The position numbers were made by a program, and so were the translations under genes. The notes beneath the pieces were generated by a model that saw only the letters and a program-made list of their open reading frames with translations, was not told where the DNA came from and ran no database searches. Shown here in pieces: positions 1-64,000 of a DNA stretch of 64,000 bases. The stretch lies in assembly GCF_003651245.1 (NCBI RefSeq), contig NZ_RAPE01000003.1, positions 62,001-126,000 of the forward strand, given 5' to 3'. Position 1 is the first letter of the stretch; each line of letters begins with the position of its first letter. Source of the stretch: Roseovarius spongiae (GTDB taxonomy: Bacteria > Pseudomonadota > Alphaproteobacteria > Rhodobacterales > Rhodobacteraceae).

Positions 1-114
1 CGGCTGGTCGGACTTGGGATCGACGCACTCCATCTGCGTCTGTGCGCCGACCTCGCCGACCACGCCAAGGCAGAGCGCGGCAGAGGCCAGGAACCTGCTG
101 AACATGGTTTTCAT
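1..114 (-). CDS. exported protein of unknown function, N-terminus only (cut by window edge)
   Basis: Only the first 38 codons are inside the window. They encode a basic start (MKTMFSR), a hydrophobic stretch and an AQT-like signal peptidase site near residue 25, then a mature start containing a Cys (METC-like context, QMECVDPK). It lies 13 bp after the stop of the DUF4384 gene and reads the same way, so it is probably the fifth gene of that operon. The function cannot be called from this fragment. Confidence 0.6.
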   Translation of the reverse strand, partial: MKTMFSRFLASAALCLGVVGEVGAQTQMECVDPKSDQP

Positions 115-127
115 GGAAATCTCCAAC

Positions 128-673
128 TCAATTCGTGATGCGGTATTCGATGTAGGTGACATCGCGCGCGGAACATTTTTCCCGTGATCTCTGGTGGTTG
201 CTGAGATGCAGGTTCATCTTTGACTGGCTCACCCTCTGCCCGGGAATGGCGTAGTCGTCCTCGTCAAGCTGATATTCCTCCTTGCTGGTCAGCGTGATCG
301 AGACCTTGCCGACGCCGATCCCCTCTTCCGGCGGATGGTAGAGCGGGAAACTGTCGCGCCCGCCAAAGCAATACTGTTGGCCGGCCTTGACCGGGGCGTA
401 GGTTTCGCCATCGGGATGGGTCAGCACGTTGGGGTAAAGCTGCTGGAAATCCCCTTTGATCGGTGCGTCGAACACCGACACGAAACCCGACTGGTTGGGC
501 GTGAAGCATAGCACCAGCAACTCGTTCACGCGAAAGCTGGGCTTGGAGGTGGCGGCGCCTTTCTCGTATTCGTCAAGGCCGGTCATGAAGGCGTCGATGC
601 AGGCGGCGCTGGCGGCAAAGGGCGCGCAGGCGATCGCGGCGGCGCAAATGGATTTGAGAAAATTCTTTTTCAT
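128..673 (-). CDS. exported DUF4384-type protein (181 aa)
   Basis: The protein begins with a clear signal peptide (MKKNFLKSICAAAIACAPFAASA, cleavage after about residue 23), which fixes the start; an upstream in-frame extension is basic and lacks a signal. Residues of about 45-140 fit the DUF4384 pattern: a strand pair (GFVSVFDAP), then LYPN, then a small-residue/aromatic core and a PLYHPPEEGIGVGKVSITLTS-like segment in which the usual family reads F.L..P.G.....al.S. DUF4384 is often found fused to, or next to, caspase-like C14 peptidases, but its function is not established. Fourth gene of a minus-strand exported-protein operon. Confidence 0.75.
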   Translation of the reverse strand: MKKNFLKSICAAAIACAPFAASAACIDAFMTGLDEYEKGAATSKPSFRVNELLVLCFTPNQSGFVSVFDAPIKGDFQQLYPNVLTHPDGETYAPVKAGQQYCFGGRDSFPLYHPPEEGIGVGKVSITLTSKEEYQLDEDDYAIPGQRVSQSKMNLHLSNHQRSREKCSARDVTYIEYRITN

Positions 674-686
674 GTCGAACTTTTCC

Positions 687-1229
687 TTACTCGGATGCGG
701 GGGCGAGAACGATCTCGACCGGGGCGTCGCCCGGCGGCGCATCAAGCGTGACCGCACCCGTGAGCGTGTGCCCGACAAGCGAATTCAGGGTCGCGTTCAC
801 TGTCATCGGATAGGCGGACTTGTCGCCGCTGACCGGAAGTTCGAGAGCATAGGGCGGGCCGCCCGCGGTCTCGATTGTCTTGACGGATGACGCGCCGTCG
901 GCGCCCTCGGCGCGCACGCTCAGCTCGCTGCCCGGCGGAACCATCAGCCGGACGAGATAGGTCACGCTGAGCGCGAGGTCGCGGGGCGCAGGGTTCGGCG
1001 GTGCTTTGCGGGTCATGGTCGGGCGTGGCTTTGGCTTGGGGACGGCTGCTGTGCGGGCGGGCGCAGGCGCCGGTTCGGGCGCAGTTGCCTGTTCCGCGGG
1101 TTTCGGCTTGGCCGCGCCGGCCCATGGCGTCGTCTCAGTGCAACTCATGAGAGCGACGGCGGTGAGGGCGCTCAGACCGATCCGCAGTCCGGGAACGATC
1201 CGCGATCGGGGTCCATTCAGGTTCGACAT
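687..1229 (-). CDS. lipoprotein with YscW/YbaY-type domain (180 aa)
   Basis: The start MSNLNGPRSR is followed by a hydrophobic segment ending in the lipobox-like ALMSC, so the Cys is predicted to be lipidated. A Pro/Ala/Lys-rich linker (about residues 30-70) would let it reach from the membrane. The C-terminal 100 residues (YLVRLMVPPGSELSVRAEG ... YPMTVNATL ... TGAVTLDAP) match the YscW/YbaY lipoprotein fold by pattern: a VPPGS turn for the usual LPPGA and a terminal hydrophobic strand. YscW proteins are pilotins and YbaY is uncharacterised. It starts 4 bp after the stop of the OmpA-domain gene, so the two are probably co-translated. The role is unknown; an assembly or anchoring factor is an inference. 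Confidence 0.7.
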   Translation of the reverse strand: MSNLNGPRSRIVPGLRIGLSALTAVALMSCTETTPWAGAAKPKPAEQATAPEPAPAPARTAAVPKPKPRPTMTRKAPPNPAPRDLALSVTYLVRLMVPPGSELSVRAEGADGASSVKTIETAGGPPYALELPVSGDKSAYPMTVNATLNSLVGHTLTGAVTLDAPPGDAPVEIVLAPASE

Positions 1230-1233
1230 GCAT

Positions 1234-1788
1234 CTACTCCAATGCGACGGGGGTGATCTCGACCCGGCGGTTGCGGGCGGAATTCGGGTTCTCGGCGTCC
1301 AGCAACTGCCTTTCGCCAAAGCTGCGGACCTTGACGACAAGGGCGAAGTCGACGGCGCTCAGCAGGTGGGCCGCGGCGGCGGCCGCGCGGGCGCGGCCCA
1401 GTTCCTCGTTCGCGGCGTCCGATCCGACGGCGTCTGTATGCCCGTCGATGAAATAGGCCGCGCCGCGCAGGGCGTCGTCGGCGGCGATCACCCCCGCCAC
1501 CCTGGCGAGCAGTTCCGCCGAGCGGGGCGTCACGCGCGCGCTGCCGAACTCGAACTCGATCGCGAAGGGCGCCGCTTCGACCGCCGGCTTGACCTCGTTG
1601 ATGGTGATGGCCCGCGTCTGTGACGCCTCTCGCGCGCGCGTCAGGGCGCATCTGATCTGCGCGCTGTCCGCCGACTCGCCCAGGACCTCCGGCAGCGCGC
1701 CGCAGGCGTCCCGCGCAGCTGACGGCCCCACCGCCACAAGCGCGGCGACCGCCGCCGCCAGCACCCCGAGCGCCGCCTTACCAGCCAT
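1234..1788 (-). CDS. OmpA-family periplasmic peptidoglycan-binding protein (184 aa)
   Basis: The start MAGKAALG is preceded by GGAGGG at good spacing. A signal peptide (to about residue 25) precedes a short Cys-containing region and an OmpA C-terminal domain (about residues 75-180). That domain has the hallmarks FEFGSA, GHTDAVG with the binding Asp, NEELGRARA with the binding Arg, and NSARNRRVEI at the end. The fold binds meso-diaminopimelate in peptidoglycan. There is no beta-barrel, so the protein is a soluble wall-binding module. Its position between a DUF4384 gene and a lipoprotein gene suggests that it anchors an envelope complex. Confidence 0.85.
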   Translation of the reverse strand: MAGKAALGVLAAAVAALVAVGPSAARDACGALPEVLGESADSAQIRCALTRAREASQTRAITINEVKPAVEAAPFAIEFEFGSARVTPRSAELLARVAGVIAADDALRGAAYFIDGHTDAVGSDAANEELGRARAAAAAAHLLSAVDFALVVKVRSFGERQLLDAENPNSARNRRVEITPVALE

Positions 1789-1814
1789 GTCGTTCCCTCC
1801 CCGCATCGCGCCGC

Positions 1815-2411
1815 CTATTGCGCGATCACGTATTCAAGCGTCGGGTCGCGGATTTTCGCGTCTCCCGTCGCCTCAAAGAACGCCGTCAGCGCGTCGGTGG
1901 TCTTGGCCGCTGGTTGCAGCGCGCGCGGAAAAGCCTTCTCCTGATCGAAAAGCGAGGCGATCAGCGCATCGAACGCCATGCTGTCGCCCTCCACCGCGAT
2001 GACCTTGACGATCTCGCTGCCGCCGTCGCCGCTGACTTCGAATTCGTAATTCGCGCCCTCGGCGGGCACCGTCATCACGTCCTGCGCCTGCGCCGCGCCG
2101 CCGTCCTCAACGAACTTGTTGGGATAGATCATCTGGATCGTCCCGGTCGCGTCCATGTTCAGGATATATACCTTGGTCCCTTTGACGCCGCTGATCTCGA
2201 ACGCGATCCGGTCGCCGGGGCGCAGCACGCCCTTGGCCGCGCTCGCCGCGTCGGCGACGTCCACGGGCTTCATCACCGCGCTCATCTTGGCCTCGCTCAC
2301 CTCGACCGCGCTCAGCGCGCGAAACCCGTCGAGCGCCGCGCTGTCGGCCTGCGCCAGACCGGCCGTGGCCAACAATGCGGCGATTGCCGTCATTCTGAGG
2401 GGATTGAACAT
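1815..2411 (-). CDS. exported DUF4384 protein, first gene of the operon (198 aa)
   Basis: MFNPLRMTAIAALLATAGLAQA is a standard signal peptide, and GGAG lies 8 nt before the ATG. Residues of about 65-150 follow DUF4384 well: LRPGDRIAFEISGVKG, YILNMDATGTIQMIYPNKF, then DVMTVPAEGANYEFEVSG and a VKVIAVEGD strand. It is the promoter-proximal gene, with a good sigma70-type promoter upstream. Having two separate, divergent DUF4384 proteins in one operon is unusual and suggests paired subunits. The function is unknown, and no caspase domain is visible inside the window. Confidence 0.75.
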   Translation of the reverse strand: MFNPLRMTAIAALLATAGLAQADSAALDGFRALSAVEVSEAKMSAVMKPVDVADAASAAKGVLRPGDRIAFEISGVKGTKVYILNMDATGTIQMIYPNKFVEDGGAAQAQDVMTVPAEGANYEFEVSGDGGSEIVKVIAVEGDSMAFDALIASLFDQEKAFPRALQPAAKTTDALTAFFEATGDAKIRDPTLEYVIAQ

Positions 2412-2455
2412 TCTCTTGCTCCTTTGTCGCGATCCATCCGCCGTCGTCAAAAGGA

Positions 2456-2484
2456 AAGATAGGCGAGGTCCGCTTGCCACTCAA
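2456..2484 (-). promoter_or_regulatory. sigma70-like promoter of the DUF4384/OmpA operon
   Basis: Reading the minus strand, TTGAGT is followed after exactly 17 bp by TATCTT. That puts the transcription start roughly 35-40 nt before the first ATG. Identified by eye only. Confidence 0.55.
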
Positions 2485-2495
2485 TCATGGTGGGC

Positions 2496-2524
2496 TTGAC
2501 TGATTAATAGGCGCCCAACTAATT
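2496..2524 (+). promoter_or_regulatory. possible promoter for the unknown two-gene operon
   Basis: TTGACT, a 17-bp spacer and CTAATT lie back-to-back with the divergent promoter of the DUF4384 operon. The -10 element is weak but the -35 is near consensus and the spacing is ideal. Confidence 0.45.
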
Positions 2525-2562
2525 TCTGGCAGGCATTTTCAAACCGTGCCGCCTCCCTCTAG

Positions 2563-3171
2563 ATGAGAGCCATGACGATGAGCTTCGCCACCGACATCAC
2601 GACGCTTGAGAGTTTGCGACGGGCCAAGACGGAATTCCACAACAATCTTTGCCGCGCCTCCACTGACAGCGATCCCGGACTGCTTCAGACCCTGCGCAGC
2701 GAGAACGTCTTTGTGCTGACCGAATTCCTGTTCCTGCTGCGCGCATTCGACCTGATCGCGCATCCCGCGCGACTGGAACGCTACATCCTGACCCATAACG
2801 ACCAGTTGCAGGATCTGATCGATGGGCCGGAGCGGCGCAGGCTGATGGGGCTCGAGGTTCCGCGTCTGAAGCGGGGGATGTTCAGCATGATCCAGATCCA
2901 CAAGGCCAAGGCCAACCTGCTGTCGGACACGCCGGGGCTCGACCAGGCGGATATCCAGCGGCTGACGATCATGCTGTTTTCGCCGGAGACCGGCCGCCGG
3001 GTGATCGAGAACATGGAAAGGGCGGGATTCCTCAGCCGGATCGCGACGCCCTATTATTCCAAGATCGTGCAATCGCACGGCGTGGCCGAAGATTGCTTTG
3101 CCCGCTATCTCGCGCAGGTGCGCGCCGACGTGCCGCCCGATGACGCGCCCCAAGAGGAGATCGAGGAATGA
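2563..3171 (+). CDS. unknown cytoplasmic helical protein (202 aa)
   Basis: I do not recognise a family. The protein lacks a signal peptide or membrane segment and is mainly amphipathic helix, with Leu/Arg-rich stretches (VFVLTEFLFLLRAFDLI, RRRLMGLEVPRLKRGMFSM) and an acidic C-terminus. Three closely spaced ATGs (codons 1, 4 and 6) are possible starts, with no decisive Shine-Dalgarno signal. Its stop overlaps the start of the next gene (ATGA), so the two are translationally coupled and probably function together. Confidence 0.65.
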   Translation: MRAMTMSFATDITTLESLRRAKTEFHNNLCRASTDSDPGLLQTLRSENVFVLTEFLFLLRAFDLIAHPARLERYILTHNDQLQDLIDGPERRRLMGLEVPRLKRGMFSMIQIHKAKANLLSDTPGLDQADIQRLTIMLFSPETGRRVIENMERAGFLSRIATPYYSKIVQSHGVAEDCFARYLAQVRADVPPDDAPQEEIEE

Positions 3172-3512
3172 AACAGCTGATGAGGGCGGCCGCCGCCGCG
3201 CTACTGATCGCCAGAGCCGCGCAGGCTTGCGAGGATGCTGACCCCGCGATGGGCGACGCCGTGCGCGACGTGCTGACCGGCGCGCAAGATGCGCGCATCA
3301 GCGATTGGGCGCACTATCTCAACGACAGGTTCCACACCGACGTGGCCTGCCGGCTGTCGCCGGGGATGAGCGCGGCGGACGTCCGCGCGCTCAACGACGC
3401 GCCCGAGGTGCTGATCGACCTCGCGATCGGCGCGGTCCAGACCCGCAATCAGTCCGACGCGCTCATGCTGATGCTGTCGGCGATGAAGCAGGGCGCCGAC
3501 GAGCAGGGCTGA
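3168..3512 (+). CDS. small exported protein of unknown function (114 aa)
   Basis: MKQLMRAAAAALLIARAAQA is a short signal peptide with cleavage before CEDAD, leaving a mature protein of roughly 94 residues with two Cys (CEDADP and VACRLSPG) that could form a disulfide. The mature part is helical and ends in a Met-rich segment (ALMLMLSAMKQG). No family is recognised. It overlaps the preceding gene by 4 bp. Confidence 0.6.
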   Translation: MKQLMRAAAAALLIARAAQACEDADPAMGDAVRDVLTGAQDARISDWAHYLNDRFHTDVACRLSPGMSAADVRALNDAPEVLIDLAIGAVQTRNQSDALMLMLSAMKQGADEQG

Positions 3513-3624
3513 GCGCGCGGCATGGCCGGTTTTCCGCGCCTCGCCCCCCAAAGCCGAGAACGCCGCGCCCCGCCAACGCGCGACCCAGAAGCTCGCCCTG
3601 CTCGTCGCCGCGGCTGGCCGCCGC

Positions 3625-4689
3625 TCAGGCGTCCGCCATTGCCGGCGCATCATCGCGGGACGAGGGAACCAGCGCGCGCACCAGGGCGCGCATGTGCAAG
3701 ACGCCCACCAGCCGGCCGTCCTCGGTGACCCGGTAGCGTTTGGTCGTGTCGCCGCCGGATTTCGCGATCACGGATTCCAGCGTGTCGTCATGGTCGACCT
3801 CTCCGGCCACTTCCCCCGGATCATCCCGCGTCTCTTCCATGACCGATCGGACGCGCAGCACGCGGGCGCGGTTGATGTCGGCGACAAAATCCTCGATATA
3901 GGGATCGTTGGGATTGAGCAGGATCTCCTGCGGCTCTCCCTGCTGAACGACATAGCCGTCCTTCAGGATCACCAGGTGATCGGCCAGCTTCAGCGCCTCG
4001 TCGAGATCGTGGGTGATGAAGACCACCGTTTTCTGCAACTCCTCCTGAAGATCGATCAGCAGGTTCTGCATGTCCGTACGGATGAGCGGATCAAGCGCCG
4101 AGAACGCCTCGTCCATCAGCATGATGTCGGAATTGCTGGTCAGCGCGCGGGCGATGCCGACGCGCTGCTGCATCCCGCCCGAAAGTTGCGCGGGGTATTG
4201 TCCCCCCTGCCCTTCCAGCCCGACGCGGTCCAGCCACTTGGTCGCTTCCTCCGCGTATTGCCGGCGGCTCTTGCCGCTGACCGCCGGCGCCAGCCCGGCG
4301 TTCTCGAGCACCGTGCGGTGCGGGAGCAGCGCGAATTTCTGGAACACCATCGACATGCGCTTCTGGCGCAACTCGCGCAGTTTTCCCTGCCTGTATTCCA
4401 GTATGTTCTCGCCATCGACCCAGACTTCGCCCGCCGTCGGTTCGATCAGGCGGTTGAGGTGACGGATGAGCGTCGACTTGCCCGAGCCCGAAAGCCCCAT
4501 GATCACGGTCGTCTTGCCGCGCGGCATGTCGACATTGATGTCGTTGAGGCCAAGGACATGCCCCGTCTCGGCCTGCAATTCGGCCTTGCCGATGCCGTCC
4601 CTGACCAGGTCCAGCACCGATCCCGGGGCGTCGCCAAAGATCTTGTAGAGGCCGCGGACCGAGATCTTGGGGGTGTTCTCGTCAACCAT
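3625..4689 (-). CDS. proV: glycine betaine/proline ABC transporter ATPase (ProV/OpuAA type)
   Basis: ATPase subunit of an osmoprotectant importer, acting on the cytoplasmic face. Visible motifs are Walker A GLSGSGKST (residues 65-73), the Q-loop region VFQKFALLPHRT, the signature LSGGMQQR, Walker B IMLMDEAFSALD and the switch VFITHDLDEA. The N-terminal 45 residues before Walker A are the usual ProV extension. The C-terminal 90 residues contain a reduced CBS-type region (RYRVTEDGRLVGVLHMRAL), which in OpuA senses ionic strength; here it looks like about one CBS unit. AGGAGG precedes the ATG. It is the last gene of proX-proW-proV, 11 bp after proW. Confidence 0.92.
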   Translation of the reverse strand: MVDENTPKISVRGLYKIFGDAPGSVLDLVRDGIGKAELQAETGHVLGLNDINVDMPRGKTTVIMGLSGSGKSTLIRHLNRLIEPTAGEVWVDGENILEYRQGKLRELRQKRMSMVFQKFALLPHRTVLENAGLAPAVSGKSRRQYAEEATKWLDRVGLEGQGGQYPAQLSGGMQQRVGIARALTSNSDIMLMDEAFSALDPLIRTDMQNLLIDLQEELQKTVVFITHDLDEALKLADHLVILKDGYVVQQGEPQEILLNPNDPYIEDFVADINRARVLRVRSVMEETRDDPGEVAGEVDHDDTLESVIAKSGGDTTKRYRVTEDGRLVGVLHMRALVRALVPSSRDDAPAMADA

Positions 4690-4700
4690 GCTCGCCTCCT

Positions 4701-5729
4701 TCAGCTTTTCTGCTGCGCGTTGATGCGCGCCAGCGCGGCCTTGGTCACCCTGTCGAGGATGATGGCCAGCAGCACGATCCCGAGACCCGAGAGCAGGCCG
4801 ACCCCCAGTTCAAGGTTGCGGATGCCGCGCAGCACCAGCACGCCCAGCCCCGGCGCCGAGACGAGCGAGGCGATGACGACCATGGCGAGGCTCATCATGA
4901 TGGTCTGGTTGACGCCGGCCATGATGTTGGGCAGCGCCAGCGGGATCTGCACCCCGTAGAGCTTCTGCCGCTTGGTCATGCCGAAGGCGTCGGCCGCCTC
5001 GATCACGTCCTTGTCCACCAGCCGGATGCCAAGATCCGTCAGCCGCACCACCGGCACGATGGCGTAGAGGATGATGGCGATGCCATATAGCTTGGGCTCG
5101 GTCACCGAAAAGAGGAAGATCAGCGGGATCAGATAGACGAAGGGCGGCAGCGTTTGCAGCATGTCGAGGATCGGTATGATCGCGCGCTGCACCCTGTCGC
5201 TGCGCGACATGGCGATGCCTATGGGCACCCCCAGCACCACGCATATCACCGCGCAGACGAAGATGATCGCGAGCGTCTGCATCGTGTAGTCGTAATAGTC
5301 GATGAAGGCGAGGAAACCGAACGCCGCCGCGACCAGCCCGACCAGCTTGAACGAGCGCCCGACGAGATAGACGATCAGCATCAAGGCCGGGATCATGATC
5401 CACCACGGCACGGATTGCATTAGCCAGAGCGCGTTCTCCAGCGCCCAGCTCAGCGGTTGCGTGATCGGGTCGACCACCACCTTGAGACTGTCCTTGATGT
5501 CGAGGAATCCATTCTCCAGCCCCAGCGTCACGTCGCGCGATTGCGGGATCGCGGCGCAGGCGTCGTGCAGCGCGTCGAGCGACGGAAACGGCGTGTCCCA
5601 GGCCGAGACGACCTGCTCTTCGCCGGTGGCCTCGCTCATCAGGTCGGCCATTGAGGTGATGCCGCCGCCTTCGTCACCGCACCATTCGCGCAAGCCGAGA
5701 CTGTCAAACAGAAAATCGTATGTCGCCAT
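4701..5729 (-). CDS. proW: glycine betaine/proline ABC transporter permease (ProW type)
   Basis: Integral membrane permease of 342 residues. The first 110 residues are a soluble N-terminal extension typical of ProW, followed by about six or seven membrane segments (PWWIMIPALMLIVYLVG, LAIIFVCAVICVVLGVPIG, FVYLIPLIFLF and so on). The binding-protein-dependent transport EAA loop reads DVIEAADAFGMTKRQKLYGV. The ATG preceded by GGAAGGA is preferred over an adjacent upstream TTG. It pairs with the ProV-type ATPase and the ProX-type binding protein. Confidence 0.92.
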   Translation of the reverse strand: MATYDFLFDSLGLREWCGDEGGGITSMADLMSEATGEEQVVSAWDTPFPSLDALHDACAAIPQSRDVTLGLENGFLDIKDSLKVVVDPITQPLSWALENALWLMQSVPWWIMIPALMLIVYLVGRSFKLVGLVAAAFGFLAFIDYYDYTMQTLAIIFVCAVICVVLGVPIGIAMSRSDRVQRAIIPILDMLQTLPPFVYLIPLIFLFSVTEPKLYGIAIILYAIVPVVRLTDLGIRLVDKDVIEAADAFGMTKRQKLYGVQIPLALPNIMAGVNQTIMMSLAMVVIASLVSAPGLGVLVLRGIRNLELGVGLLSGLGIVLLAIILDRVTKAALARINAQQKS

Positions 5730-5834
5730 CAAATCCTTCCCGGGCCGGGCGGCCTCTTGTCCGTTGACGCGCGCATCGCGTCATTGTTCTGCCGACGCGC
5801 AAATCGCGCCGCCGCTCCCTTCATGTCGATAATC

Positions 5835-5871
5835 ACGAAAGCGCTTCGCCCCCTGAACGAAACGCTTTCGT
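5835..5871. promoter_or_regulatory. 9-bp inverted repeat in the proX-proW gap
   Basis: ACGAAAGCG and CGCTTTCGT are perfect reverse complements separated by 19 bp. They lie between the strong hairpin after proX and the start of proW. The element could be a second RNA structure or an operator. No regulator can be named. Confidence 0.4.
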
Positions 5872-5892
5872 CACTGTATCGACCAAGGTGAA

Positions 5893-5916
5893 GGGCGGCG
5901 CCCCTTGGCGCCGCCC
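5893..5916 (-). terminator. perfect GC hairpin directly after proX (attenuator or mRNA stabiliser)
   Basis: GGGCGGCGCC and GGCGCCGCCC form a perfect 10-bp stem with a 4-nt loop, 14 bp beyond the proX stop. On the transcribed strand there is no U-tract after it, so partial termination or 3'-end protection of proX mRNA is more likely than full termination. Such a hairpin would give more binding protein than ProW/ProV. Confidence 0.6.
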
Positions 5917-5930
5917 CGTTCGAAGCCGCG

Positions 5931-6899
5931 TTACTTCAGCAGCTTCGACAGGTTCTCCTTGGCGTCGTCGTTCAGCCAGGTTTTCCACGTATCCTTGTTG
6001 TTCTGAAGGTAGTGGGCCGCTGCTTCCTCGGCCGTGGCGTTGTTCTCGTCCATCCAGGCCAGAAGGCTGCTCATCTCGTCGGTCTTGAAGGACAGTTTCG
6101 ACATGAATTCCGCCTCTTCGGGGTGGGAGTCGACGAAATCCTTGGTCGCGATCGTCAGGATCGGAGCGGTCGGAAAGGCCGACGGCTTGGGATCGGGGGT
6201 GTTCGGGTTCTGGTTGGCCGCGTGGGCTTCCTCGTCGAACGGCCCGAGATCCACGCTGACCATGTCATACTTGCCCAGCGGGGTCGTCGGCCCCCAGTAG
6301 TAGCCGAACCACGGCTCCTCGTTCTCGTAGGCCGAGGCCATCGAGGTCGCCAGCGTTTCGCCCGAACCGTGGTTGAACACGCTGATGTCGTGCCCCTCGA
6401 GGTCAAAGGCGCGCGCCAGGTTGTCGCTGGCGATGCGGCAGCCCCAGCCGTCGGGGCAGTTGTTGAACCGGCCGCCGACCAATTCGGGATGTTCGAGCAC
6501 GCCCTGAATGGTCTTCAACTCGGGGTGTTCTTCGGCCAGGTAGGCGGGGATCCACCAGCCTTCGACCCCGCCGGGATCGAGGATGCTGGTCAGTTCGACG
6601 ATCTTGCCGCTCTTTTTCAGCTTGGTATAGACGTCGCCGGCCGAGTTCGGCCACATTTCCGGCACGATGTCCGGCTCGTTGTTTTCCGCAAGCGAGGTCA
6701 CGGCCGGCGTGGTGTCCGACGGCACGACCTTGACGTCGCAGCCATAGCCCTGCTCCAGCAGGAACTTGGCGACCGCCACGTCGATCTTGGCCGAGGCCCA
6801 GTTCATTTCAGCCATCGACACCTCGCCGCAATCGTCCGCGGCCATCGCGGCGGCGGGAAGCATCAGCGCCAGCGCGGTTCCGAGTAGATACTTTTTCAT
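5931..6899 (-). CDS. proX: glycine betaine/choline-type ABC substrate-binding protein (ProX/OpuAC family)
   Basis: Periplasmic solute-binding protein of 322 residues. MKKYLLGTALALMLPAAAMA is the signal peptide and the mature protein starts ADDCGEV. The OpuAC-type domain is full length, with aromatic residues that usually form the quaternary-ammonium box visible in PEMWPNS, GWWIPAYL and EPWFGYYWGPT. Two Cys pairs (DDCGE/GYGCDV and NNCPDGWGC) may be disulfides. The upstream in-frame extension lacks sense as a signal peptide and is rejected. First gene of the uptake operon. The exact substrate (glycine betaine, proline betaine or choline) cannot be settled by eye. Confidence 0.9.
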   Translation of the reverse strand: MKKYLLGTALALMLPAAAMAADDCGEVSMAEMNWASAKIDVAVAKFLLEQGYGCDVKVVPSDTTPAVTSLAENNEPDIVPEMWPNSAGDVYTKLKKSGKIVELTSILDPGGVEGWWIPAYLAEEHPELKTIQGVLEHPELVGGRFNNCPDGWGCRIASDNLARAFDLEGHDISVFNHGSGETLATSMASAYENEEPWFGYYWGPTTPLGKYDMVSVDLGPFDEEAHAANQNPNTPDPKPSAFPTAPILTIATKDFVDSHPEEAEFMSKLSFKTDEMSSLLAWMDENNATAEEAAAHYLQNNKDTWKTWLNDDAKENLSKLLK

Positions 6900-7206
6900 G
6901 ACGTCGTCTCCTCTTGATCTTCGTCTTCCTGCGGCCTGCCCATGGGATGAGCAGCCCGCAACTTCGCGCGGAAACAGCCGTGTCAGGCTGTCCGCGACGA
7001 GTTCGGCCGTAGACAAACAAAAGCGCGCCGGAGGTTCAACCGCTTCTGCGGTAATATTTTTTATTGAAGAATGGAACTTTTCTCGGGTTCGCCTTGCGCC
7101 TTGAAGGCGCAGGAGAATCAGGAGCGGCGGATCGTCCCGGATCCGCAATCATCACGCCAAGTTGACACTATGCGCGCTTTTATGCCTCGTTGGCGGACGG
7201 TGGTTC
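6900..7206. other. intergenic region upstream of proX (307 bp)
   Basis: No gene is supported here. The region holds an AT-rich tract (around 7050-7075) unlike the GC-rich surroundings, which probably contains the proX promoter. It also holds an inverted repeat at 7095-7111 (TGCGCCTT G AAGGCGCA), a possible operator or hairpin. I could not place convincing -35/-10 boxes. Confidence 0.5.
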
Positions 7207-7283
7207 TGGCGACCCCGGCAGGATTCGAACCTGCAACCTGCCCCTTAGGAGGGGGCTGCTCTATCCAGTTGAGCCACGGGGCC
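7207..7283 (-). tRNA. tRNA-Arg (anticodon CCT)
   Basis: The reverse strand folds as a full cloverleaf: acceptor GGCCCCG/CGGGGTC, D-arm GCTC/GAGC, anticodon stem GCCCC/GGGGC with loop CTCCTAA (anticodon CCT, reading AGG), T-arm GCAGG-TTCGAAT-CCTGC, discriminator G and an encoded CCA. No sign of an integrated element using it as attachment site. Confidence 0.95.
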
Positions 7284-7441
7284 GCTGCGGGGGGTCTTAG
7301 CGGGGCGCTCCGCGCTTGTCACGCGTGCGAACCGCCGGAGGCGGCAAAAAACTGAGCGCGCCGGTCCGCGCCGCTACGGCTTGCGCCGGGCGCGGAGGTT
7401 CGGCTAGCATCGGGCGATCTCTCTTGCGATTGCCGAGCGCC

Positions 7442-8467
7442 ATGACATCCCATGAAAAACGCCCGCTGACCCTGCGCGACGTCTCCGAGGCCTCGGGCGT
7501 GTCCGAGATGACGGTGAGCCGCGTGCTGCGCAACCGCGGCGACGTCTCCGACGCGACCCGCGAAAAGGTGCTGAGCACGGCCAAGGCGCTGGGGTACGTG
7601 CCCAACAAGATCGCGGGTGCGCTCGCCTCGTCGCGGGTGAACCTCGTGGCGGTGATCATCCCGTCGCTGTCCAACCTCGTCTTCCCCGAGGTGATGACCG
7701 GGATCAACGCCGCGCTTGACGACACCGGGTTGCAGCCGGTCGTGGGCGTGACCGGCTACAGTTCCGAAAAGGAAGCGAAAGTTCTCTACGAAATGCTGTC
7801 ATGGCGGCCCTCGGGGGTGATCATCGCCGGGCTCGAACATTCCGACGCCTCGCGCGCCATGCTGCGCGCGAGCGGGATTCCGGTGGTCGAGATCATGGAC
7901 GTGGACGGCACGCCGATCGACTCGGTGGTGGGGATCTCGCACCGCCGCGCGGGCGAGCAGATGGCGCGGGCGATCCTGCGCGCCGGGTATGAGCGGATCG
8001 GGTTCCTCGGCACCAAGATGCCGCGCGATCACCGGGCGCGCAAACGTTTCGAGGGGTTCACCGAGGCGCTGGCCAAGGGCGGGGTCGAGATCGCGGACCA
8101 GGAATTCTACGAGGGCGGCTCGGCGCTGGTGAAGGGGCGCGAGATGACGCAAACCATCCTGGCGCGCGATCCCGAGCTGGATTTCATCTATTACTCCAAC
8201 GACATGATCGGCGCGGGCGGGCTGCTGTGGCTGCTCGAACAGAAGGCAAGCATCCCCGACGAGATCGGGCTTGCCGGGTTCAACGGGCTGAACCTGCTCA
8301 AGGGGTTGCCGCGCGAACTGGCGACGATGGACGCGTGCCGGCACGAGATCGGACACCGCGCGGCGGAGATCATCGCGGCGCGGATAACGGATGCGGGCGA
8401 CCCCTCGCCGGTGCGCGTCGCGCTTGAACCGACGATCAGCTACGGCGATACGTTGCGGCGCCGCTGA
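7442..8467 (+). CDS. LacI-family transcriptional regulator (GntR-like branch)
   Basis: 341 residues. The helix-turn-helix at residues 9-35 (LRDVSEASGVSEMTVSRVLR) is canonical LacI, followed by the hinge (VPNKIAGALASSR) and a periplasmic-binding-protein-like effector domain (VNLVAVIIPSLSN ... AGFNGLNLL). Sequence features such as IPVVEIMD, a VGISHRRAGEQMA-type segment and AGFNG recall the LacI-family gluconate repressors. It is 315 bp upstream of, and in the same direction as, a TRAP transporter operon that it probably controls. The start chosen gives the compact HTH at the N-terminus; the upstream in-frame extension is rejected. Confidence 0.85.
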   Translation: MTSHEKRPLTLRDVSEASGVSEMTVSRVLRNRGDVSDATREKVLSTAKALGYVPNKIAGALASSRVNLVAVIIPSLSNLVFPEVMTGINAALDDTGLQPVVGVTGYSSEKEAKVLYEMLSWRPSGVIIAGLEHSDASRAMLRASGIPVVEIMDVDGTPIDSVVGISHRRAGEQMARAILRAGYERIGFLGTKMPRDHRARKRFEGFTEALAKGGVEIADQEFYEGGSALVKGREMTQTILARDPELDFIYYSNDMIGAGGLLWLLEQKASIPDEIGLAGFNGLNLLKGLPRELATMDACRHEIGHRAAEIIAARITDAGDPSPVRVALEPTISYGDTLRRR

Positions 8468-8782
8468 CAAGGCGTCCCGCGATTGATTCCGGTTGCAGGC
8501 TTGATGCGAGACGCTCACGACATGTGGATGGCCGGACCTCTTCGCGCTTCACCGACCCGGAGCGTGACGAATTCATCCGATAAACGCCTAGAGCCGGCGT
8601 CGACCCCATGACCGCAGGTCATGACGCAACCCGCTGTTTTCCGGCGTCCCGCTACGCGGCCAAAACGCCGCAACCCAGCTTTTGCTTGCGATATGGCCCA
8701 ACACGGTGTCTGCTCGGGTTCGAGCGCGCCGCACCGGCGCACCGCTCTGATGAAAACCGATCGAACCCTGGGAGGATAGATC
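8468..8782. other. regulatory gap between lacI-type gene and dctP (315 bp)
   Basis: No coding region is supported. The gap contains the perfect inverted repeat described separately and ends in GGGAGGATAGATC before dctP, a good ribosome binding site. I found no clear sigma70 or sigma54 promoter by eye. Confidence 0.5.
8607..8623. promoter_or_regulatory. perfect inverted repeat, candidate operator of the TRAP operon
   Basis: CATGACC-GCA-GGTCATG is a perfect 7+7 bp palindrome with a 3-bp centre, located 160 bp upstream of dctP and downstream of the LacI-family gene. LacI-family operators usually have an even-length centre with CpG, so this site may instead belong to another dimeric regulator. 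Confidence 0.45.
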
Positions 8783-9787
8783 ATGAAATTCGCAACCGCG
8801 GCCGCAATCGCCGCTCTGGCCCTCGGCGCGATGACCGGCGCCGCCACCGCCGCCTGCGACGACGGCGAGGTCGTCATCAAGTTCAGCCACGTCACCAACA
8901 CCGACAAACACCCCAAGGGGATTGCCGCCTCGCTGCTGTCGGAGCGCGTGAACGAGGAAATGGACGGCAAGGCCTGCATGGAGGTCTTCCCCAACTCGAC
9001 GCTTTATGACGACAACAAGGTGCTCGAGGCGCTGTTGCAGGGCGATGTGCAGCTTGCCGCGCCCTCGCTGTCCAAGTTCGAGGCCTTCACCAAGAAATAC
9101 CGCATGTTCGATCTGCCGTTCATGTTCAAGAACATCGATGCCGTGGACGCGTTCCAGAACTCGGAGGCGGGGCAGGCGATGAAGGACACGATGCAGCGCC
9201 GCGGCCTTCAGGGGCTGGCGTTCTGGCATAACGGGATGAAGCAGATGTCGGCGAACAAACCGCTGCTCGTGCCGTCGGACGCCGAGGGGCTGCGCTTCCG
9301 CGTGCAATCTTCGGACGTACTCGTGGCGCAGATGGAGGCGATCGGCGGCATCCCGCAGAAGATGGCCTTCTCCGAGGTTTACGGCGCGCTGCAACAAGGC
9401 GTCGTGGACGGGCAGGAGAACACCTGGTCCAACATCTACGGTAAGAAGTTCTTCGAGGTGCAGGACGGAATCACCGAAACCAACCACGGCGTGATCGACT
9501 ACATGGTCGTGACCTCGACCGAGTGGCTCGACAGCCTGGACGAGGACGTGCGCGAGCAGTTCCTGACCATCCTCGAAGAGGTGACCAAGACGCGCAACGC
9601 CGAATCCTACGAGGTCAACCAGGCCGCGCGCCAGGCGATCATCGACGCCGGCGGCGAGGTGCGCGAGCTGACGCCCGAGCAGCGCCAGGAATGGGTCGAC
9701 GCGATGAAACCCGTCTGGGAGCAGTTCGCCGAGGACGTCGGGCAGGAGAACATCGACGCCGCGCAGGAAATCAACGCGGGTCTGTAA
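8783..9787 (+). CDS. dctP: TRAP transporter substrate-binding protein, C4-dicarboxylate type
   Basis: 334 residues with a signal peptide (cleavage near ATAAC, residue about 24). The DctP fold is complete: VIKFSHVTNTDKHPKG, EVFPNSTLYDD, the segment LAFWHNGMKQMSAN, the substrate-carboxylate Arg region LRFRVQSSDVL, MAFSEVYGALQQGVVDGQEN and NHGVIDYM. These follow Rhodobacter DctP closely by recall. An unusual feature is a Cys pair near the N-terminus (AACDDGE and KACMEV), possibly a disulfide. It delivers substrate to the DctQM membrane subunits encoded just downstream. Confidence 0.9.
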   Translation: MKFATAAAIAALALGAMTGAATAACDDGEVVIKFSHVTNTDKHPKGIAASLLSERVNEEMDGKACMEVFPNSTLYDDNKVLEALLQGDVQLAAPSLSKFEAFTKKYRMFDLPFMFKNIDAVDAFQNSEAGQAMKDTMQRRGLQGLAFWHNGMKQMSANKPLLVPSDAEGLRFRVQSSDVLVAQMEAIGGIPQKMAFSEVYGALQQGVVDGQENTWSNIYGKKFFEVQDGITETNHGVIDYMVVTSTEWLDSLDEDVREQFLTILEEVTKTRNAESYEVNQAARQAIIDAGGEVRELTPEQRQEWVDAMKPVWEQFAEDVGQENIDAAQEINAGL

Positions 9788-9829
9788 CCGCGTGACGAAA
9801 AGGGGCCCGGCGGGAAACCGGACCCCCGC

Positions 9830-9858
9830 CGCCCCCGCCATCGCGCGCGGCGGGGGCG
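9830..9858 (+). terminator. strong GC hairpin between dctP and dctQ
   Basis: CGCCCCCGCC and GGCGGGGGCG make a perfect 10-bp stem with a 9-nt loop. It begins 42 bp after the dctP stop and ends just before the dctQ ribosome binding site. No U-tract follows. It probably protects the dctP message or attenuates readthrough. Confidence 0.55.
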
Positions 9859-9881
9859 CGACTTCGGGAGGGGACGACAAG

Positions 9882-10553
9882 ATGCATCCGAAACCGGGCG
9901 AAACCCTGGTCGACAGGATCGAGGAGAACCTGATCGCGTTCCTGCTGGGCGCGATGACGCTGATCACCTTCGCCAACGTGGTGCTGCGCAAGGGCTTCAA
10001 CTCGAACCTGCTGTGGGGGCTCGAACTGACCGTGTTCCTGTTTGGCTGGCTGGTGCTGCTGGGCGCGTCCTACGCGGTCAAGAAGGGGGCGCATCTGGGC
10101 GTTGACGTGATCATCGACATGGTCTCGCCGCCCGCGCGGCGCGTCCTCGGGTTGATCTCGGTCTCGGTCTGCATCGCGTTCTCGTTCCTGCTGCTCAAGG
10201 GAGCGTGGGACTACTGGGCCAATTTCGCCAACCTGCCGGCCACCACCGGGCGCTGGTTCCCGGCCGGGTTCGAGGACAAGTTCCTCGACAAGGGCTGGTA
10301 CGAGGTGAACGACGTGCCGCTTCCCGCCTTCCTCAACTGGATGAGCGATGCCTTCAACGAAGGCGAATCCTACAACAAGCTGCCCCGCCTGATACCCTAC
10401 GCGGTGCTGCCGCTGTCGATGGCGCTGCTGCTCTATCGCTTCATCCAGGCCGCCGTCCGGCTCTGGACCGGCAGGATCGACCGCGTCGTCGCCAGCCATG
10501 AGGTCGAGGACGAACTCGACAACGTGCGCGAACAGCGCGCAGAGGGCGCCTGA
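9882..10553 (+). CDS. dctQ: TRAP transporter small permease subunit
   Basis: 223 residues with four predicted membrane helices (LIAFLLGAMTLITFANVVL, GLELTVFLFGWLVLLGASYAV, RVLGLISVSVCIAFSFLLL, LIPYAVLPLSMALLLYRF). A soluble insert of about 60 residues lies between helices 3 and 4, as in the long DctQ forms of Rhodobacter. The RKGFNSNLLWGLELT motif is typical. The ATG chosen follows GGGAGGGG. The stop overlaps the dctM start by one base (TGATG), so the two membrane subunits are translationally coupled. Confidence 0.9.
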   Translation: MHPKPGETLVDRIEENLIAFLLGAMTLITFANVVLRKGFNSNLLWGLELTVFLFGWLVLLGASYAVKKGAHLGVDVIIDMVSPPARRVLGLISVSVCIAFSFLLLKGAWDYWANFANLPATTGRWFPAGFEDKFLDKGWYEVNDVPLPAFLNWMSDAFNEGESYNKLPRLIPYAVLPLSMALLLYRFIQAAVRLWTGRIDRVVASHEVEDELDNVREQRAEGA

Positions 10554-11947
10554 TGGCGGTCCTCCTGCTTTTCCTGCTGATCATCGGCCTCTTGATGATC
10601 GGCGTGCCCATCGCCGTGTCGCTGGGCATGTCGTCTATCCTGTTTCTGCTGTGGTTCTCGGACACGACGCTGGCCTCGGTGGCGCAGACGCTCTTCCAGG
10701 CGTTCGAGGGGCATTACACCCTGCTCGCCATCCCGTTCTTCATCCTCGCCAGTTCGTTCATGTCCACGGGCGGCGTGGCGCAACGGATCATCCGGTTTTC
10801 CATCGCCTGCGTGGGGCATCTGCGCGGCGGGCTCGCGATCTCGGGCGTGTTCGCCTGCATGATGTTCGCGGCGCTGTCGGGGTCGTCTCCGGCAACCGTG
10901 GTGGCGATCGGCTCGATCGTGATCGCGGCGATGCGGCAGGCGGGCTATACCCGCGAGTTCGCCGCCGGCGTGATCTGCAACGCCGGCACGCTGGGCATCC
11001 TGATCCCGCCCTCCATCGTCATGGTCGTCTATGCGGCCGCGGTCGAGGTGTCCGTGGGCCGCATGTTCCTCGCCGGGGTCATTCCTGGCATCCTCGCCGG
11101 GCTGATGCTGATGGTGGCGATCTACGTGCTGGCCCGGATCAAGGGCATGCCGGCCGGCGAATGGCGCGGCTGGCGCGAGATCGCCGCATCCTTCCGCGAT
11201 GCGCTCTGGGGGTTGTTGCTCATCGTGGTCATCATGGTCGGAATCTACGGCATCCCCGGCCTCACCGGCGCGTTCTTCACCCCGACCGAGGCGGCGGCGG
11301 TGGCGTCGGTCTATGCCTTCATCGTCGCATGTTTCATCTACCGCGACATGGGGCCGCTGGCCGCGCATGGCGACAGCCCGCGCCGCTCACTGCTGCGCGC
11401 GCCGCATGCGCTCGTCACTGCGTTCTTTCACCGCGACACGCGGCGCACGCTTTTCGAGGCGGGCAAGCTCACGGTCACGCTGATGTTCGTGATCGCCAAC
11501 GCGCTCATCCTGAAACACGTGCTGACCGAGGAGCAGATTCCGCAGATGGTCGCCCGCTCGATGCTGGACGCGGGGTTCGGGCCGGTGATGTTCCTCATCG
11601 CCGTCAACGTGATCCTGCTGATCGGCGGGCAGTTCATGGAGCCCTCGGGCCTTTTGGTGATCGTCGCGCCGCTGGTCTTTCCCATCGCCATCGAACTGGG
11701 GATCGACCCGATTCACCTGGGCGTCATCATGGTGGTCAACATGGAAATCGGAATGATCACGCCGCCGGTGGGGCTCAATCTCTTCGTGACATCGGGGGTC
11801 GCGGGGATGCCGATGATGGGGGTGGTGCGCGCGGCGCTGCCGTTCCTCGGCGTGCTCTTCATCTTCCTCATCATGGTGACCTACATCCCGTGGCTGTCCA
11901 CCTACCTGCCCAACATGCTGATGGGGCCGGAAATCATCACGAATTAG
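10553..11947 (+). CDS. dctM: TRAP transporter large permease subunit
   Basis: 464 residues, strongly hydrophobic, with about 12-14 membrane segments. Hallmarks of DctM are LLAIPFFILASSFMSTGG, ALSGSSPATVVAIGSIV, GTLGILIPPSIVMVVYA, a TPTEAAAVASVYA segment and GMITPPVGLNLFVTSG. It forms the sodium-coupled translocation unit with DctQ. A polar insert in the middle (HGDSPRRSLLRAPHALVTAFFH) makes it slightly longer than usual. Last gene of the operon; the next gene follows after 81 bp. Confidence 0.92.
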   Translation: MAVLLLFLLIIGLLMIGVPIAVSLGMSSILFLLWFSDTTLASVAQTLFQAFEGHYTLLAIPFFILASSFMSTGGVAQRIIRFSIACVGHLRGGLAISGVFACMMFAALSGSSPATVVAIGSIVIAAMRQAGYTREFAAGVICNAGTLGILIPPSIVMVVYAAAVEVSVGRMFLAGVIPGILAGLMLMVAIYVLARIKGMPAGEWRGWREIAASFRDALWGLLLIVVIMVGIYGIPGLTGAFFTPTEAAAVASVYAFIVACFIYRDMGPLAAHGDSPRRSLLRAPHALVTAFFHRDTRRTLFEAGKLTVTLMFVIANALILKHVLTEEQIPQMVARSMLDAGFGPVMFLIAVNVILLIGGQFMEPSGLLVIVAPLVFPIAIELGIDPIHLGVIMVVNMEIGMITPPVGLNLFVTSGVAGMPMMGVVRAALPFLGVLFIFLIMVTYIPWLSTYLPNMLMGPEIITN

Positions 11948-12028
11948 CGCGTTATCGCAAACAGAGTTTTCCCCGTCCGCGTTGTCCCCTAGTAAGGCGG
12001 CAACAACCGGGGCAGGAGCAGACGACCC

Positions 12029-13546
12029 ATGAGCACGCCAAGACCGGTGGTCCTGTGCATCCTCGACGGATGGGGCCTCTCGGAGCGCACCGAGGCCAAC
12101 GCGCCGCATCTCGCGCATACGCCGCATTTCGACGCGCTGATGGCGGAATGCCCGAATGCGCGGCTGGTCACGCACGGGCCCGACGTGGGCCTGCCGACCG
12201 GGCAGATGGGCAATTCCGAGGTCGGGCACATGAACATCGGCGCCGGCCGGGTGGTCGAGATGGACCTGCGCCGCATCGACCGCGCCATCGAGACCGGGAC
12301 ATTCGCGCGCCTGCCGGGCATCTTGCACTTCGCCGAGACGCTGCGCGCCTCCGGCGGCACGGCGCACCTGTTGGGGGTGCTGTCGGACGGGGGCGTTCAC
12401 AGCCACCTCGACCACATGATCGCGACCGCCCGCGCGCTCACCGCGCAAGGGCTGCGGGTGGCGATCCACGCCTTCACCGACGGGCGCGACGTGGCGCAGG
12501 TTTCGGCCAAGACCTATCTTGAGGAACTGCGCGCCGCCCTGCCCGTCGGCGCCTTCATCGCCACCGTGTCGGGGCGCTACTACGCGATGGACCGCGACAA
12601 TCGCTGGGAGCGGGTCAAGTTCGCCTACGAGGCGCTGGCGCAGGGGCGCGGCTATACAGCCGACACCGCCGGGGAGGCCATCGACGTGGCCTACGGCAAG
12701 GGGCGCACGGACGAGTTCATCAAGCCCCGCGTGCTCGGCGGCTATGCCGGCATGAAGGACGGCGACGGCATCCTCTGCCTCAACTTTCGCGCCGACCGCG
12801 CGCGCCAGCTTCTGGCGGCCTTCGCCGACCCGGACTTCGACGATTTCGAGACCGGCGCGCGCCCGAAATTCGCCATCGTCAGCGGCTTCACCGAGTATTC
12901 GCGCCGGCATTCGACCTACATGGACTGCATCTTTCCCGACGAGGCGCCCATCAACACGCTTTCCGCCTGGGTCGCGCGGCACGGGCGCACGCAGTTTCAC
13001 ATCGCCGAGACCGAAAAATACCCGCATGTCACCTTCTTCCTGAACGGCGGCAAGGAAGCCCCCGAGCAGGGTGAGGACCGCTACATGGCCACCTCGCCCA
13101 AGGTCGCGACCTATGACCTCGCCCCGGAAATGTCCGCCGAAGAGGTCAGCGATCACCTGGTCGGCGCCATCGGGAAACGATACGATCTGATCGTCGTGAA
13201 CTATGCGAACCCGGACATGGTGGGACATACCGGCGACCTCGCCGCGGCGATCAAAGCCTGCGAGGCGGTCGATGCCGGGCTGGGCCGCGCGATCACTGTG
13301 CTGCGCGAAGTCGGCGGCGCGATGATCGTCACGGCGGATCACGGCAATTGCGAGGTTATGGTCGACCCCGCGACCGGCGCGCCGCACACCGCGCACACCA
13401 CCAACCCGGTGCCGGTGATCCTCACCGGCGGCCCCGACGGGGCGGGCTTGCGCGACGGACGGCTCGCCGATCTCGCGCCGACGCTGCTGGAACTGATGGG
13501 CTTGTCCCAACCGCCCGAGATGACTGGGCGGAGCCTGCTGACATGA
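12029..13546 (+). CDS. gpmI: 2,3-bisphosphoglycerate-independent phosphoglycerate mutase
   Basis: Interconverts 3- and 2-phosphoglycerate in glycolysis/gluconeogenesis using two Mn ions. The 505-residue length is normal for the family. Visible motifs are LCILDGWGL (metal Asp13), GQMGNSEVGHMNIGAGR (phospho-acceptor Ser63), DGRDV, NFRADRARQL, NYANPDMVGHTG and TADHGNCE near the C-terminus with metal ligands. It is the first of a tight chain with envC-like and ctpA genes, overlapping the next gene by ATGA. Confidence 0.96.
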   Translation: MSTPRPVVLCILDGWGLSERTEANAPHLAHTPHFDALMAECPNARLVTHGPDVGLPTGQMGNSEVGHMNIGAGRVVEMDLRRIDRAIETGTFARLPGILHFAETLRASGGTAHLLGVLSDGGVHSHLDHMIATARALTAQGLRVAIHAFTDGRDVAQVSAKTYLEELRAALPVGAFIATVSGRYYAMDRDNRWERVKFAYEALAQGRGYTADTAGEAIDVAYGKGRTDEFIKPRVLGGYAGMKDGDGILCLNFRADRARQLLAAFADPDFDDFETGARPKFAIVSGFTEYSRRHSTYMDCIFPDEAPINTLSAWVARHGRTQFHIAETEKYPHVTFFLNGGKEAPEQGEDRYMATSPKVATYDLAPEMSAEEVSDHLVGAIGKRYDLIVVNYANPDMVGHTGDLAAAIKACEAVDAGLGRAITVLREVGGAMIVTADHGNCEVMVDPATGAPHTAHTTNPVPVILTGGPDGAGLRDGRLADLAPTLLELMGLSQPPEMTGRSLLT

Positions 13547-14676
13547 AACGCCTCGTCGCCTTGCTGTTCGCGCTCGCGCTCGCCGGCGCGACGCAGGCGC
13601 AGGACGGCCCCGCCGCCGAGGCCGAGGCCGCCGCGCGCATGCTGGAGGAAGCGACCCGCGCGCTAGACGATGCGTCCGCAGCGCGCGACCGTGTGAAGGC
13701 GCTGACGCAAACGGTGCGCGCCTACGAGGCGGGCTTGCAGGCGATGCGCGAGGGGCTGCGCCGCGCCGCCGTGCGCCAGCAGGCGCTCGAACGCGACCTC
13801 GCCGCGCGCGAGGAGGAGATCGCGCAGCTCCTCGGCGTGCTCCAATCGATGAGCCACACCCCCGCGCCGGTGACGATGCTCCATCCCACCGGGCCGGTGG
13901 GCGCCGCGCGCTCGGGCATGATCCTCGCCGACGTGACGCCGGGGCTGAACGCGCGCGTGGTGAAGCTGCGGGCCAAGCTTGACGATCTCGTCGTTCTGCG
14001 CGCGCTCCAGGACAGCGCGGCGAACCGCCTCGAGGACGGGCTCAGGGGAGCTCAGGCCGCGCGCGCGGCGCTCAGCCAGGCGATCGCAGACCGCACCGAC
14101 CTGCCCCGCCGCTTCACCGAGGATCCGGTGAAGACCGCGCTGCTGATCGCCTCAACCGAATCGCTTGACGGGTTCGCCAGCGGGTTGAGCCAGATCGCTG
14201 CCGACCCGACCGGCGCGCCCGGGCCCGCGGCGGAACTGGCCAAGGGATCGCTGCCGCTGCCGGTGCAGGGCCGCCTTCTGCGCGGCGCGGGCGAGGCCGA
14301 CGCGGCGGGCATCAAGCGCCCCGGCATCCTGGTCGCCGCCCCGCCCCGCGCGCTGGTGACGGCGCCCGCCGCCGCCACGCTGCGCTATCGCGGTCCGCTG
14401 CTCGATTACGGCGACGTGGCCATCCTCGAGCCGCGATCGGGCCTGCTGATCGTGCTGGCGGGGATGGAGACGACCTTTGGCGAAACGGGCGAAGTCCTGC
14501 CCGCGGGCAGCCCGGTGGGGCTGATGGGGGGGCTAGAGCCCGATGATGACGGAATTGTTCCCGCCCGTCTGCAAGACCCCGGTTCCGATTGGACCCAAAC
14601 TCTATATATAGAGGTCAGGCAGGATAATACGCCCGTCGATCCGGCACAGTGGTTCAGGACAGACAAGGATGATTGA
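13543..14676 (+). CDS. EnvC-like murein hydrolase activator with degenerate LytM domain
   Basis: 377 residues. The signal peptide is MKRLVALLFALALAGATQAQ. A coiled coil occupies roughly residues 25-110 (EAAARMLEEATRALDDA, ALERDLAAREEEIAQL). A LytM/M23-like fold follows at about 270-377 (RYRGPLLDYGDVAILEP, LLIVLAGM, LYIEVRQDNTPVDPAQWF). The zinc-ligand motifs HxxxD and HxH of active M23 enzymes are absent, as in EnvC, so it should activate amidases at the division site and not cut murein itself. It sits between gpmI and ctpA. Confidence 0.85.
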   Translation: MKRLVALLFALALAGATQAQDGPAAEAEAAARMLEEATRALDDASAARDRVKALTQTVRAYEAGLQAMREGLRRAAVRQQALERDLAAREEEIAQLLGVLQSMSHTPAPVTMLHPTGPVGAARSGMILADVTPGLNARVVKLRAKLDDLVVLRALQDSAANRLEDGLRGAQAARAALSQAIADRTDLPRRFTEDPVKTALLIASTESLDGFASGLSQIAADPTGAPGPAAELAKGSLPLPVQGRLLRGAGEADAAGIKRPGILVAAPPRALVTAPAAATLRYRGPLLDYGDVAILEPRSGLLIVLAGMETTFGETGEVLPAGSPVGLMGGLEPDDDGIVPARLQDPGSDWTQTLYIEVRQDNTPVDPAQWFRTDKDD

Positions 14677-14679
14677 GAC

Positions 14680-16020
14680 ATGAGGAAATTCGTGATGGCC
14701 GCCGCGGCGGGAACGCTGGCGGGGCTGGTCGTGACCACGCAGGTCGCCGCGCCCCTGATCGCGCAGGAGGCGACGCGCAACACCAACGTCTATGAGCAGC
14801 TCGACCTGTTCGGCGACATCTTTGAGCGCATCCGCGCGCAATATGTCGAGGAAGTGGACGAGGCCGACCTGATCGAGGCGGCGATCAACGGCATGCTGAC
14901 CTCGCTCGATCCGCATTCGTCCTATCTCAGCCCCGATGACGCGAGGGAGATGCAGGAACAGACCCGCGGCGAATTCGGCGGGCTGGGCATCGAGGTCACG
15001 CAGGAAGAGGGCTTCGTCAAGGTCGTCTCGCCCATCGACGGCACCCCGGCGGACGAAGCCGGCGTCGAGGCCGGCGATTTCATCACACATGTCGACGGCG
15101 AAAGCGTGCTCGGCCTTACGCTCGACCAGGCGGTCGAGATGATGCGGGGGCCGGTCGGCTCCGAAATCGTCATCACCGTCGTGCGCGAAGGCGAGGCGGA
15201 ACCGTTCGAGCTTTCGATCATCCGCGATACGATCAAGCTGACGGCGGTGCGCGCGCGCACCGAACAGAACACCGTTGTTCTGCGCGTCACCACCTTCAAC
15301 GACCAGACCTTCCCGAACCTCAAGGAAGGGCTGGAAAAACAGATCGAGGAGGCCGGCGGCATCGACGCGATCGACGGCATCGTCGTCGATTTGCGCAACA
15401 ACCCCGGCGGGCTGCTGACCCAGGCGATCAAGGTCTCAGACGCATTCCTCGACAAGGGCGAGATCGTCTCGACCCGCGGCCGCAACCCCGCCGATGGCGA
15501 GCGTTTCAACGCGACGCCCGGCGACCTTGCCGACGGCAAGCCGATGGTCGTGCTGATCAACGGCGGCTCGGCTTCGGCGTCCGAAATTGTCGCCGGCGCG
15601 TTGCAGGATCACCACCGCGCTGTGGTCGTCGGCACCAAGAGCTTCGGCAAGGGCTCGGTGCAGACGGTCATGCCGCTGCGCGGGGACGGCGCCATGCGCC
15701 TCACCACGTCGCGCTACTACACGCCCTCGGGCCGCTCGATCCAGGCGCTGGGGGTCTCTCCGGACATTCTGGTGAAACAGCCGCGCCGCAACCGTTCGGA
15801 AGAGGAGGAAGAGGAAACCAACAAGAACCCGCTCCTGCGCTCGGAGGCGGACCTGCGCGGTCGGCTCGACAATGACAGCCTGACCGAGGACGAGATCCGC
15901 CACATCGAGGAGGATCGCGTCCGCGCCGAGGAAGTCGCGAAGCTGCGCGAGGAGGATTATCAACTGGCCTACGCCATCGATATCCTCAAGGGGCTGAGCA
16001 CGTTGAACGGATCGGACTGA
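14680..16020 (+). CDS. ctpA: carboxy-terminal processing protease, S41 family
   Basis: 446 residues. An N-terminal signal/anchor ([21 protein letters not shown]) leads to a periplasmic protease. A PDZ domain spans about residues 90-175 ([20 protein letters not shown] ... [13 protein letters not shown]). The catalytic core shows the Ser in [16 protein letters not shown] and the Lys in [12 protein letters not shown], the Ser/Lys dyad of the family. A charged, Glu-rich C-terminal tail ([11 protein letters not shown]) follows. It lies 3 bp after the EnvC-like gene, which fits the common pairing of CtpA with murein hydrolase regulation. Confidence 0.94.
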
Positions 16021-16028
16021 CGCGCGGC

Positions 16029-16055
16029 GCGGGCCGGGGACCGGACCCGGCCCGC
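16029..16055 (+). terminator. perfect 10-bp GC hairpin between ctpA and rppH
   Basis: GCGGGCCGGG and CCCGGCCCGC pair perfectly around a 7-nt loop, in the 49-bp gap after ctpA. No T-run follows, so it is probably a partial terminator or mRNA stabiliser that separates rppH expression from ctpA. Confidence 0.55.
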
Positions 16056-16069
16056 CCACGGAGGCCCAT

Positions 16070-16555
16070 GTGACGCCCGAGGAAATCGCCCGCCTGCCCT
16101 ATCGCCCCTGCGTGGGCGTGATGCTCGCCAACCCGCGGGGGCATGTCTTTGTCGGGCAGCGCATCGATAATGACGCCCCCGCCTGGCAGATGCCGCAGGG
16201 CGGGGTGGACCCGGGCGAGGATCCGCGCCGCGCCGCGCTGCGCGAACTTCACGAGGAAACCGGCGTACCCGCCGACCTCGTGACGGTCGAGGCCGAAACG
16301 CGCGGCTGGCTGCGCTACGACCTGCCGCACGACCTCGTGTCGCGGGTCTGGAAGGGGCGCTATCGGGGGCAGGAACAGAAGTGGTTCCTGCTGCGTTTCA
16401 ATGGCGCGGACGATAGCATCGACCTCGCCACCGAGCATCCGGAGTTTTCCGAATGGCGCTGGTTACCTCCCGACGACCTGGTCGCACATATCGTCCCGTT
16501 CAAACGTGAGGTCTACGCCCGCGTGCTGTCCGAATTCAAGGAGCGCCTCGCATGA
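16070..16555 (+). CDS. rppH: RNA pyrophosphohydrolase (NUDIX)
   Basis: 161 residues starting with GTG; GGAGG lies 7 nt upstream, while the overlapping ATG is directly followed by a stop. The N-terminal [11 protein letters not shown] and the NUDIX box ([22 protein letters not shown]) are typical of RppH/IalA, which removes pyrophosphate from 5'-triphosphorylated mRNA and so starts RNase E decay. The family features [23 protein letters not shown] and FSEWRWL are present. The stop overlaps the next gene (ATGA). Confidence 0.94.
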
Positions 16556-17049
16556 TCCCGCGCATCCTCTTGTGCCTTTCTCTTCTCGCGCCCGTCCCCG
16601 CGTCCGCCCTGTCCTGCCTGCCGCATGACGTCGCCGCGACCTTCCAGCGGGTGAACGACGCCGAAGAGGTCTATGTCGGCGTGCTCGGCACGCTCACCTT
16701 CGACGAAAGCCGCCTGCCCGTGGTCGACATGGAGCAGCAACAGAACATCCCGCCGGAAACCAAGATTCCCGCCCGGATCAAGGGCCACACGCTCAGCGCA
16801 GAGGGTTTCGTGACCGCGTTCGCGCGCGACGTGACGCTCAACGTGCAATGCGCCGGGCCGTGGTGCGCCAAACCGCAGTCGGGCACGCTCTACCTCGGGT
16901 TCCTGCGCAAGGAAAACGGGGATTACAGCCTGTCCATCAACCCCTGCGGTGGCGACGCCTTCGCCGACCCCAACCGCGTCATGCGCGAAACGGTGCGCCG
17001 CTGCTTCGCCGGCGGCGAATGCGAGCCGGCAGCGGAATTCCCGCAGTAA
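16552..17049 (+). CDS. secreted Cys-rich protein of unknown function (165 aa)
   Basis: [19 protein letters not shown] is a signal peptide and the mature protein begins LSCLPHD. Six further-conserved-looking Cys positions ([31 protein letters not shown]) suggest three disulfides in the periplasm. The central part is beta-rich ([40 protein letters not shown]), which resembles a small OB/netrin-like barrel, but I cannot confirm a family. The 4-bp overlap with rppH indicates coupled translation. Confidence 0.7.
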
Positions 17050-17053
17050 CCTT

Positions 17054-18412
17054 TCAGCCGCCCTTGAGCGCCTTCAGCAATTGCCGCGACGGATAGCCGT
17101 CCGGCGGCATGCCGCGCAATTTCTGGAATGCACGGATCGCGGTGATGGTCTTGGGGCCGATCAGCCCGTCGATGGCCTGCACGTCGTAGCCCCGGCGCTT
17201 GAGATGACGCTGGATTTCCTTCTTCTGGCGCGAGGTGGTCGACTGGTACTGGCGCGGCCAGTTCGCCTGGATGGCGGGCCCGCCCTTGAGCCGGTCGGAC
17301 AGGTGCCCGACGCCGATCACGTAGGCGTCGGCCTTGTTGTATTTCTCGATCACGCTGAAATTGTGGAAGATCATGAAGGCCGCGCCCTGCGTTCCCGCCG
17401 GCAACAAGATGGAGGCGTCGCCGTAATTCGGCACCGGCCTGCCGTGAATGTCGCGTACGCCTTCGGCGGCCCAGGCGGACGGCGCCTGCGTGAGCGACCG
17501 GCGAGCGCGCGCCGGATCAAACCCGCGCGGCAGGATCACCTCCACGCCCCAGGGCTGGCCCTTCCTCCAGCCGAACCGCGCGAGATAGGCCGCGGTCGAG
17601 GCCAGCGCGTCGGTCGGGTCATCCGACCAGATATCGCGCCTTCCGTCGCCGGTGAAGTCCACCGCGTAGGCGAGATAGGAGGTCGGGATGAACTGTGTAT
17701 GCCCCATCGCCCCCGCCCAGGACCCGGTCATCAAGCGCGGTGCCACGTCGCCCGCCTGCACGATCTTGAGCGCCGCGATCAGCTGTTTCTCGAAGAACCG
17801 CCCGCGCCGTCCGTCATAGGCCAGCGTCGCGAGGCTCTGGATCAGCGGACGCGAGCCGCGCCGCGCGCCATAGGCGCTCTCCATGCCCCAGATCGCGGTA
17901 ACGACCTCCTTTTCGACGCCGAAATGCGCCTCGATCCTTTCCAGCGTGCGGCGATGGCGGCGCAGCTCGCGCTTGCCGTTGCTGATCCGCGTGGGCGACA
18001 CCGCGCTGTCGAGGTATTCCCATATCTGCTTGGTGAACTCGGATTGGTTGCGGTCGAGCTTCACCACGCCCGGGTCGTATTGCACGCCGCTGAAGGCCGC
18101 GTCGAACACGCGTCCCTGAACGCCGGCCGCCCCGGCGCGGCCGCGGAAACCGCGGATCCAGTTGGCGAAGCCCGGATTCACCGCCGACACCTGCACGACC
18201 GCCGGCTTTGCGGCCTGCGTGGGACGCAGCACGGGGCGCAGTGACACCACCGGCATGGCCTCGCGGGTGACGGTCTCGTCCCGCGTCACGATGCGCAGAC
18301 CGACAGGCCGTACCTGCGGTCTCAGCGATGTCCTGAGTTCCGCCGCGGTGACGCTTGCGCCCTGCAACATCGCCAGTCCGGCGACTGCTGCCCACAGAAT
18401 TGCCGTTCGCAT
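17054..18412 (-). CDS. MltB-family lytic murein transglycosylase with C-terminal peptidoglycan-binding domain
   Basis: 452 residues. The ATG preceded by GAGGGA gives a signal peptide ending AAE (about residue 25). Two copies of SLRPxxRP (residues 29-36 and 57-64) follow. The SLT_2 catalytic domain spans about 80-375, with Glu178 in IWGMESAYG as the likely general acid and typical segments MGHTQFIPTSYLAYAVDFTGDGRRD and FMIFHNFSVIEKYNKAD. A PG_binding_1 domain closes the protein (about 385-450; RRGYDVQAIDGLIGPKT, AIRAFQK). It cleaves murein glycan with 1,6-anhydro product formation. It is convergent with the rppH operon. Confidence 0.92.
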   Translation of the reverse strand: MRTAILWAAVAGLAMLQGASVTAAELRTSLRPQVRPVGLRIVTRDETVTREAMPVVSLRPVLRPTQAAKPAVVQVSAVNPGFANWIRGFRGRAGAAGVQGRVFDAAFSGVQYDPGVVKLDRNQSEFTKQIWEYLDSAVSPTRISNGKRELRRHRRTLERIEAHFGVEKEVVTAIWGMESAYGARRGSRPLIQSLATLAYDGRRGRFFEKQLIAALKIVQAGDVAPRLMTGSWAGAMGHTQFIPTSYLAYAVDFTGDGRRDIWSDDPTDALASTAAYLARFGWRKGQPWGVEVILPRGFDPARARRSLTQAPSAWAAEGVRDIHGRPVPNYGDASILLPAGTQGAAFMIFHNFSVIEKYNKADAYVIGVGHLSDRLKGGPAIQANWPRQYQSTTSRQKKEIQRHLKRRGYDVQAIDGLIGPKTITAIRAFQKLRGMPPDGYPSRQLLKALKGG

Positions 18413-18523
18413 TCCCTCGCCCTTTTGTTTGCTGCCTCGAAACAGAGTGTAGCCAAACAAGGTCCGAATCGGAAGCGACAATGAAAACGCCGCGCGGTGC
18501 GCCGCCGATCCCGACGCTCGGCG

Positions 18524-19666
18524 CTAGCCCATGAACCGCGCCGCCGCTTCACCCCGGGCATAGCTGATCCGCCCCGCGCACAGCGTCGCCGCCACCCGCC
18601 GCGTGGCCGCGTCGAGCACCACGAGATCAGCGCGCATGCCCGGCGTCAGCGCGCCCCGATCGCGCAGGCCCAGCACCGCCGCCGGCCCGCCCGAGACAAG
18701 ACGCCAGGCCGCGGCCAGGTCGCAAAGCCTTGCATCCGCCAGCAGGTACGCCGCCGCGCGCAACGAAGGATAGTGGTAGTCGGACGCGATCGCATCGACC
18801 AGCCCCATCGCGACCAGGTCCGGCGCGCTCACGTTGCCGTTATGCGACCCGCCCCGCACCACGTTGGGCGCGCCCATGACCACCACGCCGCCCGCCGCCC
18901 GCGCCGCCTCGGCCGCCTCCAGCGTCTCGGGAAACTCGCACACAGCGACGCCCCGCGCCTGCCACGCGGCGCGCTCGGCCGCGGTCCGGTCGTCATGGCT
19001 GCCCATCAGTACGCCGCGCGCGCGCAAGGCGGCGGTGAGCCGCTCAATGGCGGCCGGAACCTCGTGCATGCGCGCATGCATCGCCTGCATTGCTTCGAGA
19101 TGGCGCTCGGGGCTGCGCCCGATCCGCAACGCCTGCCCGTTAAGGCGCGGCGGTCGCTTGCCACGCGCCAGCGCGTCATGCGGCAAATGATCACTGAACG
19201 CCACGTAACCGATTCGGTGTGCGTCGATCACGTCGAGCACCGCGTCGTAAGCGTCGAGCATCGGCGTCTCGAACCGCAGCTGAGCGCGCAGGTCGGTGAC
19301 GGTCGCGCCGCGCACCCTCTCCAGCGCGCCGAAGACGCGGACCGCGAAATCGGGGCCGCGCATGCCGCCCTCCCAGCTGTAGAACTGCGCCAGAACGGCG
19401 GTCGTGATCCCGTTCGCGGCAAACTCCGCCTCGGCGGCGATCAGCCCGCCGTCCATGTCCTTCATCGCGCCGCGCCGGGGCGCGAGGTGCCGCTCGAACC
19501 CGTCGCCATGGATGTCGACGATGCCCGGCAGCACCAGGAAACCGCTCAGATCCACTTCGCGACCCTGCCCATCCGCGACGATCAGGCCGCCTTCGAACGC
19601 CAGAGGCGTCTCGTGCAGACCGTCGGGCAGAAGCACCTGCGCCCCAGTCAGCCGCAGCGGCCTCAT
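18524..19666 (-). CDS. phnM: PhnM-type alpha-D-ribose 1-methylphosphonate 5-triphosphate diphosphatase
   Basis: 380 residues of the amidohydrolase superfamily. Metal-binding and family motifs are intact: [21 protein letters not shown] near residue 50, [37 protein letters not shown] and [11 protein letters not shown]. In the C-P lyase pathway PhnM removes pyrophosphate from the ribose triphosphate intermediate. None of the other phn genes is near; the only partner is a lipase-like gene with which it overlaps by 4 bp. It may therefore be a paralogue with a changed substrate, or belong to a phn operon elsewhere. Confidence 0.85.
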
Positions 19667-20388
19667 GGCGCGTCCCCGCCGGGGAAAAAGTCGCCGAGAC
19701 CGATCTCGTGATCGAATCGACCGTCACGCAGGAACGCGGTCACTTCGTGGATCACCAGCGGGCTGTTCATCATGAATGTATGCGTCACCGGCAGCGCGAT
19801 GTGATCGGCCATGCCAGCGACCCTGGTCGAGGCGACCGACACCTTGCCGTCATCCACGCCCCTGATCAGGAACGAGAAATAGGGATTGAGCGAGCGCGTG
19901 CCAGCAATCACCCCGAGCGGGAAATCAACCGGCGGCAGGCTCTCGGTCAATGTGTCCGGCCCGGTTTCGAGCTGCATCCCCGCCGGCCCGTTCAGCCACT
20001 CGAACAGTTCCAGCCCGCCCAGTTCGTCCACCACTTCCGAGCCGTGGTTGGGGGGCGCCAGCATGACCACGCGCCCCAGTCGCGCGGGCCTGTTATTCTC
20101 GAGCCACACGCGCAACAGGATGCCGCCCATCGAATGGGTGACGAAATGAACCGGCGCGTCCCCGCAGGCCGCAACCGCTTGCGGCAGGGACTCGTTCGCA
20201 AGCACGTCGATCCGCGCCTCGGTCGAGGGATAGCTGGGCGCGATCACCCGATACCCCTCGGCCTCGAGCACCTCCTGCATGACCAGGAAGGACGCATCCG
20301 TCCGCGCCAACCCGTGCAGCAGGATCACGCAATCGGCAAGCGCCGCGCCGGGACACGCAAGGGCCAGGAGAACGCAGAGGATTTTCAT
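19663..20388 (-). CDS. exported alpha/beta hydrolase, lipase-like
   Basis: 241 residues. [18 protein letters not shown] is a signal peptide. An alpha/beta-hydrolase core follows, with the oxyanion-region motif [10 protein letters not shown], the nucleophile elbow THSMGG (Ser in H-S-M-G-G), [15 protein letters not shown] and a C-terminal catalytic His candidate in [12 protein letters not shown]. It resembles bacterial triacylglycerol lipase/PGAP1-like proteins and probably works in the periplasm. Its stop overlaps the start of phnM, which is a puzzling pairing. The substrate is unknown. Confidence 0.8.
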
Positions 20389-20443
20389 ACCGGTGCAGAT
20401 ATGCGCAAATGCGCCTCACCGCTAGGTCTAACCGGAGGTCGCC

Positions 20444-20881
20444 ATGCCCATTCGCCTTGCAGTGCGCGCCGTGATCGTCAGGGACTCCCGCCTGCTTCTC
20501 GTCAATGCCTATCCGGGCGATCAGAGCGACCTGTGGTGCGCCCCCGGCGGCGGGGTCGAGCCGCATGAGGGGCTGGCCGAAACCCTCGCGCGCGAATTGC
20601 GCGAGGAGATCGGTCTGCGCGTCAACGTGGGCGCGCCCTGTCTCGTCAACGAATTTCACGCGCCTGCCAGCGGGCTCCACCAGGTCGAGGTCTTCTTCCG
20701 CTGCGACATGCAAGGCGGCGCGCTTCCGCCGCGCTGGCGCGACCCGGCGGGCGTGGTCAACCGGCACGGCTGGTTCACGCGCGCCGAACTCGCCGCTCTG
20801 CGTCTCAAGCCCGACAGCCTGCCCCGCGTCGCCTTCTCGGACGATGTCGCCTACGACGCGCTGGAAACGCTGGTGCGGTGA
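20444..20881 (+). CDS. NUDIX hydrolase
   Basis: 145 residues. The NUDIX box GGGVEPHEGLAETLARELREEIG is intact, and the N-terminal strand (RLAVRAVIVRDSRLLLVNA) is typical of small nucleotide diphosphate hydrolases. GGAGG lies before the ATG. It is divergent from the lipase-phnM pair with only about 55 bp between starts. The substrate cannot be deduced from the motif alone. Confidence 0.88.
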   Translation: MPIRLAVRAVIVRDSRLLLVNAYPGDQSDLWCAPGGGVEPHEGLAETLARELREEIGLRVNVGAPCLVNEFHAPASGLHQVEVFFRCDMQGGALPPRWRDPAGVVNRHGWFTRAELAALRLKPDSLPRVAFSDDVAYDALETLVR

Positions 20882-20905
20882 CGGCGCCGGGACAGCCTTG
20901 CGGCT

Positions 20906-20955
20906 GGTCCTTCTTCTTGCCGGCAGATATCCCCGCCGGAGGCATGAAAACTCTT
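20906..20955 (-). repeat. dispersed intergenic repeat, copy B
   Basis: On the minus strand this copy reads AGAGTTTTCATGCCTCCGGC-GGGGATATCTGCCGGC-AAGAAGAAGGACC. It is almost identical to the copy near 55,700. It starts 25 bp after the NUDIX gene stop. Confidence 0.7.
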
Positions 20956-20975
20956 CCGGAGCGACGGAAACGAGA

Positions 20976-20999
20976 AAGGGCCGCCCGTAGGCGACCCTT
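20976..20999 (-). terminator. probable groESL terminator
   Basis: On the minus strand AAGGGTCGCC and GGCGGCCCTT pair (one G-T wobble) around TACG and are followed by TCTCGTTT. The position is about 100 bp beyond the groEL stop. Confidence 0.6.
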
Positions 21000-21101
21000 G
21001 GTGATGCTTGATCGAGCGTTCCGGGCGGTCAAGGCTCTCGGTATTTGGCTGCGCCAAACGCCTGCCGCCTTGACCTGAACGGTTTTCGCGGGGCGAGAAC
21101 C

Positions 21102-22772
<1,671 letters not shown>

Positions 22773-22805
22773 TCAGTGTTGCGTGATGCGACGGTGGGCG
22801 CGGCC

Positions 22806-23093
22806 TCAGGCCATCTTGCCCAGGATGTCGCTCTCTTTCATGATCAGCAGTTCTTCACCGTCGATGGTGATCTCGGTGCCCGACCACTTGCCGAACAGGA
22901 TGCGATCGCCTTCCTTGACGTCGGGCTTGATCCGATCGCCGTCATCGTCGCGCGCGCCTTCGCCGACGGCGACGATTTCGCCCTCGCTGGGCTTTTCCTT
23001 GGCGCTGTCGGGGATGATCAGCCCGCCCTTGGTTTTCTCTTCGCTTTCAACGCGGCGGACAAGCACGCGGTCATGCAGCGGTATAAATGCCAT
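22806..23093 (-). CDS. groES: co-chaperonin GroES (10 kDa)
   Basis: 95 residues. The start [16 protein letters not shown] has AAGGAG upstream at correct spacing; a short upstream extension is rejected. The mobile loop ([18 protein letters not shown]) and the closing segment [17 protein letters not shown] are characteristic. First gene of the groESL operon, directly under a sigma70 promoter and CIRCE. Confidence 0.98.
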
Positions 23094-23144
23094 CTCTGAG
23101 GCTCCTTGGCTCAAAGTTACTCCGATCGGGTCCGGCCGGACCCG

Positions 23145-23171
23145 TTAGCACTCACTTCTTGCGAGTGCTAA
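23145..23171. promoter_or_regulatory. CIRCE operator (HrcA site) of groESL
   Basis: TTAGCACTC-N9-GAGTGCTAA is a perfect match to the CIRCE consensus, located 52 bp before groES. HrcA represses through this inverted repeat and releases upon heat stress. hrcA itself is not in the window. Confidence 0.97.
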
Positions 23172-23178
23172 CGGCGCA

Positions 23179-23207
23179 TAGCTAGGCAGCCGGGGGCGGC
23201 CTGTCAA
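23179..23207 (-). promoter_or_regulatory. groESL sigma70-type promoter
   Basis: On the minus strand TTGACA, a 17-bp spacer and TAGCTA lie directly upstream of CIRCE, placing the start of transcription at or next to the operator, the usual arrangement for HrcA repression. No sigma32 consensus was seen. Confidence 0.75.
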
Positions 23208-23338
23208 CAGGACTCTTGCGAAAAGTCGCGCCCAAGGGATCGGCGGCGGGGGGCGTATGGACGCCGATGCGCCGGACGCTTGATCCTACCGCCGGCATGG
23301 TTACATCTACGCCCTGGTCCCATGCGGAGTTACGAGAA

Positions 23339-24328
23339 TTGAAAGCCCTCCTCGCCACCCTCGCCTGCCTGCTGTTCCTGCCGGGGATCGCCGCCGCGCG
23401 CTGTGGCGGGACCGACATGATCGCCGCCCTGCCCGCATCCGAACGCGAGGCCCTTGAGCGGGCCGCGCAGGCCGCTCCATATCCCGAAGGGCTGCTCTGG
23501 CGCGCGGAGCGCGGGTCCACGCGCCTTACGATCTTTGGCACCTATCACTTCGAACATGACCGCACCCGCGCCCATCTCGACGCGCTCGCGACCCATATCA
23601 AGGCGGCGGACGCCGTCTATCTCGAGATGTCGACCGCCGACCAGGAACGCCTTGAGCGGCAGATGGCCGAAGACCCCTCGATCATGTTCATCACCGAAGG
23701 CCCGACCCTGCCCGACCTTCTGGGCGAAGAAGACTGGCGCACCCTGCGGGACGAGCTCGGCGAGCGCGGATTCCCGTCATTCATGGCCGCCAAGTTCAAG
23801 CCGATCTGGGCGTCGATGATGCTCGGCATCGGCCCCTGCGAGGCGCAGGCCGGCGCGCTCATGGGCGCGGGCATCGACGAAATGATCGGCCAGACCGCCG
23901 CCGCCGCCGGCGTTCCCACGCGCTCGCTCGAGGACGCGACGGCGGTGCTGTCGCTGCTCGACGACATGCCACGCGAAGAACAGCTCGACGCGATCCGGCT
24001 GTTCCTCGCATGGCCGGGCGACGCGGATGACGCGGCCTACACGCTGCGCCAGCGCTACCTGGCCCAGCAAACCGCGCTGATCTGGGAATTCTCGCGCAAG
24101 ATCTCGACCGAGGAGAGCGGCCCGCAAGCCGAGGCGAACTTCGAGCGGTTCGAAACCCTGCTGCTGCGCGATCGCAACGCCGAATGGGCTGATCTGCTGA
24201 CCGGCGACGACGTGACCGGCGACGTGTTCATCGCCGCTGGCGCCGGGCACCTGCCCGGCGAGCACGGCCTGCTGCACATGCTCGAAACCCGCGGGTTCAA
24301 GATCGAGCGGATTCCGTTCGACTCCTGA
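23339..24328 (+). CDS. exported TraB/GumN-family protein
   Basis: About 329 residues. The TTG chosen as start has GGAG upstream and yields a clean signal peptide (KALLATLACLLFLPGIAAA, mature RCGG); ATGs at codons further upstream (for example at 23297) are also possible. The mature protein matches TraB/GumN (Tiki-like) proteins: LTIFGTYHFEHDR near residue 65, VYLEMS, GIDEMI in the middle, and the late motif FIAAGAGHLPGEHGLLHML. The two GxxH-type motifs are those proposed to bind metal in Tiki proteases. The bacterial function is unknown. Confidence 0.82.
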   Translation: MKALLATLACLLFLPGIAAARCGGTDMIAALPASEREALERAAQAAPYPEGLLWRAERGSTRLTIFGTYHFEHDRTRAHLDALATHIKAADAVYLEMSTADQERLERQMAEDPSIMFITEGPTLPDLLGEEDWRTLRDELGERGFPSFMAAKFKPIWASMMLGIGPCEAQAGALMGAGIDEMIGQTAAAAGVPTRSLEDATAVLSLLDDMPREEQLDAIRLFLAWPGDADDAAYTLRQRYLAQQTALIWEFSRKISTEESGPQAEANFERFETLLLRDRNAEWADLLTGDDVTGDVFIAAGAGHLPGEHGLLHMLETRGFKIERIPFDS

Positions 24329-24346
24329 TGCGGGGCAAACGCAACC

Positions 24347-24382
24347 TCTTTCTTCTTGCTCCAAATATCCTCGCCGAAGGCG
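24347..24382 (-). repeat. dispersed intergenic repeat, copy D
   Basis: On the minus strand: GCCTTCGGCGAGGATATTT-GGAGCAAGAAGAAAGAG. The copy lies between two convergent genes (TraB/GumN and DUF2161) and matches the other copies in the GGCGaGGATATTT core and the AAGAAGAAAG tail. Confidence 0.65.
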
Positions 24383-24416
24383 GCCGAGTTCAGCCGCGAA
24401 GGTCGCGGCTCGATGC

Positions 24417-25082
24417 TCAGGGCGGCGGCGCTGCGGCGATCATCTCGGCCCCCGCATCGCTCAACGCATAGACCCCGTGCGCCACGCGGCGGAACCAGCC
24501 GTGGTGGTTGTCGGCCATGATCCGGGTGGCGCGCGCCACGCCGCTGGCGCGGGCGACATCGGCGCCCCGCGCAGTCTCGACCTCGGCGAGGCAGGCGGCG
24601 CAGCGCAGTGCGTCCTGCCGGTAGGCGGTCATTACCTGCCCGTTGGTCCCGCCCGCCGTCGGGTCGCCCTCGCGCGCGTCGAATTCGCGCAGCATCGCGG
24701 CGCGGCGCGGCTTGGAGCGTCGCGGGCGGAACGGGCCGGGTTCGGCATGCACGCGCGCCGCCCCCTCCCCGAGATCGACAGAAATGACGCCGATCCCGAG
24801 CCGGCGGCACAGGCCGATGTTGCCCTTGAACACGCGCCAGCCCGCCTTGCCCGACCAGCGCGGCACCGCGACATAGACCCGCTCGGTGATCGCCTGCCGC
24901 GCCGCCGCCTGCTGCAGTAGGATCAGCGAAAAGCCTGACTTCAACTCGACGATCACCGGCTCCTCGCCGTCGCGGCGCGCCATGAGATCCGCACCACCGA
25001 TCTCGCCCTTGACGGCATAGCCGCGCGCCTCGAACAGCGTCTTCACCGGGGCGTAGAGTTCGGTTTCGGCGGGCTTGCTCAT
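24417..25082 (-). CDS. DUF2161 protein with PD-(D/E)xK nuclease-like core
   Basis: 221 residues from the second in-frame ATG (MSKPAETELYAPVK). The N-terminal half has the signature of a PD-(D/E)xK fold: an N-terminal Glu/helix (TELYAPVKTLFEARGY), GGADLMARRDG with the Asp, and VIVELKSGFS with ExK, plus a following QAAARQ helix. The C-terminal part carries two Cys (RCAACLAEV) and ends in a winged-helix-like segment (RVAHGVYALSDAGAEMI). A DNA-repair or restriction-like role is possible but not shown. No toxin or methylase partner is adjacent. Confidence 0.75.
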   Translation of the reverse strand: MSKPAETELYAPVKTLFEARGYAVKGEIGGADLMARRDGEEPVIVELKSGFSLILLQQAAARQAITERVYVAVPRWSGKAGWRVFKGNIGLCRRLGIGVISVDLGEGAARVHAEPGPFRPRRSKPRRAAMLREFDAREGDPTAGGTNGQVMTAYRQDALRCAACLAEVETARGADVARASGVARATRIMADNHHGWFRRVAHGVYALSDAGAEMIAAAPPP

Positions 25083-25178
25083 GGCGCGCAGTCTGGCCCC
25101 CGCCTGCGCGCGTGACAAGGCCGGATCGCGCGCCTATAACGCGCGAAAATTCTTTCACACGCGCAAGAGGCTTTGGTC

Positions 25179-26099
25179 ATGAAAACACTCGTCTTCGGTC
25201 ACACGTCACCCGATACCGACAGCACCGGATCGCCGATCCTCTGGGCCTGGTACATCAACGAGGTCCTGGGCGGGAACGCCGAAGCCGTCCTGCTGGGCGA
25301 GCCGAGCACCGAGGCGGCCTTCATGCTGAAGCATTGGCAACTGCCCACGCCGCGCATCATTTCCGACGTCGAGCCGGGCCAGCCCTGCGTCGTCGTCGAC
25401 ACCAACAACCCCGCCGAACTGCCGGCCGGGATCAACGACGCGGACCTGCGCGCGATCATCGACCATCACAAGCTGGTCGGCGGGCTTCACACGAAGGGCG
25501 CGATCGACGTGACGATCCGCCCGCTGGCCTGCACGGCGACGGTGATGATCGACCTGATGGGCGAGGACGCCGCCAATATGCCCGACTGGGCCAAAGGCGC
25601 GGCGCTGACCTGCATCCTGAGCGACACGCTGGAATTCCGCAGCCCGACCACCACCGACCATGACCGCGCTGTGGCCGAGCGGCTGGCCGACGAGCTTGGC
25701 GTCGATATCGGCGATTACGCCGCGCAGATGTTCGCGGCGAAATCCGATGTCTCGGCCTTTTGCGAGGCGGAGCTGCTGCGCATGGACAGCAAGGAATACG
25801 AGGTCTCCGGCGTCAGTTTCCGCGTCTCCGTGCTCGAGACGACCGCGCCGCGCACGGTTCTGGAACGCAAGGAAGCGCTGATGTCGGCGATGCCGAAGGT
25901 CGCCGCCGAGGACGGGGTCGACCAGGTGCTGCTCTTCGTGGTGGACATCCTCAACGAGGAGGCGACGCTGCTCATCCCCAACGACATGGTACGGGACGTT
26001 GCCGCGAAATCCTTCGACGTCGCGGTCGAGGGCGACGCCGTGGTCCTGCCCGGCGTGATGAGCCGCAAGAAGCAGATCATCCCGAGCCTCAAGGTCTGA
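25179..26099 (+). CDS. ppaC: manganese-dependent inorganic pyrophosphatase
   Basis: 306 residues of the DHH phosphoesterase family. AAGAGG precedes the ATG. The family motifs are VFGHTSPDTDS near the N-terminus, VVVDTNN, the DHH motif in IIDHHKLVGG, ILSDTLEFRSPTTT, and the C-terminal MSRKKQIIP substrate-binding segment of family II enzymes. It hydrolyses PPi from biosynthesis in the cytoplasm. Followed after 3 bp by a DUF1294 gene. Confidence 0.95.
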   Translation: MKTLVFGHTSPDTDSTGSPILWAWYINEVLGGNAEAVLLGEPSTEAAFMLKHWQLPTPRIISDVEPGQPCVVVDTNNPAELPAGINDADLRAIIDHHKLVGGLHTKGAIDVTIRPLACTATVMIDLMGEDAANMPDWAKGAALTCILSDTLEFRSPTTTDHDRAVAERLADELGVDIGDYAAQMFAAKSDVSAFCEAELLRMDSKEYEVSGVSFRVSVLETTAPRTVLERKEALMSAMPKVAAEDGVDQVLLFVVDILNEEATLLIPNDMVRDVAAKSFDVAVEGDAVVLPGVMSRKKQIIPSLKV

Positions 26100-26102
26100 T
26101 CC

Positions 26103-26402
26103 GTGATCGGAACTGGCCATCCTGCGGCGATCGCGGGTTATGTCCTGATGGTGAACGCCGTGACTTTCACGGCGTTCCGGTTGGACAAGAACCGTGCACG
26201 GACGCAGGAATGGCGCATCCCGGAAAAGACCCTCTTGACGATGGCGATGGTTGGCGGCTGGCCTGCCGCCAAGCTGGCGCAGCGCGTTCTGCGGCACAAG
26301 ACGCGCAAGCAACCCTTCGCGCGCACGCTCAATATCATCGGTCTCGCGTGGCTTTGGGTGTTCGGCCTTTTTATCGCCGCGGCGATCCTGACTGCGGGAT
26401 AA
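26103..26402 (+). CDS. DUF1294 small membrane protein (99 aa)
   Basis: The GTG start sits 3 bp after the ppaC stop. The protein has a hydrophobic N-terminal helix (AIAGYVLMVNAVTFTAF), the DUF1294 core FRLDKNRARTQEWRIPEKTLL and GGWPAAKL, a HKTRKQPF motif, and a C-terminal helix (LAWLWVFGLFIAAAIL). DUF1294 proteins are small inner-membrane proteins of unknown role, sometimes fused to cold-shock domains. No such fusion here. Confidence 0.8.
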   Translation: MIGTGHPAAIAGYVLMVNAVTFTAFRLDKNRARTQEWRIPEKTLLTMAMVGGWPAAKLAQRVLRHKTRKQPFARTLNIIGLAWLWVFGLFIAAAILTAG

Positions 26403-26616
26403 GCTGCGCGCCGGGATAGCCGAAGGTGCTGTGCGCGTCCTTCCCCGGGAAATGATCCACGCCGTTCGCGTCAACCATGTTTTCGACATCCGCGAGGTCC
26501 GCGACGGCCCGTCAATCGCCCGAACTTATCGTCATGTCCGTGTCGTTCTGTGTGAAATTCGGCATGTCTGTTCCGCCAAGTAAAATTCGACCGGTCAAAC
26601 CGAGGCGGCGGGGTTA

Positions 26617-27498
26617 CTACTGCGCGATCTCGATTGTGGCGTGACCGATGCCGTAGCGTTCGTCCAGCAGCGCCTTGATCGCCTCTTTCACCGCCGCGGG
26701 ATCGGCGCCGGGGTCCAGTTCCGCTTCGAGCGTCAACATGGGCCGTTCCTGCGTGACCGACCAGGCGTGCAGATGCTCGACCCGCGCCAGCCCGTCGATC
26801 TCGTCCGTCAGCGCCTGAGTCGCCTCGCGCCGGTCGAACCCGGCGGGCGTGCCTTCGAGCAGGATATGCCCGCTCTGCGCCACCACCGCCCAGGCCGAGC
26901 GCAGGATGATCACCGCCACCAACACCGACAGGATCGGGTCTATGGGCGTCCATCCGGTCCAGATAATGACCAGCGCCGCCATCAGCGCCGCGATGGATCC
27001 CAGCAGGTCGCCCATCACGTGCAGCGTAGCGGCGCGCACGTTCAGGTTCTCGCCCTCGCCGCGCGTCAGCACGAGGAATGCGACGATGTTCACGACCAGC
27101 CCCGCCAGCGCGATCCAGAGCATGACGCCGCCCAGGACCTCCTGCGGATGGGTCAGGCGGCCTATCGCCGCCCAGACGATCCAGCCCGCGATCACGAACA
27201 GCGCCAGCCCGTTGACGAAGGCCGCCAGCACCGAGAAACGGTCAAACCCATAGGTGCGCTTCCAGTCCGCCGGCCTGCGCGCCAGGCGGAAGGCCAGCCA
27301 GGCGAGGGTCAGCGACGCGAAATCGGTCAGCATGTGGCCCGCATCCGCCATGAGCGCGAGACTCCCCGCGACCAGCCCGCCGGTCACCTCGGCAAGCATG
27401 AACGCGCCGGTGAGCGCGGCGGCGATGCCGATCCTGCGCTCGTCGCCGGTGGCGTGGGCGTGCGCCGCATCGGCGCGCCCGGTATGATCGTGCGGCAT
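26617..27498 (-). CDS. cation diffusion facilitator, CzcD/ZitB-type zinc exporter
   Basis: 293 residues with six membrane helices. The transport-site motif ALMADAGHMLTDF (Asp, His, Asp) is in helix 2, and HVMGDLLGS is in helix 5. A His-rich N-terminal tail (MPHDHTGRADAAHAHAT) precedes helix 1, and the cytoplasmic C-terminal domain (residues about 205-293) has HLHAWSVTQERPMLTLEA, typical of the ferredoxin-like CDF dimer domain. Probably exports Zn(II) or related ions in exchange for protons. GAGGG lies upstream of the ATG. No metal-sensing regulator is adjacent. Confidence 0.9.
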   Translation of the reverse strand: MPHDHTGRADAAHAHATGDERRIGIAAALTGAFMLAEVTGGLVAGSLALMADAGHMLTDFASLTLAWLAFRLARRPADWKRTYGFDRFSVLAAFVNGLALFVIAGWIVWAAIGRLTHPQEVLGGVMLWIALAGLVVNIVAFLVLTRGEGENLNVRAATLHVMGDLLGSIAALMAALVIIWTGWTPIDPILSVLVAVIILRSAWAVVAQSGHILLEGTPAGFDRREATQALTDEIDGLARVEHLHAWSVTQERPMLTLEAELDPGADPAAVKEAIKALLDERYGIGHATIEIAQ

Positions 27499-27656
27499 TA
27501 AACCCTCGCTTTCTCGCGCCGATCCTCTGTGCCGCGACAACGCCTCGCCAAGGGAAGAAGGTCCATCGCAATTGCCCATGCGCGGGCAATCGCCTCTGGC
27601 CAGATCCGCCGCCGCCTGCCATATCTTTGCCGCCTAGACAGCAGACGGAGGCCCAC

Positions 27657-28532
27657 GTGACCCGGATCATCCATTCCCTCGCCGAAATTTCCGATCGGTA
27701 CGAGGCGCTCTTCGTCGATCTCTGGGGCTGCCTGCACAACGGCGTGACCGCCTTTCCCGACGCGGTCGCGGCGGTGCGGGCCTTCCGCGAGGGCGGCGGG
27801 CGCGTGGTGCTCGTCACCAACTCGCCCAAGCCGCGCGCCGGGGTCGAGGCGCAGCTCGAGCAGTTCGGCGTGCCCCGCGACGCCTATGACGCCATCGCAA
27901 CCTCTGGCGATTCCGCGCGCGCGGCGATGTTCCGCGGCGCGGTCGGCCAGAAGGTGTGGTTCATGGGTGATGCGGAACGCGACGATGGTTTCTTCGAGCC
28001 GCTCGAAGTGCTGGACGATCCGCTCGAGATCACCCGCGTGCCGCTAAAGGAGGCCGAAGGCATCGTCTGCTGCGGACCTTTCGACCCCTTCGCCGACCCG
28101 GACGTGAACCGGCCCGAGTTCCTCTATGCGAAGCAGAAGGGGCTGAAACTGCTCTGCGCCAATCCCGACATCGTCGTGGACCGCGGCGAACGGCGCGAAT
28201 GGTGCGCGGGGGCGCTGGCGCGGCTCTATACGGAGATGGGGGGCGAAAGCCTCTATTTCGGCAAGCCGCACCCGCCGATCTACGACCTCGCGCGTCGTCG
28301 TCTGGTCGCGCTTGGCAAGGACATCGGCAACCACGCGATCCTCGCCATCGGGGACGGCATCGGAACCGACATCCGCGGCGCCATGGGCGAGGACATCGAT
28401 TCGCTCTTTATCGCCGGGGGGCTCGCCATGCGCGAAACGAAGACCGAGCACCACCCCGACGCTGACGCGCTCGAGGCCTACCTGGCAAAGGAGAAGGCCA
28501 GTCCGACCTACACGATCGGGCGGTTGCGGTGA
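27657..28532 (+). CDS. HAD-superfamily class IIA hydrolase (TIGR01459-like)
   Basis: 291 residues starting at GTG, with GGAG upstream. HAD motifs: FVDLWGCLHNG near residue 23 (the second Asp of DxD is replaced by Trp-Gly-Cys, as in this subfamily), motif II LVTNSPKP, motif III Lys in YFGKPHPPIY and motif IV IGDGIGTDIRGA. The class IIA cap lies between motifs II and III. Related enzymes are NagD-like phosphatases. The altered first motif means activity is uncertain. Confidence 0.85.
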   Translation: MTRIIHSLAEISDRYEALFVDLWGCLHNGVTAFPDAVAAVRAFREGGGRVVLVTNSPKPRAGVEAQLEQFGVPRDAYDAIATSGDSARAAMFRGAVGQKVWFMGDAERDDGFFEPLEVLDDPLEITRVPLKEAEGIVCCGPFDPFADPDVNRPEFLYAKQKGLKLLCANPDIVVDRGERREWCAGALARLYTEMGGESLYFGKPHPPIYDLARRRLVALGKDIGNHAILAIGDGIGTDIRGAMGEDIDSLFIAGGLAMRETKTEHHPDADALEAYLAKEKASPTYTIGRLR

Positions 28533-28631
28533 CGGTTTGGGGTTGATTTTCTGCACCCGCGAAGTAATAAAGTTGCCAAACCCGACGCCGTGACGCCGGA
28601 TTATTGCTCTTGCAGCGACGAGGAGGGCGAG

Positions 28632-29075
28632 ATGTTAGACAACCTGCCGCGTGGAACCATCACCATCGAAGAGATCGAGATGGGCATGGTCCGGCACCTG
28701 CAAAAGGTCGTGACGGACGAGGATATCGAGATGTTCGCGCAGGTCTCGACCGACCGCAACCCCGTGCATCTCGATGACGACTACGCCCGCGATACGATCT
28801 TCGAGGGGCGCATCGCGCACGGGATGCTGACCGCCGGGCTGATCTCGGCGGTGATCGGTGAGCAGCTTCCGGGGCACGGGACCGTCTACATGGGCCAGAC
28901 GCTCAAGTTCCTCGCGCCCGTGCGCCCCGGCGACATGGTCCGCGCCGAGGTCGAGGTGATCGCTATCGACCACGCCAAACGCCGCGTGCAGCTCGACTGC
29001 CGCTGCCTGGTGGACGGCAAGAAGGTGCTCGTGGGCGAGGCGACGGTGCTGGCGCCTTCGACCAAGTTCGACTGA
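28632..29075 (+). CDS. MaoC-family (R)-specific enoyl-CoA hydratase
   Basis: 147 residues forming one hot-dog fold. The catalytic Asp/His pair lies in VSTDRNPVHLDDDYA, and the conserved IAHGML follows. The length and motif match PhaJ-type hydratases, which convert trans-2-enoyl-CoA to (R)-3-hydroxyacyl-CoA. GAGGAGGG before the second in-frame ATG sets the start. No polyhydroxyalkanoate gene is nearby, so the pathway is not certain. Confidence 0.88.
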   Translation: MLDNLPRGTITIEEIEMGMVRHLQKVVTDEDIEMFAQVSTDRNPVHLDDDYARDTIFEGRIAHGMLTAGLISAVIGEQLPGHGTVYMGQTLKFLAPVRPGDMVRAEVEVIAIDHAKRRVQLDCRCLVDGKKVLVGEATVLAPSTKFD

Positions 29076-29129
29076 CCCCACCGGTGCTTCCTACATACGC
29101 ACCGGCAGTGCCGATATCGGCGCGACGCC

Positions 29130-29405
29130 TCAGTTATTCGCCGTCAACGGATCGATGATCTGTGGAACCTCGGTGATCCTTGTGACCGGGATGCCGCTGA
29201 GTTCGGCATGTTTGCGGATTTCCTCGTCCCCTTTCGCAAGATAGACGCAGAACGATTTTTCCCCCGCGATATAGGAATGGACCCACTGGATATCCGGCCC
29301 GATCGTGGCGAGCGCCTGGTTCGAGGCACGGGCCGCTCCGCAAAGCTCGGTCAGTGAAAACTCACCGATTCCCGGTATGTCGCGTTCGATCATGTAGCGT
29401 TTCAT
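29130..29405 (-). CDS. DUF4242 (SCO4226-like, putative nickel-binding) protein, 91 aa
   Basis: The opening MKRYMIERDIPGIGEFS and the pattern SNQALATIGPDIQWVHSYI, GEKSFCVYLAKGDE, IRKHAELSGIPVTRITEV match DUF4242, a small ferredoxin-like fold; one member (SCO4226) has been reported to bind nickel. The His in WVHSY, the Cys in FCVY and the His in RKHAE are the usual ligand candidates. Good GGAAGGA site. It is divergent from a LysR regulator that probably controls it. Confidence 0.8.
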   Translation of the reverse strand: MKRYMIERDIPGIGEFSLTELCGAARASNQALATIGPDIQWVHSYIAGEKSFCVYLAKGDEEIRKHAELSGIPVTRITEVPQIIDPLTANN

Positions 29406-29490
29406 CGTCCTTCCCTTCGGTGTTGTGGATGTGATGACGCCAGCATGAGCGCAATTTCCAAATCTGCATAACCCAATTTTCTTTAGGGGT

Positions 29491-29549
29491 CGAAAGCTTA
29501 CCTTTATCTGAAAAGCTTGCGTATTTGTATGCGAAAGGTAACCTTTATC
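29491..29549. promoter_or_regulatory. repeat-rich control region between DUF4242 and LysR genes
   Basis: Two copies of ACCTTTATC (29500-29508 and 29541-29549) lie 41 bp apart in direct orientation. AAAGCTT and AAAGCTT flank the first, and AAAGGT-A-ACCTTT (29535-29547) is a perfect inverted repeat around the second. The layout suits a LysR tetramer bending DNA and autoregulating. Sites inferred by eye. Confidence 0.5.
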
Positions 29550-29551
29550 AA

Positions 29552-30466
29552 ATGGTCGTCGTCACACACCTCAAATCGCTTCAGGCGCTCGAACTGGCGA
29601 TCCGCGAAGGCTCGCTCAAGGGCGCCGCCATGCGGCTCGGCATCACGCCCGCCGCGGTCGGCCAGCGGATTCGCGCGCTCGAAGATTATCTGGGGTCCGA
29701 TCTACTCTTGAGGGCGCGCTCCGGGTTGCAGCCCACGGTCGAGCTCGGGCAGGCGCTGGATGATTTGCACCGCGCCTTCTCAGCGCTGGAACGGGCCACC
29801 GAAACGCTCGATTTCCAGCGGGTCAGCGAAATCCACATCGTTGCGGATCCGGACTGGGCCGAGCTGTGGCTGTCCCCGCGCCTGCCCTCCTTTCGGGACC
29901 AGCATCCCAACATCCTGTTCTGTATCAACGGCGCCGGAGACGTCCCCTTGCGACTGGGCGCACCGGATTTGCGCATCACCTATTCCGGCGATGACGACCC
30001 GCCCCTCTTTCGCGACGTGTTTCTTCCAGTGACCGGCCCCGACAACACGCGCAGGATCGCGGATTGGGATCCGGTGTTGCAGATGGAGGGCATGCCGCTG
30101 CTGCATTTGCAGATGCAACGTGACGATCCAGCCTATCCCGGCTGGCCCGACTGGTTCGCGCGCTTTGGTCACCGCGAATCCGGACCGGAACGCGGTGTGC
30201 ATTACAAACATGCCCGCCACGCGCTGGACGCCGTGCGGCAGAATGTCGGATTCCTGATCTGCGGCCTCTCGCTGACCCTGGCCGATCTGGAAAACGGGCG
30301 CCTCGTCACCCCGTTTCCCAAGACGCAGCACATCGTGGCGCCGCACCCCTACCGGTTGCACCAGCGTGACGGCGCAGCCGGTCGGGCGCAGGTCCAGCGT
30401 TTCGTCGCATGGCTGATGAAGCAAGCGCACGACACCCAGATGCAGATCGACGCGATGACCGCCTGA
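29552..30466 (+). CDS. LysR-family transcriptional regulator
   Basis: 304 residues from the ATG inside THLKSLQALELAIREGSLKG; a TTG 27 bp upstream is less likely. The N-terminal winged HTH is complete (SLKGAAMRLGITPAAVGQRIRALEDYLGSDLLLR). The effector domain reads EIHIVADPDWAELWLSPRL and later LLHLQMQRDDPAYPGWPDWFARFG, similar to GcvA/AmpR-like LysR proteins. It is divergent from the DUF4242 gene. Base composition of the intergenic region is more AT-rich than neighbours. Confidence 0.88.
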   Translation: MVVVTHLKSLQALELAIREGSLKGAAMRLGITPAAVGQRIRALEDYLGSDLLLRARSGLQPTVELGQALDDLHRAFSALERATETLDFQRVSEIHIVADPDWAELWLSPRLPSFRDQHPNILFCINGAGDVPLRLGAPDLRITYSGDDDPPLFRDVFLPVTGPDNTRRIADWDPVLQMEGMPLLHLQMQRDDPAYPGWPDWFARFGHRESGPERGVHYKHARHALDAVRQNVGFLICGLSLTLADLENGRLVTPFPKTQHIVAPHPYRLHQRDGAAGRAQVQRFVAWLMKQAHDTQMQIDAMTA

Positions 30467-30540
30467 CCGATGCGACACCGCCAGAAGGGGAACCGCCATC
30501 CCCGCTTGCGCGCCCCTGCCCTGCGCGCTAACCATCCGCC

Positions 30541-31479
30541 ATGCGCACCATCCGCGATTACACCTATGTCGAACCCGACGATCGCGGCGCCAGCGCCGCC
30601 ATCGGCAATTTCGACGGCGTGCATCTCGGCCACCAGTCGGTGATCGACCTCGCGCGCGAGGCGGGGCGCAAGATCGGCGCGCCGCTCGGCATCGTCACCT
30701 TCGAGCCGCACCCGCGCGAATATTTCGCGCCCGACGCTCCGCCCTTTCGCCTGATGAACCCCGCCGCGCGCGCGCACCGGCTCGAAAAGCTGGGCGTCAA
30801 GCGGCTTTATGAGCTGAACTTCAACGCCGCGCTGTCCGCGCTCACCCCCGAGGCCTTTGCCCGCGACGTCATCGCCGAGGGTCTTGGCCTGCGCCACGTG
30901 GTCGTGGGCGAGGATTTCTGTTTCGGCAAGGGCCGCGCGGGCAACGCCGCCGACCTCGAGCGGTTCGGACGCGAAATGGGTTTCGGCGTCGGCATCGCAC
31001 ATCTTCTGGCTGGCAATAAAGGCGAGGTCAGTTCGACCGCGATCCGCAACGCGCTGAGCGATGGCCGGCCGCGTGACGCCGCGCTGATGCTGGGTCACTG
31101 GCACCGGATCGAGGGCGTCGTCGAGGGCGGCGAACAGCGCGGGCGCACCCTGGGCTATCCGACGGCGAACATGCGGCTCGAGGGGCTGCACAAGCCGAAA
31201 TACGGCGTTTACGCGGTGCGGGTCGACGTGCTCGACGGCGTCCATGCGGGCCATTACCTCGGTGCGGCCTCGCTTGGCGTGCGGCCGCAGTTCGCGGGGC
31301 AAGAGCCCAACCTCGAAACCTTCCTCTTCGATTTCTCGGGCGATCTCTACGGCGCCCATCTGTCGATCGCGCTGGTCGAGTATCTGCGCCCGGAAGAGAC
31401 CTTCGAGAGCCTGGAAGCGTTCATCGCGCAGATGGACGCCGATTGCGCCCGCGCCCGCGCCATCCTGTCCGCGACATGA
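30541..31479 (+). CDS. ribF: bifunctional riboflavin kinase/FAD synthetase
   Basis: 312 residues. The N-terminal nucleotidyltransferase domain (FAD synthetase) shows AIGNFDGVHLGHQSVI and VTFEPHPREYF, then LGLRHVVVGEDFCFGKGRAG and SSTAIRNALSDG. The C-terminal flavokinase domain shows RGRTLGYPTANM, KYGVYAVRV and the Glu-containing NLETFLFDF. It makes FMN and FAD. The stop overlaps the start of the YcgN-like gene by 4 bp. Confidence 0.96.
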   Translation: MRTIRDYTYVEPDDRGASAAIGNFDGVHLGHQSVIDLAREAGRKIGAPLGIVTFEPHPREYFAPDAPPFRLMNPAARAHRLEKLGVKRLYELNFNAALSALTPEAFARDVIAEGLGLRHVVVGEDFCFGKGRAGNAADLERFGREMGFGVGIAHLLAGNKGEVSSTAIRNALSDGRPRDAALMLGHWHRIEGVVEGGEQRGRTLGYPTANMRLEGLHKPKYGVYAVRVDVLDGVHAGHYLGAASLGVRPQFAGQEPNLETFLFDFSGDLYGAHLSIALVEYLRPEETFESLEAFIAQMDADCARARAILSAT

Positions 31480-31928
31480 CCAAGCTGCGCCCCCGCTTCT
31501 GGGAGACTGTCCCGCTGACCCGCATGACGCGCGAGGAATGGGAGGCGCTCTGCGATGGCTGCGGCAAGTGCTGCATGAACAAGCTCGAAGACGAGGACAC
31601 CGGCGAGGTGGCGCTGACCCGCGTCGCCTGCCGCCTGTTCGACGACGCGACCTGCCGCTGCGCGCATTACGAGACCCGCCACCGGTTCGTGCCGGAATGC
31701 ATCGTGCTCAGGCCAAAGAACATGGACGCCAACCTCTACTGGATGCCCGAAACCTGCGCCTACAAGCTGCTATGGACGGGCAAGCCCCTCTTTGACTGGC
31801 ACCCGCTGATCTCGGGAGATCCAGAGAGCGTCCACTCAGCGGGCGTGTCGATGCAGCACCGCACCGTTTCCGAGACCGAGATCGACGAAGACGACTGGGA
31901 AGATCACGTGATAGAGGAGCCGATCTGA
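31476..31928 (+). CDS. YcgN-like cysteine cluster protein (UPF0260)
   Basis: 150 residues with a YkgJ-type Cys cluster: CDGCGKCC near residue 24, then CRLFDDATCRCAHY, PECIVLRP and ETCAYKLL. Such clusters bind Zn or Fe-S. Family members run about 150 residues, so this is full length. The protein is coupled to ribF (ATGA) and to the threonine aldolase gene (TGATG). The biochemical role of the family is unknown. Confidence 0.88.
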   Translation: MTKLRPRFWETVPLTRMTREEWEALCDGCGKCCMNKLEDEDTGEVALTRVACRLFDDATCRCAHYETRHRFVPECIVLRPKNMDANLYWMPETCAYKLLWTGKPLFDWHPLISGDPESVHSAGVSMQHRTVSETEIDEDDWEDHVIEEPI

Positions 31929-32968
31929 TGTTCTTTGCCTCCGACAACGCCGGGCCGATGCGTCCCGAGGTGGCGCGCGCGCTGATGGACGCCGATAGCG
32001 GCCACGCGCGGCCCTATGGCGCCGATGCGCTCATGGACGAGGTGCGCGCGCAGCTGCGCGAGACCTTCGAAGCGCCCGAAGCGGCGGTCTATCTCGTCGC
32101 GACCGGCACCGCGGCCAACGCGCTGGCGCTGGCGACGCTGACGCAGCCCTGGCAGACCGTGTTCTGCACGCCGCTTGCGCATATCCAGGTCGATGAATGC
32201 CACGCGCCCGAGTTCTACACTGGCGGCGCGAAGCTCACGCTTGTCGGCGAGGAAGACAAGATGACGTCCGACCAGCTGCGCGCGGCGATCGACGCCTGCG
32301 CCCAGGGCGACGTGCATTGCTCGCAGCGCGGGCCGGTGCAGATCACGCAGGTGACCGAGATGGGCCGCGTCTATTCGCTGGACGAGCTGCGCGCGCTGAC
32401 GGCGGTGGCGAAGGATTACGGCCTGCCCACCTTCATGGACGGCGCGCGCTTTGCCAACGCCTGCGTCGCCCTCGGATGCAGCCCGGCCGAGATGTCATGG
32501 CGGGCGGGCGTGGACGCGCTGAGCTTTGGCGGGACCAAGAACGGTTGCGCCGGGGTCGAGGCGGTGATCTTCTTCGATCCCCGCCACGCCTGGGAGTTCG
32601 AGCTGCGGCGCAAGCGCGGCGCGCACCTGTTTTCCAAGCACCGGTATCTCTCGGCGCAGATGCGCGGCTATCTCGCCGATGATACGTGGCGCAGCGCCGC
32701 CGAGGCCGCGAACGCCAAGGCCGCGCGCCTGGTCGCAGGGCTGCGGGACCTGCCCGACTTCACGCTGCTGGCCGAGCCGCAGGCCAACATGATCTTCGCC
32801 ACCCTGCCGCGGCGCACGCATCGGCGGCTGCACGACGCGGGCGCGGTCTATGGCCTTTGGGGGACGCTCGAGGGCGACGACGACGAACCGATCATGATGC
32901 GCCTCGTCTGCGACTGGTCGATCGGGGACGACCAGATCGACGCCTTTGTCGCCGCCGCCGGGGACTGA
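31928..32968 (+). CDS. ltaE: low-specificity threonine aldolase
   Basis: 346 residues, PLP fold type I. FFASDNAGPMRPEV opens the protein in place of the common DNvT start. The PLP Lys is in LSFGGTKNG (about residue 203), and the Asp-Gly-Ala-Arg motif FMDGARFANA is intact. It cleaves L-threonine and allo-threonine to glycine and acetaldehyde. It overlaps the preceding gene by 1 bp and ends 33 bp from a convergent hydrolase. Confidence 0.9.
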   Translation: MFFASDNAGPMRPEVARALMDADSGHARPYGADALMDEVRAQLRETFEAPEAAVYLVATGTAANALALATLTQPWQTVFCTPLAHIQVDECHAPEFYTGGAKLTLVGEEDKMTSDQLRAAIDACAQGDVHCSQRGPVQITQVTEMGRVYSLDELRALTAVAKDYGLPTFMDGARFANACVALGCSPAEMSWRAGVDALSFGGTKNGCAGVEAVIFFDPRHAWEFELRRKRGAHLFSKHRYLSAQMRGYLADDTWRSAAEAANAKAARLVAGLRDLPDFTLLAEPQANMIFATLPRRTHRRLHDAGAVYGLWGTLEGDDDEPIMMRLVCDWSIGDDQIDAFVAAAGD

Positions 32969-33001
32969 GGCGAGGACGGCCCGCGAGGGGCGGACGAGGG
33001 G

Positions 33002-33811
33002 TCAGGCCTGTTGCAGGAAGCGCAGGATTTCCGCGCTGACCTGCGCCGGATGGCTGATCGGCGCCATATGCGCCGCCCCGCCGATGACCGAGCGTTCCGC
33101 GCGTGGCAGCCGCGCCGCCAGCGCGTCATTGACCGCGCCAATGATTCCGGGCGATTCGCTGCCCTCGATCAGCAGCGCGGGCGCGGCGACCGAGTCCAGG
33201 ACGCCGGGCGCCAGCAACCCGCCGATGTCGTCGTAAAGCGCCGGCGTCGCCGCCTCTATCAGCGGAATCCGCGCGATGATGCCGGCGCGCTCGGCTTCGT
33301 TCAGATCCTCCCAGGGCGCACCGTCGCCCCAGCGTCCGAGGAACTCGCGCGCCGCCGTTTCATGATCGCCGCGCGCCATCGCCGCGTCGAACGCCGCCTC
33401 CTGCGCGCGGCAGGTTTCGGCGGCCTGCGGATCGGCGCGCATCCCGGCGGCGAAGAACACCGGCTCGATCAGCACCAATGTGCGGACGCGGTCGGGATAG
33501 TCCACCGCCATCCGCAGCGCCACGGTCCCGCCGAACGAATGGCCGATCACGTCGACCGGACCGGCGCATGCGAAATCCGCCGCGATGCCTGTCGTCACCT
33601 GCTGGATTTCGCCGCGCCCGTCCCAATCACCGCTCCGCCCGTGGCCGGGGAGATCGAATGCGGTCATCGTCAGCGCCCCGGACAGGCGCCGCGCCATCCC
33701 GCCCCACGCCCCGGATTGCGCGAGGCTGCAATGGATCAGCAGCGCCTCGCGCGGACCCTGCCCGAACGTGGTCCAATATGTCGGAAAACCGCCCCTGATC
33801 GCCTTCGGCAT
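33002..33811 (-). CDS. alpha/beta hydrolase
   Basis: 269 residues without a signal peptide. The fold is canonical: [17 protein letters not shown] (Cys in place of Gly after HxS), [13 protein letters not shown], nucleophile [13 protein letters not shown], and a late [12 protein letters not shown] with the catalytic His. It resembles MhpC/BioH-type hydrolases, with the substrate unknown. It is divergent from prs. Confidence 0.85.
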
Positions 33812-33986
33812 GACCTGGATCAGCGATCAAAGCGGGCGCATGGCGCGGGCGCGGGGAAAAAACGGTCGATACGGGTCATTTCGCGGCCCCCTCCTGGGCA
33901 GAGCAGCTTTGCCAGACCTTACGCCCATGCTAAGCGGTGTCAACGTCACGAATCTGTCCAACGGAAACCCGCGCGGAGACTTCCCC

Positions 33987-35003
33987 ATGCCAGCCACACC
34001 GGAACCGAAACTGATCTCGGGCAACGCCAACATGCCGCTCGCGACGGCGATCGCGCGGCGCATGTCGATGCACAGGGGCGTCAATCTCGGGCTGGTCGAT
34101 GCGCGGGTCGAACGCTTCAACGACGGCGAGATCTTCGTCGAGGTGTTCGAGAACGTCCGCGGCGAGGACATGTTCATCATCCAGCCGACCTCGAACCCGG
34201 CCAACGACAATTTGATGGAACTGCTGATCATGGCCGACGCTCTGCGCCGCTCCTCGGCGATGCGCATCACCGCCGTCATCCCCTATTTCGGCTACGCGCG
34301 GCAGGACCGCCGCTCAAAGGCGCGCACGCCCATATCGGCCAAGCTGGTGGCGAACATGCTGGTCGAAGCCGGGATCGAGCGGGTGCTGACGATGGATCTG
34401 CACGCCGCGCAGATCCAGGGGTTCTTCGACATTCCGGTGGACAACCTCTATGCCTCGCCGGTCTTCGCGCTCGATATCATGAAGCAGTTCAAGGACGAAC
34501 TGGACGAGGTGATGATCGTTTCGCCCGACGTGGGCGGGGTGGCCCGAGCGCGGGAGCTGGCCAAGCGGATCAACGCCCCGCTCTCCATCGTGGACAAGCG
34601 CCGCGAGAAGGCCGGCGAAGTGGCCGAAATGACGATCATTGGCGACGTGGCGGGCAAGAAATGCATCATCGTGGACGACATGTGCGACACGGCCGGCACG
34701 CTCTGCAAGGCCGCGCAGGTTCTGTTGGAAAACGGCGCCTCCGAGGTTCACGCCTACACCACCCATGGCGTCATGTCCGGCCCCGCCGTCGAGCGGATCA
34801 CCGGGTCGGTCCTGAAGAGCATGGTCATCACCGACACCATCGCCCCGACCGAGGCGGTGCGCAACACGCCCAACGTGCGCATCATCCCGACCGCGCCGGT
34901 CTTCGCGCAGGCCATTCTCAATATCTGGAACGGCACCAGCGTGTCCTCGCTCTTCGACACCCCGACGCTGGAGCCGGTCTACGAGGGGCAGTTCGGGAAC
35001 TGA
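33987..35003 (+). CDS. prs: ribose-phosphate pyrophosphokinase (PRPP synthetase)
   Basis: 338 residues from the ATG preceded by GCGGAG. Family motifs: [50 protein letters not shown] (ATP loop), [14 protein letters not shown] and the PRPP motif [14 protein letters not shown]. It makes PRPP for purine, pyrimidine, His and Trp synthesis. Longer in-frame extensions upstream overlap the divergent hydrolase and are rejected. Confidence 0.97.
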
Positions 35004-35035
35004 TCGCGCAAGGGGTCATCCCGACTTCGGCGCAT

Positions 35036-35386
35036 TCAATACAATTCCCAATCGTCGGGGTGATGCAATTCCCCGATCGCCATCCAGCGCACTCGCGCGC
35101 GCGCGACGCGCGTGTCCGACCACGTGCGAAACACCACCTCGAAGCCGGTTTCGCTGATCGTTTCCGCCCGGACATCCATCCGCGCGTTCGACCCGCTGTC
35201 GATGTCCCACATCGACAGGGCGCACTGAACCACGGGCGGGTCGCGGAATCGCTCCTCGAAACGGATTGAGTGCCGGCGCTCACGCTCGCCCGCGCCTGCC
35301 CACATGGGCCCGTTTTTTTCGTAATCGGAAAACAGGACGATCTCGCCCTGATCGATCCCGATCAGTCTCGTTTCCAATCTTCTCAT
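35036..35386 (-). CDS. H-type lectin domain protein (116 aa)
   Basis: The protein opens with MRRLETRLIGIDQGEIVLFSD and has the H-type lectin pattern: RRHSIRFEERFRDPPVVQ, ALSMWDIDSGSNARMDV, then ISETGFEVVFRTWSDTRVARARVRWMAIG. H-type lectins are best known from snail agglutinins and discoidin, binding N-acetylgalactosamine-type sugars; bacterial copies exist but are not characterised. No signal peptide is visible. Convergent with prs. Confidence 0.75.
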   Translation of the reverse strand: MRRLETRLIGIDQGEIVLFSDYEKNGPMWAGAGERERRHSIRFEERFRDPPVVQCALSMWDIDSGSNARMDVRAETISETGFEVVFRTWSDTRVARARVRWMAIGELHHPDDWELY

Positions 35387-35509
35387 GCAGTTCCGTCAAT
35401 CTTCCCCAGGCCGCAGTCTACCCACAATTGCGACGGAAATGGGAAGGAAAAGTGAAAAGGGGACGTTCCTCAGCCAAGCCGCTTTGCACGGGCGCCAGAC
35501 GAGTTTTCA

Positions 35510-35546
35510 TGCCTTCGGCGAGGATATTTCGGGGAGAAGATCGGAT
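35510..35546 (+). repeat. dispersed intergenic repeat, copy C
   Basis: Reads CGAGTTTTCATGCCTTCGGC-GAGGATATTTCGGGGAGAAGA. It shares the TTCATGCC, TTCGGCGAGGATATTTC and purine-rich tail with the other copies. Confidence 0.65.
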
Positions 35547-35735
35547 GCCAAGCGATTGACCGGTGGAAGGACGGGCGCCTCGGCTCCTCCTCGGCCGCCG
35601 GCCGTTTTCACGTGTGAGACCACAAAGAAGGCTGCGCTGGCAGGAATTTCGTTTCTGAGCACGTCTTTTTCCCGAAAAGCCTCCGCTCTTATAATTCCGA
35701 GCTTCGGACGTGAGGCATGGGCAAAACGCACCAAA

Positions 35736-35758
35736 AAAGGGGCCCGACGGGCCCCTTT
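35736..35758 (-). terminator. rho-independent terminator of the atpHAGDC operon
   Basis: AAAGGGGCCC and GGGCCCCTTT form a perfect 10-bp stem around 3 nt. On the transcribed strand the run continues as TTTTTT, so this is a textbook terminator, 28 bp after the atpC stop. Confidence 0.9.
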
Positions 35759-35785
35759 CCGGTGATCTTGCGATGGTTGCCGCGG

Positions 35786-36232
35786 TCAACCCGGCAGGGG
35801 CGCCTTGGACTGGGAATCGAGCCCGATATGGCCGCCCACCGCGACCATGTCGGCCAAGAGCTTGGCCGCGTCATCCACCGGGCCGGGCTCATTTACGAAA
35901 TTGTCCTGCGCCCTTGCGTGCGCATCCTTCGCCGCCTGCACCATCTCGTCGAAATGTTCCTGCGTCACGTCAGCTTTGGGCAGCGCGCGCTCGGCAAGGA
36001 CCGAAACGCCGGTCGCGTTGATTTCGGCAAAGCCGCCGGTGACGACGTACTCCGCGTCGCCCTCACCGCTGCGGACGCGCAGGATGCCGGGGCGCAGTGT
36101 GGTGATCAGCGGCGCGTGCTCGGGCATGACGGTCATGTCGCCCTCGGCGCCGGGGATCTGCACCTCGCTCGCCTCGACCGAGGTCAGCAGGCGTTCGGGC
36201 GACACCAGGTCGAATTGCATCTTGTCAGCCAT
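35786..36232 (-). CDS. atpC: F1 ATP synthase epsilon subunit
   Basis: 148 residues. The N-terminal beta-sandwich ([43 protein letters not shown]) is typical, and the C-terminal part ([18 protein letters not shown]) is helical. It forms part of the central stalk and can inhibit ATP hydrolysis. Last gene of the operon, after two hairpins in the gap to atpD. Confidence 0.96.
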
Positions 36233-36256
36233 GTCGGTCTCCTCTTGTGGCGGAAG

Positions 36257-36319
36257 GTGGGGTGGAGCCCCACGCTACGCCCGGATCGTTGCCGTGGTGG
36301 CGGGGCAGGACCCCGCCAC
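36257..36319 (-). promoter_or_regulatory. two tandem hairpins in the atpD-atpC gap
   Basis: GTGGCGGGG-CAGGA-CCCCGCCAC (36297-36319) is a perfect 9-bp stem. GTGGGG-TGGAG-CCCCAC (36257-36273) is a perfect 6-bp stem. They occupy most of the 91-bp gap. No T-run follows either one. They could set the lower yield of epsilon against beta or protect the upstream message. Confidence 0.55.
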
Positions 36320-36323
36320 GTTC

Positions 36324-37814
<1,491 letters not shown>

Positions 37815-38027
37815 TCAGGCCCGGCCGCGCTTCGATACGGTCGATCCGCAATCCATCGTGTCCACCCTGCCATTCAGTTGTCCGATCGAGGTTTGCAGGT
37901 GACCAACGGCGATCTCGAGAGCCGGCATCCCGCCCTTCAGATCCAAGACGTCGCGCTTGAGGATCGCGACATCGCCCTGAACGTCCTTGAGCTCTTCGCA
38001 GATCAGGTCGTTGGTCACTTCGGCCAT
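37815..38027 (-). CDS. small coiled-coil protein encoded inside the ATP synthase operon (70 aa)
   Basis: The ATG directly follows the atpG stop (TAGATG), so translation is coupled to the gamma subunit. The protein is acidic at its N-terminus (MAEVTNDLICEELKDVQGDV), with heptad-like Leu/Ile/Val spacing through AILKRDVLDLKGGMPALEI and VGHLQTSIGQLNGRVDTMD, and a basic tail. No signal peptide or membrane helix. I do not know a family. The position between atpG and atpD and the codon use, similar to neighbours, argue that it is a real gene. Confidence 0.65.
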   Translation of the reverse strand: MAEVTNDLICEELKDVQGDVAILKRDVLDLKGGMPALEIAVGHLQTSIGQLNGRVDTMDCGSTVSKRGRA

Positions 38028-38909
38028 CTACAGCGCCTCCGCCCCGGAGATGATCTCGATCAGCTCGTTGGTGATGACGGCCTGACGCGAGCGGTTGTAC
38101 TCGATGGTCAGCTTCTCGATCATCTCGCCGGCGTTGCGCGTGGCGTTGTCCATGGCGGACATCCGCGCGCCCTGCTCGGACGCGCCGTTCTCCAGCAATG
38201 CGCTGAAGATCGCGGTGGCCACGCCGCGCGGCAGCAGGTCGCGCAGGATCGCTTCCTCGTCGGGCTCGTAATCGTAGAACACGCCGCCGGAGTCCTGGTC
38301 CTCTTCGGGCGCGGCGAAATCCGCCGGGATGATCTGTTTCGCCGTCGGGATCTGCGTCACCACGTTCTCGAATTCCGAGAAGTAGATCTTGGCGACGTCG
38401 AATTCGCCCGCGTCAAAGCGGCTCAGGACGTTGGCCGCGATCGACTGCGCGTCGTCATAGCCCACGCGCTTGACCTCGGTGAGATCGACGTGGTCCACGA
38501 AATAGTCGCCATATTCGCGCCGCAGGGCGTCGCGGCCCTTCTTGCCGACGGTCATGATCTTGACCGTCTTGCCCTGCTCCAAGAGCTTGTTGGCGTCCTG
38601 CCGCGCGAGCTTGGCGATGTTGGCGTTGAACCCGCCGCAAAGCCCGCGCTCGGCGGTCATCACGATCAGCAGGTAGGTCTCCTGCTTGCCGGTTCCGGCC
38701 AGCAACCTCGGCGCGCTTTCGGAATCGCCGACAGCGGCGGCGAGCCGCCCCATGACGGCGTTGAAACGCTCGGCGTAGGGGCGGGCCATTTCGGCGGATT
38801 CCTGGGCGCGGCGCAGTTTCGCCGCGGCCACCATCTGCATGGCCTTGGTGATCTTGCGGGTCGATCTGACCGACTCGATCCGGTTCTTAAGGTCCTTTAG
38901 ACTTGGCAT
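38028..38909 (-). CDS. atpG: F1 ATP synthase gamma subunit
   Basis: 293 residues. Conserved N-terminal [29 protein letters not shown] and C-terminal [42 protein letters not shown] form the rotating coiled coil. The middle part has [12 protein letters not shown]. Full length for alphaproteobacteria. Ends in TAG immediately before the small coiled-coil gene. Confidence 0.98.
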
Positions 38910-38928
38910 GAGCCTGTCGTCCTTTCCC

Positions 38929-40467
<1,539 letters not shown>

Positions 40468-41028
40468 TTATCCGACCTCTTTCATTGAATTCTGGAGGGA
40501 AGAGAGCCTGGAGCGGATCGAGGTGTCGATCATCTTCGAGCCCACCTTTACGATTAGGCCGCCGATGAGGGATTCATCGACGGTTGCATTGATCTTGACG
40601 TCCTTGCCGACGCGCGCCTTGAGCGTCTTGGCGAGCTTGTCGCTCTGCGCCTTGGTCAGCGCCTTGGCGCTGGTCACTTCGGCGTTCACCTCGCCCTTTT
40701 CTTCGGCGATCAGCGCGCGCAGCTGCGCGACGAGCTGCGGCAGCACGAACAGGCGGCGCTTCTGCGCCATCAGCGCAAGCCCCTTGGACAAGGCCGCCGT
40801 CAGGCCCATCTCGGCGGCGAGCGCCTCGATCGCGCGGGCCTGGTCTTCCCGCCCGATGACGGGGCTCGAGATGACCTCGCGCAGATCCGCGCTGGCGTCG
40901 AGCGCGGCGGCAAGCGCGTCGACGCCGGATTCAAGAGCGGCGAGTTCGCCGGTCTCCTGGGAGAGTTCGAAAATCGCCGTCGCATAGCGTTCGGCGATAC
41001 CGGAGGAAATCGAAGCTGGTTCGGACAC
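40468..41028 (-). CDS. atpH: F1 ATP synthase delta (OSCP-type) subunit
   Basis: 186 residues from the GTG with GGAAGG upstream; the in-frame extension further upstream overlaps the promoter and is rejected. [21 protein letters not shown] at the N-terminus and the C-terminal [42 protein letters not shown] are typical. It links F1 to the peripheral stalk. First gene of the operon. Confidence 0.96.
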
Positions 41029-41335
41029 GTCCACCCTTCCGACGGTTAAGCCCCGGTTCAAGACGCAGCACCGCGCCTCCGGGGACGTTAGCGAGCACCC
41101 GAGCACTCTTATCACTGTAATCCGGCGTGGGTCTAGCAGAGCCTTTCACAGCGGGCAAGTTGCTATGCCATCGGCCCGTTTCTGAAAAACTCCCGCGTTT
41201 TCATGTGGCTATGCGCCCGGCGGCGGTTTGCGCGCCATTCGCCGCACGAAAAAATCGGATTTTCCGCGATCCGGCTGCGGGGAATCGTGGCGCCGCGCGC
41301 CGACCCGTCCGGGCGGCGTTAACGCTATCACGGGA
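41029..41335. other. 307-bp leader and promoter region of the atp operon
   Basis: No gene is supported between atpH and the convergent-side methyltransferase stop. The region includes the promoter listed separately and a roughly 95-nt leader. A T-rich/A-rich island sits near 41250-41265. An ATG-initiated extension of atpH into this area exists but lacks family similarity. Confidence 0.55.
41131..41159 (-). promoter_or_regulatory. likely promoter of atpHAGDC
   Basis: On the minus strand CTTGCC, a 17-bp spacer and CTAGAC resemble alphaproteobacterial housekeeping promoters. It lies about 100 bp before the atpH start. Judged by eye. Confidence 0.5.
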
Positions 41336-42082
41336 TCAGACAGGTTTGGCGACCGGTTTGGGCTTTGGGTTCAGGGCGTCGAGCGGCTTGCGCACGGTAG
41401 CGCGCAGCCCCGGTTCGGAGGGCGCCTGCACCCGCTTGGTCGCCTCGACCATAAGCACGCCGCCGGCGTCGATGAAGTTCAGCGACCCGCCCATCTTCTC
41501 CCACATGCCGGCCGTCTTGCGCCAGAACCGGCGTTCGCTGGGCGGCTGGTAAAGCGTAGTGGCGTGGCGCTCGGGCATGAAGGCGTGCGCCTTGAGCAGG
41601 GTTTCCAACTGGGTCTGCGAATAGGGCCGCCCGGTCCCGAACGGCGTGCGGTCGCTACGCGACCAGAGTCCCGCGCGGTTCGGGACGGCGAATATCGCAG
41701 CCCCGCCGGGGCCAAGCACCCGCCAGCATTCCTCGAGCAGCGCTGCGGGGCGGTCGCTCACCTCGAGGCCGTGCATGATCAGCAGCTTGTCCACCAGCCC
41801 GGTTTCCAGCGGCCATTGCGTCTCGTCGCAGAGCACGCTCACGTTGGGCATTCCCTGCGGCCAGCCGAGCACCCCCTGCGGCGCGGGCATCAGCGCGATC
41901 ACCCGGCGCGCGCCGGCCAGGTAGGGGCGCAGGAACGGCACTGCGAACCCGAAACCCGCCACCGTCTGCCCCTTGGCCTCGGGCCAGAACTCGAGCAGTT
42001 GCGCGCGCACCGCCTTCTGCGCCGCCCGGCCCAGCGTGCTGCGGTAGTAGAAGTTGCGCAATTCCTGCACGTCGAGATGCAT
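41336..42082 (-). CDS. class I SAM-dependent methyltransferase
   Basis: 248 residues. The glycine-rich SAM site is modified ([20 protein letters not shown]) compared with the usual VLDxGxGxG. The later region is methyltransf_11-like: [65 protein letters not shown]. The GPGG turn and Tyr/Ser-rich loop support the fold. The substrate is unknown. It is divergent from gloB with about 80 bp between. Confidence 0.82.
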
Positions 42083-42164
42083 TGCGTCGCGGTCCCCGAT
42101 CAGTCACTCTGATCCTACCCCGTAAACCCGCAGAGAGAAAACGCCAATAAACCGGAAGGCCCCC

Positions 42165-42932
42165 ATGACGCTCGAAATCGTGACCGTTCCCTGCCTCGCC
42201 GACAACTACGCCTTCATCGCCCACGACGACGCAAGCGGTGAGACGATGGTGGTCGACGTCCCCGACGCCGCGCCCATTTCGGCCGCGCTCGAGAGCCGCG
42301 GCTGGACGCTGAGCCACGTTTTACTGACCCATCATCATGCGGATCACGTGCAGGGGCTCGACGCGCTGCTGAAAGGGCGCGACGCGCAGGTGATCGGCGC
42401 CGCGGCGGATGCGAAGCGGCTCCCGCCGCTCGACCTGAAGGTGGCCGAGGGCGACAGCTTTGAGTTCGGCGGCGAGACGTGCCATGTGCTCGACGTGTCG
42501 GGGCACACGGTGGGGCATATCGCCGTGCACATCCCCGGCGCGCAGGCGGCCTTCACCGCCGACAGCCTAATGGCTCTGGGGTGCGGGCGCGTGTTCGAGG
42601 GCACGCCCGAACAGATGTGGCGAAGCCTGCAAAAGCTCGCCGTGCTGCCGCCCGAGACCATCATTTACTCGGGGCACGAATACACCGCCGCGAACGCGCG
42701 TTTCGCGCTGACCATTGACCCGGAGAATTCCGCGCTTATATCCCGCTCGAACGCGGTTGACGCGGCCCGCTCCGAGGGGCGCCCGACCGTTCCCTCAAAA
42801 CTGGCCGATGAACTGGCCACCAACCCCTTTCTGCGCGCCGACGACGCGGCCATCCGGGCCCGCCTCGGCATGCAGGACGCCCCCGACGATGAGGTCTTTG
42901 CCGAGATACGCGCGCGCAAGGACCGGTTCTGA
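42165..42932 (+). CDS. gloB: hydroxyacylglutathione hydrolase (glyoxalase II)
   Basis: 255 residues. The metallo-beta-lactamase motif is LLTHHHADHVQG; further ligands are in VSGHTVGHIAVH, FTADSLMALGCGRVFEG and IYSGHEYTAANARFA. The C-terminal helical domain ends FAEIRARKDRF as in GloB. It hydrolyses S-lactoylglutathione to D-lactate and glutathione in methylglyoxal detoxification. Confidence 0.95.
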   Translation: MTLEIVTVPCLADNYAFIAHDDASGETMVVDVPDAAPISAALESRGWTLSHVLLTHHHADHVQGLDALLKGRDAQVIGAAADAKRLPPLDLKVAEGDSFEFGGETCHVLDVSGHTVGHIAVHIPGAQAAFTADSLMALGCGRVFEGTPEQMWRSLQKLAVLPPETIIYSGHEYTAANARFALTIDPENSALISRSNAVDAARSEGRPTVPSKLADELATNPFLRADDAAIRARLGMQDAPDDEVFAEIRARKDRF

Positions 42933-43089
42933 CACCCGAGTCAAATTGGGCACGGCGGAGGAATATTCCGCAAATGTGACCGCGCCGGAACAAAAAAACC
43001 TTGAAGCCGGCCCGATATCGACCAAACTTTAAGGTTACAAGACAAGGATCGTGGCGCAACGCCCGGCCAGACCAGGAAGGAGCACCCTC

Positions 43090-45413
<2,324 letters not shown>

Positions 45414-45414
<1 letters not shown>

Positions 45415-46406
45415 TGCGCGCGGCGCGATGGGCGGCGAGTTGCGCCGCCCTTCTCGCCGCAACGACGCTTGCGGGGCGCGCCCCGGCGCAGGATCGCCTC
45501 ATACTCGGCCTGCCGGTGGACTGCATCCTGGGCGAAACCTGCCACATCCAGCAATATACCGACCGCGACCCCGGCCCCGGCGTGCGCGATTTCATGTGTA
45601 ACGGGCTGACCTATGACGGGCACAAGGGCACCGATTTCGCCCTGCCCTCGCGCGCCGCCATGCGCGCGGGCGTGGCGGTCCTCGCCGCCGCGCCGGGGCG
45701 GGTGCGCGGCGTGCGCAACGCCATGGAGGATCGCGCCTATACCCCGGACATGGCTGCCGCGCTCGGCGGGCGCAATTGCGGCAACGGCGTGGTGATCGAC
45801 CACGGCGGCGGCTGGGAAACGCAGTATTGCCACATGCGAAAAGGGTCGGTCACGGTCCGCCCGGGCGACAGGGTAAAGCGCGGCGACAGGCTCGGCCTCG
45901 TCGGGCTGTCTGGGCGCACGCAGTTCCCGCACGCCCACCTGAGCGTGCGCCACGCAGGCCGCGTCGTCGATCCCTTCGCGCCGGACGGCCCCGTCGCCTG
46001 CGATGGCGCGCAGCCCTCGGATACGCTCTGGCAGGACACCCCCGCCTATGCGCCCGGCGGGATCATCGCCGCGGGCATCGCCACAACTGTTCCCTCCTTC
46101 GAGGAAATCAAGGACGGCGTCGCCCATGCCGCGACGCTGGACAGCGACGCGCCGGCGCTGGTCGGCTGGGGCTATGCCTTCGGCGGGCGCGCGGGCGATG
46201 TGGTGCGCCTCTCGCTCATGGGCGCGCGGGGCGAGATCGTGACCCATGACGCCACGCTCGACAAGGCGCAGGCGCAGTTCTTCCGCGCGGCCGGGCGCCG
46301 CGCGCGCGGGCGCGGCTGGGGGCCGGGGCGGATCGTGCTGCGGGTCACGCTGATCCGCGACGGCGAAGAGATCGACAGCGCCGAGGCATCCGCGCGGATC
46401 GAGTGA
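45414..46406 (+). CDS. exported M23-family (LytM) metallopeptidase
   Basis: 330 residues. A signal peptide (AALLAATTLAGRAPAQ) is followed by CILGETCHIQQYTDRDPGPG and the zinc site YDGHKGTDFALPS (HxxxD). The GNGVVIDHGGGWETQYCHMRKGSV segment and the closing HxH in FPHAHLSVRHAG show that the enzyme is intact, unlike the EnvC-like protein upstream at 13.5 kb. A C-terminal extension of about 110 residues (beta-rich, ending in VLRVTLIRDGEEI) is unassigned. It overlaps clpA by one base. Likely an endopeptidase of peptidoglycan. Confidence 0.9.
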
Positions 46407-46458
46407 CGTCCCGAGGTCTTGCAAGAGCTGCGGCAAGAGATTGGATTTCTCTCGCGCG

Positions 46459-48810
46459 CTACTTCTCGGTGAATTTCAGCTCGATCCGGCGGTTCTGCGC
46501 GCGCGCCTCCGCGCTGTCGCCTTCCGCCACCGGCTGCCACTGGCCAAAGCCGTTCGCGGCCAGGCGATCGGGCGGCAGGCCGAGCGTATCGATCATGTAG
46601 CGCACCACCGACAGGGCGCGCGCCTGGCTCAGTTCCCAGTTGTCGGCGAATTCCGAGGAGTTGCGGATCGGCACGTCATCCGTGTGCCCATCCACCCGGA
46701 TGATCCAGTCGATCCCGTCCGGGATGTCGTCCGCGACCTTCTGGATTATATCCGCCACCTTGGCGATCTCGCCCTTGCCCGCCTCCGACAGCGTCGCCTG
46801 TCCCGGCGGGAAGAGCACCTCGGAACTGAAGACGAAACGATCCCCCTCGATCCGCACACCTTCCTGCGCGCCCAGCACGTCGCGCAGCCTGCCGAAGAAT
46901 TCCGAGCGGTATTTCTCAAGGTCTTCCTTCTCCGCCGCCAGCCGCTCGCGTTCGGCGGCAAGCAGCGCGTTCTTCTCCTCCTCGGCCTCGCGGCGGCGGC
47001 GTTCCTCGGCCGCAACGCGGGCCAGCGCCTTGTTGAGCTCGCTGCCAAGCGCCTGAAGCTGCACGTCGGCGGCGGCTTCGCGGACCTCGGCGTCGTCCAG
47101 AAGCGCCTGCAACTCGCGCAATTGCGAACGCAGCGCCGCGACCTGCTGGTTGAGCAGCGCCTGTTCGCGCTGCGCCGCCTCCGTCGCGCCCTCCTGGCGG
47201 GCCAGCTCCTCGCGCGCCTGCGACAAGAGCGCGGCGCGTTCCTCTGCGCGGGAAAGCTGTTCGGCGGCGTCCTCTTCCGCGGCCAACTTCGCGGCGAGCG
47301 CCTCGGCGAGCTTCTCGCGCACCTCGTCGGCGCTCAGCGTCTGCTCGGTCGCGCTCGCCAGCAGCGCGGCGAGACGGGTCTGCGCCTGCTCAAGCTCCGC
47401 CTGCGTCGCGGCGAGCGTGCGGCGCAGCGCGTCAAGTTCGGTCTGCTGGTCCTGCCCGCGCTCCAGCGCATCGGCAAGCCGCTCCTCCAGCCCCGTGATC
47501 TGCGCGGCCAGTTCGGCCTCCTGCCGCTCGTTCGCGCCCAGCGAATCGGCCAGCCGCGCCTCGACCTCGCTCAGACGCAGGCGCAACTGGTCGGCCGCCG
47601 CGCGCTGGTCGCGCATCGCCGTCTGCGCGGTGTCGAGTTGGGCCTGCAAATCCTCCTTGTCCGCGGCCAGCGCCGCGGTCGCCGCTTCGGCGTCCGAGCG
47701 CGCATCGGCCAGCGCGGTCTCCACCTCGCGCAGGCGGCTGCGCAACGCCTCGATCGCGGCCTCGCGCGCGGCGATCTCCTCTTGCGCGTCGGCCAGCGCG
47801 GCCTCGATCTCGGCCTTCTCCGCCGACAGCGTCCGGACCGTGTCGCTGCGCGATTCCTCAAGGTCCGCCAGCCGGCCCTCGGCCTCCGCGAGTGACGATT
47901 CAAGCGTCGCGATCCGGTCGGCCTTCTCCTCCCCGGCCAGCAGCGCCGCGGCGAGCTTCGCGTTCAGATCGTCGCCCGCCTCGCGCGCGGCGGCCAGCAG
48001 GGTCAGCGTTTCCTCGGCCTTGCGCCGCTCCTCCTCGAGCGCGAGGGTCATCGCGGTCAGTTCCGTCTCGGCGTTCGCCAGCTTCTCGCGCAGCGCCTGC
48101 GCCGCGGCGGCCTGGGCAAGCCGGGCCTTCTCCTCCTCGCTAAGCTCGGCCTGCAATTCGTCGATCTGCGCGCCCAGCGCGCTCTGCGCCTCTGCAGCCT
48201 CGGCGTTCTGGGCGCGCAGGTCGGCGACCAGTTCCTCGAGAGCATCGGCCTGCGCGGCGGCAAGGCGCGCGGCTTCGGCCTCGGCGTCAATCTCGTCGCG
48301 CAGGTCCGCCAGCGCGAGTTGCAGCGCCTCCTGCTCATCGATCAGCGTTGCGCGCTCGTCCTCGAGCGCGGCGATACGCTCATCCCGGTCGCGCCCTTGC
48401 GCCAGAAGCCCCGCGACCTGTTCCTCGAAGCTGGCGATGCGCGCGTTCGCGGCCTCAAGCGCCTCGGCCTGCGCGTCGCGTTCGGAGCGCAGCGCGGAGA
48501 TCATCGCCACCTGTTCCTTCTCGCGCTGGCGCGCGTCGCCCAGCGTCGTGGTCAGCCGCCCCACCCGTTCGGTCAGCGTCGCGTTCCTGTCCTGTTCAAG
48601 ACCCAGCGCGCTGGCCAGCGCCGCAACCTCGGCGGACAGCTTGTCAAGCTGGGTTTCCTGCCCGCTGATCGTCTCGCGCAGGACGAACTGCACCACCATG
48701 AAGATCGTCAGCAGGAACATCAGCACCAGCAGCAAGCCGGTCATCGCGTCCACGAAGCCGGGCCAGATCGAGGCCTGGAACCGTTGGCCGGTGCGCCGCG
48801 ACAGGGCCAT
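46459..48810 (-). CDS. MotB-like protein: proton-channel helix, giant coiled coil, OmpA domain (783 aa)
   Basis: The N-terminus reads FQASIWPGFVDAMTGLLLVL with a single membrane helix (residues about 20-45), and Asp21 is placed like the proton-carrying Asp of MotB/ZorB. From about residue 50 to 640 the sequence is almost continuous heptad coiled coil, rich in Ala, Glu, Leu and Arg. It ends in an OmpA/MotB peptidoglycan-binding domain (VLFPPGQATLSEAG, RVDGHTDDVPIRN, ELSQARALSVVRYMID, ARAQNRRIELKF). It pairs with the MotA/ExbB-like gene 3 bp upstream. The function is unknown; a non-flagellar stator is likely. Confidence 0.85.
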   Translation of the reverse strand: MALSRRTGQRFQASIWPGFVDAMTGLLLVLMFLLTIFMVVQFVLRETISGQETQLDKLSAEVAALASALGLEQDRNATLTERVGRLTTTLGDARQREKEQVAMISALRSERDAQAEALEAANARIASFEEQVAGLLAQGRDRDERIAALEDERATLIDEQEALQLALADLRDEIDAEAEAARLAAAQADALEELVADLRAQNAEAAEAQSALGAQIDELQAELSEEEKARLAQAAAAQALREKLANAETELTAMTLALEEERRKAEETLTLLAAAREAGDDLNAKLAAALLAGEEKADRIATLESSLAEAEGRLADLEESRSDTVRTLSAEKAEIEAALADAQEEIAAREAAIEALRSRLREVETALADARSDAEAATAALAADKEDLQAQLDTAQTAMRDQRAAADQLRLRLSEVEARLADSLGANERQEAELAAQITGLEERLADALERGQDQQTELDALRRTLAATQAELEQAQTRLAALLASATEQTLSADEVREKLAEALAAKLAAEEDAAEQLSRAEERAALLSQAREELARQEGATEAAQREQALLNQQVAALRSQLRELQALLDDAEVREAAADVQLQALGSELNKALARVAAEERRRREAEEEKNALLAAERERLAAEKEDLEKYRSEFFGRLRDVLGAQEGVRIEGDRFVFSSEVLFPPGQATLSEAGKGEIAKVADIIQKVADDIPDGIDWIIRVDGHTDDVPIRNSSEFADNWELSQARALSVVRYMIDTLGLPPDRLAANGFGQWQPVAEGDSAEARAQNRRIELKFTEK

Positions 48811-48813
48811 GCG

Positions 48814-50028
48814 TCACTCCTCGCGCTCGGCGCGGGGGGCGGCGCGGCGGGGCGTTGGGGAGGGGCGCGCCTGGTTCAGCGCGCGGGTGAGCGTGGCCAG
48901 ATCCGTGCGCAGCTCGGTCATGGTTTCCTGCCGCCCCGCGCTCAACTCTTCAAGGATGCGCAGCATCTGCACGTCGATCGAGCGCAGGCGCATCCGGCTT
49001 TCGGCGTCGAGCCCGTGCCGGTCCTCCTCTGTCTCGCGCTCAGCAAGCCGCGCGGACAGCGCCTCCTGCGCCTCGGCGACGCGCTCCAGCGCGGCGTTGG
49101 TCTCGGCCACGCCCTCCATCCGTTCGGCCAGCCGCGACACCGACTCCGAAAGCGCGGCGAGGCGCTCATCGGCCATCGCGCGGCTGACGTCGGACTGGGT
49201 GAGCATCTGCTGCAGCGATTCCATCTGCTCGTTCATGTGATCCACCACCTCGCCCAGAACCGCCTCCTGCGGCGAGCCTTCGCCGTCGGCGGCGGAGGCG
49301 AGGCCGACCCGGGTGATGGTCGACATCCATTCCTCGAGCTCGCGGTAGAAACGATTCTGCCCGTGACCCGCGAACAGCTCCAGCAGTCCGACGATCAGCG
49401 ACCCGGCCAGCCCCAGCAACGAGGACGAGAACGCGACGCCCATCCCGCCAAGCTGCGATTCAAGCCCGGTCATCAGCCGGTTGAAGACCTCCACCCCGCT
49501 GTCGCCGTCCTGCGGGGCGAGGCTGCGGATGGTGTCGACGACGGCCGGAACGGTCGTGGCAAGGCCGTAGAAGGTACCCAGAAGACCGAGAAAGATCAGC
49601 ATGTTGACGATGTATCGGGTGATCTCGCGCGCCTCGTCGATGCGCTGCGCGACGGAATCGAGGATCGAGCGCGCCGAGGTCTGGGCGATCTGCATCCGCT
49701 TGCCGCGCTGGCGCAGCAGGGTCGCCAGCGGCTTCAGCAGCGGCGGCGCCTTGGTCATCTCGGTTCCCGGCCGCTCGCCGGCGAATCCCTCGAGCCAGCG
49801 CACTGACCCGATCAGCTGGAACATCTGCCAGAAACAGGCCACCGCCCCGATCGCGAAGACGAACAGGATCACCCCGTTCAGGTAGGGGTTCGCCTCGAAC
49901 ACGGGCAACACGCGCGGCAACGCCACGACCGCGCCGAAGCCCGACAGGCCCAGCACGATCATCATCATCACGATCTGACGCACGGGCTGCGAGAAGTAAT
50001 GCTCGACCTTACGGCCCGGCTTGTCCAT
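48814..50028 (-). CDS. MotA/TolQ/ExbB-like membrane protein with cytoplasmic coiled-coil tail (404 aa)
   Basis: The ATG with GGGAG upstream is preferred to an upstream GTG. Four membrane helices are visible: residues about 20-40, 48-70, 140-165 (IVNMLIFLGLLGTFYGLATTVP) and 200-225 (GMGVAFSSSLLGLAGSLIVGLL). The last two carry the Gly/Thr/Ser-rich signature of MotA/ExbB channels. From about 240 to the end there is an acidic helical tail with heptads (RLAALSESVSRLAERMEGVAE, LERVAEAQEALSARLAE) and a Pro/Arg-rich end. A long tail of this kind resembles ZorA. It is co-transcribed with the MotB-like gene. Confidence 0.85.
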   Translation of the reverse strand: MDKPGRKVEHYFSQPVRQIVMMMIVLGLSGFGAVVALPRVLPVFEANPYLNGVILFVFAIGAVACFWQMFQLIGSVRWLEGFAGERPGTEMTKAPPLLKPLATLLRQRGKRMQIAQTSARSILDSVAQRIDEAREITRYIVNMLIFLGLLGTFYGLATTVPAVVDTIRSLAPQDGDSGVEVFNRLMTGLESQLGGMGVAFSSSLLGLAGSLIVGLLELFAGHGQNRFYRELEEWMSTITRVGLASAADGEGSPQEAVLGEVVDHMNEQMESLQQMLTQSDVSRAMADERLAALSESVSRLAERMEGVAETNAALERVAEAQEALSARLAERETEEDRHGLDAESRMRLRSIDVQMLRILEELSAGRQETMTELRTDLATLTRALNQARPSPTPRRAAPRAEREE

Positions 50029-50107
50029 CAGGACGCTCCCGACACTTTGTTTACTAGGCGCCTTCACTGCGCAAACCCTACGCGGTCACGGCGCCTTAGC
50101 CAAGGGC

Positions 50108-50638
50108 TCATGGCGCCATCTCACGCACGCGGGCCGACAGCCAGTCGAGGTCGGGATCGGTGATGCCCAGCGCGCCGAGATGGCTCGCGGTGTTGTAGAG
50201 ATACTCGGTGTTCGGGCCGCGCCCGCCGACCGCGCGGGCGATGATTTCCGCCTGATCCTCTAGCGGCAGACCGCCGCAATATTGCACGTGATCCTTGTCC
50301 ACCACGTAGGTCACCGCCCGCACCCTGCGCCCGTCGACCAGGTCGACATCGAGCATCCGCTCAAGATAGGCCGAGGAGATCAATTCGCGTTCCCGCAGGT
50401 AGGCCAGCACCCGGTCCTGCGCGGCCTCGCCCACCGACAGCGCCACGCCGAGGCAACTCGCCCCCGGCGCCGCGTCGAGCGCGAGCACGAGGCCCGGATT
50501 CTCGTCCGTGCCGCGATGGTGAATGCTGCGCATGCAAAAGCTGCGGGCATAGCCCGGAAGCGTCGCGATCACCTGTTCCTCGGTCTCGAAACCCGGGTTC
50601 CACACCAGCGAGCCATAACCGAACACCCACATCGTCAT
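50108..50638 (-). CDS. chaC: ChaC-type glutathione-specific gamma-glutamylcyclotransferase
   Basis: 176 residues. The substrate-binding motif VFGYGSLVWNPGF is at the N-terminus (YGSL). RSIHHRGTDENPGLVLALD and CLGVALSVGE follow, with a catalytic Glu expected in the ERELIS segment (LAYLRERELISSAY). It degrades glutathione to 5-oxoproline and Cys-Gly. GGAGGAAGG lies upstream. Divergent from the DUF2125 gene. Confidence 0.9.
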   Translation of the reverse strand: MTMWVFGYGSLVWNPGFETEEQVIATLPGYARSFCMRSIHHRGTDENPGLVLALDAAPGASCLGVALSVGEAAQDRVLAYLRERELISSAYLERMLDVDLVDGRRVRAVTYVVDKDHVQYCGGLPLEDQAEIIARAVGGRGPNTEYLYNTASHLGALGITDPDLDWLSARVREMAP

Positions 50639-50780
50639 TCCGTCACCTTCCTCCCGAGCGAGCCCGTTTTCGCAGCCGTCACCCCAAGATCCCGTGAAAC
50701 GGATTGTGGCGGCCGATGGCTGCCCTATAAACACCATCGGGTCTGCGCGTCAAAGGCCGCGATAACCGAAGGGGCCGAAC

Positions 50781-51788
50781 ATGCGAACGTTACTGGCGAT
50801 CATCGTGTTGGCCGCGCTCGGCTGGGCCGGCTACTGGTTCGTCGGCGCGGGCGCGGCCAGGGCCGGGTTCACCGCCTGGTTCGACGACCGGCGCGCCGAG
50901 GGCTGGGTCGCCGATTACGCCGATCTCTCGATCTCGGGCTTTCCCAACCGCTTTGACGCCAGCTTCGGCGACATCGCGCTGGCCGATCCGGGCACAGGGC
51001 TGGCGTGGGAGGCGCCGTTCTTCCAGATCCTGGCGCTCAGCTACCGGCCCAACCACGTGATCGCCATCTGGCCCGACACCCAGCTTATCGCGACACCGCT
51101 GGAGAAGTACCAAGTGGCCAGCGACGACATGCGCGCGAGCCTCGTGCTCGAACCGCGGCTCGGCCTGACGCTCGAGCGCGCGCATTTTACCTCCAAAGGG
51201 CTGCGCGTCACGCCTGAAGGCCAAAGCGCACCGTGGCGCGCCGCGGAACTGCGGCTCGCCGCGGACCGGGTTCCCGCGGATGCGCGGCCCGACTACCACC
51301 TCGGCTTTCTCGCCGAGGCGCTGACGCCGCCGGGCGAATGGCTGTCTCGCTTCGATCCCGAAGGATCGCTGCCCGACACGTTCGGGCTGCTGCGCGCCGA
51401 TCTCAGCGTCATATTCGACAAACCGTGGAACCGCAGCGCCATCGAGGAGGCCCGCCCGCAACCGCGCCGCATCAGGCTCAAGCTTGCCGAGGCGATGTGG
51501 GGGCGGTTGTCGCTCGCGGCGGCGGGCGAAGTCACCGTCGACGAGGCCGGAACGCCGACCGGCGAGATCATGGTCAAGGCGCGGAACTGGCGCGAAATGC
51601 TGAGGCTTGCGCGGCAGTCCGGCGCATTGCCGGAAACGCTGGCCGGACCGCTCGAGGACGGGCTCACCATGCTGTCGCGGCTGGCCGGCAACCCGAAGAC
51701 GCTCGATATTCCGCTGAAGTTCTCGGGCGGGCGCGTCTGGCTCGGGCTCGCGCCGATCGCCGCGGCGCCCGTGCTGCGGATCCGGTAA
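50781..51788 (+). CDS. DUF2125 envelope protein
   Basis: 335 residues with an uncleaved or cleaved N-terminal helix (TLLAIIVLAALGWAGYWFVG). The DUF2125 hallmarks are GFTAWFDDRRAEGWVADYADLSISGFPNRFDASFGDIAL and a repeated beta-strand pattern, which resembles AsmA-like periplasmic proteins. Residues VMVKARNWREMLRLA fit the C-terminal conserved part. It probably resides in the inner-membrane/periplasm. The function is unknown. Confidence 0.85.
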   Translation: MRTLLAIIVLAALGWAGYWFVGAGAARAGFTAWFDDRRAEGWVADYADLSISGFPNRFDASFGDIALADPGTGLAWEAPFFQILALSYRPNHVIAIWPDTQLIATPLEKYQVASDDMRASLVLEPRLGLTLERAHFTSKGLRVTPEGQSAPWRAAELRLAADRVPADARPDYHLGFLAEALTPPGEWLSRFDPEGSLPDTFGLLRADLSVIFDKPWNRSAIEEARPQPRRIRLKLAEAMWGRLSLAAAGEVTVDEAGTPTGEIMVKARNWREMLRLARQSGALPETLAGPLEDGLTMLSRLAGNPKTLDIPLKFSGGRVWLGLAPIAAAPVLRIR

Positions 51789-51795
51789 GGTCGGC

Positions 51796-52761
51796 TCAGC
51801 GGCAGTAGGATCCGCTGCGATACCGCGCCGTGTCGAAATGGAAGTGATCGCGGTGAAACCGGTTCGCATCCGGCCCCAGAACCGTGCCGAACGGGCCGCA
51901 GGCGGCGCGGTGCATCCGGCGCAGGATGCGCCCCTCCGCGCCGCTGTTCCAGTCCGACAGCACGGTGATCTCGTTGCCGTCACGCAGAACGAAACCGGCG
52001 ATGTCGATGGCCCGACCGCGCCCATGTTCGGAGATCTTGGCGCCCCTCTGGTTGTTACGCGTCCGGCAGGCGTAATGCGCCACGACATGCAGCGCCCGCA
52101 CTCCGCCGCCGTAATTGCCGACCGCGGGCTTCATGCCGCCGTCTATCCATCGCTTGACGCTCTTGGCGGTGACGCAGTCCATCACCGCCTTCTGGCTGAG
52201 CGCGACGCCGCTGATTTCATGCACGCGCACGGCGTTCTCCACGCCGCAGCCGTTCAGCCGACCGGGAACGCGACCGATCTCGGCTCCCTGGATCGAGAGA
52301 TCGCCGCAGACCGCGCCGCGGGCGCGCTGCTGCTTGCGCGCGACCGCCTTCTTGGTGACGCCGCGGGGCCGCAGCAGCGGACGCAGCGAACTGAAGAGCC
52401 CGCGCCGTTCGGACGTGGCCGTAACACTCGCGGCGCTCGCGTCTTGGGGCGTCGCAATGGCCGCGCCGCGGCGCTGTTCGCGTTCGCCAACGGAAAGGGA
52501 CGCGGCGGCGTCCTGTCTGGAGGGCGCGGACGGTTGCGCGGCGCTTGCGGCCGCCTGCGCGGCGTCGTTCTTCGCGCCGGGTCGCTCGACCGGGCGGATG
52601 GCGCCCAGGCTTGATGCCGTGGCTTGCGGCGGCGGCGGGACGACGGCGGCGACAGCGACCGATCCGGGCCGCGCGACCGGGCGCAGCGATGTCTTGGGCG
52701 CCGTGGCCCACGCCATCCCGGCGCAACAGACCAGCATGGTGGCGATGACCAGGCGCTTCAC
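51796..52761 (-). CDS. extensin-like cell-wall protein with SLRPxxRP repeats
   Basis: 321 residues from a GTG overlapping the tyrA stop (GTGA). Signal peptide to about residue 19, then three copies of an RP motif at residues 25-32 (SLRPVARP), about 54-61 (AIRPVERP) and 125-132 (SLRPLLRP) in an Ala/Pro-rich linker. The C-terminal extensin-like domain (about 145-321) has CGDLSIQGAEIG, LNGCGVENAVRVHEISGV, HYACRTRNNQRGAKISEHGRGRAIDIAGF and DHFHFDTARYRSGSYCR. The His residues in SEHGRGRAID and HFHFD resemble the zinc ligands of VanY/DacB-type peptidases, so an endopeptidase-like activity is possible. Confidence 0.85.
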   Translation of the reverse strand: MKRLVIATMLVCCAGMAWATAPKTSLRPVARPGSVAVAAVVPPPPQATASSLGAIRPVERPGAKNDAAQAAASAAQPSAPSRQDAAASLSVGEREQRRGAAIATPQDASAASVTATSERRGLFSSLRPLLRPRGVTKKAVARKQQRARGAVCGDLSIQGAEIGRVPGRLNGCGVENAVRVHEISGVALSQKAVMDCVTAKSVKRWIDGGMKPAVGNYGGGVRALHVVAHYACRTRNNQRGAKISEHGRGRAIDIAGFVLRDGNEITVLSDWNSGAEGRILRRMHRAACGPFGTVLGPDANRFHRDHFHFDTARYRSGSYCR

Positions 52762-53675
52762 GTCTTCTTTCCCCTGCCGAAATCGGGGGCGTCGGTGTCC
52801 TGCCCGGCCTCGATGATGCCGCGCCGGATCGCGCGGGTGCGCGTGAAATAGGCGTGCAGGTGATCGCCGTCGCCAGTGCGGATCGCGCGTTGCAGCGCGA
52901 AGAGTTCCTCGGTGAAACGCCCGAGGATCTCGAGCGTGGCGTCGCGGTTGTTGAGGAACACGTCGCGCCACATGGTCGGATCGCTTGCCGCGATGCGGGT
53001 GAAATCGCGGAAACCCGCGGCGGAATACTTGATGACCTCGCTGTCGGTCACCCGGCGCAGGTCGTCCGCAACACCCACCATCGTGTAGGCGATGAGGTGC
53101 GGCGCGTGGCTCGTCACCGCGAGGACGAGGTCGTGATGATCAGCCTCCATCCGGTCGGTATGCGCGCCGATGCCCTGCCAGAGCGTTTCGAGCCTCTGGA
53201 CCGCGTCCTCATCGGCGCCCTCGGGCGGCACGATGAGGGTCCAGCGCCCCTCGAACAGTTCCGCAAAGCCCGAACGCGGCCCGGAATGCTCGGTCCCCGC
53301 CAGCGGGTGCGCGGGGACGAAATGCACGGCGTCCGGCAGGTGCGGGCCCACCGCCTCGATCACCGCGCGCTTGACCGAACCGACATCGCTCACCGTCGCG
53401 CCGGGTTTCAGGTGCGGTCCGATCTCGCGCGCGACGCCCTCCATCGCGCCGACGGGTACGCAAAGCACCACGAGGTCCGCGCCCTCGACCACCTCCGCGA
53501 GACTGTCGCAGATCCGGTCGCAGAGGCCGATTTCGCGCGCGACGTCGCGGGTTTCGGCCGAGCGGGCGAATCCCGTGACTTCGCCCGCCAGCCCCGCGCG
53601 CCGGATCGCCAGGGCCATCGACCCGGCGATCAGGCCCAGCCCGATCAGCGCGACGCGATTGTAAGGCGCGCTCAT
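52758..53675 (-). CDS. tyrA: prephenate/arogenate dehydrogenase
   Basis: 305 residues from the ATG overlapping the hisC stop. The NAD-binding fold is [21 protein letters not shown]; the active-site region has [30 protein letters not shown] (catalytic His) and [14 protein letters not shown]. It performs the oxidative decarboxylation step toward tyrosine. Operon order hisC, tyrA, extensin-like gene, each overlapping by 4 bp. Confidence 0.93.
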
Positions 53676-54757
53676 CGCGCCACCTTCATGAACTGGCCCA
53701 CCGCGTGCGCGACGCGGCGGCACGAGGACTCGTCGCCCACGGTGATGCGCAGGCAGTTGGGCAGGTTGTATCCCGCCACCCGGCGCACGATCAGCCCCTC
53801 GGATTTCAGGTGCTCGTCGCAGGCCTCGGCCTCGGCCTGACTGGCAAAGCGCGCGAGGATGAAATTCGCGGTGGAGGTGTCCGAGGGCACGCCGTGCTCG
53901 GCCAGCGCCTCGGCCAGCCAGGCGCGCAGGCGGGTGTTGTCGGCGCGGCATTTCTCGACCCAGGCGGTGTCGCGCACTGCCGCCTCGGCGGCGGCGAGCG
54001 CTGCGGTCGAGAGGTTGAAGGGCCCGCGCACCCGGTTCAGCGCGTCCAGCACATGCGCCGGGCCATAGCCCCAGCCGATGCGCAGCCCGCCAAGCCCGTA
54101 GAGCTTGGAGAAGGTGCGCGTCATCACCACGTTCTCGCGCGCCTCGACCAGCGCCGCGCCGCCGTCATAGCCCTCGACATACTCGGCGTAAGCTCCGTCG
54201 AGCACCAGCAGCGCGCGGTCGGGCAGGTTGTCGGCCAGCCGCGCCAGCTCGGCCTCGCCGACCATCGTGCCGGTGGGGTTGTTCGGGTTGGCGACGAAGA
54301 CCAGCCGCGTCGCATCCGTGCAGGCGGCGAGGATCGCGTCCACGTCGGTCACGCGCTCCCGCTCGGGCGCCTCCACGGGGTTAGCGCCGTTGGCCAGCGC
54401 GCTGATGCGGTACATGCCGAAGCCGTGCTCGGTATGGACCACATCCTCGCCGGGGCCGGCATAGGCCTGGCAGAGAAACGAGATGATCTCGTCGCTGCCG
54501 GCGCCGCAGATGATGCGGTCGGGGTCGAGCCCGTGCACGTCGGCGATGGCGCGGCGCAGCGCGCCGTGATCTGGGGACGGGTAGCGGTGCAGATCGAAGG
54601 CCGCCTTGCGGAACGCGTCCCGCGCCGCGTCGCTCGGCCCGTAGGGGTTCTCGTTCGAGCTGAGCTTGACCGCGTTCGCGATCCCTTCCACATGCGCGGC
54701 TCCGCCCTGGTAAGGCGCGATATCCATGATGCCGGGTTGCGGCGCGATCTTCGTCAT
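53672..54757 (-). CDS. hisC: histidinol-phosphate / aromatic aminotransferase
   Basis: 361 residues, PLP fold type [20 protein letters not shown] and [15 protein letters not shown] at the N-terminus, [50 protein letters not shown], and the PLP Lys in [20 protein letters not shown]. Its 4-bp overlap with tyrA suggests that it also transaminates prephenate or phenylpyruvate in tyrosine/phenylalanine synthesis, as in other alphaproteobacteria. Confidence 0.94.
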
Positions 54758-54814
54758 GTGGCAGATTCCCCTTCACGCGGTTCTAGACGCGGTCGGCGCG
54801 ATTGACCAGAACCA

Positions 54815-54850
54815 GAAAAAAGGGCCGCGGCGGTTCCCCGCCACGGCCCT
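54815..54850 (-). terminator. rho-independent terminator of rpsD
   Basis: On the minus strand GGGCCGTGGCGG-GGAA-CCGCCGCGGCCC (one G-T pair) is followed by TTTTTTCTGG. It sits 32 bp after rpsD and before hisC. Confidence 0.9.
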
Positions 54851-54881
54851 GAACAAACTTTCCGGGCAGAACGGGCGGACC

Positions 54882-55502
54882 CTAGTTCTGCGCGTAGAAT
54901 TCGATGACGAGGTTCGGTTCCATCATCACCGCGTAGGGCACGTCGCCGAGGCTCGGCGTGCGCACGAAGGTCGCGGTCATCTTGGAATGATCGGCGTCGA
55001 TGTAGTCGGGCACGTCGCGCTCGGCGAGTTGGGTCGCCTCGAGCAGCACCGCCAGCTGCTTGGAGCGGTCGCGCACCTCGATCACGTCGCCCTCGCTCAC
55101 GCGGTAGGAGGGGATGTTGACGCGCTTGCCGTTCACCTTCACGTGGCCGTGGTTCACGAACTGGCGCGCGGCGAACATGGTGGGCACGAATTTCGCGCGG
55201 TAGACCACCGCGTCGAGCCGGCGCTCGAGCAGGCCGATCAGGTTCTCGCCGGTGTCGCCGCTGACGCGCGCGGCTTCGGAATAGATGCGCTTGAATTGTT
55301 TTTCGGTGAGGTCGCCGTAGTAGCCCTTGAGCTTCTGCTTGGCGCGCAGCTGCAGGCCGAAGTCCGAAATCTTGGCCTTGCGGCGCTGGCCGTGCTGGCC
55401 GGGCCCGTATTCGCGGCGGTTGACCGGGGATTTCGGGCGGCCCCAGATGTTTTCGCCCATGCGGCGGTCGATCTTGTACTTGGCAGACGTGCGTTTGGTC
55501 AC
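54882..55502 (-). CDS. rpsD: 30S ribosomal protein S4
   Basis: 206 residues, the standard length, from GTG with AAGGAG upstream. N-terminal [20 protein letters not shown] and [18 protein letters not shown] are typical. The S4 RNA-binding domain spans about 95-160 ([42 protein letters not shown]). Primary 16S rRNA binder. Monocistronic, between its own promoter and terminator. Confidence 0.98.
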
Positions 55503-55534
55503 GGCTGATCTCCTTCGGATGTGGCCGCTCCTCC

Positions 55535-55609
55535 GCCCGTGCGGGCGTCCTCGCGGCAGTGAAGGGCGTTGTCCTCTGGATTTCTCCCGACAGGCATCCC
55601 CTTGCGGGG
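55535..55609 (-). promoter_or_regulatory. structured rpsD 5' leader, possible S4 autoregulation
   Basis: The leader of about 120 nt contains CCCC-GCAA-GGGG (on the transcribed strand; a GNRA-type loop, plus coordinates 55598-55609) and GCCCG-CA-CGGGC (55535-55546). S4 binds structured leaders in other bacteria, so an autoregulatory site is possible. Not a recognised Rfam class to me. Confidence 0.35.
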
Positions 55610-55632
55610 GCCGCCAACACCAATGAAGCGCG

Positions 55633-55660
55633 CTTATACGCGGGCGGCGCGCCGTGTCAA
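55633..55660 (-). promoter_or_regulatory. rpsD promoter
   Basis: On the minus strand TTGACA, a 16-bp GC-rich spacer and TATAAG. This is one of the best sigma70 matches in the window and gives a roughly 120-nt leader. Confidence 0.7.
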
Positions 55661-55676
55661 CCACCGACGCGCCCAA

Positions 55677-55722
55677 AGAGTCTTCATGCCTCCGGCGGGG
55701 ATATTTCCGGCAAGAAGAAAGA
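55677..55722 (+). repeat. dispersed intergenic repeat, copy A
   Basis: Reads AGAGTCTTCATGCCTCCGGC-GGGGATATTTCCGGC-AAGAAGAAAGA. It lies between rpsD and the Hint-domain gene. It is the best-conserved copy together with copy B. Confidence 0.75.
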
Positions 55723-55736
55723 CCTTGGCCGGGGGG

Positions 55737-56801
55737 TCAGGCCGCCTCGTGCGCGAGGATCGCCGCCTCGGGGCCGCTCAGGCTGCGTCGGGCGAAGCCG
55801 CCATAGCTGTCCGGCTCATGCTCGAGCGCGGGGTGACGCGCCAGCAGCCGCAGGCGGTCCTCGTCCTGCAAGGCCGACAGCGCCGCGCTTGCGGGGTGGA
55901 AGCTTTCGGTTTCCACCCCGTTGGCCCAGAGGATCTGGTGGCGCGGCAGGAGCAGGTGGATATAGGTCACCTCGCGCACCGCGAGATCGACGCGCACATT
56001 CCCGCCGTCGACCAGGTCCTTGGCCGAAACCAGCACCTCGGGCGTGTTGAAGAGCGCGCGGGCGACATCGCCCTGCACCAGCATCCGGTGTTCGGGCGAA
56101 ACCAGCAGTTCCTCGTCCGGGCGGTCCGAGCCCAGCGCGTGCGCGCGGATGCGGATCGGGCGCAACTTCGGCATGGCGAAGAGGCGCGCGCCGGTCATGC
56201 GGCGGCTGCCGATCCACTGGATCTCTTCCGCGCCGTTGTCCTTGGTCATCACCCGGTCGCCCTCGCGCAACTCCTCGACCAGGCGCGGGCCTTCGGGGGT
56301 CTCGATCCGCGTGCCGGGGGTGAAACAGATCACCCCGCCCGCACCCGGCCCGGTCGAGGCGCGCTGCGGCCCTTCGAGCGTGTGATGCACGACCCACATT
56401 TCGGTGTTCCTGGGCGGGAACCCGTCGGTGAACATGAGGAGCGGCGGCGTATCGCGCCCGGTCTCGATCACCGTGACGGTGTGGCTCTGCGCGCCATCGG
56501 TCACGACAAAGCTGCTGTCGGCGAGCGGTTCGTCCATGTCGACATCATCGATATCGCGCGCCCCGCTCATGGCCGCGCCCACCAGGCGTCTGACCATCCG
56601 CGCCGCGCTCTTGCGGTTAATCCTGTCCCCGTCCGTCTGCTCCAGCCGCAAAAGCTCGCTCGGCCCGTCCACGCGCACGGCTTCTCCGCGCCAGGACCAG
56701 GTGGCCCCGACCGAGATCGACCGTTTCGCGCCGGTTTGAAAACCGTCCACTTCCGTTTGCGACCAGGAGATGACGAACGTGCCCCGAAAGCCCGTTCCCA
56801 T
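55737..56801 (-). CDS. Hint-domain (Hint_2, hedgehog/intein-type) protein
   Basis: 354 residues without a signal peptide. The Hint module spans about residues 157-310: nucleophile Cys in GGVICFTPGTRIETPEG, the block LVEELREGDRVMTKDNGAEEIQWIGSR, and the conserved LLVSPEHRMLVQG His block, followed by the LPRHQILWANGVETESFHP segment. The N-terminal 155 residues are beta-rich and unassigned. Hint_2 proteins are abundant in Rhodobacterales, usually after RTX or adhesin-like parts; self-cleavage is predicted but not shown. Confidence 0.85.
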   Translation of the reverse strand: MGTGFRGTFVISWSQTEVDGFQTGAKRSISVGATWSWRGEAVRVDGPSELLRLEQTDGDRINRKSAARMVRRLVGAAMSGARDIDDVDMDEPLADSSFVVTDGAQSHTVTVIETGRDTPPLLMFTDGFPPRNTEMWVVHHTLEGPQRASTGPGAGGVICFTPGTRIETPEGPRLVEELREGDRVMTKDNGAEEIQWIGSRRMTGARLFAMPKLRPIRIRAHALGSDRPDEELLVSPEHRMLVQGDVARALFNTPEVLVSAKDLVDGGNVRVDLAVREVTYIHLLLPRHQILWANGVETESFHPASAALSALQDEDRLRLLARHPALEHEPDSYGGFARRSLSGPEAAILAHEAA

Positions 56802-56889
56802 ACCTGCTCTGCCTGCCTCTTGTTCTTTTTATTATGTGGAGCCTAGCAAAAACGAATCGCTCTGGAAAGATACCGCCAGGGCGCTGTGT

Positions 56890-57807
56890 TCAAAAATCCA
56901 CATGTATCCGCAGTGACCCGATCACCTGGCGTTCGCGCTGCCCCTTGAATTCGCGGTCAAGCCAGGTCAGCCCGTAGAACGCGCGATGCCCGCCCTGTCC
57001 GCTCCAGTGCAGCCCCGCGCGCAGGCGATTGCGGGTATCGGCAAGGGCGAAGCCCCGACTGGCGGGAAGCAACGCACTGCTCTCGACATGGGCGATGTCG
57101 CCGCCTACCACCCATGCGAACCCGGTCTCATGGTTGGTGATCGCGCGATAGCGATGGCCCGACACAGGGTCGCGCAACAGCAACTCCCCCCGCCCGACCG
57201 GGCCGAACGTCAGGTCGGCCCCGACCCGCGCGAGCGTCTCGATCCCCGCGCGCGCCTCGACGAAGGGACGCAGCCGCCCCGTCTGCCCGATGGTGTAGGT
57301 GCGGCCCAGCTCAAGAACGGCGGTCGGGTGGATATCGTCCCCGATCTGCGCTCGCCGGGTGGCGGATGACAGGTTCTGACCGCCCAGCGCGTCGTGGAAA
57401 AAGTCCTGGAAGTCGTCGATCCCGGTCTGCGGCCCGGTAAAGACCAGATCACCCCCGAGCGACATTTCCGCTCCGCCCAGGTCGAAATGCGTATGCAGGC
57501 CGACCGTCAGCAGCCCGGCATAGGGACGGTCCGTCGCCCCGGGCCGTGCGAGGTCTTCCGGCGCGATCGCCTCGGCCCCCAGGCGCAGTTCCAGCAATTC
57601 GCCGAACCCCGAGGGCAAACCGCCGGTCCAGCCCGGCCCCCAGACCCGGCTCGATGCGACCGAACCGCTGCGCCATCGGTCGGCCCCGTCGCCCAGGAGG
57701 TCGTTGGTCACCAGCCGACCATAGCCCAAACGCACCCGCTCGGCGGTCGCGGCGGAACCGGTGAATGTCAAGACGGCGCACAGCGCCAGCGCGAGAATGC
57801 GGATCAT
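56890..57807 (-). CDS. LpxR-family (DUF2219) outer membrane lipid A deacylase-like protein
   Basis: 305 residues. Signal peptide MIRILALALCAVLTFTGSAATA. The LpxR signature begins RLVTNDLLGDGADRWRSGS (Asn-Asp of the active site) and continues RPYAGLLTVGLHTHFDL and FTGPQTGIDDFQDFFHDALGG, where the His may be the catalytic one. Alternating beta-strands suit a 12-strand barrel, and the C-terminal Phe (RIHVDF) is typical of BAM substrates. LpxR removes a 3'-acyloxyacyl chain from lipid A. Confidence 0.8.
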   Translation of the reverse strand: MIRILALALCAVLTFTGSAATAERVRLGYGRLVTNDLLGDGADRWRSGSVASSRVWGPGWTGGLPSGFGELLELRLGAEAIAPEDLARPGATDRPYAGLLTVGLHTHFDLGGAEMSLGGDLVFTGPQTGIDDFQDFFHDALGGQNLSSATRRAQIGDDIHPTAVLELGRTYTIGQTGRLRPFVEARAGIETLARVGADLTFGPVGRGELLLRDPVSGHRYRAITNHETGFAWVVGGDIAHVESSALLPASRGFALADTRNRLRAGLHWSGQGGHRAFYGLTWLDREFKGQRERQVIGSLRIHVDF

Positions 57808-58005
57808 CGGTAATTTCCTGTCTGTCGCCCCCCGGCGGGGCGGTCATGGCACTGGTGCGACGGGGAAGGCCAGCATCGACTGCGCAGATGGCGCCCCCGC
57901 GACGATATCGGGGCGCAGAAGTGGCTTTCGCGCCACCCGGACCCTTTCTTGGCGAAAACACCTAATGCCAACCTTGCGGCGCGCGCAACTCCGCGGGCGG
58001 GGCGC

Positions 58006-58608
58006 TCAGCCCTCCGCGTCGTCCCCGAGCGCGCGGATCCAGAACTGGAGGGCGTGATCGCTTTCGGCGCTCTGCCCGACCTCCTTCCACGCGAAATGCG
58101 CCACCGCCCCGGGCAGCGGGGCGTAGCCGCGCTTGCGCCAGAACGGGTCGAGCGGGGCGTAACCCTCGGGGCGGGCCGGGTGATCCCCGGGGCGCTCCAC
58201 TGCGCAGAAGGCCGAGTAGCGCCGCCCCAGCGCGCGCGCATGGGCCTCGCGCGCATCGAAAAACGCATGCCCCAGCCCCCGCCTCCGGTAGGCGGGCAGC
58301 AGCACCGATTCGGCGCAGTAGAACACCTCGCCAAGCGTGATCCCCTGCCCCGCGAAGGCGCGGGCGAAATCATCCGCGTGGTCCTCCATCGGAGCACCGG
58401 TCGCCGCCCCGACAAGGCGCGGGCCATCGAAGGCGCCGACGAGGATGGCCTCGTCGCTGTCGCGATAGGCCTGCAAATACTCCCGCTCATAAGCGGCGTC
58501 GCCGTCGTAGAGATAGGGATAGGCGCGGAACACGGCGATCCGCAGCAACGCCACGTCGTCGAGCGCCGCCTCGAGATCGGCGCCGCGCAGAACGCGTATC
58601 TCCGTCAC
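58006..58608 (-). CDS. GNAT-family N-acetyltransferase
   Basis: 200 residues from a GTG that overlaps the stop of the SnoaL-like gene (GTGA). Acetyl-CoA-binding motif A is GEVFYCAESVLLPAYRRRGLGHAFFDAREAHA; a DDFARAFAGQGI insert precedes it. AFDGPRLVGAATGAPM is a typical beta4 segment. Substrate unknown. It shares an operon with a ketosteroid-isomerase-like protein. Confidence 0.85.
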   Translation of the reverse strand: MTEIRVLRGADLEAALDDVALLRIAVFRAYPYLYDGDAAYEREYLQAYRDSDEAILVGAFDGPRLVGAATGAPMEDHADDFARAFAGQGITLGEVFYCAESVLLPAYRRRGLGHAFFDAREAHARALGRRYSAFCAVERPGDHPARPEGYAPLDPFWRKRGYAPLPGAVAHFAWKEVGQSAESDHALQFWIRALGDDAEG

Positions 58609-58997
58609 GAGACCTGCGCCATCCAGTCCTCGAGGTTGTAATAGGTCACGATGCGGGTGATCCTGCCGTCCTTCAGCGAGAAGAACGACCCGGCGGGCAG
58701 CCGGTATTCCTGGCCGCGCGCTTCGGGAAGCCCCTCGTCGCTTTGCAGATATGTGCCGTTCACGGTGAACTCGGCCGCCGCGCGGGTTCCGCCCTCGGCC
58801 TCGAACAGCACCATGTCGGTCAGCTCCTCGCGGTAGCAGCGGCTCATGTGGGCGCAGAATTCCTCGAACGCCGCCTTGCCGCGGCGCACACCGCCCTGGT
58901 TGACGTGATGGGCCACGTCGTCGGACAGGCAATCGAGCATCCCGGCGGTATCGCCGGCGTTGAAGGCGTCGAAATAGCGTTTCACGGTGTCGGTCAT
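58605..58997 (-). CDS. SnoaL/ketosteroid-isomerase-like protein (130 aa)
   Basis: NTF2-like fold: TDTVKRYFDAFNAGDTAGMLDCLSDDVAHHVNQGG at the N-terminus, then RRGKAAFEEFCAHMSRCYREEL, EFTVNGTYL and LPAGSFFSLKDGRITRIVTYYNLEDWM. The sequence fits the steroid delta-isomerase-related family often paired with a GNAT gene. The reaction is unknown. It overlaps the upstream phosphatase gene by 4 bp. Confidence 0.85.
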   Translation of the reverse strand: MTDTVKRYFDAFNAGDTAGMLDCLSDDVAHHVNQGGVRRGKAAFEEFCAHMSRCYREELTDMVLFEAEGGTRAAAEFTVNGTYLQSDEGLPEARGQEYRLPAGSFFSLKDGRITRIVTYYNLEDWMAQVS

Positions 58998-59458
58998 TCA
59001 GGCTCTCCTTCAGGCTCTCCCCAGCGTTCGATCATGTGGGCGCGGATCTGGTCGCGCGACTGGCGATAGGCGTCAAGCTTGGCGGCCCGGGTTTCGCCCA
59101 GGCCGGTCGGGTCCATGATCGGCCAATAGGCCACTTCGAGGTGATAGACCCTCGTCAGTTCCAGCGCGCGGCGCTGGCTCGCCGGGCTGAGCGCGACCAC
59201 GAGGTCGAAGGACCCAAGGTCGTCGCCCCATTCGGCCATCTCGTCGAAACTGCGCACCCGGTGGCGGGACAGTTCCACGCCGACCTCTTCGCAGACGGCG
59301 ATGGAAAATCCGTCGATCTCCTGGTCGCTCTTGACGCCGGCGGACTGCACATAGGTGCCCGCGCCGTACAGCTTCTTCATGATGCCTTCCGCCATCGGCG
59401 AGCGCACCGCGTTGTAATCGCAGCAGAACAGGACGGATTGCGGAAGCTCGGCCACCAT
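58994..59458 (-). CDS. low-molecular-weight protein tyrosine phosphatase family protein
   Basis: 154 residues from the ATG 5 bp after UPF0262. The P-loop CX5R signature is in VLFCCDYNAVRSPMAEG. The conserved general-acid Asp is expected in YWPIMDPTG. The length suits LMW-PTP/ArsC-type proteins, although this branch is widespread next to UPF0262 in Rhodobacterales and is not necessarily an arsenate reductase. Co-operonic with UPF0262 upstream. Confidence 0.88.
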   Translation of the reverse strand: MVAELPQSVLFCCDYNAVRSPMAEGIMKKLYGAGTYVQSAGVKSDQEIDGFSIAVCEEVGVELSRHRVRSFDEMAEWGDDLGSFDLVVALSPASQRRALELTRVYHLEVAYWPIMDPTGLGETRAAKLDAYRQSRDQIRAHMIERWGEPEGEPE

Positions 59459-59462
59459 TCCG

Positions 59463-59942
59463 TCAGGTACCGAAATGCAGCACGCAGACAAGGGTGAAGA
59501 GGCGGCGCGCGGTGTCGGTGTCGATCACCGCCTTGCCCTGAAGCCGCTCCTCGAGGATGCGCGCGCCTTCGTTGTGGATGCCGCGACGAGCCATGTCGAT
59601 GGTCTCGATCTGGCTGGGCGGCATGTTCTTCACGGCGTCGAAGTAGCTCTCGCAGATCGCCCAGTAATCCTTGACCACCTGCCGGAACGGGCTGAGCGAC
59701 AGGTGAAACTCGGCCGCCGGATCGTCGCTTTCGGTCGCGACCGCGAAGACCAGCCGCTTCTCGCGGATCGACAGGCCCACCCGGTAGGGGCCGTCAGGCA
59801 CCTGCCGGTCGTCCCGCTTGGGCAGGTCGAAGGTGTTTTCCTCCATCAGGTCAAACATCGCCACCTTGCGCTCCTGCTCGATCTCGGGCGTGGGCGGCGG
59901 CAGGTTCGCGTCGTCAAGCGCGATATGGCTGATGCGGCTCAT
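59463..59942 (-). CDS. UPF0262 family protein
   Basis: 159 residues. The start SRISHIALDDANLPPPTPEI and the block KVAMFDLMEENTF, GPYRVGLSIREKRLVFAV, HLSLSPFRQVVKDYWAICESYFDAVKNM, IDMARRGIHNEGARILEERL match UPF0262. The function is not known. It belongs to the conserved chain hisD, UPF0262, LMW phosphatase. Confidence 0.9.
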   Translation of the reverse strand: MSRISHIALDDANLPPPTPEIEQERKVAMFDLMEENTFDLPKRDDRQVPDGPYRVGLSIREKRLVFAVATESDDPAAEFHLSLSPFRQVVKDYWAICESYFDAVKNMPPSQIETIDMARRGIHNEGARILEERLQGKAVIDTDTARRLFTLVCVLHFGT

Positions 59943-60116
59943 GGTCGGGCCTTCCTTGGGTAGCGGCGTCGGGCGATATCAGTCAGGATTTTGCGCGCCG
60001 GTGTCAATCGGCATCAGCGCGCCCGCGCCGGCTGTTTCATATTCGCGCCAGTGGCGGGCGCGCCAAGCTCTTCGCCAGGAGTTTCGCCAAGACCATTGCA
60101 ATGGACTTGGCCCCCG

Positions 60117-61418
60117 TCAGTCGTTCAGCCGGTCGAGCCGCGCGCGCACCGACAAGCCATGCGCGCCCAGGCTCTCGGAGTTGGCCAATGTCTCCGCGGC
60201 AGGGCCGATGACGCGCAGCGCGGCGGGCGTCATCCGCGCGATCGTCGTGCGCTTCATGAAGTCGAGCACCGAAAGCCCCGACGAAAACCGCGCCGAGCGC
60301 GCCGTGGGCAGCACGTGGTTCGGCCCGCCGACATAATCGCCGATCGCCTCGGGCGTCCACTGCCCGAGAAAGATCGCGCCGGCATGGGTGATCCGCGCGG
60401 CGACCGCCTCCGCGTCGGCCACGCAGATCTCGAGGTGCTCGGGCGCGACGCGATTCGACAGTTGGGCCGCGACAGCTAGGTCCGGCACGGTGATGATCGC
60501 GCCGAAATCACGCCAGCTCGCCCCGGCGATGGCCCGCCGGTCGAGCGTTTCCAGCCGCGCCTCGATGGCGCGGGCCACGGCGCGGCCGAACTGCGCGTCG
60601 TCGGTGACAAGGATCGCCTGCGCGCTTTCGTCATGTTCCGCCTGGCTCAGCATGTCGAGCGCGATCCAGTCGGGATCGTTGTCCGAATCCGCGATCACCA
60701 GGATTTCCGATGGCCCGGCGATCATGTCGATCCCGACCTTGCCGAACACCCGGCGCTTGGCCGCCGCGACATAAGCGTTGCCCGGCCCGGTGATCTTGTC
60801 CACCGGCGCGATCGTGTCGGTGCCAAAGGCCAGCGCCGCCACCGCTTGCGCGCCGCCGATGCGGTAGATTTCGTCCACGCCCGCGATCCGCGCCGCCGCC
60901 AGAACGGCAGGGTTGAGCGCGCCGTCCGGCGTCGGCACGACCATCGCCAGTCGCTCCACCCCGGCGACCTTCGCCGGGATCGCGTTCATCAGCACCGACG
61001 AGGGATAGGTCGCCAGCCCGCCGGGGACGTAAAGCCCCGCCGCGCCCACCGGCGTCCAGCGCCAGCCGAGCGTCGCGCCCGCGTCATCGGTCCACTCTGC
61101 GTCGTCGGGGATCTGGCGCGCGTGATAGGCGCGGATGCGCGCCGCGGCCAGTTCCAGAGCCTCGCGAACCCGATCGGGCACCTCATCGGCCGCTTGCGCA
61201 ACCTCTTCGGGGCGCAGGCGCAATGTCTGCAGCGTCAGCGTCACCCGGTCGAAGCGCGCGGTCAGTTCGATCAGCGCCGCGTCGCCGCGCGCGCGCACAT
61301 CCGCGATGATGGCGGCGACGGTCGCGTCGACGTCGGGGCTATCCTCGCGCTTGGCGGCAAGAAGCGCGGCGAACGCGGCTTCAAAATCGGGGCTGGCATG
61401 GTCGAGAAAGCGGGGCAT
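60117..61418 (-). CDS. hisD: histidinol dehydrogenase
   Basis: 433 residues. MPRFLDHASPDFEAAFAALL opens the protein. Conserved parts include GLYVPGGLATYPSSVLM, GPGNAYVAAAKRRVFG, DMIAGPSEILVIAD, LLSQAEHDESAQAILVT (Gln/His zinc ligands) and APEHLEI. It oxidises L-histidinol to histidine in two NAD-dependent steps. Followed at 174 bp by the UPF0262 gene. Confidence 0.97.
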   Translation of the reverse strand: MPRFLDHASPDFEAAFAALLAAKREDSPDVDATVAAIIADVRARGDAALIELTARFDRVTLTLQTLRLRPEEVAQAADEVPDRVREALELAAARIRAYHARQIPDDAEWTDDAGATLGWRWTPVGAAGLYVPGGLATYPSSVLMNAIPAKVAGVERLAMVVPTPDGALNPAVLAAARIAGVDEIYRIGGAQAVAALAFGTDTIAPVDKITGPGNAYVAAAKRRVFGKVGIDMIAGPSEILVIADSDNDPDWIALDMLSQAEHDESAQAILVTDDAQFGRAVARAIEARLETLDRRAIAGASWRDFGAIITVPDLAVAAQLSNRVAPEHLEICVADAEAVAARITHAGAIFLGQWTPEAIGDYVGGPNHVLPTARSARFSSGLSVLDFMKRTTIARMTPAALRVIGPAAETLANSESLGAHGLSVRARLDRLND

Positions 61419-61461
61419 GTGGCGGTCCTGTTCCGTGGCGAATGGCGACGCGGCGGCGACG

Positions 61462-61935
61462 TCAGTCGGAATGCTTCGGCGTCTTGCCCGAGGGCGCGCG
61501 ATAGGGACGCGTCACGTCCTTCAACGTGACCTCCAAAGCCTCCACCTCAAGGCGGATCGCGCCATCCCCCGCGAGCGTCAGCAGAACATGGCCGCTGCCC
61601 TCTTCGCCCGGCTCGAACGTGACCGACAGGAGCGACAGCACGAGATCGGGATCGCGCCGGTCGATTCCTTGGCTCGCCACGCGCAGCACGTTGTCGACGA
61701 CCAGCAGCGCGCGCACCCGCTCGGCCCCGTGGCGCTCCTGCCCGGCGTCCTCCCAGCGGAACCGGTTGATCAGCAGCGCGAAGCGCCGCTCGCCCGCGCG
61801 CCAGGTCATTTCCGTGATCGGAAACACCGCGTCCTGCGCGAGGCTCGACAGCACGCCCAGATCCTCCGGGTCGAGCGCCCCGAGGTTCAGCGGCCCCTCG
61901 CGGCCATCCTCGAAACTGGCGTCTGTTCGCGTCAT
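61462..61935 (-). CDS. DUF2948 family protein
   Basis: 157 residues, cytoplasmic. The pattern [88 protein letters not shown] is typical of DUF2948, whose members in Rhodobacterales and Rhizobiales lie between murA and hisD. The function is unknown. Overlaps murA by 4 bp. Confidence 0.9.
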
Positions 61936-63203
61936 TTTCCCTTGATCCTCTCGATCTTCGCGCCCACATCGCTCAGCTTGCGGACCACGTGTTCATAACC
62001 GCGGTCAAGATGATAGACCCGGCTGACCACCGTTTCGCCCTCCGCCGCGAGCCCGGCGAGGATCAGCGACACGGAGGCGCGCAGATCGGTCGCCATCACC
62101 GGCGCGCCCCTGAGCCGCTCGACCCCGGTCACGGTCGCGGTCCCGCCATGCACCTCAATTTCCGCACCCATGCGCATCAGTTCGGGCGCGTGCATGAAAC
62201 GGTTTTCAAAGATTGTCTCCTCAAGCACGGAAGTCCCGTCGGCGGTGCACATCAGCGCCATGAACTGCGCCTGAAGGTCGGTCGGGAAGCCCGGGAACGG
62301 CTCGGTCGCGACGTCGACCGCGTGGATGCGCCCGTTGCGGCGCGCGACCTTGAGGCCGGTCTTGGTCTCCTCGACGCCGATACCGGCCGCGTCGAGCTTT
62401 TCGCAGAAGGCGCGGACAAGGTCGATCCGCCCGCCGAGGCACTCCACCTCGCCACCGCAGATCGCGGGGGCCAGCATGTAGGTGCCAAGCTCGATCCGGT
62501 CCGCGACGACCGGATGGGTCGCACCGTGCAGGCTTTCGACCCCTTCGATCGTGATCGTGCCGGTCCCGTCGCCCTCGATCCTTGCGCCCATCTTGCGCAG
62601 ACAGGTGGCCAGATCGACGATCTCGGGTTCGCGCGCGGCGTTGTTGATCACCGTGGAGCCGCGGGCCAACGTCGCGGCCATCATGATATTCTCGGTCGCG
62701 CCCACGGAGGCGAAGGGAAAATCGATCACCGCCCCCTTCAGCTTGCCGCCGGCCGCGCGCGCATGCAGGTAGCCGTCGCGCAGCTCGATCTCGGCGCCCA
62801 TCCGCGCGAGGCCATCCGTATGGATATCCATCGGGCGCGCGCCGATCGCGCAACCGCCGGGCAGCGACACCTCCGCATGCCCCTCGCGCGCGAGTAGCGG
62901 GCCGAGGACGAGGTTGGACGCGCGCATCTTGCGCACGATGTCGTAATCGGCGCGCGTGTTGATGTCGCCGTGACACGACATCGCCAGCACCTTGCCGCCC
63001 TGCATCGACGTCACCTCGGCCCCCAATGACGCTAGGAGTTCGGACATGGTGCGGATGTCGCTGAGGCGCGGCGCGTTGGTCAGAGTCAGCGGTTCGTCGC
63101 TGAGCAGCGTCGCGGGCATCAGCGTCAGGCAGGCGTTCTTGGCCCCCGCGATCGGGATCGTCCCGCTCAGCGGGCCGTTGCCCGTCACCAAAATCGAATC
63201 CAT
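61932..63203 (-). CDS. murA: UDP-N-acetylglucosamine 1-carboxyvinyltransferase
   Basis: 423 residues. First committed step of peptidoglycan precursor synthesis, transferring enolpyruvate to UDP-GlcNAc. [21 protein letters not shown] at the N-terminus, the catalytic Cys118 in [15 protein letters not shown], and [26 protein letters not shown] near the end. The Cys is the residue alkylated by fosfomycin, so sensitivity of the enzyme is expected. AAGGA precedes the ATG. Confidence 0.97.
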
Positions 63204-63208
63204 GCCGC

Positions 63209-63364
63209 CTATCCTTCGCTCTGCCCGTCATCCGCGCCCCTGGCGCCCCGCTTGCGCCCCTGTGCCTTGCGCCGGGCCAGGTTGGCCTTGAGCGCCGCCT
63301 TGAGCCGGTCTTCGCGCGTCTCGCCCGTCTTGGCGGGCTTTTTCGGAGGGGTGTCGCGGGTCAT
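63209..63364 (-). CDS. small basic protein upstream of murA (51 aa)
   Basis: Encodes a Lys/Arg-rich peptide starting [20 protein letters not shown], continuing [17 protein letters not shown] and ending in a GADDGQSEG tail, with its TAG 5 bp before the murA start. The central part could form an amphipathic helix that binds nucleic acid or membrane. The ORF is too short for default gene finders, but the codon bias is like neighbours and the coupling to murA is close. Unknown function. Confidence 0.6.
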
Positions 63365-63447
63365 TGCGCATCTCTACATGAGGCGTCCGCGGGGGTCCAG
63401 ATTAGGGTTGCGCCAAAGCGCGGAACCGTCTAATCCCCGCGACGCAG

Positions 63448-63522
63448 GCTGTGGTAGCTCAGTGGTAGAGCGCACCCTTGGTAAGGGTGAGGTCGGGAGT
63501 TCAATCCTCCCTCACAGCACCA
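63448..63522 (+). tRNA. tRNA-Thr (anticodon GGT)
   Basis: Acceptor GCTGTGG/TCACAGC, D-arm GCTC/GAGC, anticodon stem CACCC/GGGTG with loop TTGGTAA (anticodon GGT, reading ACC/ACT), T-arm GGGAG-TTCAATC-CTCCC, discriminator A and encoded CCA. Confidence 0.96.
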
Positions 63523-63553
63523 GCTTTCCCGCCAATATCCTCGCCGCGGCCGC
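63521..63553 (-). repeat. dispersed intergenic repeat, weak copy E
   Basis: On the minus strand: GGCCGCGGCGAGGATATTGGCGGGAAAGCTGG. Only the GGCGAGGATATT core and the GGGAAAG tail are kept. It lies between tRNA-Thr and truA. Confidence 0.45.
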
Positions 63554-63570
63554 ATCGCCCGCGCCGGACC

Positions 63571-64000
63571 TCACGCGAACGGGTCGCGTCCGTAGTCCAC
63601 GCCGGCCAGGTACAGCCCCTCGGGCGGGCAGACCGGACCGCATGCAGCGCGGTCCCGCGCCTCGAGCGCCTCGCGCACGCGCGCAGGCTCCCATGCGCCG
63701 CTGCCCACCCGTTCAAGCGTGCCGACGATGCTGCGCACCTGGTTGTGCAGGAACGACCGCGCCCGCAGGCGAAAGGCGATCTCGGGCCCCCAGCCGGTCT
63801 CGACGGTCGCGATCTCGATCGCGTCGAGCGTCTTCACCGGACTGGCCGCCTGGCAGATGGATGAGCGGAAGGTGGTGAAGTCGTGATGCCCGACCAGGTG
63901 CGCCGCGCCCGCGCGCATCCGCTCCACGTCGAGCGAATGGCGCACCTGCCAGACCAGGCCCGCCTGGTGCGTCGCCGGCGCCCTGCGCGCAAGCAGACGA
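63571..64000 (-). CDS. truA: tRNA pseudouridine(38-40) synthase TruA, C-terminal part (5' end outside window)
   Basis: The window holds about 143 codons. [58 protein letters not shown] and [13 protein letters not shown] are characteristic of TruA; the catalytic Asp would be in the missing N-terminal part. It modifies the anticodon arm of several tRNAs. No start codon in the window. Confidence 0.92.

Follow-up and report, generated by a model that had tools for sequence, protein, structure and literature searches.

A MotA/TolQ-like and peptidoglycan-binding gene pair with a heptad-stepped coiled coil in Roseovarius spongiae and other Alphaproteobacteria

The two genes and their products

We analyzed a stretch of 64,000 nucleotides of the Roseovarius spongiae genome (hereafter the window; contig NZ_RAPE01000003.1, positions 62,001 to 126,000). 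Its minus strand carries, where the first-pass annotation had placed a two-gene pair, both of the genes in question. The features are as follows (positions in the window).

50108..50737, minus strand: chaC-like gene, same-strand neighbour upstream (Pfam ChaC, 147.6 bits)
48814..50028, minus strand: A subunit, MotA/TolQ/ExbB/ZorA-like, 404 residues from the ATG (417 from the GTG at 50067)
49561..49599, minus strand: A motif LIFLGLLGTFYGL, in TM3 by our own assignment; LGLLGTFxGL in 245/245 adjacent A subunits
49396..49446, minus strand: A motif GMGxAFSSSLLGLAGSL, in TM4 by our own assignment; strict GMGxAFxSSL in 231/245
48925..49008, minus strand: tail tip of A, DAESRMRLRSIDVQMLRILEELSAGRQE; LRS[IM]DVQ in 180/201 A subunits of the Rhodobacterales set
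46459..48810, minus strand: B subunit, 783 residues, MotB-like with a long coil (NF006542, 788.1 bits; OmpA PF00691, 62.6 bits)
48748..48750, minus strand: Asp21 codon, within the only membrane helix (WPGFVDA); Asp in 250/250 distinct homologues
46837..48678, minus strand: coiled-coil region, about residues 45-658, without proline; 3.5-residue period of large hydrophobics
47371..47910, minus strand: residues 301-480, the hypervariable central part of the coil and the site of most length change (mean conservation 0.28-0.42)
46489..46815, minus strand: OmpA-type peptidoglycan-binding domain, residues 666-774 (PF00691, 62.6 bits)

The mechanical open reading frame of the A subunit begins with the GTG at 50067, and the start at 50028 preferred in the first-pass annotation is an ATG that aligns with the starts of most A homologues. 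The subunit had been described as a four-helix protein with a long tail. Its AlphaFold model (pLDDT 79.4) agrees: it consists entirely of helices, four long ones in the first 260 residues and a helical tail spanning residues 267-400. The region of the GMGxAFSSSLLGLAGSL motif contains many invariant positions in the alignment of A homologues. At the tip of the tail, the strict pattern LRS[IM]DVQ is found in none of the 44 A subunits from outside the Rhodobacterales set, and a looser version occurs in 199/201 of the set and in 22/44 of the others. Since the strict motif is missing outside the set, a cytoplasmic partner, if there is one, may not be class-wide.

The B subunit consists of a single membrane helix with Asp21, a proline-free coil of some 577 residues, and an OmpA wall-binding domain. 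Conservation of Asp21 was a check named beforehand, and the residue, besides being kept in all distinct homologues, is invariant in two B-subunit alignments. The wall-binding patterns are intact as well, with [DE]GH[TA]D in 247, NWxLSxxRA-like in 243, and NRR[IV]E in 249 of the 250 homologues, and the best PDB sequence matches of the domain are MotB proteins. The family is already catalogued: the protein scores above the cut-offs of NCBIfam NF006542 (788.1 bits, cut-off 388) and NF006543 (329.5 bits, cut-off 305), and thus belongs to PRK09039 (NF006542 to NF006546), a "peptidoglycan -binding protein" by a name that gives neither function nor partner. The NF006542 model is 627 long, against 783 residues here and up to 1157 in the named relative L104. 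For B, AlphaFold gives a low-confidence model (pLDDT 69, pTM 0.30) whose helix is interrupted near residues 220-275 and 453-494; hence, it does not support a single straight rod.

Distribution and genomic neighbourhood

The search of Rhodobacterales that had been suggested for the pair gave matches to NF006542 in 195 of the 196 sampled genomes of the order. At the level of the class, the model matched 252 of 385 sampled genomes. No match was obtained in the remaining 133, so the putative motor does not extend to the whole class. Of 203 distinct pairs in the Rhodobacterales set, 201 have the A gene adjoining the B gene, as have 44 of 47 others. The two exceptions in the former are short stretches whose A gene shows up in the window and in L224; among the latter, one lies at a contig end and the other two (L060/L259 and L268) have no recognisable A gene nearby.

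On one side of the pair lie chaC, a DUF2125 gene, and an extensin-like gene, and on the other an M23 peptidase gene, clpA, gloB, and a methyltransferase gene. The first-pass annotation had stated that flagellar, tol, and zorC/D/E genes are not adjacent, and indeed none was found among the neighbours scanned. The chaC-like gene is syntenic, being present in 78/80 named loci, and among the loci compared inside and outside Rhodobacterales no neighbour gene was seen to be common to both. The A subunit had no match in phage records and only five in 72,556 plasmid records, all of them Rhizobiaceae replicons over 3.5 Mb; together with the synteny, these searches argue against a mobile element. In the open-licence literature, we found no study naming this A/B pair; the "peptidoglycan-binding" proteins listed in PMC9938194 and PMC5839243 are other ones, a protein of 385 residues and a glycoside hydrolase.

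Outside the order, 31 of 41 loci carry, directly before the A gene, a proline-rich OmpA-domain protein with a signal-peptide-like start. We considered whether expansion of the coil has replaced this protein. It is also missing at short-coil loci (L142, coil of 137 residues; L256, 187; L257, 137), so the replacement is not supported. A search with the protein in Rhodobacterales gave matches with E of 1e-5 or lower in 40/41 genomes (2.1e-11 for the best and 1.2e-6 in the genome studied here), which we read as other OmpA domains rather than as copies of it. None of the 12 OmpA matches in this genome lies close to its nearest inositol monophosphatase (58% identity, C10:422551).

A coiled coil that varies by heptads

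The coil had been estimated at about 590 residues of continuous heptads between the membrane helix and the OmpA domain. The long coil is there, and the figure is slightly high: measured between the edges of the N-terminal and wall-binding profiles, it has 577 residues, with no proline and 14 glycines. Large hydrophobic residues (VILMFYW) recur with a 3.5-residue period (power 1.07, against a mean of 0.16 and a maximum of 0.68 in 200 shuffles); if Ala is included among the hydrophobics, the power at 3.5 is 0.44 and does not exceed the shuffles (mean 0.22, maximum 1.16). The heptad stretch is long, and a single phase fits almost every window between about residues 51 and 316; several phase shifts follow, so the register is not continuous throughout. 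In the Rhodobacterales set, the best period is 3.5 or 3.52 in 201 of 203 proteins.

Across homologues the coil ranges from 101 to 951 residues, with both ends conserved. By thirds, it is conserved, variable, and conserved, and in a profile of 22 sequences picked for similar length, mean conservation is 0.56-0.79 for residues 61-300 versus 0.28-0.42 for residues 301-480. Of 47 disjoint pairs of close relatives, 22 differ in length by whole heptads (P about 1e-7 against an expectation of 1/7), and a further 13 leave a remainder of 3 or 4, as stutters would. In a control segment, the A subunit from the TM3 motif to the stop, whole-heptad differences amount to 0/3, 1/26, and 13/171 by identity band. 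The range of lengths with conserved ends and the whole-heptad steps are newly found here. Slippage of 21-bp repeats can be an alternative source of heptad-step length change: among 138 tandem arrays, 54 have a period divisible by 21. The period of large hydrophobics (though not above shuffles with Ala included), the lack of proline, and the heptad length steps speak against a low-complexity artefact. Coil length and A-tail length correlate only weakly by rank (0.165, p=0.019, without correction for relatedness), so we do not claim that a longer coil goes with a longer tail.

If straight, the coil would measure about 86 nm (0.1485 nm per residue). The periplasm, a few tens of nm wide, is far narrower than that, so the coil would have to run obliquely, along the membrane, or bent.

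Relation to known motors and possible function

The genome has other motors of this kind, each at another locus: a TolQ (TIGR02796, 275.9 bits, cut-off 221), a flagellar MotA (TIGR03818, 360.8 bits, cut-off 303.8) on a contig that also has a FliM/FliN match, and a complete Zorya operon (ZorA 833.6, ZorB 384.4, ZorC 514.3, and ZorD 1287.8 bits). The pair is therefore none of these, and its distinctness from flagellar MotAB and TolQR, claimed from the start, holds. With the A subunit, TIGR02796 and TIGR03818 give no row at E up to 1, and ZorA is matched far below family strength (29.4 bits, versus 833.6 for the genome's own ZorA; NF033917, 18.2 bits, cut-off 500). Neither zorC with zorD nor zorC with zorE was found beside the pair, where the scanned neighbours are chaC, DUF2125, extensin-like, and M23 genes.

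By its profile matches, the A subunit is related in sequence to the MotA/TolQ/ExbB/ZorA superfamily. The Pfam family MotA_ExbB (PF01618) scores 17.0 bits on the A subunit, under the gathering cut-off of 22.9, and matches 12 of the 14 members of the A alignment at E up to 0.1 (best 0.0006). The ZorA1 profile matches all 14 (best E 9.7e-15; 8.4e-8 for the A subunit itself). ZorA is the best named profile match by sequence; the first-pass annotation had named Zorya ZorAB as the nearest architecture. In structure, the model of A ranks TolQ highest (Z 11.9), followed by ExbB (11.5), ZorA (10.5), and MotA (9.8). The TolQ/ExbB matches (Z 11-12) extend over 185-198 residues, and unrelated or designed helical bundles reach 10.1-10.6. 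Foldseek against the PDB returned nothing at E up to 0.001, the best being TolQ (1.8e-3), and a PDB sequence search with the A profile returned meaningless coiled-coil and helical-bundle chains, the A subunit alone giving nothing useful. Searched against the genome at E up to 10, the A-alignment profile retrieves no gene other than the A gene of the pair. Alignment of the A alignment to single proteins of the genome with hhalign gave low probabilities (TolQ 22.6, ZorA 9.0, ExbB-like 2.8, MotA 0.9), and BLASTP of the genome's ZorA against the A subunit gave 21.6 bits.

Zorya ZorAB shares with the pair a helical C-terminal tail and a putative TolQ/MotA-like core in A, and a membrane helix, an Asp, and an OmpA domain in B. 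The pair differs from it in being only weakly similar, in being near-universal in the order where Zorya is sporadic, and in its coil of about 577 residues. TolQR and ExbBD may resemble it in the fold of the A subunit (Z 11-12, with helical bundles at up to 10.6), whereas TolR and ExbD are not known to have an OmpA domain or a long coil. Flagellar MotAB has a B subunit with an OmpA-type wall-binding domain and an Asp; however, the pair has the long coil between helix and OmpA domain, and its A subunit has no clear similarity to the genome's MotA. A parallel for the coil is domain II of TolA, which is reported in PMC12204202 to be length-variable, often helical, and longer than the gammaproteobacterial periplasm is wide, with an "excess reach" and a range of 110-335 residues. 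The coil of the pair differs in its range of 101-951 residues, its dimer-type heptads, and the wall-binding domain at its end.

We consider it rather probable that these two genes encode a housekeeping motor of the inner membrane, fixed in the chromosome, driven by ions, and belonging to the MotAB/TolQR/ExbBD/ZorAB superfamily, with an over-long, register-locked coil anchoring it to the wall. We infer its stoichiometry, ion flow, rotation, periplasmic layout, and housekeeping envelope role. By analogy, five A subunits would form a ring around the paired membrane helices of two B subunits. The ions, protons or sodium, would pass Asp21 and conserved Thr/Ser of A, and A would rotate relative to B. 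The B dimer would leave the membrane as a two-stranded coiled coil, with its OmpA domains gripping peptidoglycan. The coil may act as an over-long, register-locked tether or shaft that lets the motor stay attached at widely varying distances, and work might be delivered through the helical tail of A (taken as cytoplasmic) to a partner, or outward to the envelope. A bolder version is doubtful: a class-wide housekeeping rotary motor, kin of the Zorya motor module, driving or braked by a torsionally coupled coil shaft that lies along rather than across the periplasm, whose length would be free and register fixed, selection keeping the twist between helix and wall domain as lineages gain or lose whole heptads.

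Other readings have to be weighed against a housekeeping motor. The coil could instead sense envelope tension, the anchored B subunit gating ion flow or rotation of A according to the distance between membrane and wall, and the tail tip signalling to a cytoplasmic partner. The combination of an over-long coil with a conserved tail tip fits this, and wall binding has been proposed (PMC11890865) to open the ZorAB channel. Yet a slack coil of 86 nm would presumably transmit tension poorly, and no neighbour gene was seen to be shared by the compared loci inside and outside Rhodobacterales; we regard a sensor as unlikely. The best named profiles for A are those of ZorA/ZorB, and the genome's genuine ZorB also has, by our own reading, a coil between helix and OmpA domain, as a Zorya-like anti-phage motor with effectors elsewhere would lead one to expect. 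The near-universal matches in the order and the syntenic loci are, however, unlike a defence island, the scanned neighbours hold no zorC/D/E, and a full ZorABCD operon occupies another locus of the same genome; we thus regard defence as improbable.

The great tolerance of the coil for length might also point to a passive tether, in which the pair has lost ion conduction and only links inner membrane and wall flexibly. The Asp kept in 250/250 and the TM3 motif in 245/245 are what one expects of a working pore, and we regard such a tether as improbable too. Finally, the MotB-like B subunit, whose OmpA domain finds MotB proteins in the PDB, could belong to a second or auxiliary flagellar stator. 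This we judge very improbable: 82 of the 252 genomes of the class with the B model lack any match to FliM/FliN at E up to 0.001 (some assemblies being incomplete), the genome has its own MotA above the curated cut-off on a contig with a FliM/FliN match, and the fold ranking of A puts TolQ and ExbB above MotA.

Almost all genomes sampled from the order, and about two-thirds of those sampled among Alphaproteobacteria, give a match to this motor-like pair, named only as a "peptidoglycan-binding protein". Such breadth under so bare a name points to an unstudied energised envelope process. The heptad-stepped coils form a natural length series, from about 15 to 141 nm if straight, which raises the question of whether they are tethers, rulers, or drive shafts, and the pair may be a housekeeping relative of the motor of Zorya.

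The gene pair and its family

The two-gene stator-like pair claimed by the first-pass annotation was verified by translation on the minus strand of the window. The membrane subunit A (MotA/TolQ/ExbB/ZorA-like) comes first, and the MotB-like subunit B follows after a gap of 3 bases:

48814-50028, minus strand, A gene (translation)
46459-48810, minus strand, B gene (translation)

B has 783 residues. Its N-terminal helix contains Asp21 (within WPGFVDA) and is followed by a coil that lacks proline, with an OmpA domain at residues 666-774. The model of A (pLDDT 79) has helices at 29-59, 61-96, 129-182, and 191-260, whose membrane assignment is our own, and a helical tail (267-400). Its likeness to the solved folds of TolQ (Z 11.9), ExbB (11.5), ZorA (10.5), and MotA (9.8) calls for caution in a predicted structure: helical bundles also scored up to 10.6, and a Foldseek search at E up to 0.001 had no matches. 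Near the pair, an extensin-like C-terminal domain protein (51796-52890) and an M23 peptidase (45414-46406) have possible links to the cell wall.

The window B matches the NCBIfam model NF006542 (PRK09039.1-1, 'peptidoglycan -binding protein') with 788 bits for a cut-off of 388. The B family is thus already catalogued, but unexplained. At E up to 1e-20, the model matches 195 of the 196 genomes sampled from the order, which all belong to one family, and 252 of 385 in the class, ten of them weaker than E 1e-40. Only 5 of the 385 exceed the curated cut-off, which fits a model of the long Rhodobacterales form. None of 14 control genomes, including Caulobacter vibrioides and E. coli, was matched. 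The Sinorhizobium pair carries the annotations 'MotA/TolQ/ExbB proton channel family protein' and 'peptidoglycan -binding protein'. Searches with A gave no match in phage records and five among 72,556 plasmid records, every one a Rhizobiaceae replicon over 3.5 Mb.

From the fetched loci and the window we extracted 277 B proteins, 250 of them distinct: 203 in the Rhodobacterales set (retaining locus L141, titled Sphingomonadales, and L075 and L114, titled only Alphaproteobacteria) and 47 others. A adjoins B in 201/203 and 44/47, respectively. The two Rhodobacterales loci lacking it are short stretches, and their A gene is present in the window and in L224. Among the three others, one B lies at a contig end, and L060/L259 and L268 have no recognisable A nearby. 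In L259 and L268 the B gene is kept with no recognisable A in the fetched stretch; one of these genomes is about 1 Mb. The Asp that the earlier annotation put in the proton-channel position of the membrane helix is kept in all 250 distinct B, including eight variants reading WPGWVDA or WPAFVDG. The wall-binding patterns are similarly frequent (DGHTD in 247/250, NWxLSxxRA in 243/250, NRRIE in 249/250); we take the Asp and Arg within these OmpA motifs to be peptidoglycan contacts. In A, LGLLGTFxGL occurs in 245/245 proteins and GMGxAFxSSL in 231/245. A motif at the end of the tail is found in 180/201 of the Rhodobacterales set and 0/44 others, and its looser version in 199/201 and 22/44.

Length and register of the coil

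Of the approximately 590 residues of continuous heptads described earlier, the long coil stands, with 577 residues separating the two flanking profiles, but not its continuity: between about residues 51 and 316 a single heptad phase suits almost every window, and beyond that the phase shifts several times. The 3.5-residue period of large hydrophobic residues exceeds all 200 shuffles; with Ala counted as hydrophobic, it does not rise above them. Across the Rhodobacterales set, the hydrophobic period that fits best is 3.5 in 170/203 and 3.52 in 31/203. Coil lengths there range from 258 to 951 residues (median 446; minimum 272 without L141), and elsewhere from 101 to 446 (median 224). The longest coils seen, of 839-951 residues, are in L104, L115, L118, L125, and L112 (B proteins of 1045-1157 residues). 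Among 22 sequences of length close to the window's, residues 61-300 (proximal) and 481-660 (distal) are conserved, unlike the middle part (301-480).

Length differences between unequal coils were divisible by seven in 16/18 pairs at flanking-domain identity of 0.95 and above, 36/60 at 0.90-0.95, 64/198 at 0.85-0.90, 221/1017 at 0.80-0.85, and 749/4444 at 0.75-0.80, these pairs overlapping through reused sequences. The excess over one in seven is thus large among close relatives and declines with divergence. Disjoint pairs gave 4/5 at 0.95 (P 0.002), 12/23 at 0.90 (P 2e-5), and 22/47 at 0.85 (P 1e-7), in nested sets whose P values ignore relatedness beyond disjointness; a further 13 of the 47 have a remainder of 3 or 4, as expected of stutters. 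The control, the length of A from the TM3 motif to the stop, gave whole-heptad differences in 0/3, 1/26, and 13/171 overlapping pairs. Since coil lengths are heptad-stepped, unlike this control, sequence comparison suggests that the register between the membrane helix and the wall-binding domain of B tends to be preserved while length changes. The steps may be partly mutational in origin, given that 54 of 138 tandem arrays in B genes have a period that is a multiple of 21 bases; the window's B gene has no such array.

At 0.1485 nm per residue, a straight coil of 577 residues would measure about 86 nm and one of 951 about 141 nm. The periplasm is a few tens of nm wide, and hence the coil cannot cross it standing straight. 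B was modelled poorly by AlphaFold (pTM 0.30): the model has long helices and two low-confidence breaks, and it neither proves nor excludes bending. For comparison, the available text of PMC12204202 gives 110-335 residues for TolA domain II, a length read as excess reach.

Neighbourhood and a candidate third component

In the 80 named loci (best 80 of 586), the neighbours include chaC (78), B (78; in the other two the stretch stops close behind A), DUF2125 (67), clpA (62), and M23 peptidase (44). Outside the order, the context is elongation factor P, then inositol monophosphatase, then an OmpA-like protein before A. The latter, of about 106-843 residues, lies immediately upstream of A on the same strand in 31/41 loci, with examples among L243-L282:

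L249:8591-10150, minus strand, upstream OmpA-like protein
L246:3129-4409, plus strand, upstream OmpA-like protein
L276:2144-4675, plus strand, upstream OmpA-like protein

The examples read begin with a signal-peptide-like segment and carry a proline-rich stretch. The protein ends in a degenerate OmpA-like domain, which mostly keeps the RRLSxxRAxxVR part and lacks GHTD. Among the other 10 loci, L260 stops just upstream of B, the pair is missing from L265, no A could be recognised in L259 or L268, and the pair stands without this protein in the remaining six (L142, L256, L257, L263, L266, L275). We regard this protein as a candidate third component in lineages outside the window's order. A search of 41 genomes from that order gave only weak OmpA-type matches to it.

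Relation to known motors

The pair could have been the known TolQR, flagellar MotAB, or Zorya, and the earlier annotation had claimed it distinct from the first two. We rejected all three identities, as TolQ, MotA, and a complete Zorya occupy other loci of the same genome. TolQ (275.9 bits, cut-off 221) is on the window's contig, and flagellar MotA (360.8 bits, cut-off 303.8) is on another, where a FliM/FliN match lies about 4.5 kb away. An ExbB-like gene scored under the cut-offs. The Zorya operon is on a third contig:

L305 (own-genome stretch C1:1038000-1057000), 5483-13092, minus strand, complete type I Zorya operon by profile scores

It encodes ZorA (833.6 bits, 694 aa), ZorB (384.4, 365 aa), ZorC (514.3, 437 aa), and ZorD (1287.8, 1042 aa). 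The operon is preceded by a 1081-aa gene that resembles a helicase by eye. Among the 385 class genomes, 170 match both the B model and FliM/FliN, 82 B alone, 74 FliM/FliN alone, and 59 neither. Some assemblies in this tally are incomplete, and the 82 include five of the ten weak B matches noted above.

According to the text available of PMC11890865, ZorAB is a motor of 5:2 stoichiometry that has a cytoplasmic tail and must bind the wall for defence. In our reading, a coil also separates the helix from the OmpA domain in the ZorB of this genome, as in the window B, and the window pair thus looks like a core-genome cousin of the Zorya motor. A 2025 survey of MotAB and its relatives mentions 'extraordinarily large periplasmic domains' in non-flagellar relatives (PMC12505986); in the portion available, its sampled non-flagellar B subunits lack OmpA homology, whereas the B of the window family has an OmpA domain. 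We found no study of the pair in the open-licence literature. The window pair is typical of its own widespread family, and this family is an unstudied, predicted type of ion motor with an unusual arm.
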